This document shows, in pieces, positions 1 through 64,000 of a stretch of 64,000 bases of DNA. Origin of the DNA: an uncultured Roseovarius sp. (GTDB lineage Bacteria; Pseudomonadota; Alphaproteobacteria; Rhodobacterales; Rhodobacteraceae). The notes under the pieces are model-generated. The model was not told the DNA's origin. It did not search any database and worked only from the letters and a program-made list of their open reading frames with translations. A program made the position numbers and the translations under genes. The stretch lies in assembly GCA_947499555.1 (NCBI GenBank), contig CANMOU010000002.1, forward strand, positions 445,001 to 509,000. The letters are read 5' to 3'. How positions within the stretch are numbered: the stretch's first letter is position 1; each line of letters opens with the position of its first letter.

Positions 1-939
1 GACACGAACTACAATTCGATGGTCTCGCAACGTTCGATCCTGAATCTCTTTCATACCGATGGGCAACGTGACGCCTATGTGCGGCGTGGCAATGCCATGT
101 TCCTTGCAGGAGCAGACGCCGAACTGGTGGACGCCCAACAATTGCGGGAGGAACTTCCGTTTCTGGATTACAATAATGCGCGCTTTCCGATCAAAGGCGG
201 ACTTTTCCAGCGGCGTGGCGGTACTGCGCGGCATGACGCCGTCGCCTGGGGCTATGCACGTGGAGCCGACAGTCGGGGCGTTGACATCATCCAGAATTGC
301 GAAGTGACCGGTATCGACATTGAAAACGGCCGTTGTGTTGGCGTCCAGACCTCGCGCGGCGCGATCCGTGCCAGGAAAGTTGCCATGTGCGTGGCTGGAT
401 CTTCAAGCCGCGTTGCTGCCATGGCAGGGATGCGCCTGCCTATCGAGAGCCATGTCTTGCAGGCTTTTGTCTCGGAAGGGTTAAAACCGGTCCTGCCTGG
501 CGTCGTAACCTTTGGTGCCGGTCATTTCTATGTCAGCCAATCAGACAAGGGCGGGCTTGTCTTTGGCGGCGATATCGACGGCTACAACACATATGCGCAA
601 CGCGGCAACCTGCCTGTGGTCGAGGACGTCTGCGAAGGTGGCATGGCGATCATGCCGATGATCGGTCGGGCGCGTCTTTTGCGGATGTGGGGCGGGGTCA
701 TGGACATGTCGATGGACGGCTCACCCTTCATCGACAAAACCCATATTGGCGGGCTCTATTTCAATGGAGGCTGGTGCTACGGCGGTTTCAAGGCGACACC
801 GGCGTCGGGCTACTGCTACGCCCACCTGCTGGCCCGGGATGAACCGCACCCTGTGGCCACGCAAATGCGCCTTGATCGCTTCATGACCGGCAATCTGATC
901 GACGAAAAAGGTTCGGGCAACCAGCCCAACCTACATTGA
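1..939 (+). CDS. soxB: Sarcosine oxidase beta subunit (partial, 5' end outside window)
   Basis: This is the flavin-containing subunit of heterotetrameric sarcosine oxidase, which demethylates sarcosine to glycine and passes the methyl group to tetrahydrofolate. The frame is open from base 1, so the first internal ATG (19) is not the true start. The visible 312 residues are the C-terminal part of a protein usually a little over 400 residues long, and the N-terminal Rossmann motif is missing. The C-terminal motif GGWCYGGFKATPASG is typical of SoxB. It is followed after 12 bases by soxD, with soxA and soxG behind, giving the usual soxBDAG order. The family assignment is secure from both sequence and context. 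Confidence 0.96.
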   Translation, partial: DTNYNSMVSQRSILNLFHTDGQRDAYVRRGNAMFLAGADAELVDAQQLREELPFLDYNNARFPIKGGLFQRRGGTARHDAVAWGYARGADSRGVDIIQNCEVTGIDIENGRCVGVQTSRGAIRARKVAMCVAGSSSRVAAMAGMRLPIESHVLQAFVSEGLKPVLPGVVTFGAGHFYVSQSDKGGLVFGGDIDGYNTYAQRGNLPVVEDVCEGGMAIMPMIGRARLLRMWGGVMDMSMDGSPFIDKTHIGGLYFNGGWCYGGFKATPASGYCYAHLLARDEPHPVATQMRLDRFMTGNLIDEKGSGNQPNLH

Positions 940-951
940 GGAGGGAGAGAA

Positions 952-1239
952 ATGATTATCAATCACCCTCTGCTGGGACCACGCGACGCCGCCGAGTTCG
1001 TCTATCTTGGCGACGCGTCACTGATCGACCGGCCTGACTGGCAGGCCGACGATGCAATGGAGCAATTCCACGCCTATGGCTATCTGCGCGAAAATCCAGC
1101 GGGTGAGCACAAGGAACTTTGGTATCACGAGCAGGGGGACCGGTCCTGGCTTGTTGTGACCCGGAACACGCTGACGCATGAGATCACTGCGGTTGAATTG
1201 GCCCGCGACGTGGCGCGCGCACGGGGGCGGGACAAATGA
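952..1239 (+). CDS. soxD: Sarcosine oxidase delta subunit
   Basis: This 95-residue protein is the small structural subunit of heterotetrameric sarcosine oxidase. In the family it binds zinc through Cys/His residues. Here the family-type segments are WYHEQGDRSWLVVTRNT and the opening MIINHPLLGPRDAAEF. A strong ribosome binding site (GAGGAGGGAGAG) lies just before the ATG. Its TGA overlaps the ATG of soxA (ATGA), so the two are translationally coupled. The length is normal for the family. Confidence 0.95.
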   Translation: MIINHPLLGPRDAAEFVYLGDASLIDRPDWQADDAMEQFHAYGYLRENPAGEHKELWYHEQGDRSWLVVTRNTLTHEITAVELARDVARARGRDK

Positions 1240-4184
1240 GCCAGAAAAATCGCATCGATGGCGGGCTGGTAAACCGCGAGAAGTCCGTCAAGTTCCGGTT
1301 TAACGAAAAATGGCTGCGCGGCTACGAAGGCGATACGCTGGCGTCGGCTTTGCTTGCGAATGGTCAGCTCTTGGTTGGCAGGTCGTTTAAGTATCACAGG
1401 CCCCGCGGCGTTTTCACCTCCGGGTCGGAAGAACCAAATGCTCTTGTGCAACTGCGCGATGGTGCCCGGCAGGAGCCGAACACGCGGGCAACCATGGTCG
1501 AGCTTTTTGACGGACTTTATGCAACGTCACAAAACCATCGCGGATCTTTGGAGCACGACCTGCTGGCAGTGAATGATCTTTTGTCGCCCTTCCTGTCAGC
1601 GGGGTTCTACTACAAGACATTCATGTGGCCCAAAGCGTTCTGGGAAAAGCTTTATGAGCCGATCATCCGGTCGGCTGCAGGGCTTGGAAAGCTCTCGATG
1701 CTGCCTGATGCGGACAGCTACGACAAAGGGTTTCTGCATTGTGACCTTCTGGTTATTGGTGCCGGGCCATCTGGATTGATGGCCGCATTGACGGCTGGTC
1801 GGTCTGGGGCACGTGTCATTCTTGCCGACGAAGATTTCCGGATGGGTGGACGGCTCAACTCTGAGACTTTGGAAGTGGCCGGTCAGTCTGGCCCGGACTG
1901 GGCAAACAACGCCGTCGCCGAACTTAGGTCGATGGACAATGTCAGGCTGATGTCACGGACAACCGTCTACGGGGCCTATGACCACGGGATCTACGGTGCG
2001 CTCGAGCGGCGGACGGACCACATCGCAGATGGGGCGGGCAAGCCCCGTCAGGTGCTTTGGCGCCTTTACTCGAAGCGGGCTGTTCTGGCGGCGGGCGCAA
2101 CCGAACGTCCAATCGCGTTCGGCAACAACGATAGGCCGGGTGTCATGCTTGCCGGCGCCGCTCGCAGCTATTCCAATCGGTTTGGCGTAACACCCGGCCA
2201 AGAAGTGGCCGTCTTTACCAACAACGATGACGGATGGCGCACTGCTCAGGACTTGGTGGCAAAGGGCGTGCACATCCCAGCGATCATCGATAGCCGCGAC
2301 AGCGTGCCTGATATCAAGATCGACGGGGCGAAAGTTTACACCGACACAGCGGTGATGGATACGATCGGACGCAAAGGCGTCAAAGCAATCACACTCACCA
2401 ATGGCAAGGTGATCCCAGTGGATGCGTTGGCCGTGTCGGGGGGATGGAATCCGAATGTGCATCTGACCTGCCACCAACGCGGACGGCCCGAATGGCGTGA
2501 CGATCTCTGTGCCTTCGTCCCGGGCGGGGACCTTCCGGTTGGAATGGCAGTGGCCGGCGCGGCAAATGGCGCGCTCACACTGGCCGCCGCATTGGCAGAG
2601 GGCCACGCTCAGGCGGCGGTACAACTGAAAGATCTCGGCTTCAAAGTGGCGAAGTCCGATGTGCCAGAGGCAGAAGATGAACCTCGCAATTGTGCCGCGT
2701 TCTGGCATGTCGCCGAGAGCAAGAAGCGCGCATGGGTTGATCTTCAGAACGATGTCACTGTCAAGGACATCAAACTGGCCAATACCGAGGGCTTCCGCTC
2801 AGTTGAGTTGCTCAAGCGGTACACAACGATGGGCATGGCCACGGATCAGGGCAAAACATCGAATATCGCAGGCCTTGCAATTCTGGCAGAAGAGGCGGGG
2901 AAATCTGTTCCCGAAGTTGGCACGACCATCTTCCGCCCCCCTTACACACCAGTTCCAATCGGTGCGTTTGCGGGTCGGTCCCGCGGCAAAGATTTTCGCC
3001 CTTACCGACTGACGCCCTCTCACAAATGGGCCGAGGAATATGGCGCAAGTTTCGTGACGGTCGGCAATTGGCTGCGCGCAGAATGGTACACGCGCGACGG
3101 CGAAAAGGGCTGGCGCGACTCGGTGGACCGCGAGGCCCAAATGACGCGCGAGTCAGTCGGTATTTGCGATGTAACGACCCTTGGGAAGATCGACATTCAG
3201 GGTAAGGATGCAGCGGCATTCCTCGACAAGGTCTATTCCAATACTTTCTCGACATTGCCTGTGGGAAAAGTGCGCTACGGCCTGATGCTGCGCGAGGATG
3301 GCATTTGCTATGATGATGGCACAACGGCGCGGATGGGCGAGAACCACTATGTCATGACCACAACCACGGCCAATGCCGTTCTGGTCTTCCGCCGCTTGGA
3401 ATTCGCGCGGCAGTGCCTGTGGCCCAATATGGATGTGCATCTTATTTCAACGACCGATGGCTGGGCGCAATTCGCTGTCGCCGGACCGAAGTCGCGTGAT
3501 TTGTTGCGCAAAGTGATCGACGCGGAACACGATATCTCAAATGAGGCATTTCCCTTCATGGCCTGCGGCCATGTCACCGTCTGCGGCGGCATTCCGGCAC
3601 GGCTGTTCCGAATTTCCTTCTCAGGTGAGCTGGCCTACGAAATTGCTGTCCCCGCGCGTTATGGTAACTCGATGATGGCCGTTTTGAACGAGGCCGGTGC
3701 CGAGTTCGACGCTGTTCCATATGGAACCGAGGCGCTTGGCGTCATGCGTATTGAGAAAGGGCACGCAACAGGCAACGAACTCAACGGACAGACGACCGCA
3801 CTCAATATCGGATTGGGCAAGATGGTCAGTCAAAAGAAAGAATGCATTGGTCAGGTCCTGTCGCAGCGGCCCGAGATGATCCGCGATGATGCCATAAAAC
3901 TCATGGGGTTTCGCCCCGTTGATCGCTCTCGGAAACTGATCGCGGGGGCGCATTTTCTGAATAAGAATGACCCTGCGGATATGGCGCATGATCAAGGATG
4001 GATGACGTCGGTCGCCTATTCGCCGAACCTTGGCCATCATATCGGACTGGGCTTCATCAAGCACGGCGATGCCCGAAAAGGCGAGATTGTGCGCGCCGTA
4101 AGCCCCGTTCACGGAGTTGCCATGGATGTCGAAATCGTCTCGGCGCATTTCGTCGATCCAGAAGGAGAGCGTTTGCGTGGCTGA
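1236..4184 (+). CDS. soxA: Sarcosine oxidase alpha subunit
   Basis: This is the large (982-residue) subunit of sarcosine oxidase. It carries the NAD-binding region and the tetrahydrofolate-dependent domain that forms 5,10-methylene-THF. Residues about 15-100 form the 2Fe-2S-like N-terminal domain. Around residues 170-200 there is a dinucleotide-binding motif (LLVIGAGPSGLMAALTAG). From about residue 590 to the end is a GcvT (aminomethyltransferase)-like domain. Its start overlaps the soxD stop, and its own stop lies inside the first codons of soxG. Length and domain order match full-length SoxA, with no frameshift. Confidence 0.97.
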   Translation: MSQKNRIDGGLVNREKSVKFRFNEKWLRGYEGDTLASALLANGQLLVGRSFKYHRPRGVFTSGSEEPNALVQLRDGARQEPNTRATMVELFDGLYATSQNHRGSLEHDLLAVNDLLSPFLSAGFYYKTFMWPKAFWEKLYEPIIRSAAGLGKLSMLPDADSYDKGFLHCDLLVIGAGPSGLMAALTAGRSGARVILADEDFRMGGRLNSETLEVAGQSGPDWANNAVAELRSMDNVRLMSRTTVYGAYDHGIYGALERRTDHIADGAGKPRQVLWRLYSKRAVLAAGATERPIAFGNNDRPGVMLAGAARSYSNRFGVTPGQEVAVFTNNDDGWRTAQDLVAKGVHIPAIIDSRDSVPDIKIDGAKVYTDTAVMDTIGRKGVKAITLTNGKVIPVDALAVSGGWNPNVHLTCHQRGRPEWRDDLCAFVPGGDLPVGMAVAGAANGALTLAAALAEGHAQAAVQLKDLGFKVAKSDVPEAEDEPRNCAAFWHVAESKKRAWVDLQNDVTVKDIKLANTEGFRSVELLKRYTTMGMATDQGKTSNIAGLAILAEEAGKSVPEVGTTIFRPPYTPVPIGAFAGRSRGKDFRPYRLTPSHKWAEEYGASFVTVGNWLRAEWYTRDGEKGWRDSVDREAQMTRESVGICDVTTLGKIDIQGKDAAAFLDKVYSNTFSTLPVGKVRYGLMLREDGICYDDGTTARMGENHYVMTTTTANAVLVFRRLEFARQCLWPNMDVHLISTTDGWAQFAVAGPKSRDLLRKVIDAEHDISNEAFPFMACGHVTVCGGIPARLFRISFSGELAYEIAVPARYGNSMMAVLNEAGAEFDAVPYGTEALGVMRIEKGHATGNELNGQTTALNIGLGKMVSQKKECIGQVLSQRPEMIRDDAIKLMGFRPVDRSRKLIAGAHFLNKNDPADMAHDQGWMTSVAYSPNLGHHIGLGFIKHGDARKGEIVRAVSPVHGVAMDVEIVSAHFVDPEGERLRG

Positions 4185-4746
4185 GTATACCCTGATTTCC
4201 GAACCGCCCTTGGCAGGATATGACCAGGATTTCGATGGTACGTCCCTGGTCGCACCGCAAGACTTGGCTCTTGTCTCTATCGCTTTGCCCCTCGGTGAAG
4301 AGGAAAAAGCTCTGAGAGCGATCAAGTCGGCCTACGGCATTGACCTGCCCGATGTTGGCCGGTCCGCCACGACAAAGAAACAAGACGCCAGGCTTCTTCG
4401 TTTGGCACAAGACCAGGCTTTCGTGTTGTTCACACGCGATAAACCGGGCGCGGCCGAGATGGTTGGCGATCTCTTGAAAGGCAAAGCCTATGTGACAGAC
4501 CAAACCGACGTCTGGACAGGATTGCGCTTGTCGGGGTCCCTGAGCGTGACAGCGCTCGAGCGGATTTGCCCGATTGATCTGCACTCCGAATCCTTTGGCC
4601 AAGGCCAGGTTGCCCGGACCATGATGGAACACCTTGGTGTGCTTGTCCTTCGCGAGGCGGATGACACGTTTCTACTTTTGTCGGCAAGCTCCTCGGCGAG
4701 GTCATTCTTGCACGCGGTAGAAACCTCAATTGAGAATGTTTTGTGA
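4177..4746 (+). CDS. soxG: Sarcosine oxidase gamma subunit
   Basis: This 189-residue protein is the gamma subunit of heterotetrameric sarcosine oxidase, structurally related to a GcvT fragment. I chose the GTG at 4177 because AAGGAG lies at 4162-4167 and the product then begins MAEYTLISEPPL, as in family members. The in-frame ATG at 4117 lies deep inside soxA. The start overlaps the soxA stop by eight bases. The gene ends 62 bases before a regulator gene on the same strand, and I saw no clear terminator between them. Confidence 0.9.
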   Translation: MAEYTLISEPPLAGYDQDFDGTSLVAPQDLALVSIALPLGEEEKALRAIKSAYGIDLPDVGRSATTKKQDARLLRLAQDQAFVLFTRDKPGAAEMVGDLLKGKAYVTDQTDVWTGLRLSGSLSVTALERICPIDLHSESFGQGQVARTMMEHLGVLVLREADDTFLLLSASSSARSFLHAVETSIENVL

Positions 4747-4808
4747 TGGAATTTCGGGATTTGAGAGGGTGCTTTTTCAGCCCGCGACGCAGGAAGGAAC
4801 GCTGAACG

Positions 4809-5798
4809 ATGTATCTTCATAATTTCAGGTCCAAAGGCGCGGCCGAGTCGGGGGTTTCAACGCTCCGGCGCAGTCTCTCGCGAGATTTTGTTTTTATAAG
4901 TCAGGGTCATAAGGTCGATTTTACTGTTGGTGGCTGTCTGCATGTTCTGCGTATCGCCAATCAGATTCTAGAGCGAGAGGCCTATAGCTGGACCTGTCTG
5001 GATGCATCGGACCTAGACAGTTTTGACGGCTCAGTTTGTCGACCCGACCAAACGCTGGTGCTTATTGGCGGAACCGATCAGGCGTGGATCCCAGGGCCGC
5101 AGCATATGCGCATCCTGCGATCTGCGATCCGTAATGCGATGCGCGTCTGTGTTGTCGGTTCGGCCGTTTTTGTGCCTCTGAGCGCAGGTGTATTGGGGGC
5201 AAAACGTCTTGCCGTGCATAGTGCTTTCCAGACCGGTGTTTGTGAAATGACATCCGCCATCGATCTGCACCCGGGCGTCACCTGCCATCACAAATCGCTC
5301 AGCAGCGCAACCGGTCCGGCAGCGGCGATGCGCATGATGGTGGAACTTGTCGGTGCACGAGACGGTGAGTTTGCCGCAATGGCGTTGTCGCGCGATTTGG
5401 GTCTGAGTGAGTCAAGCGGGCAATGCGGTTCTGGTGAGCATCTTCGGTTCCAAAGAATGTCTCAAGGTGATGACGTCATTCAGCAAGCCTTGCAAATGAT
5501 GGAAGACCATCTGGAAGACACGCTGAGTGTTTCACAGATTGCAGATATTATTGGTGTGTCCCCAAGAAAGTTAGAGCGCAGCTTTGGCGATCGACTTGGG
5601 CGGTCGCCCCTCAAGGTCTATCGCGATCTGCGTTTGCACCGCGCACATTCACTTCTGGCGCAGACTGCCATGCCATTGGGTGAGGTCTCTGTCGCTTGTG
5701 GCTTCTCCAACGTGACTCTCATGAAGCGTTGGTTTCACGAGAAATACGGCGAATTGCCCTGCGATGTGCGCAGACAAGCCTTCAGCGGTTCAACCTGA
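4809..5798 (+). CDS. GlxA-family (DJ-1/PfpI-like plus AraC HTH) transcriptional regulator
   Basis: This 329-residue regulator has an N-terminal class I glutamine-amidotransferase-like (DJ-1/PfpI) sensor domain, roughly residues 20-200. Its C-terminal AraC-type double helix-turn-helix covers roughly residues 225-325; a representative segment is VSVACGFSNVTLMKRWFH. Regulators of this architecture control glycine betaine, dimethylglycine and sarcosine catabolism in Pseudomonas (GbdR, SouR). Its position directly behind soxBDAG makes a sarcosine- or betaine-responsive role likely. That role is inferred from context rather than from a ligand-specific motif. The start ATG follows GAAGGAACG. Confidence 0.85.
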   Translation: MYLHNFRSKGAAESGVSTLRRSLSRDFVFISQGHKVDFTVGGCLHVLRIANQILEREAYSWTCLDASDLDSFDGSVCRPDQTLVLIGGTDQAWIPGPQHMRILRSAIRNAMRVCVVGSAVFVPLSAGVLGAKRLAVHSAFQTGVCEMTSAIDLHPGVTCHHKSLSSATGPAAAMRMMVELVGARDGEFAAMALSRDLGLSESSGQCGSGEHLRFQRMSQGDDVIQQALQMMEDHLEDTLSVSQIADIIGVSPRKLERSFGDRLGRSPLKVYRDLRLHRAHSLLAQTAMPLGEVSVACGFSNVTLMKRWFHEKYGELPCDVRRQAFSGST

Positions 5799-5806
5799 TT
5801 TCGGGA

Positions 5807-8275
5807 TCAGCCCGCGTTCCGGGCTTCACCGCTGCGAAAATCGGTTTCTTCGGTGACAGAAAAGCGCCCGCCTCTGATCTTGCGAAGCTTGCCACCGCGC
5901 AGCAGCTCTCCAAAAGACCGCAGACCGTCTTCACGCGAGTAATTCTCTGACGCAACCTCTTTCAGCTTGTTCATGAGCATTGGGCGTGAGAACTCGGCGC
6001 GTCCCTCGATATCAGACATATACGCCGCTGCGGCCTCGAGTATCTCTGGCAATTCCGAGGCCCCCATTTCTTCGGCATAAGCTGCAAAGCCGCCACTGAC
6101 ATCTTTTGGCATCTCTGACAACGACGCGCGCTCGCCAGCCGATACGCGACGGGGGCGGACGGGATCACGGTCCATGTCGACCCGCTGTTCGGCAACAAGC
6201 TTGAGCGGTGCCGGACTGATCTCTTGCGGGCGGGTCGGGCGACGCGAGGCATTTTCTGTCTCTGAAGCACTTGGCCGGCGCGGACGCACGACTTCCGCAA
6301 GGTCAGAACGGTACGGCGCATCGTCAACATCTTTTTCGATATTGCCGCCGGCCTTGCGCTCTGCGCGTGTTGCGGCGACCGCCGCGCGAAGGTGTTGGAT
6401 GGCATTCCTGCGCAGCGTGGCTTCTTCATCTTCCATCTGCACATCGGCTTCGTCGAAAAGACGTTCAACGTCTTCTTCTGGTTCGCGCTTGCCCATACCA
6501 AGCAGGCGCTTCAAACCACGCGGCTTTTCCTTCGGCTCTTCTGAATCCGCCAAGAGCCCCTGAAGACTATCGGCCTCGTGGCTCTCCTCATCCTTCGCCT
6601 CGGCCATATCGAGCGCAGACTGAGCCACTTCCTTGGCTTCGGCCAGATCGACATCATCCGTCGTGACTTGTTCAGAAACAAGATCATCCAGATCTTCAGA
6701 ACCAGACGCTTTGCCCATCTCATCTTCGACCTCGGCCAGTTCCCGCAAAAGGTCGGCTTCATCTTCAGGGCTCAGTGTTGATTCACCGAATGCATCCTCG
6801 AGAAAGTCGTCATCATCGGTGGAATCGGTCGGTTCTTCGACAATCTCGACGCGATCGTCATTACTCAAGACAAGCGGCTCAGCTTCCGCTTCTGCCGAAA
6901 CATCCGCTGTTTCATCGGAAACACCGTCGGCGACCTCAAAATCCGTCACCTCTGCCGCTACCGGATCCTGAGCTTTCAGAAGCTCGGCCTCGTCATCGGC
7001 AAAATTCTCTGGTGTCGCATCCGCCAGAAGCTGTGCGAGCTCGTCTTCTTCAACCAGTTCGGCGGCCTCGGCTTCAGACGCAATTGCGTCTTCCACTGCA
7101 TCTTCTACCGCTGTTTCCGCTTCGATTTCTTCTTCGTCGGCGAAAGCTTGCTCTAGGGTCTCGAACGCATGATCAAGCTGTGGCGTGCTTTCCGCATCTG
7201 CTTCATCGCGCGTCGCACTGAGCAGCGCCTCTAACTCAGATGAGCCGTCATCCATAAGGTCTTCAGCATGCTCGTCCTCGCTGAAATCAGCCTCCGCGAA
7301 TTCCGGCTCAGACTGCGCTGCAACAGCGCGAATTCGCTGCAGTTTCTCGGCAATATCATCAACTTCTGGCGTCACCTCATCTTCATAACTTTCCTCTTTT
7401 AATTCAGAGGTTTCGATGATGTCAGCGGACTCAAAATCCTCAAAAGAAAGCTCTGCGGCTTCGTCTTGCAGCTCCAGATCTTCCATGGCCGCCGTTTCGG
7501 CTTCTTCGGCTGCGGCATCGGCCATGAAGGCCGCGATATCCGGGTCAACCTCAGGTGTATCATCGGTAGTCTCATAGTCTGCCTGAATTTCAGCCTCTGT
7601 CCCGCCCAGTTCCAGCACCGACTCTTCATCGGTCTCTTCATCGATAGCAGCAGGTTGCTCTGGTTGTTCTGGTTCTGGCGACGCATCCGCCGGTTCTGCC
7701 TCAGCCGGTTCTGCCTCAGCGACTTCTGGAAGCGGCGATTCATCCTCGGCCTCAGCGGCCAGGTCGAGAGCGCCATCATCGTCTTCGATTTCCGCGACAG
7801 CCACCTCTGGATCAGCTTGAACGACTGGCTCCGGTTCGACGTCCGCCGCAGGTTCGGGGGACGGTTCAGGAGCGGTGACAGGTTCCGCCGCTTCTACAGG
7901 TTCGGCAGTTTCGCTCTCTTCCGCCAGGCCCTCTGCCTGCGCGTCTTCAAGAACCGCGTCATCGGCAGGCGTGTCATCCTGCGGCGCAAGCAGTCCGGTC
8001 GTAGCAAGTGCGCCATCGGCATTCTCTGCACGAAGATGGATTTTTCCTTGGTCTTCATGTGCTTCGACACGACGAGCAATCTCACGTTCCGCGATGCGGG
8101 CGAGCATTTCGGCATCAGGGGTTGGAGGCTCGGCGCCAAAATAGCGATCATCGGCGGCAAGGTCGCGGAAATACTCCGCAATAGCCTTCATCGTCTCAAA
8201 AGAATCATCGAAACCTTCTAGCGTACAGGAGAAGGTGCCATACGAAACTGTTAAGATTTTACTTGTACTTACCAT
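5807..8275 (-). CDS. Large acidic protein of unknown function
   Basis: I cannot assign a function. The 822-residue product has three parts. Residues about 1-75 look globular (start MVSTSKILTVSYGTFSC, then an ERE-rich helix). Residues about 90-590 are low-complexity and extremely rich in Asp, Glu and Ala. The C-terminal part (about 590-822) becomes basic, with GLKRLLGMGKREPEED, several Pro-Arg-rich stretches and a final globular block containing FSRPMLMNKLKEVASENYS and LRSFGELLRGGKLRKIRGG. No signal peptide or membrane segment is visible. It lies divergent to the thiamine pyrophosphokinase gene and convergent with the AraC regulator. The Glu/Asp content makes similarity scores unreliable, so only the two termini are useful for searching. 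Confidence 0.8.
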   Translation of the reverse strand: MVSTSKILTVSYGTFSCTLEGFDDSFETMKAIAEYFRDLAADDRYFGAEPPTPDAEMLARIAEREIARRVEAHEDQGKIHLRAENADGALATTGLLAPQDDTPADDAVLEDAQAEGLAEESETAEPVEAAEPVTAPEPSPEPAADVEPEPVVQADPEVAVAEIEDDDGALDLAAEAEDESPLPEVAEAEPAEAEPADASPEPEQPEQPAAIDEETDEESVLELGGTEAEIQADYETTDDTPEVDPDIAAFMADAAAEEAETAAMEDLELQDEAAELSFEDFESADIIETSELKEESYEDEVTPEVDDIAEKLQRIRAVAAQSEPEFAEADFSEDEHAEDLMDDGSSELEALLSATRDEADAESTPQLDHAFETLEQAFADEEEIEAETAVEDAVEDAIASEAEAAELVEEDELAQLLADATPENFADDEAELLKAQDPVAAEVTDFEVADGVSDETADVSAEAEAEPLVLSNDDRVEIVEEPTDSTDDDDFLEDAFGESTLSPEDEADLLRELAEVEDEMGKASGSEDLDDLVSEQVTTDDVDLAEAKEVAQSALDMAEAKDEESHEADSLQGLLADSEEPKEKPRGLKRLLGMGKREPEEDVERLFDEADVQMEDEEATLRRNAIQHLRAAVAATRAERKAGGNIEKDVDDAPYRSDLAEVVRPRRPSASETENASRRPTRPQEISPAPLKLVAEQRVDMDRDPVRPRRVSAGERASLSEMPKDVSGGFAAYAEEMGASELPEILEAAAAYMSDIEGRAEFSRPMLMNKLKEVASENYSREDGLRSFGELLRGGKLRKIRGGRFSVTEETDFRSGEARNAG

Positions 8276-8424
8276 TTTTTATGCTCGCTCTGCATGACCT
8301 GCGACGCGGAGATTTACCATGTTGCCCTAGACGAAAGCGGCCCGATTCTTAGAATTTTAGCGTATCATTTCAGGGCCAGAATGTGTCTTGTTTCCAAAAT
8401 AGAGGTTAATCTGGGGAAAATTAG

Positions 8425-9096
8425 GTGATTGTTTACGAATTGAACCCCGTGGCCCTTGTTGGCGCCGGGCCCCTGAACAAAATTGAGCTGGATCGCGCCT
8501 TGCGCATCGGATCTTGCCTGGTCGCCGCGGATGGTGGCGCCGAGACTGCTATTAACCACGATTTGGTTCCTGACGCCGTTATCGGAGATTTTGATTCACT
8601 TCCTGATAAAATCCTTTCTAGTTTTCCCAAAGACCGTCTGCACAGAATCGAAGAACAGGACAGCACCGATTTTGACAAGTGTCTGCGCAATATCCATAGC
8701 CCGTTGATCGTTGCAGTTGGGTTTACAGGAGCCCGGATGGACCATCAACTTGCGGCGCTCAACACCTTGGTCCGGCATTCTGACAAAAGATGCATCTTGC
8801 TAGGACCGAGTGACGCGGTTTTCCTTGTGCCACCTTCTATCGAGATTGACCTGCCAAAGGGCACGACAGTTTCGCTGTTTCCGATGGGGGCCGTCGAGGG
8901 ACACTCCGAAGGGCTGCGCTGGCCAATCGCGGGTATCTGTTTCACGCCAGACGGTAGGATCGGAACCTCGAACGAAGCCACCGGGCCGGTCTCTCTTAGT
9001 GTGACCGCCCCAAAGATGCTTATGACCGTCCCGGCAGAGTTTCTGGAATTAACGGCGGAAACCCTGCGTGGTACCAAGGCGAGATGGTCGAGTTAG
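8425..9096 (+). CDS. Thiamine pyrophosphokinase
   Basis: This 223-residue enzyme transfers pyrophosphate from ATP to thiamine, giving thiamine pyrophosphate in the cytosol. The family signature is clear: CLVAADGGAE, then VPDAVIGDFDSL, then DSTDFDKCL and GARMDHQLAALN. The C-terminal thiamine-binding segment has TSNEATGPVSLSV. The start is a GTG. It is divergent from the large acidic protein gene with a 149-base spacer. No TPP riboswitch is evident upstream, which fits a salvage enzyme that is not itself TPP-controlled. Confidence 0.92.
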   Translation: MIVYELNPVALVGAGPLNKIELDRALRIGSCLVAADGGAETAINHDLVPDAVIGDFDSLPDKILSSFPKDRLHRIEEQDSTDFDKCLRNIHSPLIVAVGFTGARMDHQLAALNTLVRHSDKRCILLGPSDAVFLVPPSIEIDLPKGTTVSLFPMGAVEGHSEGLRWPIAGICFTPDGRIGTSNEATGPVSLSVTAPKMLMTVPAEFLELTAETLRGTKARWSS

Positions 9097-9138
9097 AAAC
9101 GCCCAGCCCAAGCAAGTCACGTCACTCGCTCATATAGC

Positions 9139-10512
9139 TCAGCAATTCGGAATATTGACGGCCAGCCCGCCGAGAGATGTCTCTTTGTATCGCTCGCTCA
9201 TGTCCAGACCGGTTTGCCGCATCGTCTCTATACACGCATCAAGCGGCACAAGATGCGTGCCATCTCCGCGCATAGCGAGGCTCGCGGCGCTGACAGCTTT
9301 GATAGCACCAAGCCCGTTGCGTTCGATGCAGGGAACCTGAACCAGCCCTTTGACCGGATCGCAGGTCATACCCAGATGATGCTCAAGAGCGATCTCGGCC
9401 GCGTTTTCTATCTGCGCGGGCGTGCCCCCCAGAACAGCGGCAAGTCCGGCAGCACCCATCGCTGCCGCACTGCCGACCTCGGCCTGGCAGCCTGCTTCGG
9501 CGCCGCTGATCGAGGCATTGAATTTGACAAGCCCGCCAATCGCTGCGGCGGTCAGCAGAAAAGTCTCGATCTCCGTCTCGCTGGCACCCGGAACATGCTC
9601 CAGCCAATATTTAATGACCGCCGGCACAACACCGGCCGCGCCGTTTGTAGGGGCGGTGACAACCTGACCACCTGCCGCGTTTTCCTCATTGACCGCCATC
9701 GCATAGACGCTGATCCAGTCATTGATCTTGTGAGGCGCATTCAGATTTGTGCCGCGCTCGGCGATAAGGGCATCATGGATGCCCTTTGCCCGCCGCTTGA
9801 CCTGTAGTCCCCCGGGCAGGATACCATCCTGTGTCAGGCCTCGTTCAATGCAACCATCCATCACCTGCCAAAGCCGTGCCACACCGCTGCGAAGGTTTTC
9901 TGCACCACCGCGCGCAATCTCGTTGGCCTGCTTCATTTCGGCAATTGATTTGCCGCTGGTTTCCGCCATCTGCAGCATTTCTTCGGCAGATTTGAAAGGA
10001 TAGGGGATCGGCGCGCCCTCATCCGTGTCCTGGCCCGCCTCGAGTTCCGCCTCCGTCATCACGAAGCCACCACCGATGGAATAATATGTCTCCTGCAGGA
10101 TGACATCGCCCTGCTTGTCCGTAGCCATAAGGACCATGCCATTGGCATGACCAGGAAGATTTGGGCCAAAGTCAAAGGCCAGATCCTCTTTTGGATTGAA
10201 AACCAGGCTTGGCAGACCGGGTGGTGTCACAGTGTGCGTGGCGCGGATGTCTTCCAGTTTCGCTTCTGCTTGGTCGTTGTCATAGTCATCAGGGCGAAAC
10301 CCAGCGAGACCAAGGATTGTTGCACGATCCGTGGCATGACCGATGCCGGTAAAGGCCAAGGAGCCATGCAGCGACCCGCGCAGTCCATGAAATTCAAACG
10401 GCGAAGCCCGCATCGCATCCAGAAAGCGCGCCGCTGCCACCATCGGACCCATAGTATGGGACGAAGATGGTCCAATGCCTATTTTGAACATGTCAAAGAC
10501 TGAAAGGAACAT
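9139..10512 (-). CDS. sdaA: L-serine ammonia-lyase (L-serine dehydratase), iron-sulfur type
   Basis: This 457-residue enzyme deaminates L-serine to pyruvate and ammonia. The SDH beta domain (about residues 1-155, with FKIGIGPSSSHTMGP) precedes the SDH alpha domain (about 185-450, with TNGAAGVVPAVI). The three cysteines that bind the 4Fe-4S cluster are visible in EAGCQAEVGS, MTCDPVKG and VQVPCIERN. The last residue of the protein is a cysteine (ending AVNIPNC). In the characterised Legionella enzyme the C-terminal Cys is a cluster ligand inserted into the active site. It is convergent with the thiamine pyrophosphokinase gene. Placed near sarcosine oxidase, it could channel serine derived from glycine into pyruvate, which is inference. 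Confidence 0.95.
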   Translation of the reverse strand: MFLSVFDMFKIGIGPSSSHTMGPMVAAARFLDAMRASPFEFHGLRGSLHGSLAFTGIGHATDRATILGLAGFRPDDYDNDQAEAKLEDIRATHTVTPPGLPSLVFNPKEDLAFDFGPNLPGHANGMVLMATDKQGDVILQETYYSIGGGFVMTEAELEAGQDTDEGAPIPYPFKSAEEMLQMAETSGKSIAEMKQANEIARGGAENLRSGVARLWQVMDGCIERGLTQDGILPGGLQVKRRAKGIHDALIAERGTNLNAPHKINDWISVYAMAVNEENAAGGQVVTAPTNGAAGVVPAVIKYWLEHVPGASETEIETFLLTAAAIGGLVKFNASISGAEAGCQAEVGSAAAMGAAGLAAVLGGTPAQIENAAEIALEHHLGMTCDPVKGLVQVPCIERNGLGAIKAVSAASLAMRGDGTHLVPLDACIETMRQTGLDMSERYKETSLGGLAVNIPNC

Positions 10513-10627
10513 GGGTCTGGCTTATCTCGAGATCGCGGTCCGTGGCTCTTTTATGACCAAGCTTTTGTCCGGCGTCGCGTAAAAACGACACTGCGGACCA
10601 AGTCCACGCCAAACACGTTGCTTGTGA

Positions 10628-11338
10628 TCACTGTGCACTGCCCTCTGGTGGATTGGGGCGCTCTGGTTGTGTGAAAGGATTGGGCGCGATGCCTTCCGCT
10701 TTGCAAAGCGCGGCGATGCTCTGGCGTGCCTCCAGCCGTTCACAGGCATCAAAAAGACGGGGCCATTTTCTGGCGTCAAACGTCACCCTCAACGAAGCTT
10801 TGACCGGGTACAGCCGAAGCCAACGCAGCGAGGCCGCGACATAGATATCAATGACGTTGGGAGTGTCCTGAGCAATCGCACCCTCTGTATCAGCGGCTAT
10901 GTCATTCAGAATTGCGAAGTAGCGCGTAAGCTCGCCTGCCGTCTGCTCCAGAAGAGCCTGCTGCGCCGTTTCATACTTGCCGACGTAAACCCAGGGGTAA
11001 AACTGCATACGCATCGCAGGATGGACCGTGTTTGACAGGAAAAAGAGCCATTTCAGGAAAGCTGGGCGCGCCAGATCGGTCGCCTTCGGCCCAAGTGCGC
11101 CGTGGCGATCCACCAGCCAAAGCAAGATAGCACCTGTTTCAAACAGGACACCATCGGGCGTCTCCAAAGCTGGAATCAGCCCATTGGGATTGAGCGCTCG
11201 AAACTTGGCCGAGTCCTGTTGTCGCCTCGCTCGATCAATCAGGACCGTTTCATATGGTACAGCCAGCTCGTCAAGCGCGACCCGAATGATTAAAGATGCA
11301 TTGTCTGGTGCGTAGTGAAGACGATAAAGGCTGGCCAT
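10628..11338 (-). CDS. Glutathione S-transferase family protein
   Basis: This 236-residue protein has an N-terminal thioredoxin-fold GST domain (about residues 1-85, with ALNPNGLIPALETPDG and the glutathione gamma-glutamyl-binding element FETGAI). A helical C-terminal domain follows. The substrate cannot be told from the sequence. It sits between sdaA and rpiA on the minus strand, with a 115-base spacer to sdaA, and is probably transcribed alone. The family assignment is firm and the subclass is not. Confidence 0.85.
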   Translation of the reverse strand: MASLYRLHYAPDNASLIIRVALDELAVPYETVLIDRARRQQDSAKFRALNPNGLIPALETPDGVLFETGAILLWLVDRHGALGPKATDLARPAFLKWLFFLSNTVHPAMRMQFYPWVYVGKYETAQQALLEQTAGELTRYFAILNDIAADTEGAIAQDTPNVIDIYVAASLRWLRLYPVKASLRVTFDARKWPRLFDACERLEARQSIAALCKAEGIAPNPFTQPERPNPPEGSAQ

Positions 11339-11712
11339 AACGCCATCTTAGTCCCGCATTGCCCGCGTACTTGAGCCAAAAGCGACCTACGACGCGCAAT
11401 CACGATCAATTTTCTGAGCGCGTTCATCATTATTTAACATGCTTTGAGGACTTTATTCGCAACTCCGACTGGTGGCTGGAGAAAAAGGCGGATTGCATGC
11501 AGACAGCTGGCTTAATCCTCGTACTCGCAACCGGTGTTCTTCTTCTTTTCGAAGGAGGCCAGAGCACAAGATCCACTTTCTGGCCAACGATACCTGTCTT
11601 CACGCAACCCTGATTTTATCCGAAAGAGGGTTGAAGGTATTTCGTTCTCGCTACCCGAGAGCAAACTCCCTATAACGCGCCCTGAACCGACCAGGATCTG
11701 GGGAGATGCGCC
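11339..11712 (+). other. Intergenic region with a possible frameshifted small exported-protein ORF
   Basis: This 374-base gap between the divergent GST and rpiA genes holds no clear intact gene. Two overlapping frames may be pieces of one small gene. ATG 11497 opens a hydrophobic stretch (MQTAGLILVLATGVLLLF). One base out of frame, from about 11534, the next frame reads SKEARAQDPLSGQRYLSSRN and runs to a TGA at 11714-11716 that overlaps the rpiA ATG (ATGA). Removing one T from the CTTTT run near 11550 would join a signal-peptide-like start to an ARA-Q cleavage-like site and a tail of about 50 residues. This is a weak call that could be chance. Confidence 0.3.
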
Positions 11713-12501
11713 ATGACCGGAGAGCTGTCGCCGATTGACAAGGCGAAATTCGTAGCCGCAAAGCGATCAGTTGATTTTGTCGAAGATGGCATGCGTGTGG
11801 GCCTCGGGACAGGCTCGACAGCGGCATGGATGGTGCGGTGTCTGGGTGAAATGGTGCGTGCCGACGGATTGAAAATTCGCGGGATCCCAACATCGACCCG
11901 GACGGCGGAGCTTGCCAAAGAAGTCGGGATTGAGGTGGTTACCTTGGACGAAGCGCGCTGGATCGACGTTACCATCGATGGCGCAGATGAGTTTGACGGC
12001 AATCTCAACCTCATCAAAGGCGGCGGCGGCGCGCTCTTGCAGGAAAAGATTGTCGCCACGGCATCGGATCAGATGATCGTCATCGCCGATGCCGGCAAAG
12101 AGGTCGAAACGCTCGGTGCTTTTCCGCTTCCGGTCGAAGTCATCCCCTTTGGATGGCAAACCTCAAAGTCGCTGATCGAAGAATTCTTGATCTCGATGGA
12201 CGTGCTGGGTCAGGATGCCTCGCTTCGGATGAATGGCAGCAGACCCTTTGTAACGGACGAGGGCAATTACATCCTAGATCTGCATCTTGGGCGCATCGGC
12301 GATGCTCATCAACTGGCCATGGTTCTAAACCAAATCCCGGGCGTGGTTGAAAATGGCCTATTTATTGATATCTGCGATGTGGTGGTGATTGGCTTTGGTG
12401 ACGGCAAAGTCGAGACCCGAGACATCAACGAAGGAACGGTGGCAGCCGATCGTCTTGATTTCGTCGAGACCGAAAACCTGTTTACCGATCTTAAGGACTA
12501 A
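11713..12501 (+). CDS. rpiA: Ribose-5-phosphate isomerase A
   Basis: This 262-residue enzyme interconverts ribose 5-phosphate and ribulose 5-phosphate in the pentose phosphate pathway. The phosphate-binding motif GLGTGSTAAWMV and the catalytic segment IDGADEFDGNLNLIKGGGGA are intact. The ATG follows GGGGAGATGCGCC. The glutathione reductase gene begins 11 bases after its stop, so the two are probably cotranscribed. That would couple NADPH production to its use in glutathione reduction. Confidence 0.96.
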   Translation: MTGELSPIDKAKFVAAKRSVDFVEDGMRVGLGTGSTAAWMVRCLGEMVRADGLKIRGIPTSTRTAELAKEVGIEVVTLDEARWIDVTIDGADEFDGNLNLIKGGGGALLQEKIVATASDQMIVIADAGKEVETLGAFPLPVEVIPFGWQTSKSLIEEFLISMDVLGQDASLRMNGSRPFVTDEGNYILDLHLGRIGDAHQLAMVLNQIPGVVENGLFIDICDVVVIGFGDGKVETRDINEGTVAADRLDFVETENLFTDLKD

Positions 12502-12512
12502 GGCGAAGACGC

Positions 12513-13970
12513 ATGGCATTCGACTACGACCTCTTTGTCATCGGCGGCGGTTCAGGTGGCGTACGCGCGGCGCGCGTCGCTGCACAAGGAGGCCATAAAG
12601 TCGCCCTGGCAGAGGAAGACCGTTATGGCGGAACATGCGTCATCCGAGGATGCGTGCCAAAAAAACTGATGGTGTTTGCCTCTGAATTCGCTCACGCGCC
12701 CACCGAAGGTCAGGCATATGGCTGGGACCTGACGCTGGGTAAGTTCGATTGGTCAAAGTTTTCCAAACATCTGAATACTGAACTTGATCGTCTGGAAGGC
12801 GTCTATCGAAGTTTGCTCAAGAACTCGGGCGTTGACAGCTTTGATGCCCGCGCCCGCCTGAAAGACGCACATACGGTTGAATTGTCAGACGGCCAGAGTT
12901 TCACCGCGAAGCATATCCTTTTGGCAACCGGCGGTCACCCAACGCGGCCGGATCTGCCAAACGCGCATCTTGGTATGGTCTCCGACGATATCTTCCACCT
13001 GGACGCCCTGCCAAAATCAGTGCTGATTGTCGGCGGAGGTTACATTGCATGTGAATTTGCCTGCATTTTAAATGGTTTGGGCGTTGAGGTAACGCAATAT
13101 TATCGTGGCGCCCAAATTCTGCGTGGTTTTGACGAAGAGGCGCGCGGCCTGATTGCGGAATCGATGCGCGAGACAGGTATCAACCTTTTCGTTGGGACAA
13201 ACATCCTTGAGATGGTGCCGGCATCCGAAGACCACGCGGTAAGCCATGCGGGAACGGCCTCAGATGCTGCCATGGGCGCGCCCGCCAAAGACAGCGAAGA
13301 CCTGCTACCAAAGACGGCCAAGAGGGATGGGGCTGTTTGGGTGAAAGCCACAAACGGCGCCGAGAATGTATTCGATGCTGTCTTCTTTGCCACCGGCCGT
13401 GATCCGAATACGAAAGATCTTGGGCTAGAAGATGTTGGCGTCGAGATTGGCCGACGCGGCGAAATCGTGGTGGATGAATATAGCCAGACCTCGGTTCCTT
13501 CGATCTATGCGATCGGAGATGTCACGAACCGCGTCAATCTTACACCCGTGGCAATTCGCGAAGGGATGGCTTTTGTCGAAACCGTCTTTAATGGCAATCC
13601 GACCCCGGTTGATCATGATCTGATCCCATCTGCTGTCTTTACGCAGCCCGAATTCGGAACCGTTGGGTTGAGCGAGGAAGAGGCCCGCGAGAAAGAGCCC
13701 GTCGATATTTACTGCACATCCTTCCGGCCGATGCGAACCGCTTTCGCCGGGATGCCGAATCGCGTCCTTATGAAACTTGTGGTCTCGAAAGCAACGCAGA
13801 AGGTTCTTGGCTGCCACATCGTCGCACCGGGAGCAGGCGAAATGATCCAGATGGCGGGAATCGCAGTAAAGATGGGTGCGACGAAACAGGATTTCGACAG
13901 GACAGTTGCTGTTCATCCGACAATGTCCGAAGAACTGGTAACCATGCGTGAACCAATGAGAAGCGCTTGA
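12513..13970 (+). CDS. gor: Glutathione-disulfide reductase (with internal insertion)
   Basis: This 485-residue FAD enzyme reduces glutathione disulfide with NADPH. It has the FAD-binding GGGSGGVRAARVAA near the start and the redox pair Cys42/Cys47 in GGTCVIRGCVPKK. NADP binding is shown by GGGYIACEF (about 174-182) and arginines in YYRGAQILRGFD. The C-terminal HPTMSEE supplies the catalytic His-Glu pair. The family is usually about 450 residues. The excess lies mainly in a polar, Ala/Asp/Ser-rich stretch at about residues 236-272, between ILEMVP and DGAVWVKATNG, before the ATGR loop. It is closely spaced behind rpiA. Confidence 0.94.
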   Translation: MAFDYDLFVIGGGSGGVRAARVAAQGGHKVALAEEDRYGGTCVIRGCVPKKLMVFASEFAHAPTEGQAYGWDLTLGKFDWSKFSKHLNTELDRLEGVYRSLLKNSGVDSFDARARLKDAHTVELSDGQSFTAKHILLATGGHPTRPDLPNAHLGMVSDDIFHLDALPKSVLIVGGGYIACEFACILNGLGVEVTQYYRGAQILRGFDEEARGLIAESMRETGINLFVGTNILEMVPASEDHAVSHAGTASDAAMGAPAKDSEDLLPKTAKRDGAVWVKATNGAENVFDAVFFATGRDPNTKDLGLEDVGVEIGRRGEIVVDEYSQTSVPSIYAIGDVTNRVNLTPVAIREGMAFVETVFNGNPTPVDHDLIPSAVFTQPEFGTVGLSEEEAREKEPVDIYCTSFRPMRTAFAGMPNRVLMKLVVSKATQKVLGCHIVAPGAGEMIQMAGIAVKMGATKQDFDRTVAVHPTMSEELVTMREPMRSA

Positions 13971-14042
13971 ATTTTGGCCTGTCCTGCACAGGTATTGAAG
14001 CATAATCGCGCGTTTGGCGCGTAGAGGAAGGAAACGGATTTC

Positions 14043-15191
14043 ATGGCTGGACATTCTGGCGGCCCTTGGGGCGGCGGAGGTGGCAACCGCGGCGGCGGCG
14101 ATGACGACAATCGCGGCAATCGGGGCAACAACGGACGCAGGCCTCCCGAAGGTGGGTCGCAGATTCCTGAGATCGACGAGCTTGTCCGAAAAGGTCAGGA
14201 TCAGCTACGCGTACTGATGGGCGGCCGCGGCGGCGGCGGTGGCGGCAATGACGGCGGTGAGGGCGGCGGCCCTACATTTGGCCGAGGGACCGTTCTTATC
14301 GCCCTGGCGATCGGTGTCATTCTTTGGGGTACCGCAAGTTTCTACACGGTCCGTCCGGAGGAACAGGCGGTTGAGCTTTTCCTCGGGGATTACTACCGAA
14401 CAACCAATCCGGGCTTGAACTTCGCCCCCTGGCCGCTGGTGACACACGAGAAACTGGCCGTCACTCGCGAGCAGAACGAAGATATCGGCGTCGGTGGCTC
14501 AGGCTCTGATGCGGGCTTGATGCTGACCGGCGATGAAAACATTGTGGACATCGATTTTCAGGTCGTCTGGAATATTTCTGACCCGGCAAAGTATCTTTTC
14601 AACCTTCGTGATCCGCGTCCAACGATCCGGGCCGTGTCGGAATCAGCGATGCGCGAGATTATTGCACAGTCACGTCTCGCACCCATCCTTAACCGTGATC
14701 GCGGTGCAATCGCTGGACGTCTGGAAGAGCTGATCCAGCTGACGCTCGACAGCTACGACAGCGGAGTGAGCATCATTCGGGTCAACTTTGACAAGGCCGA
14801 CCCGCCCCGCGAGGTCATCGATGCCTTCCGCGAAGTGCAGGCTGCAGAACAGGTACGCGACCGGTTGGAGAAAGAGGCTGACGCCTACGCCGCCCAGGTT
14901 CTCGCACAGGCACGCGGTGAAGCTGCGCAAACACTGGAAGAATCTGAGGCCTATCGCGCACAGGTCGTGAATGAAGCGCAGGGTGAAGCAAGCCGGTTTA
15001 CAGCGGTCTTGACCGAGTATCAGAAAGCGCCCGAGGTGACACGCAAACGTCTTTATCTCGAAGCGATGGAAGACGTTCTGGGCGACATGGACAAGATTAT
15101 TCTCGATGAAAACTCCGGCGGACAAGGCGTTGTACCGTATCTGCCGCTCAACGAACTGCGTCGCAATCCCGCTGCGGCAGGAGGACAGTAA
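14043..15191 (+). CDS. hflK: FtsH protease modulator HflK
   Basis: This 382-residue membrane protein of the SPFH/band 7 family forms the HflKC complex with HflC around FtsH and limits its proteolysis of membrane proteins. The first 80 or so residues are Gly/Asn/Arg-rich and cytoplasmic. A single membrane segment follows (about 85-105, containing VLIALAIGVILWGTASFY), then a periplasmic SPFH domain and a coiled coil rich in Glu/Ala. hflC starts at 15193, one base after the hflK stop codon, so the two genes form an operon. Confidence 0.95.
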   Translation: MAGHSGGPWGGGGGNRGGGDDDNRGNRGNNGRRPPEGGSQIPEIDELVRKGQDQLRVLMGGRGGGGGGNDGGEGGGPTFGRGTVLIALAIGVILWGTASFYTVRPEEQAVELFLGDYYRTTNPGLNFAPWPLVTHEKLAVTREQNEDIGVGGSGSDAGLMLTGDENIVDIDFQVVWNISDPAKYLFNLRDPRPTIRAVSESAMREIIAQSRLAPILNRDRGAIAGRLEELIQLTLDSYDSGVSIIRVNFDKADPPREVIDAFREVQAAEQVRDRLEKEADAYAAQVLAQARGEAAQTLEESEAYRAQVVNEAQGEASRFTAVLTEYQKAPEVTRKRLYLEAMEDVLGDMDKIILDENSGGQGVVPYLPLNELRRNPAAAGGQ

Positions 15192-15192
15192 G

Positions 15193-16074
15193 ATGCGGAA
15201 AACAAGTTTTCTTCTCCCCATCCTGGGTGTGGTTATCCTCACCGCGTTATCCTCGATCTTTATCGTCGATGAACGCGAGAAAGCACTCGTGCTGCAATTT
15301 GGCCGCGTCATTAACGTCAAGGAAGACCCCGGTCTGGCGTTCAAGCTGCCGCTGATCCAAGAGGTCGTGCGCTATGATGATCGCATCCTCAGCAGGGACA
15401 TCGATCCGCTTGAGGTCACGCCACTGGATGATCGTCGGCTTGTCGTCGATGCTTTCGCCCGATACCGGATCACAGACGTCGAACGGTTCCGTCAGGCCGT
15501 CGGCGTCGGTGGTATCGAATTTGCCGAAGACAGGATTGACTCGATCCTGCGCGCTCAGACGCGTGAAATCCTTGGCTCCGTCGCCTCAAACGACATCCTG
15601 AGCTCTGATCGGGCGGCGCTTATGCTGCGTATTCGGAACGGTGCCGTGGCACAGGCGAACGCGCTTGGTGTCGAGATTATTGACGTACGTTTGAAACGAA
15701 CTGACCTTCCCGCACAGAACCTCGATGCAACCTTTGCCCGGATGCGCGCCGAGCGGGAACGCGAAGCTGCGGATGAGCGCGCGCGTGGTAACGAGGCGGC
15801 ACAAAGAGTGCGCGCGCAAGCTGACCGGACGCAGGTTGAAATCGTTTCGGAAGCAAGACGCGAAGCGGAAATCACGCGCGGTGAAGCAGACGCTCAGCGA
15901 AACGCGATTTTTGCCGACGCCTTTGGCGAGGACGAAGAATTCTTTGAATTCTACCGCTCGCTCAACGCGTATCGCAAAGCTTTGCGCGGAGAAAATTCTA
16001 CCATGGTGCTTACCCCGGACAGCGAATTCTTCAACTATCTGCGCTCTGATCAAGGGGCCGTGCCGCGACAATGA
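15193..16074 (+). CDS. hflC: FtsH protease modulator HflC
   Basis: This 293-residue SPFH/band 7 protein is the partner of HflK. It begins MRKTSFLLPILGVVILTALS, a single N-terminal membrane anchor, followed by VDEREKALVLQFGRV, typical of HflC. A Glu/Arg/Ala-rich coiled coil spans about 190-250. I chose ATG 15193 over the upstream in-frame ATG inside hflK because GAGGACAGTAAG precedes it and the protein then starts at the membrane anchor. Its stop overlaps the DUF2065 gene start (ATGA). Confidence 0.95.
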   Translation: MRKTSFLLPILGVVILTALSSIFIVDEREKALVLQFGRVINVKEDPGLAFKLPLIQEVVRYDDRILSRDIDPLEVTPLDDRRLVVDAFARYRITDVERFRQAVGVGGIEFAEDRIDSILRAQTREILGSVASNDILSSDRAALMLRIRNGAVAQANALGVEIIDVRLKRTDLPAQNLDATFARMRAEREREAADERARGNEAAQRVRAQADRTQVEIVSEARREAEITRGEADAQRNAIFADAFGEDEEFFEFYRSLNAYRKALRGENSTMVLTPDSEFFNYLRSDQGAVPRQ

Positions 16075-16268
16075 TTGAAACCATCTTCCTGGCCCTCGGG
16101 CTGGTGCTGATTGTTGAGGGGCTGGTCTATGCGCTGGCCCCTTCACTTGTGGAGCAATTGCTCGCGGCTCTGCGCAATCTGAGCGAGGAGCAGCGTCGTC
16201 TCATGGGCCTTTTCTCGCTTGCCCTTGGCTTGATCCTGGTCTGGTGTGCAAAAACCTTGGGTGTTTAA
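16071..16268 (+). CDS. DUF2065 (YjeT-like) small membrane protein
   Basis: This 65-residue protein has two predicted membrane helices (IETIFLALGLVLIVEGLVYA and a C-terminal LFSLALGLILVWCA), separated by a short charged loop with LSEEQRRLMG. This matches DUF2065/YjeT, a family commonly found with hflK and hflC. The start overlaps the hflC stop as ATGA, so it is translationally coupled and probably acts with the HflKC-FtsH assembly. Its molecular role is unknown. Confidence 0.85.
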   Translation: MIETIFLALGLVLIVEGLVYALAPSLVEQLLAALRNLSEEQRRLMGLFSLALGLILVWCAKTLGV

Positions 16269-16430
16269 CAGATTGCGCTATGTCAAAGATTGACAAACTC
16301 TTCACATGACCGTGACATGTTGTTGAGAAGTTGGCGCAGGATTGATGCGTACCTAGATTAGGCTCAGAAAAGGCACGCCCGGCCGTTAAGCCATATGTGC
16401 TCTAACCTTTTTGACAAGGAGTGTTTTCGC

Positions 16431-17900
16431 GTGAAAGCTATGTCTCTTTCCTATCCCCGAGCCTCCGGATACGCGATCCGTACGTTTTGGCTACTTGTCT
16501 TGTCGCTGACCTTCTTGATCACACAAGCGGTCGCGTCTCAGGCACGTCCTGAAAGTTTTGCTGATCTAGCAGAAGAGATCAGTCCGGCCGTGGTGAACAT
16601 TACGACATCAACAGTTGTCGCACAGGGCACCGGACCTTCGCCAATTGTTCCCGAAGGATCTCCGTTTGAGGACTTCTTCCGCGAATTTCAGGATCGCAAC
16701 AACAACGGCGACCGCCCCCGGCGCACCTCCGCGCTTGGGTCCGGTTTTGTTATCTCGGAAGATGGTTACGTTGTCACGAACAACCACGTGATCGAAGCCG
16801 CCGATGAAATCATCGTCGAATTCTTCTCTGGCAAAGAACTGGAGGCCACCGTTGTCGGCACCGACCCCAATACTGATATTGCCCTTCTGAAAGTTGAAAC
16901 CGACGGGCCGCTCCCATTTGTCAATTTTGGCGACAGTGACACCGCTCGCGTCGGTGATTGGGTCATGGCCATGGGTAACCCACTGGGTCAGGGCTTTTCG
17001 GTATCCGTAGGTATCGTCTCGGCCAGGAACCGGGAACTGAGCGGCACCTATGACGATTTCATTCAAACCGACGCCGCCATCAACCGCGGCAACTCGGGTG
17101 GCCCTCTGTTTAACCTCGACGGAGAGGTCATCGGTGTGAACACAGCCATTCTGTCACCAAACGGCGGATCGATTGGCATCGGTTTCTCGATGGCATCAAA
17201 CGTGGTGACCCGCGTTGTCGATCAGCTGAAAGAGTTCGGTGAGACGCGTCGTGGCTGGCTTGGTGTCCGCATCCAGGACGTGACAGACGATGTCGCCGAA
17301 GCGATCGGACTTGAAAAAGTGGCCGGTGCGCTTGTTACCGATGTGCCGGACGGCCCTGCTCTAGATGCGGGCGTTGAATCCGGTGATGTGATCGTTCAGT
17401 TTGACGGTTTCGAGGTCGAAGACACCCGTGGTCTCGTGCGTCGCGTCGGCAATACCGAAGTCGGCAAGACAGTCCGGCTTGTCGTTTTCCGCGACGGGAA
17501 AACCCAAACTCTTAGGGTGACACTCGGGCGGCGCGAAGCCGCGGAAGGTGTTGTGCCTGCGGTGCAGCCTGATACCGGATCTGACGAGCCGGCGGAAACA
17601 GAACTTCTGGGTCTGACACTTTCGCAGCTTACTGATGAGATCCGCGAACAGCTTGAGCTTGATGCTGATGCCAGTGGTCTTGTTGTAACAGACATAGACA
17701 CGCTGTCTGAAGCACATGAGAAAGGCGTCCGGGCTGGCGATGTCATCACCGAGGCGGGCCAACAAAAGCTGTCAACGATTGCCGACCTCACGGATCGCAT
17801 CGATGAAGCCAAGGAAGCAGGCCGCAAGTCAATCTTACTGTTGGTACGCCGCGCGGGCGATCCGCGCTTTGTCGCGCTTTCTCTGGAAGACCAAGAATAA
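16431..17900 (+). CDS. DegP/HtrA (Do)-family periplasmic serine protease
   Basis: This 489-residue protein is an envelope quality-control protease and chaperone. A signal peptide covers about residues 1-37 (FWLLVLSLTFLITQAVASQA). The trypsin-like domain has the triad His119 (TNNHV), Asp149 (DPNTDIALLKV) and Ser222 (GNSGGPLFN). Two PDZ domains follow at about 270-365 and 390-485. I chose GTG 16431 because AAGGAG sits at 16416-16421; an in-frame ATG 36 bases upstream has no such site. It follows hflKC and the DUF2065 gene after a 162-base spacer and ends with a good terminator, so it is probably transcribed separately. Confidence 0.93.
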   Translation: MKAMSLSYPRASGYAIRTFWLLVLSLTFLITQAVASQARPESFADLAEEISPAVVNITTSTVVAQGTGPSPIVPEGSPFEDFFREFQDRNNNGDRPRRTSALGSGFVISEDGYVVTNNHVIEAADEIIVEFFSGKELEATVVGTDPNTDIALLKVETDGPLPFVNFGDSDTARVGDWVMAMGNPLGQGFSVSVGIVSARNRELSGTYDDFIQTDAAINRGNSGGPLFNLDGEVIGVNTAILSPNGGSIGIGFSMASNVVTRVVDQLKEFGETRRGWLGVRIQDVTDDVAEAIGLEKVAGALVTDVPDGPALDAGVESGDVIVQFDGFEVEDTRGLVRRVGNTEVGKTVRLVVFRDGKTQTLRVTLGRREAAEGVVPAVQPDTGSDEPAETELLGLTLSQLTDEIREQLELDADASGLVVTDIDTLSEAHEKGVRAGDVITEAGQQKLSTIADLTDRIDEAKEAGRKSILLLVRRAGDPRFVALSLEDQE

Positions 17901-17924
17901 AGTCAGCAGAGGTTAATCTGAATG

Positions 17925-17953
17925 ACGGGCGCCTTTTCCAGGTGCCCGTTTTC
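17925..17953 (+). terminator. Rho-independent terminator after the DegP-family gene
   Basis: A nine-pair stem (ACGGGCGCC at 17925-17933 with GGTGCCCGT at 17941-17949, one G-T pair) closes a seven-base loop and is followed by TTTC. It lies 24 bases past the protease stop and before the convergent DUF1643 gene. Confidence 0.75.
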
Positions 17954-17966
17954 ATTTCCGGCGCCT

Positions 17967-18551
17967 CTATTTCGAAACTTCTGGAGCCGGAAACCCCATC
18001 AACGCGGTATCCTTGCGAAGATAAAGCGGGTGCTTGGCCGAGCCGTCCTTGTTCAATCCCAGACATTTCAACGGCCGCCCGGATGCGGCGAGTGAGCTGA
18101 TCACCTCAGCGACAATACCGGCATACCGCTGATGCAGTTTGCCATATGCCATGACGATGACCTCCGCTGCCTCTGCCATTTCCAACAGCACAGGCAAGTT
18201 TTCGGCACTTACCGCTTTTCGAGGATCTTGGGGAATGTCTTTTGGTGACGTTGCTCGCCAATCAAGCACATTGCCTTTGAGATAGCGGGTAAAGCCCCAG
18301 TCCCGGGCGAACATCAACTCGCGATGGCATGTTGGGTCCGACGCACTTGCATCTGCCACGGACGGGTTCATGCCAACAAAAAGAACTGCACGAGACAGCG
18401 CGCCTTCTGGCGTCCAGTCCCGCGTCAAAGCCTGACGATACCGGCCACATTCCGAGAAGGTCGCGCCGCCCGTCACGCCATCAGGCAAACTCAACCGAAC
18501 CTTGCCGCCCGGGTTGTGCCGTGCTGTTCCCAACGTTGCCTCGTCAGTCAT
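17967..18551 (-). CDS. DUF1643 domain-containing protein
   Basis: This 194-residue protein is recognisable as DUF1643 by the segments [41 protein letters not shown] and the C-terminal [12 protein letters not shown]. Its biochemical function is not established. I chose the ATG at 18551 because it overlaps the truB stop in the eight bases ATGACTGA, giving coupled translation. The longer open frame upstream merely reads through truB. Confidence 0.82.
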
Positions 18552-19464
18552 CTTGCGCCCCTTGGTGAAAAACGCGCGTTGGATGAAGTTCTCCGGCCTT
18601 GAAGCGTCCCACCGCAACGGCGCGGCCCTGATGCACAGCCCAGCATTCCTCACCATATTCCAGATTGCTGGCGATAACAGTTCCCGGGTTGCCGTTACGC
18701 AGCCGCGACACCGCCACGTCGGTGCAATGCGCTACGGGCAGGTTGTGCAAACCAGTTTCCAGCGGCAGCAGATGCGCATCAAGCGCTGGGGTCTGGGCCA
18801 AGGCATCGATCTCTTCGATGCTAAGACCATCTTCTGCCTGAAACGGGCCGGACCATAGCCGCCTGAGCGAAAGCACGTGGCCATGACACCCAAGAGCGGC
18901 GCCAAGATCACGGGCGATCGAGCGCACATATCCGCCTTTACCGCATGTCATTTCGAGTTCAGCCGTGTCCGGATCAAGTCGGTCCGTCAAGACCAACTCT
19001 TCCACCCAAAGAGGGCGCGCCTCGACTTCGAACTGCTCCCCATCCCGAGCAAGCTTGTAGGCCCGCTGCCCATCTATTTTGACTGCCGAAAACTTTGGGG
19101 GCACCTGTTCTATGTCGCCGATAAACTTGCCGAGCGCCGCCTTGATGTCGGCATCACTGGGGCGATGATCGCTCTCTGCGATCACCTCACCTTCGGCGTC
19201 GTCCGTGTTCGTTGCCTGTCCCAGTCGAACCTTGAACCGATAGCACTTAAGCGCATCGGTCACATAAGGAACCGTCTTTGTCGCTTCGCCAAGTGCAATG
19301 GCCAAGACGCCGGTCGCCTCGGGATCAAGCGTGCCTGCGTGCCCCGCTTTGCGCGCCTGAAACGCCCATCGCACCTTGTTCACAACAGAAGTCGATGTCA
19401 TTCCCGCCGGCTTATCGACAATAAGCCAACCCGAAATATCGCGGCCTTTGCGCTTGCGTCCCAT
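18544..19464 (-). CDS. truB: tRNA pseudouridine(55) synthase
   Basis: This 306-residue enzyme makes pseudouridine 55 in the T loop of tRNAs. The catalytic Asp lies in [20 protein letters not shown], preceded by [13 protein letters not shown]. The C-terminal part is PUA-like. Its start lies 83 bases downstream (in the minus direction) of the DUF2233 gene stop. rbfA is just upstream of that, so the order rbfA, DUF2233, truB, DUF1643 may be one transcript. rbfA and truB are neighbours in many bacteria. Confidence 0.96.
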
Positions 19465-19547
19465 CTTGATCCTAAATGGTCTTGGAAAGGCGCGGCGTAG
19501 CGCAGCACCACAGAGGTGTCAATCGCGGGTCCACAGCCCTTGCCATA

Positions 19548-20312
19548 CTATTGGTCTGCGACAACGCCAACGATCGGGCCCATGGGGAAACCACCATCAT
19601 GCCTGCCAATCTGTGGTGCATAAAGGCGCGAGATACTGCCATCAAAATAGAGCGCCTGTGAGACACCAATATTGTCGCGAAAGAGCCGTGCAAACACATG
19701 AAAGTTTACGGGTTCATCAGAGATCGCGAACCAGGTCGTCAGGCCGTCGTCAGACGTGCCAACACCATTACGAATGAACAGGCTATCACTGTCTTTCAGA
19801 AATTTCGGGTGAAGCTTTCCGCCAATCACCAACATCGGCCCAGACTGCGTTGCAAAGCGACAATCAGGTGGATCAGACTCGAAAGAAAGTGTCTCGAAAA
19901 CATCGGCGCGTCCGTCACGAACACAAAAAACGCCATTTGGCAGAAGTCCGAAATTCCCAGGCCCCGCGCGTGTCACAAGGGGCGATTTCGCTTCGCTGTC
20001 TTCCACGTAGTGTCCCACCGGACTGCGATCCTGATGATACATGCCCGCATTCATGGCAAAGCCAAGCTTCAAACCTGACGCGCCGAGGTGGGCGTCGACA
20101 TTGTCGAAGCTGGCAAGCGGCGTATCGGTTTCGGGATCGTTGAGGAAAAGTTGGATATTCTCGCTGGCGTTGTCGACTTCGCAGATCGTGTAGCTGGCAC
20201 CTTCAAAAAGCACTGTTCTGCAATCTGTCGCCTGCACGACAAAAGGTACGGCGACCAGAACAATCACCCAGTACAAAGTGGCCTTAGCTTTCGAGATCAC
20301 GCCGAACCGCAT
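19548..20312 (-). CDS. Phosphodiester glycosidase family (DUF2233) exported protein
   Basis: This 254-residue protein has an N-terminal signal or anchor ([18 protein letters not shown]) and a NAGPA-like domain. The family motifs seen are [35 protein letters not shown] and the C-terminal [12 protein letters not shown]. The family includes the enzyme that uncovers mannose 6-phosphate and bacterial exopolysaccharide-associated proteins. The substrate here is unknown. The chosen start (ATG 20312) overlaps the 3' end of rbfA by 29 bases. A GTG slightly downstream would give a shorter overlap, so the start is uncertain. Confidence 0.82.
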
Positions 20313-20679
20313 CTTGAGAAAAGAGCCTCCGGGTTTCATCCATCTGATCATAGGTCTCGTCGAGACGAAACCGCAATTCCGGCGCAAATTTCAAGGCCAG
20401 TTTTTTGCCGATGATCCGGCGAAGTTCGCCTTTGTTCCGAGCCAATAGCGCGACCAGGTCCTCTTGCCCCTGCCCGCCCAGGGGCAGGACATAGGCCGTT
20501 GCCACTTTAAGATCGGGCGATATTCGCACTTCGCCCACCGTCACCGACAGGCGGTTCAGATCGGGGTCATGCACGTCACCACGCATCAACACGTCCGACA
20601 ATGTGCGCCGGATCAACTCTCCGACACGCAATTGTCTTTGTGAGGGGCCAGGACCGTCATGAAACTTGTTCTTTGCCAT
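20284..20679 (-). CDS. rbfA: Ribosome-binding factor A
   Basis: This 131-residue KH-like protein assists late 30S subunit maturation. Family segments are [36 protein letters not shown] and the C-terminal [19 protein letters not shown]. It is the first gene of the minus-strand group that runs into truB and is divergent from dapB, with an 85-base spacer that presumably carries both promoters. Confidence 0.94.
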
Positions 20680-20764
20680 ATTTCAGCATCTATGCGCTGG
20701 CGCAGGCTTTGCCAAGCGATGATCACCACGCTAAGGAAGTCGGGCGTAAATTTGGAGACAGGTC

Positions 20765-21577
20765 ATGACTGACGTGCCAGGTATTGTTGTCACCGGGGCT
20801 TCGGGCCGGATGGGCCAGATGTTGATCGAGACAATCAACACCTCTGATCGCGCGACTTTAGTTGGCGCGATTGAACGCACGGGCCATCCGTGGGTTGGAC
20901 AGGACCTTGGCGGGATGATGGGCGGTGCGGCGACAGGGGTTGTGGTGACGGATGACGCGCTGGAGGCTTTTGCTAAGGCACAGGCGGTTGTCGATTTCAC
21001 TATGCCGGCGGCGTCGGTGGAATTTGCTAGTCTGGCGGCTCAGGCACGGTGCGTTCATGTGATCGGCACGACCGGATTTACCGAGGATGATCTGAAAAAG
21101 ATCGCCGCCGCAGCCCGCCATGCCACGGTGATCCGCGCTGGCAACATGAGCCTTGGGGTCAATCTGCTTGTACAACTTACCAAAAGGGTCGCGGCGGCGC
21201 TCGATGAAGATTACGATATTGAAGTGATAGAGGCACATCACGGCCAAAAGGTGGATGCGCCGTCTGGCACGGCCCTGATGCTCGGGCAGGCAGCAGCAGA
21301 TGGGCGCAATGTCTCACTTGATGAGGTCGCGGACCGGGCGCGCGACGGGATCACCGGCGCACGCAGCCGGGGAAAAATTGGCTTTCACGCCATTCGTGGC
21401 GGCGACATTGTCGGCGAACACGATGTGCTGTTTGCCGCGCCTGGCGAACGCATCGTCTTGCGCCACGTTGCCTCGGATCGGGCGGTTTTTGCACGCGGCG
21501 CGCTCAAAGCGGCCCTTTGGGGACAAGGACGCAAGCCGGGTGAGTACGACATGCTCGACGTCCTGGGCCTGAATTAA
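20765..21577 (+). CDS. dapB: 4-hydroxy-tetrahydrodipicolinate reductase
   Basis: This 270-residue NAD(P)H enzyme acts in lysine and diaminopimelate synthesis. The dinucleotide-binding motif [16 protein letters not shown] is at the start. The catalytic and substrate-binding segment [15 protein letters not shown] is intact, and [10 protein letters not shown] lies at about 100-110. The length is typical. A small exported-protein gene follows on the same strand after 97 bases. Confidence 0.96.
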
Positions 21578-21674
21578 AATTTGGACCTGACCCTGAAAAA
21601 CTGATCCAAACCAAGTTCTGAACCGTAACAGCCCTCAAGATGCAAAAGATCAAATTGATCCAGAGGGTGGATTT

Positions 21675-22028
21675 ATGAGGCTTCTCCCAGCAATACTTGT
21701 CGGTCTTCTGGCCGCAACTCCGGCGTTGGCGGACGGGTTTGAAAAAATCGACGACCGCGACACGTTCGTCTCTATGATCGAAGACAAGAAACTGACACGG
21801 TTTGGCATTCATCTTACCGTATCCCCCGGTGGCGAGATCGCGGGTCGGGCATTCGGACGGTCAGTCACCGGTGCTTGGCAGTGGAAATCCGGCTACTTCT
21901 GCCGCGACCTTTACTGGGGAAAACGTGATCTAGGACCAAATTGTCAGGCCGTGAAGGTGCAGGGTGAGACAATCCGTTTCATCTCTGATCAAGGGACCGG
22001 ACAGTTTGCAGATCTTGTCCTGAAATAG
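21675..22028 (+). CDS. Small exported protein of unknown function
   Basis: This 117-residue product has a clear signal peptide (MRLLPAILVGLLAATPALA, cleaved before DGFEKI). The mature part is about 98 residues with two cysteines (GYFCRDLYW and GPNCQAVKV) that could form a disulfide. The final part, ETIRFISDQGTGQFADLVL, is beta-rich. Homologues in Rhodobacterales are often labelled dihydrodipicolinate reductase only because they sit beside dapB. Nothing in this protein supports that label. The start is preceded by GAGGGTGG. Confidence 0.75.
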   Translation: MRLLPAILVGLLAATPALADGFEKIDDRDTFVSMIEDKKLTRFGIHLTVSPGGEIAGRAFGRSVTGAWQWKSGYFCRDLYWGKRDLGPNCQAVKVQGETIRFISDQGTGQFADLVLK

Positions 22029-22075
22029 GACCTCTTTGGCGCGCACCGCGCGTGGGCGCCAGAGACCACATCGTC

Positions 22076-22252
22076 TCAGAAATCGACGGCGATGCCTTTC
22101 TTCTCCCAATCGCCATAACGCACAGGCTCTGGCCCGTCGCGGCCTCCAAGCTCTTTTGGCAGCTTCAGGGCCTTCTCCGTCCTGCGCCGCTCTTCGGCTT
22201 CGGCGAGGGCGCGCTTGGCGGCCTCTGGAATCTCTTTTTTGTCCTCGCTCAT
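22076..22252 (-). CDS. DUF1674 / SDHAF4-like small protein
   Basis: This 58-residue product is Lys/Glu/Ala-rich at the start and ends GPEPVRYGDWEKKGIAVDF. That ending is the hallmark of DUF1674, the bacterial relative of SDHAF4, which protects flavinylated succinate dehydrogenase subunit SdhA during assembly. I chose the ATG at 22252 because the protein then has the usual family length. The open frame extends upstream without a plausible start. It is convergent with the dapB-side gene and divergent from the methyltransferase gene. Confidence 0.8.
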   Translation of the reverse strand: MSEDKKEIPEAAKRALAEAEERRRTEKALKLPKELGGRDGPEPVRYGDWEKKGIAVDF

Positions 22253-22331
22253 GCCAATCGGGCCTCTGGCTCTGGTGATCACCCTTAATGCTTGATATAC
22301 GCCGCCTGCGTTGAAAGGCCAATCCGGCGAC

Positions 22332-23603
22332 ATGACTTCCGACAAAACTTTTTCCGCGCGAGGCGCAGCCGTGGCACTTCTCGACCAAGTGATCGGGCAA
22401 GGTCGAATGTTGTCGGAAAGCTCGCGCATGATGCGGGGAATGTCCGCGTCTCAACGGGCCGAAGCGCAAAGGCTGGCGGCAGACACCTTACGCGGGTTGG
22501 ATCGTGCCGACCGGCTCTTGTCTCGGGTCATGCGAAAAAAGCCGCCCTTGCACATTCGCAATGTTCTGCGGCTTGGCACAGTCGAGCTTTGCCAGGGAGG
22601 TGAGGCGCATGGCGTGGTGAGCGATCTGGTTGCGTATGTGTCGGGAAATCGGCGCTACAGACACTTGAAAGGCCTTGTAAACGCAGTTCTTCGGCAGATG
22701 GCTGATGGTGCAGGCAAGCCATGGAATGATCTCCGCATCCCAAGATTGCCCAAATGGCTGCGTGATCCGCTTGTCGAGGCTTGGGGCAATGGCGCGGTCA
22801 CCGCAATGGAAGCCGCCCATTTCAAAGGAGCACCTCTCGACATCACGCCAAAGGCCGATGTTGAGCGGACGGCGGAACAGCTGGACGGCATTCCACTACC
22901 GACAGGTTCGATCCGTTTGAATGATTTTGGTCAGGTCTCGACGTTGCCGGGATTCGATAACGGGGACTGGTGGGTTCAGGATGCGGCCGCTGCCTTGGCG
23001 GTAAAAGCACTTGATCCCCGACCGGGCCTTCGTACGCTGGATTTATGTGCAGCGCCGGGTGGCAAAACACTCCAACTGGCCGCGGCTGGAGCGGATGTAA
23101 TTGCCGTTGATCTGTCCGAGAAACGGATCGAACGTTTGCGAGAAAACCTGGAGCGCACCGGACTTTCTGCAAATCTTGTCGTTGGCGATGCGCTCGATTT
23201 CTCAGAGACTGGCTTTGACCTTATCGTGCTCGATGCGCCCTGTTCGGCCACAGGCACTATCCGGCGCCATCCCGATTTGCCCTATGCCAAAGATGGCTCG
23301 GACTTTGCCGGTCTGATCGCTCTGCAGGCGCAACTTCTGGATCATGCGCTCTCTTTGCTCGCGCCGGATGGGAAACTCATGTACTGCACCTGTTCGCTTC
23401 TCCCGGATGAAGGCGAGGTTCAGATCGCCGAGCTGCTCGAGCGCAACCCCGAGTTTAGGACAGACCCAGGTGCTTTTGATTTGCCGGGCGTCTCTAAAGA
23501 CTGGATCACGGAAGAAGGTGGTCTGCGTCTGCGTCCAGATTACTGGCCCGAGCTCGGCGGCATGGATGGCTTCTACATGGCATGTCTCACGCATCAACCG
23601 TGA
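22332..23603 (+). CDS. RsmB-like RNA (cytosine-5) methyltransferase
   Basis: This 423-residue protein has an N-terminal NusB-like RNA-binding domain (about 1-140) and a C-terminal SAM-dependent methyltransferase domain. SAM binding is shown by LDLCAAPGGKTLQLAAAG. The two catalytic cysteines are in DAPCSATGTIRRHPD (motif IV) and YCTCSLLPDEGE (motif VI). The architecture fits RsmB, which methylates C967 of 16S rRNA. In alphaproteobacteria the exact target cannot be fixed from sequence. ATG 22332 gives the family start; the open frame begins 21 bases earlier at a TTG. Confidence 0.88.
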   Translation: MTSDKTFSARGAAVALLDQVIGQGRMLSESSRMMRGMSASQRAEAQRLAADTLRGLDRADRLLSRVMRKKPPLHIRNVLRLGTVELCQGGEAHGVVSDLVAYVSGNRRYRHLKGLVNAVLRQMADGAGKPWNDLRIPRLPKWLRDPLVEAWGNGAVTAMEAAHFKGAPLDITPKADVERTAEQLDGIPLPTGSIRLNDFGQVSTLPGFDNGDWWVQDAAAALAVKALDPRPGLRTLDLCAAPGGKTLQLAAAGADVIAVDLSEKRIERLRENLERTGLSANLVVGDALDFSETGFDLIVLDAPCSATGTIRRHPDLPYAKDGSDFAGLIALQAQLLDHALSLLAPDGKLMYCTCSLLPDEGEVQIAELLERNPEFRTDPGAFDLPGVSKDWITEEGGLRLRPDYWPELGGMDGFYMACLTHQP

Positions 23604-23685
23604 TCGAAAGCACCGTGACTTGGCGAATACCTCGCGGTATACTTGTGCGACAACGCCACAAAGAGCGTGCCGAGGCCGGGAACAC

Positions 23686-25431
23686 ATGTCGCGATCCGAA
23701 AATTTGGCTGAGAAAGTAAGGCATTTGCGCAATCGCGTCGCCGCGAGGCGCGCGACAATGACCCGTGCTGCAACAGCATTTGTTTCGCAGCCCGAGCCCC
23801 GCACGATCGGTAGTTTTGCAAAAGGCCGACAACTGACAGCTGGCAACTACCTCTTTGCAGGCCATCTGGTTCAGAAACCGGGCGTCAGCATCTGGGATAT
23901 CAGGTCACCTGACATGAATTTCACGAATGAGATTCAGGGGTTTACCTGGTTGGATGATCTGGCGGCCGCTGGCGACATGGCGGCGCGAAAAACAGCGCAG
24001 GCTTGGCTATGGGATTGGATCGCGACTTTCGGCAAGGGCAACGGGGCGGGCTGGACGCCTGATCTTACCGGGCGGCGTCTGATCCGCTGGATCAACCATG
24101 CAATCTTTCTGCTGACCGGGCAGCATAAGGAGCAGTCAGACGCGTTTTATCTGTCTTTGGCTCAGCAAACGAATTTCCTCGCGTCACGATGGCGGGCGTC
24201 GGCCCCCGGCCTGCCGCGTTTCGAAGCGCTCACCGGGTTAATCTATACCGGTCTTTCGCTGGAAGGAATGGAGGCGCATGTCGCCCCGGCGGTAAAGGCG
24301 CTCGACCGCGAATGTGAAAGCCAGGTTGGGGATGAAGGCGGCTTGCCCACGCGCAATCCCGAAGAACTTTTGGAAGTCTTTACGCTTTTGACCTGGGCCG
24401 CGGTCGCTCTCAGTGAGTCCGCTCGAAGCCCGACAGAGGCGCATTGGGGCGCGATTGAGCGGATCGGCCCGACGCTGCGCACTCTACGTCATTCAGACGG
24501 CGGTCTCGCCCGGTTTCACGGCGGGGGTCGCGGACTGGACGGGCGTCTTGACAGTGCCCTGGCAGCCAGTGGTGTACGCGGGCGGAAAGCCAGCGGTCTG
24601 GCCATGGGATTTGCCCGTCTAAGCGCCGGGCGCAGTTCGATCATCATCGACGCCGCATGCCCCCCATCCGGACCAGCTTCTGCCAATGCTCATGCCTCGA
24701 CGCTGGCTTTCGAACTCACCTCGGGCCGACGTCCGCTTGTCGTCAATTGCGGATCTGGAAGCAGCTTCGACAAAGATTGGCGGCGCGCGGGGCGCGCGAC
24801 ACCGTCCCACTCAACCCTGGTGCTCTCAGGTCAATCAAGCAGCCGGCTTGGGATGACCGAAGCGAAGAAGAACTGGCTTATCGACGTTCCCACGAATGTC
24901 CCTGTCGGTGTCAGCCAAGCGCCGGACGGATTCCGCTTCGAAGGCGGCCATGATGGGTATCTCAAACATTTTGGCTTGACGCATATCCGCAAGCTTGAGG
25001 TGACATTCGATGGCGCGGGCATTGTCGGTGAAGACAGCCTTGCCGCCCTTGATGAACAGGCCCGGGCGCAGTTTGACCGCGTCATGAACCAAACCGGGTT
25101 GCAGGGGATCCCTTTCGACATCCGCTTTCATATCCATCCGGATGTTGATGTCTCACTCGATATGGGCGGCACCGCTGTGTCATTGGCTCTCAAGAGTGGC
25201 GAAATCTGGATCTTCCGTGGAGAGGGCTCAAACCTGATCAAGATCGAGCCCAGCGTCTATCTCGAAAAAAACCGCCTCAAGCCACGTGCGACCAAACAGA
25301 TCGTTCTATCTGGCCGCGCAATGGAGTATGCGACGCGAGCAAGGTGGTCTCTTGCGAAACCTTCGGACTCGCCAGTTGGCCTGCGCGACTTGGTCGAAGA
25401 CGAGGTCTTCACGGATACCACCGACACATAA
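23686..25431 (+). CDS. Heparinase II/III family protein
   Basis: This 581-residue protein has an N-terminal helical toroid-like region (about 60-300) and a C-terminal beta-sandwich (about 330-560) typical of heparinase II/III. Representative segments are FTWLDDLAAAGD, GGLARFHGGGRGLDGRLDSA and TSGRRPLVVNCGSGS. No signal peptide is visible, which is common for the Rhodobacterales branch of this family. I chose ATG 23686 because the longer upstream frame overlaps the methyltransferase gene. The gene precedes purH by 28 bases. The natural substrate is unknown. Confidence 0.85.
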   Translation: MSRSENLAEKVRHLRNRVAARRATMTRAATAFVSQPEPRTIGSFAKGRQLTAGNYLFAGHLVQKPGVSIWDIRSPDMNFTNEIQGFTWLDDLAAAGDMAARKTAQAWLWDWIATFGKGNGAGWTPDLTGRRLIRWINHAIFLLTGQHKEQSDAFYLSLAQQTNFLASRWRASAPGLPRFEALTGLIYTGLSLEGMEAHVAPAVKALDRECESQVGDEGGLPTRNPEELLEVFTLLTWAAVALSESARSPTEAHWGAIERIGPTLRTLRHSDGGLARFHGGGRGLDGRLDSALAASGVRGRKASGLAMGFARLSAGRSSIIIDAACPPSGPASANAHASTLAFELTSGRRPLVVNCGSGSSFDKDWRRAGRATPSHSTLVLSGQSSSRLGMTEAKKNWLIDVPTNVPVGVSQAPDGFRFEGGHDGYLKHFGLTHIRKLEVTFDGAGIVGEDSLAALDEQARAQFDRVMNQTGLQGIPFDIRFHIHPDVDVSLDMGGTAVSLALKSGEIWIFRGEGSNLIKIEPSVYLEKNRLKPRATKQIVLSGRAMEYATRARWSLAKPSDSPVGLRDLVEDEVFTDTTDT

Positions 25432-25459
25432 CGAGAAAACCTCCGAGGGATAGCTGCCA

Positions 25460-27049
25460 ATGACTAATCTTGCCCCCGTACGCCGCGCGTTACTGTCTGT
25501 GTCCGACAAAACCGGTCTGATCGAACTTGGGCGCGCTCTGTCGGAGCGAGGTGTCGAGCTTATCTCGACCGGTGGAAGCGCCAAGGCGCTTCGCGATGCC
25601 GGTCTCAACGTGCGCGACGTGGCAGAGATCACCGGCTTTCCAGAAATGATGGACGGCCGCGTCAAAACGCTTCATCCGATGGTGCATGGCGGGCTGTTGG
25701 CCCTGCGTGATAAAGACGATCACGTCGCGTCGATGACCGAGCACGGGATTGGCCCTATCGATCTTCTCGTCGTCAATCTTTACCCGTTTGAAGAGACCGT
25801 TGCGAAAGGCGCGGACTACGACAAATGCATCGAGAACATTGACATCGGCGGGCCTGCGATGATCAGGGCTGCTGCCAAGAACCACGCCTTTGTGTCGGTT
25901 GTCGTCGATGTGGAAGATTACGAGCCGCTTCTTGCCGAGCTTGACGCGAATGATGGGCAGACGACCTACACCTTTCGTCAGAACCTTGCATTGACGGCAT
26001 ATGCAAGGACCGGTGCCTATGACGCGGCTGTCTCTTCTTGGATGGCCCGTGCTTTGGACCAAGCTCAGCCGCGTAGACATGCGTTTGCCGGAAAGTTGGC
26101 GCAGGGTTTGCGATATGGCGAGAATCCGCACCAGAGCGCGGCCTTCTATACCGATGGCACCGCCCGGCCGGGCGTCGCAACAGCCATGCAATTGCAGGGC
26201 AAAGAACTGAGTTACAATAACATCAACGACACCGACGCGGCCTTTGAGCTGGTCAGCGAGTTTCTCCCCGATGATGGCCCTGCCTGCGCAATCATCAAAC
26301 ATGCCAATCCTTGTGGCGTGGCACGAGGTGCGACGTTGCGCGAGGCGTATATGCGCGCCTTCGATTGTGATCGCACGTCGGCATTTGGAGGGATCATCGC
26401 CCTCAACCAGCCGCTAGATGGCCCTACGGCTGAAGAGATCGCGCAAATCTTCACAGAAGTGGTGATCGCACCCGGAGCGGACGATGCGGCGCGCGCCGTT
26501 TTCTCCGGAAAGAAAAACCTGCGCCTTCTGACAACCGAAGGCTTAGCTGACCCGACAGAGGCATCACTGATGATCAAGCAGGTGTCGAGCGGATATCTTG
26601 TGCAAAATAAGGACAATGGAACGCTTGAACCGGGTGTTCTCAAGGTCGTCACCAAGCGTGCACCTTCGGATCAGGAGATGGCGGATATGCTATTTGCCTG
26701 GCGGGTGGCCAAACATGTGAAATCGAATGCGATTGTCTATGTGAATAACGGCGCAACGGTGGGCATTGGTGCCGGTCAGATGAGCCGGGTAGACAGTTGC
26801 CGCATCGCCGCGCGCAAGTCCGAGGATATGGCAAGAGAACTCGGGCTCGATACCCCGCTTACCCAAGGCAGCGTGGTTGCTTCGGATGCATTCTTTCCCT
26901 TTGCAGATGGCCTTTTGACGGCAGCAGAGGCTGGGGCCAGAGCCGTGATTCAGCCGGGCGGGTCCATGCGCGATGACGAGGTGATCGCCGCAGCGGATGA
27001 CGCGGGTCTCGCGATGGTCTTGACCGGGATGCGCCACTTCCGGCACTAA
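25460..27049 (+). CDS. purH: Bifunctional AICAR formyltransferase/IMP cyclohydrolase
   Basis: This 529-residue protein catalyses the last two steps of IMP synthesis. Residues 1-190 are the MGS-like IMP cyclohydrolase domain ([31 protein letters not shown]). The rest is the AICAR transformylase domain with [18 protein letters not shown] and [15 protein letters not shown], the Lys-His pair being catalytic. It uses 10-formyl-THF, a product of the same one-carbon pool that sarcosine oxidase feeds. The length is normal. Confidence 0.97.
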
Positions 27050-27099
27050 GGCGCGAAAACGCGTCCGGGTGTCATTTGCGGGCGAATGAGGAGAGCAGA

Positions 27100-27570
27100 A
27101 TGCGCACCGTTTTCTGGGTGGCTGCCGTGATTTTCGTGGTCGATCAGGTATCGAAATACTTGATCGTGCACACGCTCAATCTCAAGGAAGTGCATCGAAT
27201 TGACGTCTTTCCCCCCTTCCTGAACCTGCGGATGGCCTGGAACACGGGAATCAATTTCGGTATCGGGGCCAGTGACAGCCCATACATGCCCTGGGTTTTA
27301 ATCGGAATTGCCTTTGCCATTGTCGGCTTTGTTCTCTGGTGGGTCTACACCGACCCACAAGGCCGGGCGCAAAGGGTCTTCGCCGGTGTGCTGGTCGGCG
27401 GTGCTCTGGGCAACGTCATAGACCGGATGATCTATGGTGCTGTTGCGGATTTTCTCAACATGTCCTGCTGCGGTTTTACCAATCCAACGGCATTCAACGT
27501 TGCGGACATCGCGATTTTCGTAGGGGCATTTGGATTGATCCTTTTCGGGTCGGGAAAAAAGGCGGCGTGA
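27100..27570 (+). CDS. lspA: Lipoprotein signal peptidase (signal peptidase II)
   Basis: This 156-residue inner-membrane aspartic protease removes signal peptides from diacylglyceryl prolipoproteins. Four membrane segments are visible. The catalytic aspartates are Asp108 in GNVIDRM and Asp117 in GAVADFLNM. ATG 27100 is preceded by GAGGAGAG, better than the in-frame start 24 bases upstream. The next gene encodes a lipoprotein, so the enzyme sits beside one of its likely substrates. Confidence 0.95.
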   Translation: MRTVFWVAAVIFVVDQVSKYLIVHTLNLKEVHRIDVFPPFLNLRMAWNTGINFGIGASDSPYMPWVLIGIAFAIVGFVLWWVYTDPQGRAQRVFAGVLVGGALGNVIDRMIYGAVADFLNMSCCGFTNPTAFNVADIAIFVGAFGLILFGSGKKAA

Positions 27571-27619
27571 CGTTGAGACTCGAATCCGTTAAAACCTCTC
27601 CCTGTAATGTGGGATTTGG

Positions 27620-28150
27620 GTGATGAAACTTCCAACACTGTCTTTGCTGGTACTGGTGATGGTCCTGTCGGCCTGTGGGTCGCGCAACAAAGAAGTTGTG
27701 CTGACTCGTCTAAAGAACGACGGCAACGGTCCTGATGAGTTTTCGATCGTCCCAGGCAAACCTCTTCAGGAACCTGCAAATTACACAACACTGCCGCAAC
27801 CAGCGCCGGGCGGCGTGAACCTGACGGATCAGAACCCGCTGGCAGATGGTGCCATAGCGCTTGGCGGCAATCCTGGTGCGAACAGAGGTATTTCCGCGGC
27901 TGATGGCGCATTGGTCAACCACTCGCGTCGCTTCGGTGTCTTTGCAGGCGTTCGCGAAACGCTTCGTCGCGAAGATACAGAAATCCGCCGCCAGCACGGG
28001 CGCGTAAACGTCCTGCGAATTGGCCCAGACAATTACTCCTCAGCCTACCGCAGGCAATGGCTTGATTCTAAAGAGGAAACAGCGCGTTTGCGCAGCCTTG
28101 GCATTCCAACACCATCATCTCCGCCGATCCGGCCGGGTCGTCGGCGCTGA
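27620..28150 (+). CDS. DUF3035 lipoprotein
   Basis: This 176-residue protein has a type II signal peptide with lipobox LSAC (SLLVLVMVLSACGSRN), so it should be lipidated and anchored in the envelope. The mature part is Pro/Asn-rich with no catalytic motif, and its ending (PSSPPIRPGRRR) is strongly basic. Its place between lspA and a pair of M16 peptidases is conserved in Rhodobacterales to my knowledge. The function is unknown. Start: GTG 27620 is immediately followed by ATG, and either could be used. Confidence 0.8.
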   Translation: MMKLPTLSLLVLVMVLSACGSRNKEVVLTRLKNDGNGPDEFSIVPGKPLQEPANYTTLPQPAPGGVNLTDQNPLADGAIALGGNPGANRGISAADGALVNHSRRFGVFAGVRETLRREDTEIRRQHGRVNVLRIGPDNYSSAYRRQWLDSKEETARLRSLGIPTPSSPPIRPGRRR

Positions 28151-28228
28151 CAAAGACGTCAACAGAGTTGAAACAGCGCGATTGAACCGTATTTAGTGAT
28201 CCAGGCATTTCTAGCTGGGAGAGCTTAC

Positions 28229-29563
28229 ATGCGCGCGTTTCTAACCGGGCTCGTTCTGACAGTCTTCGCAACGGTTTCCGTGGCTGCGGACGATCAGGTC
28301 ACAACTTTCAAGCTTGATAACGGCATGGACGTCGTTGTGATCGAAGACCACCGGGCGCCGGTCGTCGTCCACATGGTTTGGTACCGAGCCGGAAGTGCGG
28401 ATGAAGACCCCGGGGTCTCAGGCGTGGCGCATTTCCTTGAACATCTTCTGTTCAAAGGCACTAAGACCCTTGCACCGGGCGAGTTTTCTGCCACGGTCGC
28501 GCGCAACGGCGGCTCTGACAACGCATTCACAAGCTACGACTACACCGCTTATTTTCAGCGTATCGCCGCTGACCGGCTCGAACTCATGATGCGCATGGAA
28601 AGCGACAGGATGGTCAACATCCAGCTGGACGGCGACGATATCCTGACAGAGCGCGACGTGATCATTGAAGAGCGCAATCAACGCGTTGAGAACAATCCGT
28701 CATCCCTGTTCCGCGAACAGCACAGCGCGGCTCAGTTTCTGAATCATCGCTACGGTGTGCCGATCATCGGCTGGCAACATGAGATGACCAAGCTGAACCT
28801 TGATGACGCGCTGGCCTTTTACGAAAAGTTCTACGCGCCCAACAACGCCATTTTGATCGTCGCGGGGGATGTGCAGCCCGACGAGGTGCATGAATTGGCA
28901 AAGACCTATTACGGCGTCATCCCTGCCAACCCGGATTTGCCAGAGCGCGCGCGCGCGCAGGAGCCGCGTCAAATGGCCGAACGTCGCGTGATCTATGAAG
29001 ATCCGCGCGTTGCGCAACCCTATGTCACCCGCTCTTACCTCGCGCCCGAACGCGATTCCGGCGCACAAGAGAAGGCTGCGGCCCTGACCCTGCTGGCGGA
29101 AATCCTCGGGGGTGGAACGACCTCAGTTATGACCGAGAAACTGCAATTCGAGAGCCGCAAGGCGGTTTATACCGGCGCTTTCTACAGTGGCTCCTCGCTG
29201 GATGACACGACCTTCCATATCACAATCGCACCCGCTCCAGGCGTCACTCTGGAAGAGGCCGAGGCGGCAATGGACGACGTGGTGGCAGAATTCCTGGAAA
29301 CAGGGATAGACCCCGAGCAGCTTGAGCGAATTAAGACGCAGATCCGCGCCTCGGAAACCTATGTCCGCGATGACGTCAGCGCTTTGGCCAATCGCTATGG
29401 CCGCGCGCTGACCCAGGGGCTGACCGTTGAGGATGTACAGGCCTGGCCAGATATTCTGGCTGCGGTGACCGAAGAAGACATCATGGCCGCCGCGAGGGAA
29501 ATTTTTGCCAAGACCAAAAACTCGGTGACGGGTTATGTCAAAGCGCCGGAGGTAACCCAATGA
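28229..29563 (+). CDS. M16-family zinc peptidase, catalytically competent subunit
   Basis: This 444-residue protein has a signal peptide (MRAFLTGLVLTVFATVSVAA) and an M16 domain. The inverted zinc motif is intact: His68-x-x-Glu71-His72 in VAHFLEHLLFKGT. A third ligand Glu lies around residues 147-148 (RDVIIEERNQ). It is expected to be periplasmic. The following gene overlaps by ATGA and encodes a second M16 protein lacking the zinc motif, so the two likely form a heterodimer like mitochondrial processing peptidase. I chose ATG 28229 over an upstream in-frame start because it opens directly on the signal peptide. Confidence 0.92.
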   Translation: MRAFLTGLVLTVFATVSVAADDQVTTFKLDNGMDVVVIEDHRAPVVVHMVWYRAGSADEDPGVSGVAHFLEHLLFKGTKTLAPGEFSATVARNGGSDNAFTSYDYTAYFQRIAADRLELMMRMESDRMVNIQLDGDDILTERDVIIEERNQRVENNPSSLFREQHSAAQFLNHRYGVPIIGWQHEMTKLNLDDALAFYEKFYAPNNAILIVAGDVQPDEVHELAKTYYGVIPANPDLPERARAQEPRQMAERRVIYEDPRVAQPYVTRSYLAPERDSGAQEKAAALTLLAEILGGGTTSVMTEKLQFESRKAVYTGAFYSGSSLDDTTFHITIAPAPGVTLEEAEAAMDDVVAEFLETGIDPEQLERIKTQIRASETYVRDDVSALANRYGRALTQGLTVEDVQAWPDILAAVTEEDIMAAAREIFAKTKNSVTGYVKAPEVTQ

Positions 29564-30873
29564 TCCGTTTTGTTCTAGCAGCCCTTCTCGTCTTTGCAGC
29601 TCTCCCTGCACGGGCTGGTGTCGAGATCAAGGAAGTGACCACGCCGGGTGGTGTCGAAGCTTGGCTTGTCGAGGATCACAGCATTCCCTTTGTCGCGCTG
29701 GAGCTGCGCTTTCGCGGTGGCGCATCGCTGGACGCACCCGGCAAGCGTGGGGCGGTCAATCTGATGACAGGTCTTCTGGAGGAGGGCGCGGGCGAGCTCG
29801 ACGCACGTGCTTTTGCGCGCGAAGTCGAAGCGCTGGCGGCCTCATTCAGCTACCGGGCGCAGGCCGATTCCATCAGCATTTCGGCACGCTTTTTGTCCGA
29901 GAACCGCGATCAAGCCCTGACGCTGCTGCGAGAGACACTGGTCAATCCACGTTTTGACCAAGATGCGATAGATCGGGTGCGTGATCAGGTGATCTCGGGC
30001 ATTCAGTCTGATGAAAAAGACCCTGAAGAAATCGCGGGCCGCTCGTTTCAATCGCTCGTCTTCGGCGATCATCCCTATGGCAGTTCTCTGAACGGCACAC
30101 AGGACACTGTAACTGCCCTGACACGTGACGATCTTCTGGAGGCGCATGCCGCGACATTGGCACGTGACAGGCTCTATGTGAGCGCTGTTGGTGACATCAC
30201 CGAAGAAGAGCTCGCGGTGATCCTCGATACGCTCCTTGGTGATCTGCCCGAGACCGGCGCGCCGTTGCCGGGCGATGCCGAGCTCAATCTGCCTGGTGGC
30301 ACCAAAGTGGTGGATTTCGCGACACCACAGTCTATCGCGACCTTCGCCCAACCCGGCATTGACCGTGACCATCCCGATTTCTTCGCGGCTTTCGTGCTCA
30401 ACCATATTCTTGGTGGTGGCGGTTTCGAAAGCAGGCTGATGCACGAGGTGCGTGAAAAGCGTGGTCTGACCTACGGTGTCTATTCCTTTATTCTCAACCG
30501 CGACGGTGCCGATGTCTGGATGGGTCGCGTGGCTTCGGCCAATGACCGGGTCGCAGAGGCCGTCGAGGTGATTGGAGCCGAGTGGGAGCGCATTCGTACC
30601 GAGGGCGTGACCGAGCAGGAACTCGATGATGCCAAGACTTATCTCACGGGTGCTTACCCGCTGCGCTTCGATGGCAATGGAACCATCGCCAATATCATGG
30701 TGGGCATGCAGATGGACGGGCTTGGCACAGATTACATCTCGACACGCAATGATAAGGTCAACGCCGTCACTCTCGAAGACGTCAAACGCGTGGCACAGGA
30801 CTTCCTGGATCCTGCCCGCTTAACCTTTGTAGTCGTGGGGCAGCCGGAAAACCTCACCGACACCGTTAACTGA
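29560..30873 (+). CDS. M16-family peptidase homologue lacking the zinc motif
   Basis: This 437-residue protein has a signal peptide (MIRFVLAALLVFAALPARA) and two M16 half-domains. The usual HxxEH is absent: the equivalent region reads KRGAVNLMTGLLEEGAGELD. The C-terminal half keeps the substrate-binding R/Y loop (REKRGLTYGVYSF). It is probably the non-catalytic partner of the preceding peptidase and not a broken gene, because the whole frame is intact. It is translationally coupled by ATGA. Its stop overlaps the stop of the convergent DapA-family gene by eight bases. Confidence 0.9.
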   Translation: MIRFVLAALLVFAALPARAGVEIKEVTTPGGVEAWLVEDHSIPFVALELRFRGGASLDAPGKRGAVNLMTGLLEEGAGELDARAFAREVEALAASFSYRAQADSISISARFLSENRDQALTLLRETLVNPRFDQDAIDRVRDQVISGIQSDEKDPEEIAGRSFQSLVFGDHPYGSSLNGTQDTVTALTRDDLLEAHAATLARDRLYVSAVGDITEEELAVILDTLLGDLPETGAPLPGDAELNLPGGTKVVDFATPQSIATFAQPGIDRDHPDFFAAFVLNHILGGGGFESRLMHEVREKRGLTYGVYSFILNRDGADVWMGRVASANDRVAEAVEVIGAEWERIRTEGVTEQELDDAKTYLTGAYPLRFDGNGTIANIMVGMQMDGLGTDYISTRNDKVNAVTLEDVKRVAQDFLDPARLTFVVVGQPENLTDTVN

Positions 30874-31759
30874 GTGTGTCGGCCAAAGCTTCGCCAAGCG
30901 CGGGATCGGCATTCATTAATGGCGACCGAAGGTTAAGCCAACGGTCGTCATTTGACTGAAGCGCCTTGTAGGCCTTGAGCGCGGGGATCAGCCCACCATC
31001 CTGAATGGCCTTTCGATGGGCATTGATCGGTCCAAGCGCTGCTTCGGCACCAGACCAGTCGCCCGAAAGCGCCAATTCATACATTGCGCGGATTGCGGTC
31101 GCGTTGGTGTTGCAGCTGGCCGAGATACAGCCGCCACCGCCCAGCTTCATCGCATCAATCATGAAGCTCTCCGAGCCGGGAAAAACCGATATGCCCGGCG
31201 CGGCTTCGATAACGCTCCTGGTATTATCCCAATTGCCGAAGCTGTCCTTGTACGCCACGACGATCTCAGGAAAGGCTTTGTTGAGCCGCGCCGATAGGTC
31301 TGGCGTTATGCCAACACCAGAATTCTGAGGAATGTGATAGAGGCAAATGCGCAATGCGCTCGAGCCAACCGCCTCGATCAGTTCACTAAAATAGCGGTAA
31401 TATCCCTCATCATTTGCTTGTGTGAAAAAGAACGGCGGCAGCGTCATCACAGCCGCGCACCCAAGCTGCACCGCATGTTTGCAAAGCGTCAGTGTATCTT
31501 CAAATGCACAAAGGCCCGTGCCGGGCATCAATTGGTCAGGCCGCGCCGTGCCACTGCTTACCAAAAGCTCCAACATATGCATCCGCTCAGCCATTGTGTT
31601 GCTAAGAGCCTCACCGGTCGTGCCAAATGGCGACAAGTAATGCGCTCCGCTCCCAAGACAGCTGGCTGCGTGGCTGAGATAGAGATCTTCAGCGATGCTC
31701 TGATCATCGTTGTAAGGCGTTAGGATCGGCGTAATCACACCGGATAGACGTTCTACCAT
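30866..31759 (-). CDS. DapA-family (DHDPS/NAL superfamily) lyase or synthase
   Basis: This 297-residue class I aldolase-fold enzyme has the pyruvate- or keto-acid-binding GTTGEA motif (FGTTGEALSNT), the catalytic Tyr141 (LYHIPQNSG) and the Schiff-base Lys171 (VAYKDSFGN). The family covers dihydrodipicolinate synthase, N-acetylneuraminate lyase, keto-deoxy sugar acid aldolases and hydratases, so the substrate cannot be assigned. It is unlikely to be the lysine enzyme because it lies at the end of the hyuAB catabolic operon, 16 bases after the dehydrogenase gene. Confidence 0.85.
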   Translation of the reverse strand: MVERLSGVITPILTPYNDDQSIAEDLYLSHAASCLGSGAHYLSPFGTTGEALSNTMAERMHMLELLVSSGTARPDQLMPGTGLCAFEDTLTLCKHAVQLGCAAVMTLPPFFFTQANDEGYYRYFSELIEAVGSSALRICLYHIPQNSGVGITPDLSARLNKAFPEIVVAYKDSFGNWDNTRSVIEAAPGISVFPGSESFMIDAMKLGGGGCISASCNTNATAIRAMYELALSGDWSGAEAALGPINAHRKAIQDGGLIPALKAYKALQSNDDRWLNLRSPLMNADPALGEALADTLS

Positions 31760-31775
31760 TTAAATCGTTCCCTTT

Positions 31776-32744
31776 CTAATAGCCGCGTGTCGGATCCACG
31801 ATGTTGCGCAGCGCCTCACCCGCCTGCCATCGCTTCAAATTGTCTAGAAACATGTCGAAGGATGCCAGATCCCAGCCCTCGTAGACCGCGGAGCAATGGG
31901 GCGAGATCAACGTGTTGGGTAACTCCCAGTAAGGGCTGTCTTTGGGCAGAGGTTCCGTTGCAAAGACATCAAAGGCCGCACCTCTGATCTTCCCATTGGT
32001 CATGGCCTCAATCGCTGCGTCTGGCACAATCACACCGCCCCGAGAGACATCGACCAGAATTGCCGACGGTTTCATGGCCTCAAACGCCGTCGGCCCAATC
32101 AAACCTTTGGTTGACGCAAGCAAAGGGACACAGACACAGATAAAATCAGCCTGGCCCCAAAGCTCGGGCAGGTCGTCAGCTGCATGCACCTCGTCTACGT
32201 TGTCGACAGACTGCGGGCGTGCCCTTGTGCCAAGAACAGTCATCCCAAAGGCTTTTGCCCGGGTCGCCACGGCCTGCCCTGTCTGGCCGAGGCCCACGAT
32301 CAACAGGGTTTTGCCTTGCAACGGGCTGACCATGCGGATTGGCCAGGTTTTTGTCGCCTTATCCCGTTGCAACCGAGGGATATCGAGCGTGAAATGCAGG
32401 CAACAACCGAACACGAATTCCGCCATCATGGCCGAGGCAACGCCCGCCGAATTTGTCACCGTCACACGGTCCGTATCCCACTGGCCAAGATGGTCACATC
32501 CTGAGCCACCAACTGAAATCCATTTCGGTCCCGCATCGCCAAGAAGCTCGTCACGCGGAAATGGCTGGCTGACGTCAAACCGCACGGAATACACGACGTC
32601 AGGACGAAACGCCTCGATTGAGCTGGCCATCTCTGCATTGGAATGGCACGCCATCGCATCGATGTCCGGTGCCGCATCTTGCAAACGTGCAATCATCTCG
32701 TCGGTGACATCGTTATGCACAACGATACGCAACGGATCACTCAT
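31776..32744 (-). CDS. D-2-hydroxyacid dehydrogenase
   Basis: This 322-residue NAD(P)-dependent enzyme reduces 2-keto acids or oxidises D-2-hydroxy acids. The nucleotide-binding motif is IVGLGQTGQAVA (about 149-160). The catalytic Arg235 (VSRGG), Glu264 (ATEPLP) and His283 (SPHCSA) are all present. The start overlaps the MmgE/PrpD stop by four bases. The true substrate is unknown. Its neighbours suggest a hydroxy or keto acid produced from an amino-acid-like compound. Confidence 0.88.
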   Translation of the reverse strand: MSDPLRIVVHNDVTDEMIARLQDAAPDIDAMACHSNAEMASSIEAFRPDVVYSVRFDVSQPFPRDELLGDAGPKWISVGGSGCDHLGQWDTDRVTVTNSAGVASAMMAEFVFGCCLHFTLDIPRLQRDKATKTWPIRMVSPLQGKTLLIVGLGQTGQAVATRAKAFGMTVLGTRARPQSVDNVDEVHAADDLPELWGQADFICVCVPLLASTKGLIGPTAFEAMKPSAILVDVSRGGVIVPDAAIEAMTNGKIRGAAFDVFATEPLPKDSPYWELPNTLISPHCSAVYEGWDLASFDMFLDNLKRWQAGEALRNIVDPTRGY

Positions 32745-34126
32745 GTGTCACATCCTGGCCGGACCAATTCAGCCAGCTCCGCAAAACGTGTTTCAGGTGA
32801 CAACAGCGCATCGCGCATGGCCCAAATGGCCCTAATGCGAGCGGGTGCGATGCGCCCAGCACAAAAGTCATGGAACTTGGCCTCGATATCCGCATCTGGC
32901 CTCCAGGCATCTGGCCCGCCACTCGCGGGTGTATCGGGGGATTGCAGCCTGCGCCCATTCTTCAGCACCACCTCTACATCCGACCAGCGCCCCGCCGGGA
33001 ACCGGGCATTGTGCGCCTCTGTGGAGGCAGCAGAGATACGCGGGATCAGTGACGCGATCTCAGGGTCCGCCAGACCCTGGCCTGTTATATGTGCAGGGGC
33101 GACTGTCCCATGTTTGAGCATGACACCCATGACGAAATGAAGGGAGTATTGCGCCTGCGTCGTGCTTTTCGGCATCTCCGCGAACAACCGCGCCGCCTCG
33201 TCGAAGGTGCGCACCTCGATTGAGGCAACATTCTCCAAGGTGATCTCCGGATGCGCCTGCATCAGGCCCTGCAAAGCATCAAGCGCGGGATGCCCCCAAC
33301 GGCAGCTTGGATAAGGCTTGATGTAGTTCTCTGCTACTGTCCAATACTGCCCCAGATCGCTCCAGTACTGCGCCACGTCCGCAGCCTCTGCCGTAATCGC
33401 AGGTGCGCCGTTAAACCCTCGCATTGCCAGGAGTGCGGAAGAGCACCCGACAAGCGCCCCCATACCGGAGCCGTCATGCAACATTGTTGGATTGTCGATC
33501 TCGCGCATCATCTGGCTTCGGGGGCCATGATATTCGGCGATCCCCATGGCCTGGCGCAGCTGATCTGCCGTCGCCCCACGCAGACGGCAGCCAAGCGCAG
33601 CCACACCAAGCGCGTTCCAAGCGCCTGAGGTGTGATAGTCACTCACTGTGGCATGCAACGACAGGCCGGCCCGGGCCGCGACCTCATAAGACATCGCCAG
33701 CGCCGCAAGCGCGTCTCGACCCGAAAGCGCGGGCATACGTTCCGCAAAGGCAAATAGCGCAGGCACGACAGCACAGCCGATATGGCCCTTTGTCGGATTG
33801 TAGCCGTCATGGCCATCCAGATTGTCGATTTGCGTGGCCAAGGCCCACGCCGCTCCGGGCAAACTTGCCCTGCGGCCGTCAAACAGCATCGTCGCCGCGT
33901 GCTCTGCCGAGCCCGGCCCATGAAAGTCGATGGCAAAATCACGTGCGATTTGGCCCACTTCAAGAACAGTCGCACCGGCAGCGACACCCAGCGTGTCAAT
34001 CAAAAGCGTGGCGCAGTGCCTTAACGCTGCTTCCGGAACCTCCAAATTCTCGTTCAGGACGAATTTGGCAATCTCTGCAAACTGCTGCGAGTCGGGATGC
34101 GCCACTGGATTCAGGGGCTGGCTCAT
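32741..34126 (-). CDS. MmgE/PrpD family protein
   Basis: This 461-residue protein belongs to the MmgE/PrpD fold, which includes 2-methylcitrate dehydratase and cis-aconitate decarboxylase. Family segments are LIDTLGVAAGATVLE, DGYNPTKGHIGCAVVP, YEVAARAGLSLHATV and KPYPSCRWGHPALDAL. Many members of unknown specificity occur in catabolic operons. It is translationally coupled to the racemase-like gene upstream and the dehydrogenase downstream (ATGA both times). No prp genes are nearby, so a methylcitrate role is unlikely. Confidence 0.87.
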   Translation of the reverse strand: MSQPLNPVAHPDSQQFAEIAKFVLNENLEVPEAALRHCATLLIDTLGVAAGATVLEVGQIARDFAIDFHGPGSAEHAATMLFDGRRASLPGAAWALATQIDNLDGHDGYNPTKGHIGCAVVPALFAFAERMPALSGRDALAALAMSYEVAARAGLSLHATVSDYHTSGAWNALGVAALGCRLRGATADQLRQAMGIAEYHGPRSQMMREIDNPTMLHDGSGMGALVGCSSALLAMRGFNGAPAITAEAADVAQYWSDLGQYWTVAENYIKPYPSCRWGHPALDALQGLMQAHPEITLENVASIEVRTFDEAARLFAEMPKSTTQAQYSLHFVMGVMLKHGTVAPAHITGQGLADPEIASLIPRISAASTEAHNARFPAGRWSDVEVVLKNGRRLQSPDTPASGGPDAWRPDADIEAKFHDFCAGRIAPARIRAIWAMRDALLSPETRFAELAELVRPGCDT

Positions 34127-34869
34127 CGGATCATCCGTTCGAAGATCTGTCCAAAGCCGGACGGCGCAGGCCCCAGGTCGGCAAGGTGCAAAGCCTGGAA
34201 CATCATCGCCTGATTGGACGTAATCACCGGCTTGCCCAGCTCCGCCTCAAGCTCAGAGATTATCTCAACACTGCGCATATCCGTACAGGAGAGCACAACC
34301 GCATCTGCCTGCGGGTGATCCGCTCTTCGGCCTAAATCAAGCACCTCCGGGGGCGCCAAGGCCCCTTGCCCTTCGTTGTCCAGCGTCTCCTCAACCTCGG
34401 ATCGCGCAAGCACCTCGAACCCTTCTCGTTCAAGAAAGGCCACAGCCTCATCATTCAGGCTTGGCACATAAGGCGAGGCAAACCCGATCTTCCTTGCATC
34501 AAGCGCTTTCAGCGCAAAGACCAAAGCGCCCGCCGCCGTGACCGTTTTGGCGCCACTCTCATTGGCAATCCGATTGCGAAGCTCTTCATCAAAGGCCGGA
34601 CCATGGGCAAGCGTCGCCGAGGTGCAGCCATACATCACCACGTCGGGTCGTACGCCGTGAATTAGGCGCAGCGGCTCATCCATGTCCGCGGCACCAAGGC
34701 CGGCCATCTGGCCCTCATCGGGGACCTCATCGGCGTCATAGCCCCCGAGCCGCGCAAAGTGCAACGACGCGCCCTTGGGGCAAAGCATCATCATGTCGGG
34801 TTCAAGATTGCTGTTCGTGTAGGGTACGAAGACACCGATACGCGCGCGACCTCTGGTCAAGCTTGTCAT
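34123..34869 (-). CDS. Maleate isomerase / Asp-Glu racemase superfamily protein
   Basis: This 248-residue protein shows the maleate isomerase and arylmalonate decarboxylase pattern. The start RIGVFVPYTNSNLEPDM resembles the maleate isomerase opening. Two potential catalytic cysteines are in place: Cys82 (YGCTSATL) and Cys195 (LSCTDMRS). Having both cysteines suggests racemase or isomerase chemistry; decarboxylases of this family keep one. Within the operon it could racemise or isomerise an intermediate for the following enzymes. Both ends overlap neighbours by four bases. Confidence 0.83.
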   Translation of the reverse strand: MTSLTRGRARIGVFVPYTNSNLEPDMMMLCPKGASLHFARLGGYDADEVPDEGQMAGLGAADMDEPLRLIHGVRPDVVMYGCTSATLAHGPAFDEELRNRIANESGAKTVTAAGALVFALKALDARKIGFASPYVPSLNDEAVAFLEREGFEVLARSEVEETLDNEGQGALAPPEVLDLGRRADHPQADAVVLSCTDMRSVEIISELEAELGKPVITSNQAMMFQALHLADLGPAPSGFGQIFERMIR

Positions 34870-35951
34870 GAAACACCCGCCTCCTGAAGCGCAGCTTCAA
34901 TGAGATGCGCAGCAAGGTCCAGATCATCGGCGACACCCACTGTCGCGCGCAAGCAATCAGGCAGACCCGCACCGCCCTGTGGCCGCAGGAACACACCTTC
35001 CTTTCGAAGGGCCAAATCAACCTGCGCTGCACGGTCTGGCGACGCAAACTGCAACAGCGCAAAGTTGGTAAAACTATCCGGAACATGCAGGCCCAATCGG
35101 CGCATGCGTGTGATGAAGTTATCGCGATGGGCTATGGTCTGTGCCACCGTGTCACGCATGTAGGCCTGATCTTCCATCGCAGCCCGCGCCGCCAATTGCC
35201 CCGCCAAGGCCATGTTGTTCGGATTCATCACCTTGCGCATCTGCGCTGCAATCTCTGCCGGGAAATACCCCCAGCCAACACGCAAACCAGCCAAGCCATA
35301 GGCCTTCGAAAACGTTCGAAGAACAAGCGTGTTGTCCCTGTTCACGAAGTCAAACATCGTCTCGTTCAGATGATCCGCAAACTCGCCATAGGCCTCATCA
35401 ATCACAAGGATCACATTGTCCGGAAGGTCCTCGTGCAGGCGGATCAAGTCGCTCCGTGGAATTCGTGTGCCGGTCGGGTTGCCGGGATTGGCCACAAAAA
35501 CGACCTTCGTGTCTGGGCGCACGGCCTCAAGCAAAGCGTCAATATCCACGCAAAGATCTTTTTCAACCGCCACATCAAACCGCGCCCCGGTCATCCGCGT
35601 GGCCGTCGCAAAGAATGGGTACGCATGTGCAGGGGCGAGCGCCGCGACTTCTGGCGATAGAAAGCAGCGCGCCAGACAGCCGATCAGATCCAATGATCCG
35701 TTGCCGCAAAGAATTTGCGCGGCATCAAGATCATGATGGTCCGCAAGCGCCTGACGCAGATTTGTCCAATCTGGGTCAGGGTAGAGATGCGGATGTGTTG
35801 ATGCGGCCCGAATGGCCTCAGCCACGACAGGGGATGGCGGGCGCAGGCTTTCGTTTTGTGACAACGATACAAGCCGCTTGCCCGCAGGCGCATCTAAATA
35901 GGCGAGCGCATAAGGGGCCATGCGCGCGACGTGCTCAATCGGTTGGGTCAT
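34866..35951 (-). CDS. HisC-like PLP-dependent aminotransferase
   Basis: This 361-residue class I/II aminotransferase has the PLP-binding Lys216 in RTFSKAYGLAGLRVGWG, the NPGNPTGT loop, VIDEAYGEF with the pyridine-binding Asp, and a NGSLDLI phosphate-loop element. It resembles histidinol-phosphate aminotransferase (HisC). No other his genes are here and the operon is catabolic, so it probably acts on another amino acid. I chose ATG 35951 because GGGAGGAAGG precedes it and it overlaps the hyuB stop as ATGA. Confidence 0.87.
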   Translation of the reverse strand: MTQPIEHVARMAPYALAYLDAPAGKRLVSLSQNESLRPPSPVVAEAIRAASTHPHLYPDPDWTNLRQALADHHDLDAAQILCGNGSLDLIGCLARCFLSPEVAALAPAHAYPFFATATRMTGARFDVAVEKDLCVDIDALLEAVRPDTKVVFVANPGNPTGTRIPRSDLIRLHEDLPDNVILVIDEAYGEFADHLNETMFDFVNRDNTLVLRTFSKAYGLAGLRVGWGYFPAEIAAQMRKVMNPNNMALAGQLAARAAMEDQAYMRDTVAQTIAHRDNFITRMRRLGLHVPDSFTNFALLQFASPDRAAQVDLALRKEGVFLRPQGGAGLPDCLRATVGVADDLDLAAHLIEAALQEAGVS

Positions 35952-37606
35952 AGCCCTTCCTCCCAACCATATTTGGTCTGCGCTTCCGAAAGCGAGATCA
36001 ACCCTTCCGCCAGATCCCGCGCAATTGCAGCGCGGTCTCGATCCTTCGGCGGCCCAAATCCACCGCCTCCTGGGGTCTCAAGGATCATTGGCACACCAGA
36101 CGGCACACGAAACTCTCCCTTGCTTGGCAGGTCGTCACCCGTCTCACCAAGGCGCATCCTCCCCTTCGCGCCCGCCTGTCCGCCATGCCGCCCCGCAGCC
36201 GGGTAGAGAATACGCTCGACGGACGGAAACACCAGAAACTCTGCATCCTCCGACGACTGGATTTCTATATGTTGTCCAAGCCCACCGCGATACTGTCCGG
36301 CCCCGCCGCTGTCGGTGCGAAGTTCCCGCTTGGTGATCAGCACAGGGGCTACAGCCTCTGTTGTCTCTATCTGGCTGCCCCAGACCCCGCTTGGAAAGGC
36401 GGTGGCGGAAAGGCCGTCAAGTGACGGCCGCGCGCCGGTGCCTCCATTGTAGACAAGCTCCAGCGCAAAATGCGCGCCGCCATCTCGCGCCGTCTCGGGC
36501 GTGTGGCGCATGGGAAGGTCATAAAGACAAGACGCGCCTTCGGCGGGCACTTTGTCGGGCAAGGCTTGTGACAGGCAGCCATAGACCAGATCAGGTGTCA
36601 TCTGCCCAAGCGAATGGCGCATGGCAACGGGTGCAGGTTTTTGGGCATTCAGAATGCACCCCCTGGGACCGGTCACCCGAAATGGCTCTAATGAACCGGC
36701 ATTGTTGGGAATGTCGGGGCCAATGATACAGCGCAGCGCAAAGACCGAATAGGCAGTCGCGTAGTTGAGCGGCACATTGATGCCCTTGTCCGAGCAGCCA
36801 TCGGTGCCACCAAAATCAAGCAGAATATGGTCAGACGCGATTGTCAGGCTGGCAACAAGCTTGATCGGCTTTTCATAGCCATCGACCATCAATTCGGAGC
36901 GATAGGTGCCTTCGGGCAGTTTGGAAATCGCGTCAATCGTGCCCCGCCACGACGTGTCGATTATGTACTCGGCCAGCGGATCCAGATCATTGAGGCCAAA
37001 TTCCTCCATCATACCTGCGAGCCGTTCCGCACCCGTCTCACAACAGGCGATCAGCGCGTAGATGTCACCTTCATTGGCAATCGGTTCGCGAGAATTGGCT
37101 TTGACAATCTCCATGAGCAGGGCATTGATTTCTCCGCCATCAAGCAGCTTGCAAGGGGGGATCAGCAATCCCTCGTCGAACACGTCAGAGCCTTCCGGCC
37201 CCATGCCTTTGCCCCCCAGATCCGCCAAATGCGATGTACACGAGGTGAAACCAACGACGCGGCCTCCAAGGAAGACCGGTTGCATCAGAAGGAAATCATT
37301 GAGGTGCCCGGACGCAAGCCAGGGATCGTTGGTCATGTAGATGTCACCCGGGCGCATGTTCTGGATCGGGAACCGCTCCAGCAGGTTCTTCACGGCCTCG
37401 GCCATGGTGTTGATGTGCCCCGGCGTGCCCGTCACAGCTTGCGCCAGCATACGCCCACGCAAATCGAATATACCTGCGGAGATATCACCGCTCTCCCGCA
37501 CGATAGGGCTAAAGGCCGCGCGGATCAGCGCCTGACCTTGTTCCTCAACAACCGCCAACAGGCGGTTCCACATAACTTGCAAGCGGGTTTTGGGGATGTC
37601 GGTCAT
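35948..37606 (-). CDS. Hydantoinase/oxoprolinase B family subunit
   Basis: This 552-residue protein is the HyuB-type subunit that pairs with HyuA in ATP-dependent hydantoinases, oxoprolinases and acetone- or N-methylhydantoin-type enzymes. Recognisable parts are MTNDPWLASGHLNDFLLMQP, FTSCTSHLADLGGKG, LLDFGGTDG and the C-terminal PSGVPMILETPGGGGFG. The length is normal. Its start overlaps the hyuA stop by four bases. Substrate specificity (5-oxoproline, hydantoin, N-methylhydantoin or caprolactam) cannot be read from the sequence. Confidence 0.9.
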   Translation of the reverse strand: MTDIPKTRLQVMWNRLLAVVEEQGQALIRAAFSPIVRESGDISAGIFDLRGRMLAQAVTGTPGHINTMAEAVKNLLERFPIQNMRPGDIYMTNDPWLASGHLNDFLLMQPVFLGGRVVGFTSCTSHLADLGGKGMGPEGSDVFDEGLLIPPCKLLDGGEINALLMEIVKANSREPIANEGDIYALIACCETGAERLAGMMEEFGLNDLDPLAEYIIDTSWRGTIDAISKLPEGTYRSELMVDGYEKPIKLVASLTIASDHILLDFGGTDGCSDKGINVPLNYATAYSVFALRCIIGPDIPNNAGSLEPFRVTGPRGCILNAQKPAPVAMRHSLGQMTPDLVYGCLSQALPDKVPAEGASCLYDLPMRHTPETARDGGAHFALELVYNGGTGARPSLDGLSATAFPSGVWGSQIETTEAVAPVLITKRELRTDSGGAGQYRGGLGQHIEIQSSEDAEFLVFPSVERILYPAAGRHGGQAGAKGRMRLGETGDDLPSKGEFRVPSGVPMILETPGGGGFGPPKDRDRAAIARDLAEGLISLSEAQTKYGWEEGL

Positions 37607-39699
37607 TGCTGTTCTCCCGTCCTGAGCAGAAGGATATTGCCAAGAATATCCACCTCCGCCGTGAAATCCGCACTGACAAAGGTGGTTGTCTGCGGCTCAA
37701 CGATCAGGGCCGGGCCCGACAGCTGCGCACCCGGTGCAAGCCCGCTTCTGTCATAGACATCTGCAGTGCGCCTTTCGTTGGCCACTTCGCACAGAATGGT
37801 GGTCTTTCTGTCGGGCCGGGCCAAGGTAGTCTTGGGTCTGCCTTCGGGTGCGGGTGATCTCACGTCCAATGTCGCGACACGCACGAACCAGTTCAGGATC
37901 TCAACTGTCATGCCCGGAACGACGCGCGAGAATTGCGCGCTGTATTCGGCCTCAAAGGCGGCCTGCAGATCTGCTATGTTGTCTGCCGTTAGATCGCCCT
38001 CGGGCAAGGGAATCTCAATCTCATGCCCCTGTCCGCGATAGCGCATGAATGCGGATTTGGTGATCTTCACATCGCTGTCCAGCGCGCCTGCGCGCACAAC
38101 TTCTTCCGCCTCTTCGATAAGGCCATTCAGAAAACCGTTGGTCGCGACAATGTCCAAGTCGTCCAAGGTGCTGTAACGGCTGCGCACGATCTCAAACGAC
38201 ACTGGCGCATGGAGAAAGCCGACCGCAGAGCCGACACCTGGATCTTTGGGGATAAGAATACGTCCCACACCGGCCCGGCGCGCAACACGCGTTGCGTGAA
38301 GCGGGCCGTTGCCGCCAAAGGCGATCATCGTCCGTGCGCCAAGGTCCTTGCCTGACTCAACCGCATGCATGCGGCCGGCTGCGGCCATGTTCTCATCCAC
38401 GATCTCGCTTAGTCCCGCAGCGGCCTCATCGGCGCTTAGGCCTATCTGATTGGCGATGTCGCGATCGATGGCGCGCGCTGCGGCGCATTTATCAATCGCC
38501 AAGCGTCCTTCCGCAAAGCTCTCGATCTCGATCAGGCCCTGTAACACATCGGCATCCGTTACCGTTGGCGCGCTGCCGCCTTTGCCGAAAGCCGCAGGTC
38601 CCGGCTCGCTGCCTGCGCTTTCCGGCCCAACCTGCAATCGTCCGAGACCGTCCACCGAGGCGATTGATCCGCCGCCTGCGCCAATCTCGATCATCTCGAG
38701 CACCGGAATGCGAACCGGCATGCCAGAGCCTTTGATAAATCGTTCCGCTCGGGCAATTTCAAACCGGCGCGCACTTTGCGCATGGTAGTCGTCAATCAAA
38801 CAAAGCTTGGCCGTGGTGCCCCCCATGTCAAAGGAGAGAACTTTCTCGGCATGCGCTTGTGCTGCAATGCGCGCCGCCAAGATCGCACCGCCTGCTGGAC
38901 CGGATTCAACAAGCCGAATGGGCAGGGAGGCGGCGGTTTCCAGCGTGGTCATACCGCCCCCCGCCGTCATCATGAGGATCGGACATGCCACACCTTTGTC
39001 CATAAAGCGGACCTCAAAATCCTCAAGATATGAGGACATCAATGGCTGAATGTAGGCGTTTGCGATCGTCGTGCAAAGACGGTCGAATTCGCGGGCCTCG
39101 GGGCTGACGTCGCTGGAGATAGAAATCGAAATCTTCGGCATCTGCGCCTGCAAGAGCGCCCTGAGGTGCTGTTCATGGGTGGGATTGGCGTAGGCATGCA
39201 GCAGACAGATCGCCACAGCCTCTGCTCTGCTGTCCGTCAACGCTTGAACCAACCCCGGCACAGAGGCCTCATCTAGCGGTGCCTTTTCTTCGCCGGTTGC
39301 CATAACGCGCCCACCAATGGTGAAGGCCCGACTGCGCGGCACCAGAAGGTCAGGTTTCGTCAGGTTGATGTCATACTGGCTATAGCGACGTTCGTACCCT
39401 ATTTCGAGAATGTCGCGGAACCCAGCGCTGGTGATCGTGGCCACCCGCGCACCCCGCCGTTCGATGAGCGCATTTGTGGCCAAGGTCGTGCCGTGAATGA
39501 ACCTCGAGAGATCGCCCCAACCCCGACCAGCGTCCTTTAGGACAAGATCAACACCTTCCAAAGCTCCAAGCGTGGGGTTTGCCGGAGTTGTCGGCGTCTT
39601 GCTGGTTGACAGAATTGAGCCGCCGCTATCCATAAGGACCGTGTCGGTGAACGTCCCGCCAATATCGACGGCGACGCGAAGCCCAGAACCTAATGTCAT
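37603..39699 (-). CDS. Hydantoinase/oxoprolinase A family subunit
   Basis: This 698-residue protein is the HyuA-type subunit with an actin-like ATPase fold. The two phosphate-binding motifs are visible: VAVDIGGTFTDTVLMD near the start and LSFDMGGTTAKLCLID at about 290-310. The middle has DPGVGSAVGFLHAP and the end carries the beta-rich C-terminal domain. It is the first gene of the seven-gene minus-strand operon that ends at 30866. It begins 217 bases from the gyrB stop, where a TTGACA-like element (39894-39899) lies but no convincing -10 box. Confidence 0.9.
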   Translation of the reverse strand: MTLGSGLRVAVDIGGTFTDTVLMDSGGSILSTSKTPTTPANPTLGALEGVDLVLKDAGRGWGDLSRFIHGTTLATNALIERRGARVATITSAGFRDILEIGYERRYSQYDINLTKPDLLVPRSRAFTIGGRVMATGEEKAPLDEASVPGLVQALTDSRAEAVAICLLHAYANPTHEQHLRALLQAQMPKISISISSDVSPEAREFDRLCTTIANAYIQPLMSSYLEDFEVRFMDKGVACPILMMTAGGGMTTLETAASLPIRLVESGPAGGAILAARIAAQAHAEKVLSFDMGGTTAKLCLIDDYHAQSARRFEIARAERFIKGSGMPVRIPVLEMIEIGAGGGSIASVDGLGRLQVGPESAGSEPGPAAFGKGGSAPTVTDADVLQGLIEIESFAEGRLAIDKCAAARAIDRDIANQIGLSADEAAAGLSEIVDENMAAAGRMHAVESGKDLGARTMIAFGGNGPLHATRVARRAGVGRILIPKDPGVGSAVGFLHAPVSFEIVRSRYSTLDDLDIVATNGFLNGLIEEAEEVVRAGALDSDVKITKSAFMRYRGQGHEIEIPLPEGDLTADNIADLQAAFEAEYSAQFSRVVPGMTVEILNWFVRVATLDVRSPAPEGRPKTTLARPDRKTTILCEVANERRTADVYDRSGLAPGAQLSGPALIVEPQTTTFVSADFTAEVDILGNILLLRTGEQQ

Positions 39700-39916
39700 G
39701 TCGTGATCCGAAAGAGGATGTCAGGCATCCGGTTGCAATCTCAAACACAGTGCGCGGTCGCGCGTTTGAGCGTGCTAGACAACCAGATCACACCGCAGGG
39801 CGCGGCGGTCAAAACGCAGGGCAGCAATCAGATGAGACATGACAGCATCGCCTTCCAATCGGTCGCGGCAACGCTGCGGCGAAACGCAGATTCTGTCAAT
39901 AGGGTGCGTGGCACCT

Positions 39917-42502
<2,586 letters not shown>

Positions 42503-42503
42503 A

Positions 42504-43124
42504 TCAGCCCAAAGCGATCAAACCACCAACCGCAACGAGCAGCGCACCCGAGGTGATGTTGACCCGCCGCAGGGTTGCCTGGGAACTGAGCGCGCGCCGG
42601 ACATGGCCGATGAAACCGGCGAGGGCAAGATTGCCCAAAAGCGGGACGAGAAACGAAATGGCGACAATGGCCATCACATCATGTCGCGTGACGGCTGACA
42701 GATCAAAAAAGCCAGGCAGGACGCCCATGTAGAACAGGATGGCCTTGGGGTTTGACAGGATCACCGCCAGCCCGGCCAGAAAACCGGCCCAGAGGCCCGG
42801 CCGTGTCAGTCGGCTGTCGGCTGCGATCCGGCGGCTGGCGTTTCGGATCAGCAGGACGCCCATAGCAACAAACATCGCCACGGCCACCCATTTGAGCACC
42901 AGCATCAGCCCATCCACGCTTGAGACGACCCAGGAGACGCCCAAAACAGCCACGAGCGGCCAGATCATATCGCCCAGAGCGACCCCCACTGCCAAAGGCC
43001 AGGCGGCGTGAAACCCGCCCGAGAGGCCGCGTGCCATCAAGGCAAGCCAAACCGGGCCGGGCGTCAGAAAGAGCACCAGCATCGCCCCGGCATAGAGCCA
43101 AAGATCACCGGCAGAAAGTGTCAT
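42504..43124 (-). CDS. LysE family translocator (amino acid exporter)
   Basis: This 206-residue membrane protein has about six hydrophobic segments and the LysE/RhtB start (LYAGAMLVLFLTPGPVWLALM). A further family segment is LSNPKAILFYMGVLPGFFD. It probably exports amino acids or related solutes across the inner membrane. I chose the ATG at 43124, which overlaps the nucleotidyltransferase stop (ATGA). The gene is thus coupled to the recF-side operon and separates it from gyrB. Confidence 0.88.
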   Translation of the reverse strand: MTLSAGDLWLYAGAMLVLFLTPGPVWLALMARGLSGGFHAAWPLAVGVALGDMIWPLVAVLGVSWVVSSVDGLMLVLKWVAVAMFVAMGVLLIRNASRRIAADSRLTRPGLWAGFLAGLAVILSNPKAILFYMGVLPGFFDLSAVTRHDVMAIVAISFLVPLLGNLALAGFIGHVRRALSSQATLRRVNITSGALLVAVGGLIALG

Positions 43125-43927
43125 TTGAAAGCGGCCTCGGAGAGCTCTAGGTGAAGCAGCGATGCGGCCTGCCAAAGAGCGCGTGTCTCATGGCGCGGCG
43201 CCTCAGATACCCATGCCTCGGCCAGATGCCGTTCGCCGGTGATCAAATCATCTAGACGCGGATTAACGTCCGGCATGGTCGCCTTTTCCTTAGCGGCCAA
43301 CTTGAGCACCAGAAGCGCGTCGATGGCCTGTTGCTGGTCCGGATCAAGGTTTGTTCCTGCCCGCAACTGAGCCAAATCCATCGGCGGCATGGCCTTGTCG
43401 TTCAATCGCAGCCACCGCAGAGCCAAAGCTGGACGCAGCATGTAAAACCAGCGCTTGACCCGCAAAGCGCCCTCAGGATCGCGCACACGCGCCTCCTGCC
43501 GCCGCAAGAGTGACAGATAGTGCCAAGTGACCGATTTGCGGTCGAGCGCTGCTTCGGCGAATTCAGAGAGACGTTCGACAACTTCTGGTAAAGCGCGGTA
43601 GCGGATCGGAGATTGCAGCCATTCGGCAATAACCGCGTTAGAGCCAGGCGCCAGCTCCAGCGCTTTGGAAAGCTCCCAGCCTGAGAGATCCAGCACATCA
43701 TCGATCGGGCACTCAATCACGTCGCGCTTTTTGCCCAGTTTGTAGAACCATGCGCGGGGGCGGGCATAGACAAAGCGAACGTCATAGTCGCTGTCGGGTG
43801 AATGAAACCCCCAGGCACGCGAGCCGGACTCGATTGCAAAAAGGATGCGCACGCCTTCCTCTGCTTCGATTGCACTGAGCGCTGTTTCGATGTCCTCACG
43901 CATCGCCTGGCTGACGGCTTCGGTCAT
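43121..43927 (-). CDS. RlaP-like (DNA polymerase beta superfamily) nucleotidyltransferase
   Basis: This 268-residue protein begins with a nucleotidyltransferase motif: ESGSRAWGFHSPDSDYDVRF, where GSR and the DYD pair form the metal- and nucleotide-binding site. A helical C-terminal region follows (SVTWHYLSLLRRQEARVR, VKRWFYMLRPALALRWLRL). This resembles the RlaP/YcgL family linked to predicted RNA repair. It overlaps recF upstream and the LysE gene downstream by four bases each. The substrate is unknown, and the repair link is family-level inference. Confidence 0.82.
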   Translation of the reverse strand: MTEAVSQAMREDIETALSAIEAEEGVRILFAIESGSRAWGFHSPDSDYDVRFVYARPRAWFYKLGKKRDVIECPIDDVLDLSGWELSKALELAPGSNAVIAEWLQSPIRYRALPEVVERLSEFAEAALDRKSVTWHYLSLLRRQEARVRDPEGALRVKRWFYMLRPALALRWLRLNDKAMPPMDLAQLRAGTNLDPDQQQAIDALLVLKLAAKEKATMPDVNPRLDDLITGERHLAEAWVSEAPRHETRALWQAASLLHLELSEAAFK

Positions 43928-45027
43928 GAGATCTTCTCTATCTGTGACATGCCGTCTGTTTCGCCGACATGGAAATGATCCGCCCGGTTGCCCATTTCTT
44001 CAAAAAGTTCGGCACCCGTGCCCGTCATCCAGGCCTGCGCACCAAGCGCGCAGATTTCATCGTAGAGCGCGGCGCGCCTTTGGGCATCAAGATGGGCCGC
44101 GACCTCATCCAGAAGCAGAATGGGCGGCGCGCCGAAATCTCGGGCAAGTGCGCGCGCATTAGCGAGGATGAGCGACACCAGAAGCGCTTTTTGCTCGCCG
44201 GTGGAGCAATCTGCGGCGGGAACGCCCTTAGCCGCATAGACACCGTAGAGATCGGCCCTGTGGGGGCCAATCAGGGTTCGACCTGCGGCGATGTCGCGGA
44301 AGCGGCTTTCGTGCAAAGCGTCGCGGAAGTCGGCCTCGGCGGAGGGCATTTCTCCTTCGGTCATTGTCAATTCAAGCTCGGCTGCGGGAAAGGCTGTTTG
44401 CGCCTCCGCCTGCGCCCCGGCGATCTGTTCGATAGCCGCCAGCCTGTTGGCGTGAATGGCTGTGCCTGCCTCGGCCATCTGACGTTCAAGGGCCACATAC
44501 CAATGGCCATCGCGTACCTGATCCTTCAACAGGCGGTTGCGCTCGCGCATGGCTTTTTCATAGGCCAGCGTGGCTTCAGCATGAGAGGGCATGAAGCTGA
44601 GCGTCATGCGGTCAAGAAAGCGGCGACGGCCCTCGGCTCCTTCGATCCAAAGCCGGTCCATCGACGGGATGAGCCAGAGCACACGGGCGATCCGGCCAAG
44701 GGCGATCTGGCTGGCGGGTTTGCTGTCAATTTTCAGTTGCCGCGCATTGCCGCCTTCGGACCAGATTTCCACCTCATGCGTCTGATGCAGGCTGCGCAGA
44801 TGGCCCGTGAGTTTCCAGCCGATGGCGTCGGGCCGGCGCGCCATATCCTGAGCGGCAGAGCGACGGATGCCACGGCCCGGCGAAAAAAGCGACACCGCCT
44901 CAAGGATATTCGTCTTGCCCGCACCGTTGGGCCCGTAGATGGCGATGGGCCGTCCGTCGAGCGCCATCTGCGCCGCGTGGTGCGAGCGGAAATGCGACAA
45001 GGTCAGGGACGAGAGGTAAAGCGCCAT
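43924..45027 (-). CDS. recF: DNA replication/repair protein RecF
   Basis: This 367-residue SMC-like ATPase loads RecA with RecO and RecR at single-strand gaps. The Walker A motif is YGPNGAGKTNILEAVS (32-39 core). The ABC signature region is around STGEQKALLVSLILA, and Walker B is APPILLLDEVAAHLD. It follows dnaN in the usual dnaA-dnaN-recF order, separated from dnaN by a hairpin-rich gap of 288 bases. It is coupled to the nucleotidyltransferase downstream. Confidence 0.95.
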   Translation of the reverse strand: MALYLSSLTLSHFRSHHAAQMALDGRPIAIYGPNGAGKTNILEAVSLFSPGRGIRRSAAQDMARRPDAIGWKLTGHLRSLHQTHEVEIWSEGGNARQLKIDSKPASQIALGRIARVLWLIPSMDRLWIEGAEGRRRFLDRMTLSFMPSHAEATLAYEKAMRERNRLLKDQVRDGHWYVALERQMAEAGTAIHANRLAAIEQIAGAQAEAQTAFPAAELELTMTEGEMPSAEADFRDALHESRFRDIAAGRTLIGPHRADLYGVYAAKGVPAADCSTGEQKALLVSLILANARALARDFGAPPILLLDEVAAHLDAQRRAALYDEICALGAQAWMTGTGAELFEEMGNRADHFHVGETDGMSQIEKIS

Positions 45028-45118
45028 GGGTCTTGAGTAGCGCGGGTCGCGGGGCGTGAACAGAGGGGAATGGGGGTGGCGGCTCTGCTTTGTTCATCTC
45101 ACCCAAGGCACGGAATAA

Positions 45119-45169
45119 GGCGCGAAGCGCCGCCGTGCCAGCGACGGACCGGCCCGATGGGCCGTCGCT
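45119..45169. repeat. Hairpin-rich palindromic element between recF and dnaN (first block)
   Basis: Two adjacent inverted repeats are visible. GGCGC-GAA-GCGCC is at 45119-45131. An imperfect palindrome lies at 45140-45169 with arms AGCGAC (45140-45145) and GTCGCT (45164-45169), and inner arms GGCCC/GGGCC around GAT. This GC-rich double hairpin has the look of a dispersed intergenic repeat, but copy number cannot be judged from one window. Confidence 0.6.
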
Positions 45170-45288
45170 TTGTTGAGGTATGCGAGTCGAATAGCCCACG
45201 GAGGGTCTTGGCGCGTATAAAGCGCTCTCGAAGCACGCAAGCCGCGCCGTCCTCCGGTCCGCGCTGGCCCAGCTTGTGTTCAGCGGGC

Positions 45289-45306
45289 GCCGGGCTGAAG
45301 CCCGGC
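45289..45306. repeat. REP-like palindrome
   Basis: GCCGGGC-TGAA-GCCCGGC (45289-45306) followed by CTACGG matches the common proteobacterial REP-type sequence often mobilised by RAYT transposases. It sits just after the dnaN stop on the transcribed strand and may also act as an mRNA-stabilising or terminating hairpin for dnaN. Confidence 0.6.
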
Positions 45307-45315
45307 CTACGGGGG

Positions 45316-46434
45316 TCACACCCGCATTGGCATGACGACGTAGATGGCCGAAGTGTCATTGCCTTCGCGCATCAGGGTCGGATCACCCGATGAGTTGAAC
45401 ATGAAGACCGCGTTCTCGCGATCGACCTGGCTGGCGATTTCAAGCAGATACTTGGCGTTGAAGCCGATCTCCAGGCGTTCATCGCCATAGGCCACGGCGA
45501 GCTCTTCTTCGGCAGCACCACTGTCGGGCGCGTTGACCGACAGCACGAGCCGGTCTTCATCAAGGGCCAGTTTCACCGCGCGGGAGCGTTCCGAGCTGAC
45601 AGTGGCAACCCGGTCCACGGCCTGCGCGAACTCTGCGGCATCCACTTCCAGCTTGCGGGTGTTGCCCTGCGGGATGACGCGGGTGTAGTCGGGGAAGCTG
45701 CCGTCGATCACCTTGGATGTGAGGGTGATATTGGGCGTGGAAAAGCGCACCTTGGTTTCCGACACGGAGACCGCGATGCTCATGTCGTCGTCATCCAGGA
45801 GCTTGCGCAGCTCGCCCACCGTCTTGCGGGGCACGATGACACCGGGCATGTTGTCGGCGCCATCGGGAAGCTCGGCATCGATGCGGGCCAGGCGGTGGCC
45901 ATCGGTTGCGACGCAGCGCAGGGTCTTGCCGCTCTGACCTTCGGCCACGTGCATGTAGACGCCGTTGAGATAATACCGGGTCTCTTCCGTTGAGATGGCA
46001 AATTTCGACTTGTCAAAGAGGCGGCGCAGATCGGGGGCCTTGGCGGAAAAGTTGCTGGTGTATTCCGACGAGGCCATCACGGGGAAGTCTTCTTTGGGCA
46101 AGGTGGCCAGCGAAAAATTCGAGCGCCCGGCCTCGACCGTCAGGCGCCCGCTTGTGCCGTCATCGGCCAAAGTGACCAACGCGCCATCTGGAAGCTTGCG
46201 GACAATCTCGTGCAGCGTGACCGCCGAGACAGTCGTGGCACCGGCGCGTTCGACCTGGGCCGGTGCCTTGTCGAGTACCTCGATGTCGAGATCGGTGGCG
46301 CGGAACTGCACCGTGTCGCCTTCCGCCTCGATCAGCACATTGGCGAGGATCGGGATCGTGTTGCGCCGTTCGACAACGGATTGTGCCTGAGACACCGCTT
46401 TGAGTAGCGTGCTGCGTTCAATGCTGAGTTTCAT
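45316..46434 (-). CDS. dnaN: DNA polymerase III beta sliding clamp
   Basis: This 372-residue protein has three clamp domains and forms the processivity ring of the replicative polymerase. Representative segments are MKLSIERSTLLKAVSQAQSV, NTIPILANVLIEA, RYYLNGVYMHV and the C-terminal ending YVVMPMRV. It lies 89 bases downstream of dnaA on the minus strand, and the intergenic space is too short for a large control region. Length and ends are as expected. Confidence 0.97.
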   Translation of the reverse strand: MKLSIERSTLLKAVSQAQSVVERRNTIPILANVLIEAEGDTVQFRATDLDIEVLDKAPAQVERAGATTVSAVTLHEIVRKLPDGALVTLADDGTSGRLTVEAGRSNFSLATLPKEDFPVMASSEYTSNFSAKAPDLRRLFDKSKFAISTEETRYYLNGVYMHVAEGQSGKTLRCVATDGHRLARIDAELPDGADNMPGVIVPRKTVGELRKLLDDDDMSIAVSVSETKVRFSTPNITLTSKVIDGSFPDYTRVIPQGNTRKLEVDAAEFAQAVDRVATVSSERSRAVKLALDEDRLVLSVNAPDSGAAEEELAVAYGDERLEIGFNAKYLLEIASQVDRENAVFMFNSSGDPTLMREGNDTSAIYVVMPMRV

Positions 46435-46523
46435 GCCCTCGCTCCCTGCATCTCGCCTCTGACGGGCTCTGGGAAGCGCACGTTAGCAAACTCCGCCTTA
46501 GGCTCAAGCGTTTTGTTGACGGA

Positions 46524-47894
46524 TCACCCCTCGAGCGCGCGGCGCAGGATTTCGAGATCTTCGGCGATCTGGGCGTCCTGCACCTTGAGCTCTTCGATCC
46601 GGCGCACGCCATGCATGACCGTCGTGTGATCCCGACCGCCGAAGCGACGACCGATTTCAGGCAAGGAGCGGCTTGTCATCTGTTTGCACAGATACATCGC
46701 AACCTGGCGTGGTCGCGCGAAGGTGCGGACACGTTTTGGGCCGATCATGTCGGAAAGACGGATGTTGTAATGCTCGGCAACGTGGCGCTGGATTTCTTCG
46801 ATTGACACTTTGCGCTCTGACGCGCGCAAGATGTCGGCCAGACAATCCTGGGCCAGCTCCAGCGTGATGTCATGGCCCACCAGCGAAGCGAAGGCGAATA
46901 GACGTGTAAGCGCGCCTTCCAAAACGCGGACGTTGGTGGAGATTCGATGCGCAAGAAACTCCAGCACACCTTCGGCCATCGTCAGGCCGGGATATTGCTT
47001 GAGAAAGGTGTCGGATTTGGATTGCAGCACACCAAGGCGCAATTCGTAATCGGTCGGATGCAGATCGACGACAAGCCCGCATTGCAGACGCGATTTAATG
47101 CGTTCTTCGAGATTGGCAATTTCGCCCGGCGCACGGTCGGCCGAAATGATGATCTGTTTGTTTTGATCAACCAGCGCATTGAAAGTATGGAAGAATTCTT
47201 CCTGCGTGGAATCCTTGCCCGCGATGAACTGCACGTCGTCAACCATCAAAACGTCGACAGAGCGGAACATCTCTTTGAAGTCCATCATGCGGCGATCCCG
47301 AAGCGCCTGCACAAAGCGGTACATGAACTGTTCGGCAGAAAGATATACGACATTGAGGTCTGGCCGCGACGACTGAATTTCCCAGGCGATGGCGTGCATC
47401 AGGTGCGTCTTACCAAGGCCGACACCGCCATAGAGGAAGAGCGGGTTGAAGGTGACCGGCCCGCCCTCTGCAACGCGCTTGGCAGCGGCATGTGCCAACT
47501 CGTTGGGCTTGCCGACAACGAATGTGTCAAAGGTAAAGCGATCATCCAGCGCGGCGCATGTCAGAGGACCATCAAAGGATCGTCCAACCGTATTCTTCTT
47601 GATCACCGGCGCTTCGGACGCGGTGGCCGCTTCAGCGGGGCGGGCTGCAATATTGGCAGCAACCTTGAAGTCGACCCGCCTTACCTCGGGGGCCATGTTG
47701 CTGACCTTGAAAAGCATAAGCTCACCAAAATTCCGCGACACGTAATTGCCGTGGAATGAGTTTGGAACGTCGAACAAGGCGACGTCGCCTGTGATACCCG
47801 CCAGATCAACCGGCTCAATCCAGTTCTTGAAGTTGTTACGCCCGACTGTTTCCAGCAATTCTTGTTTTACTTGGCCCCATTGTTCCCGTGTCAT
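46524..47894 (-). CDS. dnaA: Chromosomal replication initiator DnaA
   Basis: This 456-residue AAA+ protein melts the replication origin. Domain I is at the start ([15 protein letters not shown]). The AAA+ domain has Walker [17 protein letters not shown] and Walker [13 protein letters not shown]. Domain IV has the DNA-binding signature [21 protein letters not shown] two codons upstream (47900) could also be used; I chose ATG 47894. No cluster of DnaA boxes was found in the flanking gap, so the origin is probably elsewhere. Confidence 0.97.
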
Positions 47895-47900
47895 GCTCAC

Positions 47901-48371
47901 CTAATCCGCCGCGTGTGTTGCTCTTTGACGCGCAATATCGCGCGCCCCTCTCCTTGCGGATCACACCTGAGCGTAAGACAAGCCTATCCATGGCCCAATC
48001 TGCAGAGGATTGGACAATCGGCCTTCTTACGGCGTCAGTAGCTTCGCAACCGGATTTGATCACATCGTCCCCAGATCAGATCAAACCTGTCGTGTTACGC
48101 GCTATTTCGATGGACAGCTGGCTTCGCCTACGTTCTACCCTGTTTACCTTTTCGGTGGCCGCTGTGCAGCCAGAGCGAGGCTTTTGACCTGTCCCCCCAA
48201 GCGTGAATCGCACACCGAAATTAGCAACGGTTTCTCGGCTTCGGCAACTGATCTTCTTGCTTGACAGCGGCTTTGTGCGAAAAGAATCTGTTACATCCGC
48301 AAAAGGGTCTCGACAAAAAAAGATGCCCGATGGAAGGGCATCTTTTTTGATCAATCACTTAGCTCTGTAAC
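47901..48371. other. Intergenic region between dnaA and rpsT
   Basis: This 471-base gap has no convincing gene: the open frames are short and show no family features. It contains the rpsT terminator (48315-48348). On the plus strand a TTGACA (48261-48266) is followed after 17 bases by GAATCT, a promoter-like element that would transcribe a short RNA ending at that same hairpin. The dnaA promoter must be in its left part but no clear -35/-10 pair was found. No TTATCCACA-type DnaA boxes were seen. Confidence 0.5.
48315..48348 (-). terminator. Bidirectional rho-independent terminator after rpsT
   Basis: GATGCCC (48322-48328) pairs with GGGCATC (48336-48342) around a seven-base loop, flanked by runs of seven A and six T, so it can end transcription on both strands. 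It lies 24 bases past the rpsT stop. Confidence 0.85.
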
Positions 48372-48635
48372 TCAGCCCAGCGCTTTGACCCGGGCCGCCA
48401 AGCGAGACATCTTCCGCGCGGCCGTGTTTTTGTGAAACACACCTTTGGTAACGCCGCGCATCAGCTCTGGTTGGGCCACACGAAGCGCATTTTGTGCGGC
48501 ATCTTTGTCACCAGATGCGATAGCTTCTTCGACTTTTCGGAGATAAGTGCGAATCCGCGAACGGCGGGCTTTGTTCACTTCAAGGCGGCGTAGATTCTGA
48601 CGCGCGCGCTTTTTCGACTGAGGCGTATTGGCCAT
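48372..48635 (-). CDS. rpsT: 30S ribosomal protein S20
   Basis: This 87-residue basic protein binds 16S rRNA and supports early 30S assembly. It begins [20 protein letters not shown] and ends [11 protein letters not shown], both typical of S20. I chose ATG 48635; the longer open frame upstream (to 48746) is not part of S20. It sits upstream of dnaA on the same strand, a common alphaproteobacterial arrangement, and is closed by a strong terminator so that dnaA is transcribed on its own. Confidence 0.97.
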
Positions 48636-48758
48636 GGATTTGGACCTTTTCTCGGGTTCGTTTCGTTCAATCTTTGCACGAGGGATAACCCGTTCCGGCA
48701 GGGCCACAGCCGGTGTGATTCTGGCCAGAGCGGGCCGCACGCGCATGTATAGCGGCGG

Positions 48759-48786
48759 CGTATAACCAAGTTTGGCTGGAATGCAA
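48759..48786 (-). promoter_or_regulatory. Possible rpsT promoter
   Basis: On the minus strand TTGCAT (48786-48781) and TATACG (48764-48759) are separated by 16 bases, about 120 bases upstream of the rpsT start. The match to the sigma-70 consensus is moderate. Confidence 0.35.
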
Positions 48787-48812
48787 AGTCTAAAGTACCG
48801 GTTGGTGCCCTG

Positions 48813-49703
48813 TCACAGGTTTTGCAAACGTTCGGCCAAGGCGTTGGCGCGCCTGGAGGTCGTCATGACAAGGGACAGTCCAGTCGGCACGAACCGTTTG
48901 AACGGCGCGACAAGGCTTCCTTCGTCAAGGGCGGCACGAACCAGACTGTTGTGGCCAATCAGGACACCCGCGCCGTTGCGCGCCTCTTCAAGTGCGAGCG
49001 CATAGAGTGAATAGTAAGCGGCACCACTAAGGTTGGGAAGCCGCACTCCGGCGGCCTCGGCCCACAGATCCCAATCCGTTCGCCAGCTTGCGTCCAATAG
49101 TAACGTCTCGTTTCGAAGGTCCTCGGGCGATCGGATTCTTTCGGCGATGTCTGGCGCGCAGACCGGACCGATCAAATCAGGTTCCAAGATCGTTTCACCG
49201 CGCTCGGCACTTGGCCTGGCAAGAAACAAAGTGATGTCGAAAACCTCTCTTTTCAGGTTCGGCGGCATTTCAAGTGCCGTGACGGATATCCGTGTTTCGG
49301 GAAATTCCGCGCGGAGAAGAGACAGTCGTGACGGCAGCCAAAGCTGCGCGATGCCGGGCAGTGCTGCAATTTGAATGGCCTGGCCCGGCGCCGCATCCTG
49401 CAATTGTTGAATGGCGAGACCGAGACCATCGAAAGCTTCGGTGAATGCGGGCGCGAGGCGCGCGCCGGTCTTTGACAGGATGACACCATGAGATGTCCGC
49501 TCGAAAAGCGGTGTTCCAACCCAATCCTCTAGCGACTTGATGTGTTGCGATATCGCGCCCGGGCTTACTGATAACTCCGCAGCCGCTCTGGCAAAGCCAC
49601 CCAACCGTGCCGCTGCCTCAAAAGCGCGCAAGGCATTGAGATGTGGGCCTTTGGGTCTGGGTGGCGAGATCAAATTTTCTAGCCTTAGTTTTTCTAAAGT
49701 CAT
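48813..49703 (-). CDS. LysR-family transcriptional regulator (GcvA-like)
   Basis: This 296-residue regulator has an N-terminal winged HTH (LNALRAFEAAARLGGFARAA, then SPGAISQHIKSLEDWVG) and a LysR substrate-binding domain. The form is close to the GcvA branch. It is divergent from the SHMT-fold gene with a 72-base spacer, the usual arrangement for a LysR regulator and its target. A perfect 14-base palindrome covers its start codon. A glycine- or amino-acid-related inducer is plausible but inferred. Confidence 0.88.
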   Translation of the reverse strand: MTLEKLRLENLISPPRPKGPHLNALRAFEAAARLGGFARAAAELSVSPGAISQHIKSLEDWVGTPLFERTSHGVILSKTGARLAPAFTEAFDGLGLAIQQLQDAAPGQAIQIAALPGIAQLWLPSRLSLLRAEFPETRISVTALEMPPNLKREVFDITLFLARPSAERGETILEPDLIGPVCAPDIAERIRSPEDLRNETLLLDASWRTDWDLWAEAAGVRLPNLSGAAYYSLYALALEEARNGAGVLIGHNSLVRAALDEGSLVAPFKRFVPTGLSLVMTTSRRANALAERLQNL

Positions 49704-49715
49704 TTATCGATAAAT
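49702..49715. promoter_or_regulatory. Palindromic operator candidate between the LysR gene and the SHMT-fold gene
   Basis: ATTTATCGATAAAT is a perfect 14-base palindrome overlapping the LysR gene start codon. Binding there could autorepress the regulator while leaving the divergent gene open. It does not match a textbook T-N11-A box exactly. Confidence 0.4.
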
Positions 49716-49775
49716 TGGTTTGCCGCCAAGGTCCAGCCGAGTGATGATCCGGCAAGAGAAATCGGGAGCGCGATC

Positions 49776-51089
49776 ATGACCCTTGCGACAAGAAACTGGG
49801 TGCCGTCTGCCTGCGAAGGCCTGGTTCAACGCATTGCGAAAGAGACGGCATCATCAGACTCGGCAGGGATTGTGAGGCGCATCGCCGATCTGATCGACGA
49901 CAACCGCCGCATTCACGAGCAGGATTGCTTCAACCTCAACCCCGCCACAAACGTAATGAACCCGCGCGCCGAGGCCGTTTTGGCACAGGGATTGGGCTCT
50001 CGTCCGTCGCTGGGATATCCAGGCGACAAATATGAGATGGGGTTAGAGGCGATTGAGGAAATCGAAGTGATTGCTGCCGAACTGGCGGCAGAGATCTTTC
50101 AGGCGAAGTTCGCCGAGATCCGTGTGGCCTCGGGGGCGATGGGCAATCTTTACAGTTTCATGGCGACCTGTCGGCCCGGCGATACGATCATTGCGCCGCC
50201 CGCAGCGGTTGGGGGGCATGTGACGCATCATGGTGACGGATGTGCGGGGCTTTATGGTCTGCGGTCCTTGCCCGCACCGGTGAATGCGGATGGCTACACG
50301 GTTGATCTTGACGGCTTGCGGCGGATGGCACGGGAGGCGCAGCCCAAGCTCATCACCATTGGGGGCAGTCTGAACCTGTTTCAGCATCCGGTGGCGGAGG
50401 TGCGCGAGATCGCCGATGAGGTGGGTGCAAAGGTTTTGTTTGATGCCGCCCATCAATGCGGGGTGATCGCTGGAAAGGCCTGGCGCGATCCGCTTAGTGA
50501 AGGCGCTCATCTGATGACGATGAGCACCTACAAGAGCCTTGGCGGACCAGCCGGGGGGCTTATCGTGACAAATGAGGCCGACCTTGCGCAACGCCTGGAC
50601 GCGATTGCCTTTCCCGGGATGACGGCGAATTTCGACGCTGCGAAATCTGCGGCACTGGCGATCACGCTGTTGGATTGGCGGGAGCACGGCGTGGCCTATG
50701 CAGCGGCGATGATCGAACTTTCCCGGCTTCTGGCCGACGCGCTGGCGGCGCGGGGAGTGCCAGTCTTTGCGACAGCGAACGGCATGACGCAGTCGCACCA
50801 GTTCGCGGTCGAGGCGGCGCGATATGGAGGCGGACAGGCGGCGTCCAAGGCGCTGCGCAAAGCCGGGTTTCTGGCCTGCGGAATCGGATTGCCGATAGAG
50901 GCAGTTGACGGTGACATGAATGGCCTGCGCATCGGGACGCCGGAGCTGGTGCGCTGGGGCGTGACGCCGACGCACCTGCCGGAGCTGGCGGATTTGATCG
51001 CCGAAGGCTTGTCGGCGGACCCCGAAAAAGTTGCGCCGCGCGTCAAAGAGATGCGCGCGGCGTTTGATCAAGTGCACTACGTCATATGA
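49776..51089 (+). CDS. Serine hydroxymethyltransferase-fold PLP enzyme
   Basis: This 437-residue protein follows the SHMT fold. The segments are NLNPATNVMNPRAEAVLAQG, then LGYPGDKYEMG, then the PLP-binding region FDAAHQCGVIAG with Asp223 and His226. The PLP Lys is Lys253 in STYKSLGGPAGG. True SHMT has THK(T/S)LRGPRGG here, so the Tyr and the missing Arg set it apart. The family includes alpha-methylserine and other 3-hydroxy-amino-acid aldolases. The gene is divergent from a LysR regulator, its likely controller. I do not assign a substrate. Confidence 0.82.
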   Translation: MTLATRNWVPSACEGLVQRIAKETASSDSAGIVRRIADLIDDNRRIHEQDCFNLNPATNVMNPRAEAVLAQGLGSRPSLGYPGDKYEMGLEAIEEIEVIAAELAAEIFQAKFAEIRVASGAMGNLYSFMATCRPGDTIIAPPAAVGGHVTHHGDGCAGLYGLRSLPAPVNADGYTVDLDGLRRMAREAQPKLITIGGSLNLFQHPVAEVREIADEVGAKVLFDAAHQCGVIAGKAWRDPLSEGAHLMTMSTYKSLGGPAGGLIVTNEADLAQRLDAIAFPGMTANFDAAKSAALAITLLDWREHGVAYAAAMIELSRLLADALAARGVPVFATANGMTQSHQFAVEAARYGGGQAASKALRKAGFLACGIGLPIEAVDGDMNGLRIGTPELVRWGVTPTHLPELADLIAEGLSADPEKVAPRVKEMRAAFDQVHYVI

Positions 51090-51114
51090 CCTAAAGAGCG
51101 TTCAGGCAAAGGGC

Positions 51115-51891
51115 CTACTTGTCGCGGAACTGCGCCTCTCGCTTTTCGGCAAAGGCGGCCATGCCTTCCTTTTGGTCTTCGGTTGCAAAGAGCGAGTGGA
51201 AGACACGGCGTTCGAACAGAAGACCCTCGGCGAGGGGCACTTCGTAAGAGCGGTTCACGGCCTCTTTTACGGCCATGACGCTGACCATCGATTTCTCGGC
51301 AATTTTTTGTGCTGCGCTCATGGTTTCATCCAGCAGCTTCTTGGCCGGAACGACCCGGCTGACAAGACCCGAGCGCTCTGCCTCATCGGCGTCCATGAAA
51401 CGACCCGTGAGGTTCATATCCATGGATTTGGATTTACCAATGAACCGGGTGAGACGCTGTGAGCCACCCATGCCGGCCATCACGCCAAGATTGATCTCGG
51501 GCTGGCCGAACTTGGCCGTGTCGGATGCGATGATGAAGTCGCACATCATTGCCAGTTCACAGCCACCCCCCAGCGCGTAACCGGAAACGGCTGCAATGAT
51601 CGGCTTGCGAATGCGGATGATCGCATTCGCCTCCTCTCCGAAGAGATCGCCGGAAAACACCTCAACAAAGGACTTTTCCGCCATCATCTTGATGTCAGCG
51701 CCAGCCGCAAAGGCCTTTTCGGATCCTGTGACCACGATGCAGCGCACCTTGTCATTCGATTGCGCACTTTGCAGTGCGTCGACCAGTTCGCTCAACAACT
51801 GGCTGTTGAGGGCGTTCAGGGCATCGGGGCGGTTGAGGGTGATTTTGGCGACGTGGTCTTCTACTTCGACGATGATCGTCTCATAGGCCAT
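51115..51891 (-). CDS. Enoyl-CoA hydratase
   Basis: This 258-residue crotonase-fold enzyme hydrates 2-enoyl-CoA. The oxyanion-hole segments are [15 protein letters not shown] and [13 protein letters not shown]. Both catalytic glutamates are present, in [10 protein letters not shown] and FGQPEINLG, so it is expected to be an active hydratase. It is convergent with the SHMT-fold gene and upstream neighbours are mutM and ubiE. The length matches short-chain enoyl-CoA hydratases. Confidence 0.92.
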
Positions 51892-51956
51892 GAAATCTGC
51901 CTTTATTTGTTTCTGTCAGAAGCGATTCATTACCACTTGCACCGCTCGGATCAACC

Positions 51957-52808
51957 TCATCTTTGACATCTTGTGCAATAGAAGCTCGAACGACCGGACT
52001 GAACAATGCGGCGCACTATGCCAGCGCAGCCGGATCGTCTGCAGGGGTCACCTTCACGGCCGTAGACGTCAAAACTATGCTGAAAATATCCAAGTTCTCC
52101 ATCGGCTTGGCGGAAATCCCGCAAGGAGGATCCCCCCGCTTCGATCGCGTCAGACAGAACCTGACGAATGATCGGCACGAGGGTTCTGACTCGGGTCTTT
52201 GACAGACTGCCTGCCCGTTTTTTGGGCGAAATTGCCGCGCGGTACAGGGCTTCGCATACATAGATATTCCCCAAACCTGCGACGATTCGCTGATCCAGAA
52301 GCGCGGATTTGATCGGCGTATTCTTGTTTTTCAAAGCGGCAACCAAATAAGCTTCGTCGAACTGGTTTCCCAGCGGCTCGGGACCGAGCCGTACCAGCAG
52401 CGGGTGCGTGTCAATGCTGTGCGTTGGCATAAGATCCATCGCACCGAAGCGGCGTGGGTCGTTGAACGTGATACGGGCTCCGTTTTGAAGATCGAACACG
52501 ACGTGATCATGCTTTTCCGGTGCCGGATGCGTGTGCACGAACTGGCCCAACGGATCGCCAGAAATCAGGATGCGACCAGACATGCCCAGATGAATAAGCA
52601 GGGTTTCATCCGAAGAAAGATCAACCAGAATGTATTTGGACCGCCGACGCAGGCTAAGGATGGTCGTCCCTGTCAGCCTTTGGGCCATGCGATCCGGAAA
52701 CGGCCAGCGCAAATCCGGGCGGTTTACCTTCGCCTGAGCAATTTTTGCACCAGTCATTGCCGGTTCCAGCCCGCGGCGTACTGTCTCTACCTCTGGCAAT
52801 TCCGGCAT
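51957..52808 (-). CDS. mutM: Formamidopyrimidine-DNA glycosylase
   Basis: This 283-residue bifunctional glycosylase/AP lyase removes 8-oxoguanine and formamidopyrimidines. The mature N-terminus [15 protein letters not shown] supplies the catalytic Pro2 and Glu3. [10 protein letters not shown] holds a conserved Lys. The C-terminal zinc finger has [15 protein letters not shown] followed by FYCTRCQR. It is divergent from ubiE with a 96-base spacer. All key residues are present. Confidence 0.96.
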
Positions 52809-52904
52809 TTCAGATCCTCAAGTGGGCAAAGGGGCGCATTGTAACCACCCGATAGCGGCCTATAAGAAGGTCTGAGACAAGAAACGGCAAGGCCCGCCAA
52901 AGAA

Positions 52905-53648
52905 ATGACCGAGAAAACAACGCATTTTGGATTTGAAGATATCCCCGAAAGCCAGAAGGCCGGGCGGGTACAGGGCGTTTTTGGCTCTGTGGCGTCCAAA
53001 TACGATGTCATGAACGATGCGATGTCCTTTGGCATTCACCGCCTTTGGAAAGACGCCATGATGGACTGGCTTGCGCCGCGCGCGGGGCAAACGCTTTTGG
53101 ATGTGGCGGGCGGTACCGGCGATATCGCGTTTCGGTTCCTGTCGCGGGCGGGCAGCGGGCAGGCGACTGTTCTGGATCTGACAGAACCGATGTTGATCGA
53201 AGGGCGCAAACGCGCGGAGGCCGAGCAGAAGGCGGATCAACTTGAGTGGATTGTCGGCGACGCGATGGCGCTACCTTTTGAGGATAACAGTTTCGATGTC
53301 TATACCATCAGCTTTGGCATCAGAAATGTGACGCGCCCCGAAGATGCGCTGGCCGAAGCCTTTCGGGTTTTGAAGCCGGGCGGGCGGCTGATGGTGCTCG
53401 AATTCAGTCAGATCCCGAATGATCTTATGCAGAAGGTCTATGATCTTTACAGCTTCAATATCATCCCCCGCATGGGGCAGATGATTGCCAACGATCGGGA
53501 CAGCTACCAGTATCTTGTGGAATCTATTCGCAAGTTTCCCGATCAGGAGACATTTCTTCAGATGGTCAAGGCTGCCGGTTTCGAGAATGCCAAATATCGC
53601 AACCTGAGCATGGGTATCGCCTGTTTGCATTCAGGATGGAAGATCTAG
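52905..53648 (+). CDS. ubiE: Ubiquinone/menaquinone C-methyltransferase
   Basis: This 247-residue SAM-dependent methyltransferase acts on the demethoxy-benzoquinol intermediate of ubiquinone synthesis. Motif I is [16 protein letters not shown]. Other family segments are [36 protein letters not shown] and [15 protein letters not shown]. The ubiB gene starts three bases after its stop, so the pair is an operon for ubiquinone synthesis. Confidence 0.96.
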
Positions 53649-53651
53649 GAC

Positions 53652-55184
53652 GTGCGCGGGCCACACAACATCCTACGCCTGATCCGGACAGGTGCCACTC
53701 TGGAACGCACAGGTGCGATGCGTCTTATCATGGATGCGATGGATGCACCGCCATTGGTGCGCGGAACGATGCGGTGTCTTGCGTGGCCGTTTCAATGGCT
53801 GGGCTACAGGGGCGACAGATCGATGCCGCCAGCCTTGCGCGCGCTCACGGCGCTTGGTCCCGCCTACATCAAGTTCGGGCAGGTCTTTTCGACCCGGCCC
53901 GATATCGTCGGCGATGAGCTTGCCACGGAGCTGCGCGTCTTGCAGGACAAGTTGCCGCCCTTTAGCGCCGATGTTGCGAAAAAGAGTATCGCTCAGGCGC
54001 TGGGCCACGATGTCGACGCGCTTTTCAGTGAGTTCAGTGAACCGGTTGCGGCGGCGTCGATTGCGCAGGTTCACAAAGCACGGCTCAAAGACACCGGTGA
54101 AGCGGTGGCTGTGAAGGTTTTGCGCCCAGGCATCGAGAAGGCCTTTCGCAAGGATATTGACGCTTTTTACCTTGTTGCTCGGATGATTGAGCTTTTGTCA
54201 CCGTCTTCGCGGCGGTTGCGACCGCGGGATGTGATCCGCCATTTCGAGGGCGTGGTGCAAGGCGAGCTTGATTTGCGTCTTGAAGCCGCCTCGGCCAGTG
54301 AATTTGCCACAAACACCGAAGGAGACCAGGGGTTTGTTCTTCCGGCGATACGCTGGGACATGTCGGACCGGCGGGTTCTGACAATGGAATGGGCAGACGG
54401 CATTTCGCTTGGCGATAATGCGGCGTTGGACGCGGCGGGACATGACCGGACGGAGCTTAGTGAACGGGTCTTGCAGCTTTTCCTGAACCATGCGCTTCGT
54501 GACGGGTTTTTTCATGCCGACATGCATCAGGGCAATCTCAAGGTCAGCGCGAATGGTGATATCCTGGCCTATGATTTCGGGATCATGGGGCATATCGATG
54601 AATACACCCGCCGGGTCTATGCCGAGATCCTCTACGGTTTCATCAAGCGCGACTACAAGCGCGTGGCCGAGGTACATTTTGAGGCGGGCTATGTCCCTGC
54701 GGACCGGGATGTTGATGAATTTGCCCGGGCGTTGCGCGCTGTTGGTGAACCGATCTTCGGAATGGACGCGACCTATATCTCGATGGGCGGGTTGCTGAGC
54801 TATCTCTTTGAAGTCACCGAGCGGTTCGGGATGGAGACACGGACCGAACTTATCCTGCTCCAGCGAACAATGGTCGTGGTGGAAGGCGTGGCCCGAAGCC
54901 TTAATCCGCAGACCAACATTTGGCAGGTCGCCAAGCCGGTGGTGGAGACCTATATCCGCAAGAATCTGGGGCCCGGGGCCGCGTTGCGCGATTTGCAAAA
55001 GACGATCATGGTACTCTCACGCTATGGCCCGCGCCTTCCAAAACTGGTTGAACAGGCGCTGATCCGGCAATCCTCGCCTCAGGAAGAGGTAAAACCGGCC
55101 ATTCGCTGGAAATCGGTTTTCTGGCTGTTTCTCGGGATTGCGCTTGGCGGCATGGCGACAGTTCTCATCACGCTTCTTGGGTAG
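53652..55184 (+). CDS. ubiB: Ubiquinone biosynthesis protein UbiB
   Basis: This 510-residue protein of the ABC1/ADCK atypical kinase family supports ubiquinone synthesis in the inner membrane. The family-specific KxGQ motif is in YIKFGQVFSTRPD and the Ala-rich loop is AAASIAQVHKARL. Kinase-like motifs include HADMHQGNLKV and YDFGIMGHID. A C-terminal hydrophobic tail (VFWLFLGIALGGMATVLITL) anchors it. The start is GTG 53652. It ends 11 bases before the convergent flgD stop. Confidence 0.95.
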   Translation: MRGPHNILRLIRTGATLERTGAMRLIMDAMDAPPLVRGTMRCLAWPFQWLGYRGDRSMPPALRALTALGPAYIKFGQVFSTRPDIVGDELATELRVLQDKLPPFSADVAKKSIAQALGHDVDALFSEFSEPVAAASIAQVHKARLKDTGEAVAVKVLRPGIEKAFRKDIDAFYLVARMIELLSPSSRRLRPRDVIRHFEGVVQGELDLRLEAASASEFATNTEGDQGFVLPAIRWDMSDRRVLTMEWADGISLGDNAALDAAGHDRTELSERVLQLFLNHALRDGFFHADMHQGNLKVSANGDILAYDFGIMGHIDEYTRRVYAEILYGFIKRDYKRVAEVHFEAGYVPADRDVDEFARALRAVGEPIFGMDATYISMGGLLSYLFEVTERFGMETRTELILLQRTMVVVEGVARSLNPQTNIWQVAKPVVETYIRKNLGPGAALRDLQKTIMVLSRYGPRLPKLVEQALIRQSSPQEEVKPAIRWKSVFWLFLGIALGGMATVLITLLG

Positions 55185-55194
55185 AGGCAGGATA

Positions 55195-55854
55195 CTATGG
55201 CTCGCGCAGGCCAAGAATATCTGACGAGTTCACTTCCTGGCCGCCCTCAAGCGCAAGAAGTGTTTGTCCGTCGACAACGCGTGCCTCGGTGATGCGGCCA
55301 TGAACCTCAACCGGTGTCGTGGCAACAAGATCGCCTTGTGAGAAAGATTCGATATCGATCTGGTAGGTGCCATGAGGCAAGGGGTTGCCGGCGGCGTTGT
55401 GCCCGCCCCAAGCCACCGTTTGCCGCTCACCGACGGTTTCAAATCGCTGCACCTCGGCACCGTTGGCATCACGCACCACAAGCTGATGCGTATCCGCGAG
55501 GTTGGAGCCTTGCGTCGTCACGGTCACTGGCTGGCCCGCGAATGCAACCGGCACATGCGCCCGGCCTTCCATGCCAATCCAGCCGGAAAGCTGTGAGACG
55601 CTTAGCGCGCTGAGTTGCGCACCAAGATTGGTCAGCAGATCATTGGTCAGAACCTGTTGTTCGACGCTTGAAAACGTGGCCAGCTGCGTGGCGAATTCTG
55701 TCGACTCAATCGGGTTCAGCGGATCCTGGTTCTGCATTTGGACAGTCAGCATGCGGATGAAGGTTTCAAAATCAGAGCTGAGTACTGCCGGATTTGGGTC
55801 GGCCACGGCCGACCGCGCTGAACCAGGGCTTGGAGTGTTTGGTAAGATTTCCAT
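55195..55854 (-). CDS. flgD: Flagellar hook assembly protein FlgD
   Basis: This 219-residue hook cap protein is needed for hook polymerisation. The conserved N-terminal motif FIRMLTVQMQNQDPLNPIES is complete, followed by FATQLATFSSVEQQVL. The C-terminal beta domain ends SSDILGLREP. I chose ATG 55854 (MEILPNTPSPG); the open frame begins 14 codons upstream, inside fliK. It follows fliK, with which it forms a pair for hook length control and assembly. Confidence 0.93.
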   Translation of the reverse strand: MEILPNTPSPGSARSAVADPNPAVLSSDFETFIRMLTVQMQNQDPLNPIESTEFATQLATFSSVEQQVLTNDLLTNLGAQLSALSVSQLSGWIGMEGRAHVPVAFAGQPVTVTTQGSNLADTHQLVVRDANGAEVQRFETVGERQTVAWGGHNAAGNPLPHGTYQIDIESFSQGDLVATTPVEVHGRITEARVVDGQTLLALEGGQEVNSSDILGLREP

Positions 55855-55870
55855 GTGTGGCCTTACTTCT

Positions 55871-57568
55871 TCAAATGCGAATGTCGACGCGGTCAAGATT
55901 GATGACGCCGCGGGGTTCGGGGGAACGCGAGGTTTCGACCGGCCCGGTGCTCAAGGCCTGATCGGTGTTGGAGCTGCCGTCTTGTTCTGCATGCTGATCG
56001 TGATGTTCAGGTGGCGTCTCTTTGTCGAAACGAAAGTCGGCCTGTTCATAGCCAATGTCGCGAAATTCTGCGGCGAGTTCCTGAATGTTGCGACGCATCA
56101 GGTCGAGTGTTTCCGGGCGTTCCGCCATGACATGCACGGTCACGCCCATCTCAGTTGAGGCAAGGCTTAGGCGCACAGGACCAAGTTCCGCCGGTTTCAG
56201 AGTGATCTCGACCAAATTGCCGGATGCCGACTGAACCGCTGCTGCGATCTGGTGGGCCACATGTCGCGGCATTTGCGGGTGGGACGAGAGCGGCAGATTG
56301 CCAGAGCGCGCCTCAAACACCTGGTCTGAGGCGGCAAGAAACGCGTGGGGCGACGCCATTTGCAGCGCAATATCGGCGCGCGGATCAGCTTGCCGAAGAT
56401 TGCCGACACCTGGCTGTGATGCGGCTTGCCAAAGTTCGGCGTTTGTCGCCGTACGCGACGGGCTTAGGCCAACAGGCGGCTTAGCCTCATCGGGGAGTGC
56501 TTTTCTTGCGTGTGTTGTCCGTTCATCGGTCAGGATGCGATCCCTTGGCAAACCGGAATTTGGCATCGGTTTGTCAGGTTTCGGCATATTATTGGCGGGT
56601 GCGAAAACCATGTCGGATGCCCGCGTCGGTTTCGCCACCTTGTGCACCACTGGGGGCTGCGGAGGGTCAACTTGGGCTTGGGGAGAGGGATTTGTTTCGG
56701 TGACCGGCCGTTCGGCAGGTCGCAGCACAGGGCCCGCCAGCGTGTTCTTCTGTTGCGTCCCCTGTTCATGCAGAACAACAGGTGATTGACCTTGTCCGCG
56801 CACAAGAACAGTTTCTGGCTTTCCAGCAGCTTTACCAAGTGCCTTTGGCGTTTCAAATGGCAGGCTGGGGGGTGCAGGGGTCTCCGGCACGTTCGGCGAC
56901 GCAGGTCTCAACAACATTGCTTGGGTCGTTGCGTCAATGGCCCGGCTGTTCTTGACGGGAACTGAAATCGGCGTTTCGGCTTTCTTCATCGGAACCAAAC
57001 CATGTTCGGCAGCCGGTATCCTGTCCGGCATTGGCGCTCCTGGCCCGGCACCTTGCGATCCACTGCTTCGTGTCAGCGGATTTGTCCCCGGCTCATGGCG
57101 CGCATTGGGGTTTTCCTGCGCCCGCGGCGACACTGGCGGCTGGAACTCGGCGCGCTCAAGGTCGTTGCGGCTTGGTTCGCCATGCGCAGCTTCGCGCGTT
57201 TTGGCGTCTGTCAGCTCCGCGGTTTCAAAGGCGTCGATAGATTGAGATTTTGGAACCTTAGTTCCATCATCGCCGCCCGAAACTTGCGGCATTGGATCTT
57301 CTGTGGCTTGCTCAGACCCATTTGGCGAAAGGTCCGTCTCACCATCTACTTTGATAGTCTCCTGACCTGTCTTGATGTCGGTGACACGGGCCACGACATC
57401 TTCAAACGCCTTTTGAACATGACCTGCCTGACCGTGCCCCGATTGATTGGGCCGCGACGGATTGGTTGCCGGGTGAGCGCCCGGCCGAGACCGCAGGTCC
57501 ACCGCGCCCGTGATGAGCGTGTCCTTGGCAGGAGGTGCCGTTCCTTGGTTCAACGAGATTGGTATCAT
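55871..57568 (-). CDS. fliK: Flagellar hook-length control protein FliK
   Basis: This 565-residue protein controls hook length and switches export specificity. The long N-terminal part is low-complexity and Pro/Thr/Ala-rich, as in most FliK proteins. The C-terminal flg_hook domain is recognisable by VEITLKPAELGPVRLSLAS and VTVHVMAERPETLDLMRRNI. I chose ATG 57568, close to a GTG at 57580. It is divergent from the rod-binding protein gene. Confidence 0.85.
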   Translation of the reverse strand: MIPISLNQGTAPPAKDTLITGAVDLRSRPGAHPATNPSRPNQSGHGQAGHVQKAFEDVVARVTDIKTGQETIKVDGETDLSPNGSEQATEDPMPQVSGGDDGTKVPKSQSIDAFETAELTDAKTREAAHGEPSRNDLERAEFQPPVSPRAQENPNARHEPGTNPLTRSSGSQGAGPGAPMPDRIPAAEHGLVPMKKAETPISVPVKNSRAIDATTQAMLLRPASPNVPETPAPPSLPFETPKALGKAAGKPETVLVRGQGQSPVVLHEQGTQQKNTLAGPVLRPAERPVTETNPSPQAQVDPPQPPVVHKVAKPTRASDMVFAPANNMPKPDKPMPNSGLPRDRILTDERTTHARKALPDEAKPPVGLSPSRTATNAELWQAASQPGVGNLRQADPRADIALQMASPHAFLAASDQVFEARSGNLPLSSHPQMPRHVAHQIAAAVQSASGNLVEITLKPAELGPVRLSLASTEMGVTVHVMAERPETLDLMRRNIQELAAEFRDIGYEQADFRFDKETPPEHHDQHAEQDGSSNTDQALSTGPVETSRSPEPRGVINLDRVDIRI

Positions 57569-57684
57569 TTGCCGCCTCACGGATTTCTTCCAAAAGCAGC
57601 GGCAACTTCGCAGAACACAGTTACCAGTTCTTTACTGCTTTGCGTTCAAATGCAGTTGAGTTTCGTTCAATTCGAGAGATTTCC

Positions 57685-57975
57685 GTGACCGATCTTTTAC
57701 CAGTCCACAGGTCCACAGAGACGCCGCCGACGCGGTCGGAGCGCGAGCAATCCGCCCGGCTTGTGGCGCAAACGCTTGAAGCAACATTTCTGGCCGAGAT
57801 GCTCAAAGCCGCAGGGTTCGGCGAGCAGAAAAATTCCTTTTCCGGCGGATCAGGCGAAACACAGTTTGCTTCGTTCCACCGACAAGCCGTTGCAGAGAAA
57901 ATCGCCGCGGCAGGTGGGATCGGGCTTGCGGAACATATCATGAGATCAATTCTGGAGGCTGAACATGACACATGA
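57685..57975 (+). CDS. Flagellar rod-binding (FlgJ N-domain-like) protein
   Basis: This 96-residue protein matches the N-terminal rod-cap domain of FlgJ, with ATFLAEMLKAAGF and ASFHRQAVAEKIAAAGGIGLAE. The muramidase domain of enterobacterial FlgJ is absent, as is usual in Rhodobacterales. I chose GTG 57685 because GAGAG precedes it and the earlier open frame overlaps fliK antisense. It overlaps the following FlgN-like gene by 11 bases. Confidence 0.82.
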   Translation: MTDLLPVHRSTETPPTRSEREQSARLVAQTLEATFLAEMLKAAGFGEQKNSFSGGSGETQFASFHRQAVAEKIAAAGGIGLAEHIMRSILEAEHDT

Positions 57976-58324
57976 TGCTGCTCAATCCCTGTTTGATGAG
58001 CTGGACGATCTGCTTGAACAGGAACGCACCGCACTTCTTAGCGGTAATCTGGAGAAGATTTCTTCTCTGTTGGTCCTCAAGGAGGCGCTCGTCGCGAAGA
58101 TTGGTCTTCTTGAACAAGATGCGCTTGCGCCACTGCAGACGCTGCAGAAGAAGGTCGCCAATAATCAAATCCTGCTTGATGGCGCTCTCAAAGGCATTCG
58201 CAAGGCCGCGACGCGGCTTGCCGAGATCAGGCAGATACGCAGGACGTTGGAGACCTACGGAGAAGACGGCCAAAAACTCGTGATCGAAGGCCAGGTGACA
58301 CATAAGGTTGAGAAGCGCGCCTGA
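57965..58324 (+). CDS. FlgN-like flagellar chaperone
   Basis: This 119-residue product is almost entirely helical (heptad-like leucines through LDDLLEQERTALLSGN, ISSLLVLKEALVAKIGLLE and LQTLQKKVANNQILLDGALK). FlgN proteins are helical chaperones for FlgK and FlgL. The sequence is weakly conserved, so the call rests partly on its position between the rod-binding gene and flagellin. It is translationally coupled to the upstream gene. Confidence 0.65.
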   Translation: MTHDAAQSLFDELDDLLEQERTALLSGNLEKISSLLVLKEALVAKIGLLEQDALAPLQTLQKKVANNQILLDGALKGIRKAATRLAEIRQIRRTLETYGEDGQKLVIEGQVTHKVEKRA

Positions 58325-58437
58325 TAGAATACCCTAAAATTTTCGTTGAATTATAGAAAGATACGCAGACGAGTTTAGCGTTCCTTTAGTACTTCAAGGC
58401 CAAAACCCGAGCGGCGTCCGGCAACGGGCGGCGCGGG

Positions 58438-59940
58438 TCAGTTTCCTCTGGTTCCGCACTGTTCAGAAAGGCAGCTAAGGCTGCCCACATGTGTGGGCAA
58501 TTTATGCAAAAGGCGCAAAAGCGCCATAGGCTTAAGGAACTGATTCATGTCAAGTATTCTGACAAACAACAGCGCGATGGTTGCTCTGCAAACATTGCGC
58601 TCCATCAACAAAAACCTGGCGATGGCCCAAAACGAAATCTCGACGGGCAAAACCATTGAGTCGGCGAAGGATAACGCGACGGTCTGAATGACTTTGGCGT
58701 TGGACGAATAGGCTCTCTGCGTCTGGATCATATCTGTGAGTTCAGCCGCGACATCGGTGGCCGATTCCTCTCTGGCAAAGGAAACGATGTCACCAGTTGG
58801 ACCATCGCCTGCATCCCAGAGAAAAAATGTGCCGCTGTCAGGTGAGGGGAGATATGTCTGCTGATCCATTGCGACCATCCCATTGGGGTTGGGCAAATCA
58901 ACCAAAGGCACCTGATAGATGATGCGGGTTATGCCAGTGTCAAAAGAGGCATGAACAAAGCCGTTCTCGTCAACTTCCGCGGCAATCATGTTTCCAACCG
59001 GTGAGCCATCTTTGAAAATCGACAAGGGCGCGAAGCTGTCAGAGAGTTGTGTCAAGCCGTTGGAGGCGCCCAGATTGCCAATGTTGATTTCCATCGGGCC
59101 GCCATCAACGTTGACAACAATTGTTCCTTGCGCGGGGTCATAAGTGCCACCGGATATGGTCGCGACGTTCAGCAAGGTCCCCCCTGATGTGCGCGAGTCA
59201 TCAAAAGTTAAAGTGTATTCCCCGATCACAGCACCGCTCTGTGCGGAATCAGTGACAATCATCGTCCATTCATTGCTTGATCCCGATGCCGGAATTGTTG
59301 GCGCAAATTCAATAAGAACGTTCTCTGATTTTCCAAGGTTGTCGAAATACTCAACGGAAAGGCGCTGCGAGTCGCCCGATGCCGTGGAGTCAGTTTCCGT
59401 TGCCGGCAGATTGACACCAAGGTCGATGCGCGTCGTCGGCTCCCCGGTGAGCTGGTTCACATTAATCTGAACCGGTTGCAGACCATCGCTCGTGTCTCGC
59501 GGAAATTCCGGAACGGTACCGTCAGGATTTGCCGGCCACCCCAAAAGCACGAGACCGGATTCTGTTACCAGTTGGCCACTCGCGTCGGTACGGAAGGATC
59601 CCGTCGTTGTGAGAAACATCTGGTATGCGCCATTGGCAACTTCGACCTCGCTTGCCAGCGCGACAGGCAACATGCCCCTTCCCCTGACCGCGAGATCGGT
59701 TGCGTTGGAGGTTGAGACCAGTGAACCACGCTCATCAATCAAACGCTGCGTGCTCGAACGGACACCCCCGGCGGAATAGCTGCCGCCACTTGACGAGATA
59801 ACCATCGACTGAAAATCCGCTTCGACCCGCTTATAACCATAAGTCGCCGAATTCGCGATGTTATCCGATATTGCGCCAAGCCGGGTTGCATTCGCGTTCA
59901 GGCCTGCAACACTTGCATTCAACGCGGAAGAAATTGTCAT
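58438..59940 (-). CDS. flgE: Flagellar hook protein FlgE with foreign C-terminal tail (3' end lost)
   Basis: The 500-residue frame is a chimera. About residues 1-418 are a normal hook protein: it starts MTISSALNASVAGLNANATR, then IANSATYGYKR, and the C-terminal D0 helix begins ELTDMIQTQRAYSSNAKVIQ. After TV, at about 58687, the expected ending is gone and the frame reads antisense through the flagellin fragment and its leader, adding about 82 unrelated residues. The D0 helix is therefore truncated, so the product should not form a hook. motB lies upstream on the same strand, and the FlgK, FlgL and FlgI genes that normally follow are absent. Confidence 0.85.
   Translation of the reverse strand: MTISSALNASVAGLNANATRLGAISDNIANSATYGYKRVEADFQSMVISSSGGSYSAGGVRSSTQRLIDERGSLVSTSNATDLAVRGRGMLPVALASEVEVANGAYQMFLTTTGSFRTDASGQLVTESGLVLLGWPANPDGTVPEFPRDTSDGLQPVQINVNQLTGEPTTRIDLGVNLPATETDSTASGDSQRLSVEYFDNLGKSENVLIEFAPTIPASGSSNEWTMIVTDSAQSGAVIGEYTLTFDDSRTSGGTLLNVATISGGTYDPAQGTIVVNVDGGPMEINIGNLGASNGLTQLSDSFAPLSIFKDGSPVGNMIAAEVDENGFVHASFDTGITRIIYQVPLVDLPNPNGMVAMDQQTYLPSPDSGTFFLWDAGDGPTGDIVSFAREESATDVAAELTDMIQTQRAYSSNAKVIQTVALSFADSMVLPVEISFWAIARFLLMERNVCRATIALLFVRILDMNQFLKPMALLRLLHKLPTHVGSLSCLSEQCGTRGN
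58470..58525 (+). promoter_or_regulatory. Three hairpins in the flagellin leader
   Basis: Within 56 bases ahead of the flagellin start are three inverted repeats: GGCAGC-TAAG-GCTGCC (58470-58485), the perfect palindrome GCCCACATGTGTGGGC (58483-58498) and GGCGC-AAAA-GCGCC (58512-58525). The first two share GCC, so they are mutually exclusive. This suits post-transcriptional control of flagellin mRNA, such as the FlbT system of Caulobacter. No firm promoter was found upstream. Confidence 0.55.
58547..58687 (+). pseudogene. Flagellin 5' fragment (fliC-like), truncated
   Basis: This is a 46-codon fragment with the highly conserved flagellin N-terminus: it starts MSSILTNNSAMVALQTLRSI and continues through MAQNEISTGKTIESAKDN, then stops right after NATV. 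In an intact flagellin the sequence would go on as WAIS and so on for several hundred residues. AAGGAAC (58534-58540) is a fitting ribosome binding site. The break coincides with the 3' end of the opposite-strand flgE. The remainder of the gene is not in the window. It could not give a functional filament. Confidence 0.9.
58675..58690. other. Rearrangement junction joining fliC 5' part to flgE 3' part head-on
   Basis: The reading of flagellin homology on the plus strand ends at NATV (58684). Hook-protein homology on the minus strand ends at VIQTV just beyond it. The two coding ends therefore meet within a few bases around CGACGGTCTGAATG. No insertion sequence, repeat or att-like sequence lies at the join. 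Confidence 0.85.
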
Positions 59941-59952
59941 GGATACGCCTTT

Positions 59953-59983
59953 CTGCTGTACCGATTACGTTTCGGCACAGCAG
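59953..59983 (-). promoter_or_regulatory. Hairpin in the flgE leader
   Basis: CTGCTGT (59953-59959) pairs with ACAGCAG (59977-59983), with an inner CCG/CGG extension. It lies 13 bases before the flgE start on the transcribed strand, with AGAAAGG as the ribosome binding site beside it. A role in mRNA control is possible but unproven. Confidence 0.4.
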
Positions 59984-60083
59984 TAGGGCTCTCAATTTAA
60001 CAGCGGGCTAACAAATAAAATTTGCAGTACTTATCGAAAACCACGACCAACGCCACGGCAAGCCTTTGCTGGCTGCTTTCCGA

Positions 60084-60950
60084 TCACTCTCTGAGCAAGA
60101 TGATTTCCAGTCGATTATTCCGAACGGACATCGGATCATCCACGATGGGCTCATTGTCCGCATGGCCGGTAACCCTGGTTACCCGGTCACTCGCGAGCTT
60201 AGCCTGTTCAAGAAGCTCCCTCATCCTGTCGGCTCTGGCGACTGACAGAGCCCAAACGGGATCTGACTTGACGACAATCGGCGACGCACGCGTATGGGCC
60301 TCAACGGCAACAGAATTCTCAACCAGACCAGAAACGTTTGCGATGAGACCCGCCAATTCGACTAACAGGGGTGTTTCCTGATCTGTTTCCCTCTCAAACA
60401 GCACAGCCTCACCGCGATCAAAGACTTCGATTATGAGACCCTCATCAGTCACCCGGGTGACGATATGGCGAAGCGATGACTTTGACACCGAGCTTTCGCC
60501 GCTTTTCCCGGCAAGAATCTCGTCAATCGTTTCCTTAGCCTGGACAAGATGATCCGGACGTTCCTCTTTCGCCATTTCCGGATTGGTGCCGTCATCCTGT
60601 ACCCCTATCTCTCCTCGCGCCTGGCGGCCCTCAGTGGGGCGCATATGAGTCGCACCGGTCCCGTTTTGTGGCAAAACCACTTCCGAGAAAACACTCTCGC
60701 CACCGAAATCTCCGTCGCCGCCACCTGATATCCGGCTTACCGGAATGGTTGGGCTGAAGTAATCAGCAATCCCTTTTCTTTGTTTCTCGGTCGTTGCATT
60801 CAAAAGCCACATCAAAAGGAAAAACGCCATCATCGCCGTAACGAAATCTGCGTAGGCCACCTTCCAGGCGCCACCATGGTGACCGTCACCGCCGGTAACC
60901 TTTTTCTTCTTGATTATGACTGGCGCAACGTTGTCGCCAGACCCACTCAT
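60084..60950 (-). CDS. motB: Flagellar motor stator protein MotB
   Basis: This 288-residue inner-membrane protein anchors the stator to peptidoglycan. The single membrane segment with the ion-binding Asp is WKVAYADFVTAMMAFFLL. The OmpA-like peptidoglycan-binding domain is C-terminal (VAVEAHTRASPIVV, RVTGHADNEPIV, RNNRLEIILL). I chose ATG 60950 because GGTGGTGAG precedes it. It lies 143 bases upstream of flgE on the same strand, as expected for this flagellar cluster, and no motA is in the window. Confidence 0.9.
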   Translation of the reverse strand: MSGSGDNVAPVIIKKKKVTGGDGHHGGAWKVAYADFVTAMMAFFLLMWLLNATTEKQRKGIADYFSPTIPVSRISGGGDGDFGGESVFSEVVLPQNGTGATHMRPTEGRQARGEIGVQDDGTNPEMAKEERPDHLVQAKETIDEILAGKSGESSVSKSSLRHIVTRVTDEGLIIEVFDRGEAVLFERETDQETPLLVELAGLIANVSGLVENSVAVEAHTRASPIVVKSDPVWALSVARADRMRELLEQAKLASDRVTRVTGHADNEPIVDDPMSVRNNRLEIILLRE

Positions 60951-61085
60951 CTCACCACCTAACACTCTCGCCCCAAGGCGTTGTTAACACATTGAACCTT
61001 ATCGACGTCTTAACTTTTTAATTTGCAATAGCTGTATTTTCCTTAAATAAATCAAATATATAAGAAAATTTTATTGACTTGGTCT

Positions 61086-61114
61086 TTGGCCTTTTTGCGG
61101 GACTGATGTAATAT
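61086..61114 (+). promoter_or_regulatory. Possible promoter for a small RNA
   Basis: TTGGCC (61086-61091) and TAATAT (61109-61114) are separated by 17 bases. The -35 box is only a partial match. The upstream DNA (61005-61080) is unusually AT-rich, as for an UP element. Confidence 0.4.
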
Positions 61115-61120
61115 CCTGTC

Positions 61121-61224
61121 ATCGGGTCAGTAGGCCGATGCCAAATCCAGAACGCGTGTGGTGAGTAGGGAGCACGTGGGGTAAAGGAGGGTGTCGGTAC
61201 GTCCCACTGGCACCCTCCTTTTTC
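61121..61224 (+). ncRNA. Candidate small RNA in the motB to DUF1761 gap
   Basis: A roughly 104-base transcript is suggested by the promoter-like pair at 61086-61114 and the strong terminator at 61183-61223. No coding gene lies on this strand between them; the only ATG-led frame, MPNPERVW, is eight codons. No known sRNA family was recognised. It could instead be the leftover end of a deleted gene. Confidence 0.4.
61183..61223 (+). terminator. Strong rho-independent terminator
   Basis: AAAGGAGGGTG (61183-61193) pairs with CACCCTCCTTT (61211-61221), extendable by two further pairs into the loop. It is followed by more T residues on the plus strand. No gene on the plus strand explains it. Confidence 0.85.
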
Positions 61225-61239
61225 ATTGGAGGTCAATTG

Positions 61240-61635
61240 CTAAAACAGAGTCAAAACAAGGCCAATAATGGCGCACCCGAAAGTCGCGTAGCCACCGTCA
61301 ATCAAGGTTAGTCTGAAGGGTCGGCCAGCGAAGCCATTGTTGATCATGATCCACGGGCTGGCAAGAAAGAGCCCAATTCCCAGTCCTGACACGAGGCCTT
61401 TGCCAGTAGTCTCGATGCCGCCCAGCTCAAAGATATGGCGCATCATGCCGGCAACGAGAATAGCCGCAACGAAAGCGAGAATAAATGGCACGGGGTTGCC
61501 GCTGTTTTCCGGACGACCGTCCGGGCCTTTCCTGACACCCGCAGCTTCCATCCATGCGTTTGCCAAAGTCATGTACCAAACCGTTCCAAAAGCATAACTC
61601 GCAACAGCGGCCGCTAAGACGTTCAAAAATTCCAT
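61240..61635 (-). CDS. DUF1761 membrane protein
   Basis: This 131-residue protein has four membrane segments: LNVLAAAVASYAFGTVWY, VPFILAFVAAILVAGMM, GLVSGLGIGLFLASPWIM and YATFGCAIIGLVLTLF. The family is DUF1761, of unknown function. The start is preceded by GGAGAAAC. It follows the EVE-domain gene on the same strand after a 53-base spacer. Confidence 0.82.
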   Translation of the reverse strand: MEFLNVLAAAVASYAFGTVWYMTLANAWMEAAGVRKGPDGRPENSGNPVPFILAFVAAILVAGMMRHIFELGGIETTGKGLVSGLGIGLFLASPWIMINNGFAGRPFRLTLIDGGYATFGCAIIGLVLTLF

Positions 61636-61688
61636 GATGTTTCTCCAAGACTTTTTTGGACGAGTTTCCCTTACTCGGAGAAAGAGTG

Positions 61689-62108
61689 CTAGTCAGAAAT
61701 ACCTGCCAGCGCGCAGACGACGGCCCACTCGTCCTTCGTGACTGGCTGCACGGATAAACGAGAGTTCCTGACCAAAACCATGTCTGCAAGCCGTGGGTCG
61801 GCTTTGATCATTTCCAGAGTTACAGGTGTCTTGACAGGCCACAGCGCCTTGATGTCCACGCATTCCCAGCGCTCATCATCTGTGGTGCTATCAGGATGGG
61901 CCTCAGCGATAACTTCAACCAAGCCGACGACGGCTTTTTCAGTTTGACTATGATAGAAAAACCCTCGGTCGCCGATTTTCATTTCCCGCATGAAGTTTCG
62001 CGCCTGGTAGTTGCGGACGCCGTCCCATTCTTCGCCTTGCTCACCTTTGCCCATCTGCTGCGACCAACTCCAGGTGGAAGGTTCAGATTTGAAAAGCCAA
62101 TAGCGCAA
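61689..62108 (-). CDS. EVE domain-containing protein
   Basis: This 139-residue protein has the EVE/PUA-like fold that binds modified bases in DNA or RNA. Diagnostic segments are MRYWLFKSEPSTWSW, WDGVRNYQARNFMREMKIGD and GFFYHSQTEKAVVGLVEV. Residues WDGVRNYQARN form part of the base-binding pocket. It is three bases downstream of the YciI-like gene, in one operon with gpsA and tsaD. The ligand is unknown. Confidence 0.92.
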   Translation of the reverse strand: MRYWLFKSEPSTWSWSQQMGKGEQGEEWDGVRNYQARNFMREMKIGDRGFFYHSQTEKAVVGLVEVIAEAHPDSTTDDERWECVDIKALWPVKTPVTLEMIKADPRLADMVLVRNSRLSVQPVTKDEWAVVCALAGISD

Positions 62109-62111
62109 GGA

Positions 62112-62381
62112 TCAGATCACTTTCTTCCAAGGAATTAAATCAACCTTCTCAAAAAGACCTGCCTTTGCATAGGGGTCAGCATCCGCCCAGTCTTTTGCCG
62201 TCGACATGTCGTCGACCTCTAGAATGACAAGTGAGCCGATCATCTCGCCACTGTCACTCAAAAGAGGACCCGCCTGGGATACGATATTGGTCGTCTTCAG
62301 GTATTCAATATGAGCATCGCGATTATCGAGCCGCGTTTGCAGTGCACCGGCTTTGTCGCGAGCAATTAGAGCAACGAGCAT
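62112..62381 (-). CDS. YciI-like protein
   Basis: This 89-residue ferredoxin-like-fold protein carries the YciI pattern: an early conserved His (NRDAHIEYLK) and a later Asp (DADPYAKAGLFEKVD), the pair proposed as the active site. It starts immediately after the gpsA stop. Its activity is unknown; the family includes a dehydrochlorinase-like enzyme. Confidence 0.88.
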   Translation of the reverse strand: MLVALIARDKAGALQTRLDNRDAHIEYLKTTNIVSQAGPLLSDSGEMIGSLVILEVDDMSTAKDWADADPYAKAGLFEKVDLIPWKKVI

Positions 62382-63341
62382 TCATTCTTCCTTCAATGGT
62401 CTGGATAGAAGCATATCCATCGCTTCATGCACATTCAATTTACCCTCGACGAGCGCACAAACGACGGAAGTCACCGGAAGGTCAAAGCCTTGTGATTGCG
62501 CAAGATGATGCATGGCACGAGCGGTTGCTGCACCTTCTACCGTGATGCTTGGATCAAAGGTTTCGCCTCGACCAATACTTTGGCCATATCTGTAATTGCG
62601 CGATTTATCGGACGTGCATGTCAAGACAAGATCGCCAAAGCCCGAAAGGCCGACCAATGTCTTGTCGCTTGCGCCATCGGATGTCGCCACTCGAACAATC
62701 TCGGCAAATCCACGCGTCATCAACGCGGCACGTGCGCTTTCCCCCAAACCTGCGCCCATGGCCGCTCCGCAGGCGATTGCAATGACATTTTTCAGGGCAC
62801 CACCATACTCGGCGCCTCGGGCATCGGTCGTCCGGTACACCCTCATGTTTGGGGTGCTCAGTCGAGACTGAAGGTCAATTCCCACAGGGTCATCAACACA
62901 GGCCAGCGTCAATGCTGTGGGCAGTCCGCGAGCCACGTCGACGGCAAAAGATGGGCCGGTCAGGATCGCCGAGACGCCCTTTGGTCGAACTTGCAAAATA
63001 ATCTGAGTTGCTGTCAGACCAGAGCCAAGCTCGATGCCTTTGCAACACGCAACCAATATAGCATCCTGAAGATCCTCACGATGTGCTTGAAGAAACGTTC
63101 GAAGTTGCTGCATCGGCACTGCCAACAGAACAGGTTCTGCGGCGGCTGGTGCCTCAAGTTCCGATGTTACCGTCAGATTTTTCGGCAGTTCGACGTCCGG
63201 GAGCCGCTTGGTATTCTCTCGGTTCCTTTGCATTTCAAAAGCGTAATCTGGGTCCCGGCACCAAAGCGTAACCGGCCCGTTTTGAGCCAGCGAAACCGCG
63301 AGGGCCGTACCATAGGCCCCAGCTCCGAGTACCACCGTCAT
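62382..63341 (-). CDS. gpsA: Glycerol-3-phosphate dehydrogenase [NAD(P)+]
   Basis: This 319-residue cytosolic enzyme makes sn-glycerol 3-phosphate from dihydroxyacetone phosphate for phospholipid synthesis. The nucleotide-binding motif [15 protein letters not shown] opens the protein. Further motifs are [26 protein letters not shown] and the catalytic Lys region [13 protein letters not shown]. Its start overlaps the tsaD stop (ATGA), and the yciI-like gene follows directly. Confidence 0.96.
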
Positions 63342-64000
63342 GCCTTGGCACCTTTCTTGCCGCCACCGATCAAGGTCTCGCTTTTTGTATCAAGCGGCCA
63401 TCTGGGTCGCGCGGCAAGAGACATGTCGGAGCGGATGCCTGCGTGATATTGCTCCGCTCCGGCGTAGGCAATCATCGCCGCGTTATCGGTACAAAGTGCG
63501 AGAGGTGGCGCAACGAACTTCACCTCCATCTCCTCACACATAAGCTCCAACTTCGCACGGATAGATGCATTTGACGCGACCCCACCCGCCACCGAAAGAA
63601 CCGGGTTTTCGCCTAAGTCTTTCATGGTCGATGCAAGTGCACGGCGTGTTTTTTCTGTCAAGACATCCGCAACCGCCGCCTGAAAGCTGGCGCAAAGATC
63701 TGATCGAGCCTCTTTCGGAATCCCACCCTGAGCGTCAATAATCCTATCTCGCGCTCGAATGATTGCGGTCTTCAGACCGGAAAAAGACATATCGCATCCT
63801 GGTCTGTCCAATAGTGGGCGCGGAAAGCTGAACTTGCGTGGATCGCCTGCTGCGGCTTCTTTTTCGATCGAGGGGCCGCCGGGTTGCGACAGGCCCAGGA
63901 TTCGCGCGGATTTGTCGAATGCCTCTCCTGGTGCATCGTCAATGGTTCCGCCAAGCCTGGTGAAGCTCGTAGGGCCGCTCACAAACAGCAACTGACAATG
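63338..64000 (-). CDS. tsaD: tRNA N6-adenosine threonylcarbamoyltransferase (partial, 5' end outside window)
   Basis: The 3' part (about 220 codons) of the TsaD gene. TsaD makes the t6A37 modification of ANN-decoding tRNAs. The frame is open to the edge of the window, where [18 protein letters not shown] continues the family segment with SGGH. Other parts are [29 protein letters not shown] and [15 protein letters not shown]. The N-terminal metal-binding HxxxH lies outside the window. It is coupled to gpsA by a four-base overlap. Confidence 0.95.

Follow-up and report, generated by a model that had tools for sequence, protein, structure and literature searches.

Closest described systems and layout of the operon

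Among described systems, caprolactamase CapAB resembles the operon studied here in its HyuA/HyuB-type, ATP-dependent opening of an amide, and in the CapAB pathway, too, an aminotransferase follows this step. Here, however, the aminotransferase is HisC-like, and an isomerase, an MmgE/PrpD protein and a dehydrogenase are added. CapAB was the best named NCBIfam match for both HyuA and HyuB, with scores (446.3 and 181.7 bits, respectively) far below the equivalog cutoff of 1,000 bits per subunit. The closest solved sequence to both proteins is 7hk5, an N-methylhydantoinase/5-oxoprolinase that consists of one fused chain of 1,288 residues, whereas the operon has two genes (in one related locus, L090, HyuA and HyuB are in one frame), and a carbamoylase-type gene is absent from the conserved set. 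In the portions of PMC6733357 that were covered, the Ti plasmid pTiEU6 has, in its opine region, HyuAB adjoining amine oxidation genes as well as an mmgE gene, and that HyuAB is proposed to open lactam opines. Unlike the operon described here, the pTiEU6 region is not mentioned in those portions as having an isomerase or a HisC-like gene, and its oxidases are of the opine type, in contrast to the MTTB-type genes near relatives of this operon.

The window, a stretch of 64,000 nucleotides from an uncultured Roseovarius sp., contains seven minus-strand genes running from HyuA to DapA (positions 30866 to 39699), with five exact 4-base overlaps and one 16-base gap at the dehydrogenase-DapA junction. 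These coordinates agree with the original prediction. The features, in the direction of transcription, are as follows:

39775..39840, minus strand: conserved 21-codon leader ORF (MSHLIAALRFDRRALRCDLVV), stop codon TAG 75 bases before hyuA
37603..39699, minus strand: HyuA, ATPase-type subunit of the hydantoinase/oxoprolinase family; core gene
35948..37606, minus strand: HyuB; core gene
34866..35951, minus strand: HisC-like PLP aminotransferase; core gene
34123..34869, minus strand: two-cysteine maleate isomerase/EutA/AMDase-type isomerase; core gene
32741..34126, minus strand: MmgE/PrpD protein, nearest solved relative iminodisuccinate epimerase; partner, 37/80 loci
31776..32744, minus strand: D-2-hydroxyacid dehydrogenase; partner, 47/80 loci
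30866..31759, minus strand: DapA-superfamily lyase, lineage-specific add-on; 8/80 loci

The aminotransferase starts with ATG, and an in-frame TTG is also found at 35966. A convergent M16 peptidase gene (29560-30873) overlaps DapA by 8 bases. The family names of the operon proteins were backed by Pfam and NCBIfam. Neither a transporter nor a protein regulator was found in the operon itself, so that the earlier remark that both are lacking holds at the protein level; it had missed the small ORF upstream of hyuA.

Conservation of the operon among relatives

Of the related loci, 75 had sufficient upstream sequence, and 71 of these carried HyuA, HyuB, the aminotransferase and the isomerase together; these four genes constitute the conserved core of the operon. 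Frequent partners are the dehydrogenase, present in 47 of 80 related loci, and the MmgE/PrpD protein, present in 37 of 80. DapA was dropped as a core step because only 8 of the 80 loci carry it, the same number as have the complete seven-gene set together; in L059 and L083 it is in pieces. Thus, the original view of the seven genes stands as regards a functional set, whose members co-occur, co-localize and co-diverge, but not as regards one fixed unit. Since the aminotransferase is missing from four loci (L124, L125, L040 and L053) and HyuA-HyuB from two (L068 and L088), no one order of steps suits all loci.

With gene starts assigned by a simple purpose-made caller, the 4-base overlap was the commonest junction in relatives, and the overlaps are therefore not due to chance. 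It was found in 49/73 HyuA/HyuB, 50/70 HyuB/aminotransferase, 41/74 aminotransferase/isomerase, 25/32 isomerase/MmgE, 14/31 MmgE/dehydrogenase and 0/8 dehydrogenase/DapA junctions.

Genome profiles tie HyuA, the aminotransferase, MmgE and the dehydrogenase to the isomerase. The latter was present in 20 of 198 genomes sampled from the family, and these 20 were compared with the 178 negatives by Fisher tests that ignore the relatedness of the genomes: the HyuA clade occurred in 19 positives versus 2 negatives, the aminotransferase in 17 versus 2, MmgE in 16 versus 10, and the dehydrogenase in 13 versus 5. The distance matrices of HyuA, HyuB, the aminotransferase, the isomerase, MmgE and the dehydrogenase were also correlated (r, 0.80 to 0.92). 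The gene set is common to many marine roseobacter-type bacteria. Because the core is found in 20 of 198 genomes of the family and in 16 of 60 genomes sampled within the genus of the window, on chromosomes as well as plasmids, the compound consumed by the operon is probably common where the host bacteria live.

Assignment of the enzymes

HyuA and HyuB matched the Hydantoinase_A/Hydant_A_N and Hydantoinase_B Pfam domains, respectively, above the cutoff and over their full lengths. HyuA gave 368 bits to N-methylhydantoinase, 324 to 6yra and at most 225 to carboxylases, while HyuB gave 207 and 157 bits to the same two hydrolases and at most 75 to carboxylases. ATP-dependent ring opening appears to be the best reading of the pair.

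In the isomerase, C82, C195, Y134 and N165 were present in 76 of 76 alignment rows, and N19 was present in the 68 of 68 rows with a letter at that position. These residues align with maleate isomerase positions and comprise the two cysteines at catalytic positions and the Asn/Tyr/Asn set of that enzyme. The predicted model fitted maleate isomerase best (TM, 0.86 to 0.88), and the maleate cis-trans isomerases of Nocardia (2xec/2xed) and Pseudomonas putida (4fq7) share the fold, both cysteines and the Asn/Tyr/Asn set, although identity is 28%. No maleamate or pyridine genes adjoined the isomerase in the loci examined. The best NCBIfam model was EutA, with 103.3 bits against an equivalog cutoff of 318; the score for the arylmalonate decarboxylase equivalog was likewise below the cutoff (86.5 versus 225), and that for the broad Pfam Amdase model was above it (88.8 versus 25.9). 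The nearest paralogues (L139 to L148 and L054) gave no functional hint, since none of the 11 had a HyuA or HyuB match alongside.

The remaining proteins were assigned at the family level. The aminotransferase conserves the PLP lysine and other motifs of its fold and scored 256.1 bits with the HisC model TIGR01141 (cutoff, 276.55). The MmgE/PrpD protein matched the MmgE_PrpD Pfam domains, with 20.5 bits to the PrpD NCBIfam equivalog (cutoff, 950); its best match was iminodisuccinate epimerase (2hp0/2hp3; 21 to 22% identity; TM, 0.81 to 0.83), with cis-aconitate decarboxylases narrowly behind (TM, 0.79 to 0.80). The dehydrogenase matched Pfam 2-Hacid_dh_C and retained R235, E264 and H283 in 46 of 46 rows, which we take to be the catalytic Arg/Glu/His of D-2-hydroxyacid dehydrogenases. 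The DapA-family lyase gave 111.8 bits with the DapA model TIGR00674 (cutoff, 206.15) and kept K171, the Schiff base lysine of the superfamily, together with Y141 in each of the 8 rows.

A leader ORF upstream of hyuA

The 21-residue leader ORF is a new element that had been overlooked. In the 70 upstream regions used for defining it, RR and LV were present in all 70 and the CD pair in 59 (consensus, ...RRATGCDLVV), and 9 of 10 held-out upstream regions also carried it. Conservation at the residue level lies at the C terminus, the N terminus being variable, and length is nearly constant: in 35 of 45 loci after dereplication, the ATG lies 10 to 12 codons ahead of RR. Codon change was overwhelmingly synonymous (ratio, 0.038). 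The ORF was always 5' of the first gene of the operon, including the two HyuAB-less versions (L068 and L088), in which that gene is the aminotransferase; with these two exceptions, it was found before none of the other genes examined. It thus combines a conserved short ORF, codon-level purifying selection and a fixed site before the first gene. One version of the peptide, compared with plasmid records, matched one place (E, 4), unannotated and just upstream of hyuA of Leisingera thetidis, and a literature search found no printed fragments of it.

TnaC-type regulatory leader peptides are about 20 codons long, precede a catabolic operon, and combine conserved C-terminal residues with a variable N terminus. 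The leader described here shares these features, although the sequences are unrelated; moreover, 5 of its 70 versions have no stop codon before hyuA, and 5 are extended by 4 or more residues. The ORF probably encodes a leader peptide that regulates the operon, and this peptide is possibly a ribosome-stalling sensor. More tentatively, it may be a new nascent peptide that senses a ligand, stalling the ribosome during its own synthesis in the presence of the substrate or first product of the operon and thereby letting expression proceed into a so far undescribed pathway, in which N-demethylation of a cyclic nitrogen compound carrying a methyl group would be coupled to ATP-dependent ring opening. 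Such a stalling peptide would add to the small number of known metabolite-sensing nascent chains. The leader offers a direct handle on the substrate, and a leader reporter would turn an orphan pathway into a screen.

A riboswitch or fixed RNA structure was rejected, as there was no Rfam match and the spacer folded weakly and not in every case (mean z, -0.89, with 11 of 40 below -1.5; the window's own spacer, -2.4). A palindromic operator was discarded too, the best dyad occurring in 6 of 43 upstream regions, which equals the maximum for any dyad after shuffling (6). No match to an intrinsic terminator or sigma-70-type promoter was found in 39600-40000.

Neighborhoods in other hosts

In other hosts, the neighbors of the MmgE and dehydrogenase genes include N-demethylases of the corrinoid and folate types, a LysR regulator and an ABC importer of the peptide type, which makes an N-methylated cyclic amide a plausible substrate. 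Nine of 198 genomes had close MTTB-type genes (at least 68% identity), in 8 of the 9 within about 5 kb of an MmgE or dehydrogenase gene. In several hosts, DAO-GcvT, SoxBDAG-type, LysR and family 5 ABC genes adjoin MmgE, the dehydrogenase or the core. At the thresholds used, the window's own genome lacked both the close MTTB clade and the class V PLP enzyme, so N-methylation cannot be a requirement common to all hosts. Three loci (L040, L063 and L077) have MTTB genes of other clades (33 to 46% identity), and some neighborhoods may be due to chance, given the abundance of MTTB-type genes in these genomes. The publications on ergothioneine, on homarine and on MTTB proteins, as far as they were covered, including PMC12478193, contained no link to the operon genes.

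Proposed pathway and alternatives

On balance, though by a modest degree, we favor a leader-controlled operon for the catabolism of a small cyclic amide of the lactam, imide or hydantoin type, with a nitrogen that is probably often N-methylated in nature. The sequences show the families of the genes, the conserved core, its co-occurrence and co-localization, and the coding constraint on the leader; from these we infer substrate class, step order and mode of leader action. HyuAB would open the ring using ATP, and the two-cysteine isomerase would convert the product by cis/trans isomerization or epimerization. Loss of the amino group through the HisC-like enzyme would then yield a 2-oxo acid, which the dehydrogenase would interconvert with a D-2-hydroxy acid, and the MmgE/PrpD protein would dehydrate or epimerize the compound of the dehydrogenase step. 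Cleavage of the product by the DapA-type lyase would follow in hosts of the Roseovarius type and a few others. Other hosts pair the pathway with an ABC importer of the peptide type and with N-demethylases, both corrinoid (MTTB-type) and folate-linked (DAO-GcvT, SoxBDAG-type). Translation of the 21-residue leader just upstream of the first gene would control expression. The pathway originally suggested is retained in its functional gene set and ATP-dependent ring opening, but not in its seven genes as a unit, and, in keeping with that prediction, no described pathway with this combination was found in the CC-licensed PMC full text searched.

A specific version of this pathway, possible though doubtful, follows the logic of maleamate degradation and reverses the aminotransferase and the dehydrogenase. 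HyuAB would open a cyclic unsaturated amide (lactam or imide) to a cis-unsaturated acid, the isomerase would yield the trans form, MmgE would hydrate it, and oxidation of the D-2-hydroxy acid by the dehydrogenase would give a 2-oxo acid, from which the aminotransferase would make an amino acid or which DapA would split. The isomerase retains the maleate isomerase constellation and fold, and the MmgE family includes hydratases/dehydratases; however, this MmgE protein is nearer to an epimerase than to a hydratase by the slight TM margin given above, and the isomerase is also near the EutA and AMDase models. It is improbable that HyuAB is instead a carboxylase of the acetone/acetophenone type acting on a ketone, with the other genes processing a 3-oxo acid: both subunits belong to the same superfamily as those carboxylases, but their bit scores favor hydrolases, and a third carboxylase subunit is not conserved in the operon.

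That the small ORF encodes a small protein with a function of its own, or a precursor on which the enzymes of the operon act, rather than a regulator, seems unlikely. Its conserved C-terminal residues, near-constant length and frequent CD pair would suit such a product, but its N terminus varies, its place is 5' of the first gene even where that is the aminotransferase, and the conserved core has no known peptide-modifying enzyme. Least probable of all is a loose assemblage of genes that share a position while each serves an unrelated known pathway. The rarity of DapA, the absence of MmgE and the dehydrogenase from many loci, and neighbors that change between hosts speak for it; against it, many hosts preserve the order and overlaps of the core, an MmgE gene that does not adjoin the locus is still retained at another site of the genome (G031, G193 and G043), and the loci have the leader in common. 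The scattering without conserved order that had been named as contrary evidence was not observed for the four-gene core.

More distant relatives

Class-level relatives (L181 to L183) were set aside as a separate branch: L181 has HyuAB (51 and 59%) and the isomerase adjoining housekeeping genes and no leader, and L182 and L183 have the isomerase without HyuAB. Four loci with HyuAB of other clades (L149 to L152; identity no higher than about 50%) were likewise excluded, as their neighbors differ and the leader motif is absent; in L150, another aminotransferase lies beside HyuAB.

Composition of the operon

The seven minus-strand genes at 30866..39699 are arranged as originally predicted, with exact overlaps of 4 bases at five junctions and a gap of 16 bases at the sixth. 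Pfam and NCBIfam profile matches upheld the earlier family names for all seven proteins, abbreviated as follows.

A: HyuA
B: HyuB
T: HisC-like aminotransferase
E: two-cysteine maleate isomerase/EutA/AMDase-type protein
M: MmgE/PrpD protein
H: D-2-hydroxyacid dehydrogenase
D: DapA-superfamily lyase

Among the NCBIfam models listed for each protein (the best 25 for T and the best 22 for H), no curated cut-off was reached by any of the seven, so they are to be regarded as relatives, not proven members, of characterised enzymes. Residues N19, C82, Y134, N165 and C195 of E were kept in every alignment row with a letter there, and line up with maleate isomerase in the sequence alignment. This enzyme was also the best fold fit to the predicted model of E (pLDDT 88.7; TM 0.86-0.88, 28% identity), hydantoin racemase giving a TM of about 0.6. 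Iminodisuccinate epimerase was nearest to M in sequence and fold (predicted model, pLDDT 91.0), with cis-aconitate decarboxylases close behind. The alignment rows kept the motifs typical of each family: PLP in T, dehydrogenase in H and Schiff-base in D.

Two related loci (L numbers) differ in gene structure. At L090:5085-8921 a single open frame spans HyuA and HyuB, naturally fusing the two subunits. On a Leisingera methylohalidivorans plasmid (L138:11812-14004), a 730-residue gene annotated as an aminotransferase occupies the position of HyuB and T in relatives, with no HyuA listed before it in an incomplete gene table; it represents either a fusion or decay.

A four-gene core with optional partners

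A close E orthologue was found in 20 of 198 genomes of the family (at least 254 bits; next match, 134 bits). When the window's own genome was excluded, A, B, T and E occurred together in 16 of the 19 E-positive genomes; T was missing beside A, B and E in two (L040 and L053), and in one, where the locus is on a short contig (L049), E was accompanied only by a T-like fragment. Scanning one genome per species gave 191 relatives, and the locus counts rest on the best 80 of them. More than 4.3 kb before E was available in 75 of these, and all four genes were present in 71 of the 75, a count not independent of the previous one, since some genomes are shared by the two sets. The exceptions lacked A and B (L068 and L088) or T (L124 and L125).

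Among the same 80 loci, H was found in 47, M in 37 and D in 8. In L059 and L083, D is broken into pieces. All seven genes co-occurred in 8 of the 80.

Loci with all seven genes
Roseovarius (five): L055, L056, L062, L063, L077
Nioella sediminis: L084
Rhodobacteraceae SB2: L094
MAG labelled Deltaproteobacteria: L102

Linkage extended to the genome level (198 sampled; the co-occurrence p values ignore kinship). This HyuA clade was present in 19/20 E-positive versus 2/178 E-negative genomes, T in 17/20 versus 2/178, M in 16/20 versus 10/178 (one of the 10 a partial match) and H in 13/20 versus 5/178. Three genomes (G031, G193 and G043) retained a non-adjacent M elsewhere. Protein distance matrices of A, B, T, E, M and H were correlated (r, 0.80-0.92), as were those with D (0.56-0.89, on 28 pairs); shared ancestry alone accounts for part of this correlation.

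The original pathway reading was partly right: the genes form a conserved, uncharacterised catabolic operon, but as a four-gene core with optional partners and not as one seven-gene unit. A search of CC-licensed PMC full text gave no account of this combination. The nearest described case is an opine region where HyuAB genes lie close to genes for opine catabolism and have a proposed role in opening lactam opines; the region also contains an mmgE gene (PMC6733357).

A conserved small ORF precedes hyuA

New here is a conserved element, predicted from sequence to encode a leader peptide, before the operon.

39775-39840, minus strand, leader peptide in the window: MSHLIAALRFDRRALRCDLVV

When 43 dereplicated upstream regions were scanned for gapped words, counts reached 15 loci, versus at most 6 in 20 shuffles. 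The element is coding, with about 21 codons ending in RRxTGCDLV[V/A/T]. The model was trained on 70 upstream regions. All 70 have RR and LV, and 59 have CD; the stop comes straight after the motif in 51, 1-3 residues later in 9 and at least 4 residues later in 5, whereas no stop precedes hyuA in the remaining 5. Single-base codon differences among 44 dereplicated loci comprised 4362 synonymous versus 396 nonsynonymous, giving a normalised ratio of 0.038 (differences were counted pairwise and are not independent events). An ATG lay exactly 11 codons 5' of RR in 25/45 loci, versus 0/45 and 1/45 in the other two frames.

The leader was found in 9 of 10 held-out loci (exception, L053), in all three plasmid loci tested (L135-L137), in L118 and in the more distant L170, L180 and L184; it was not found in the decayed L171, the distant L181 or the other HyuAB clades (L149-L152). 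A locus in a gammaproteobacterial MAG, L108, fell below the model threshold, yet reads RRHLKHDLVV and a stop 62 bases upstream. Only 2 of 1124 control genes exceeded 10 bits (next, 9.6), both being T in L068 and L088, where the leader-preceded T is the first operon gene. The exact DNA pattern matched 8 of 108 genomes, six at the operon; of the others, G071 reads RRRTGCDFV elsewhere and G097 has an in-frame stop. A reversed control pattern gave no matches in the 108. The pattern is strict, finding 5 of the 8 E-positive genomes among them; the window's own genome, G055 and G073 were missed, their leaders deviating from it.

Its position, near-constant length and conserved C-terminus fit a regulatory leader. 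It is comparable to TnaC, and ribosome stalling is a candidate mode of action.

Neighbouring genes and substrate class

In other hosts, M, H or the core adjoin genes for an MTTB-type corrinoid methyltransferase, a DAO-GcvT fusion, a class-V PLP enzyme and a LysR regulator. SoxBDAG-type genes lie between M and H in L133, L047 and L158, where the fourth subunit gave no family match. The close MTTB clade (at least 68% identity) occurred in 9/198 genomes, 6 of them E-positive; in all of the 9 except G056, an M or H gene was no more than about 5 kb away. Six genomes had a class-V enzyme of at least 75% identity, in all of them about 5 kb or less from an E, M or H gene, but its family as a whole was present in 76/198. 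Upstream of the complete seven-gene operon in Roseovarius L063 lie a LysR gene and, divergently oriented, MTTB and DAO-GcvT genes; L077 has the same layout. The MTTB link is suggestive, not proven, since the L063 MTTB falls in a different clade (33-38% identity to the rest) and these genomes contain many MTTB-type genes. Neither the close MTTB clade nor the class-V enzyme occurs in the window's own genome at the thresholds applied. A family-5 ABC importer (binding protein, two permeases and ATPase) and an M81 peptidase lie 3' of the operon in L086, L106 and L113; L111, L098 and L119 have most of this set, and L184 has importer genes upstream. Taken together, these genes suggest a pathway acting on a cyclic amide that often occurs N-methylated in nature.

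The window also holds two genes of heterotetrameric sarcosine-oxidase type, 26 kb from the operon.

19-939, SoxB-like gene, cut by the window start
1236-4184, SoxA-like gene

At 48813-51089, an SHMT-like PLP enzyme gene is divergent from a LysR gene. G175 (L158:4302-19897, and L159), with no A, B or E in its genome, carries within about 30 kb M, SoxBDAG-type, MTTB, DAO-GcvT, class-V PLP enzyme, H, an interrupted T and a peptide ABC importer. At L117:10889-14461 the core is followed by two creatinase/M24-type genes and a PALP enzyme, a set reminiscent of ectoine-utilisation genes. On a Ruegeria plasmid (L135:17839-20070), the core is followed at a distance of 3 kb by an NHLP-clan peptide and a RiPP-type radical SAM C-methyltransferase, with a divergent cyclase gene in between.

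Mobility

E was found in 16 of 60 genomes of the genus and in 7 of 385 sampled from the class, the window's genome counted in both. In the window lineage the operon is flanked by gyrB and an M16 peptidase gene. DapA is missing from this spot in 26 genus members; three of them (L205, L221 and L226) had a gyrB-peptidase spacing of about 40-70 bases, and in the other 23 the 1.5 kb past the peptidase showed no gyrB. In relatives the operon is found elsewhere, including on plasmids. It behaves like a cassette that is acquired and lost whole.

A decaying copy was observed at L171:885-9160 (G167), with an intact DAO-GcvT gene, HyuA and HyuB matches in pieces, an intact-looking aminotransferase and then peptide ABC importer fragments 80-88% identical to the L111 importer.
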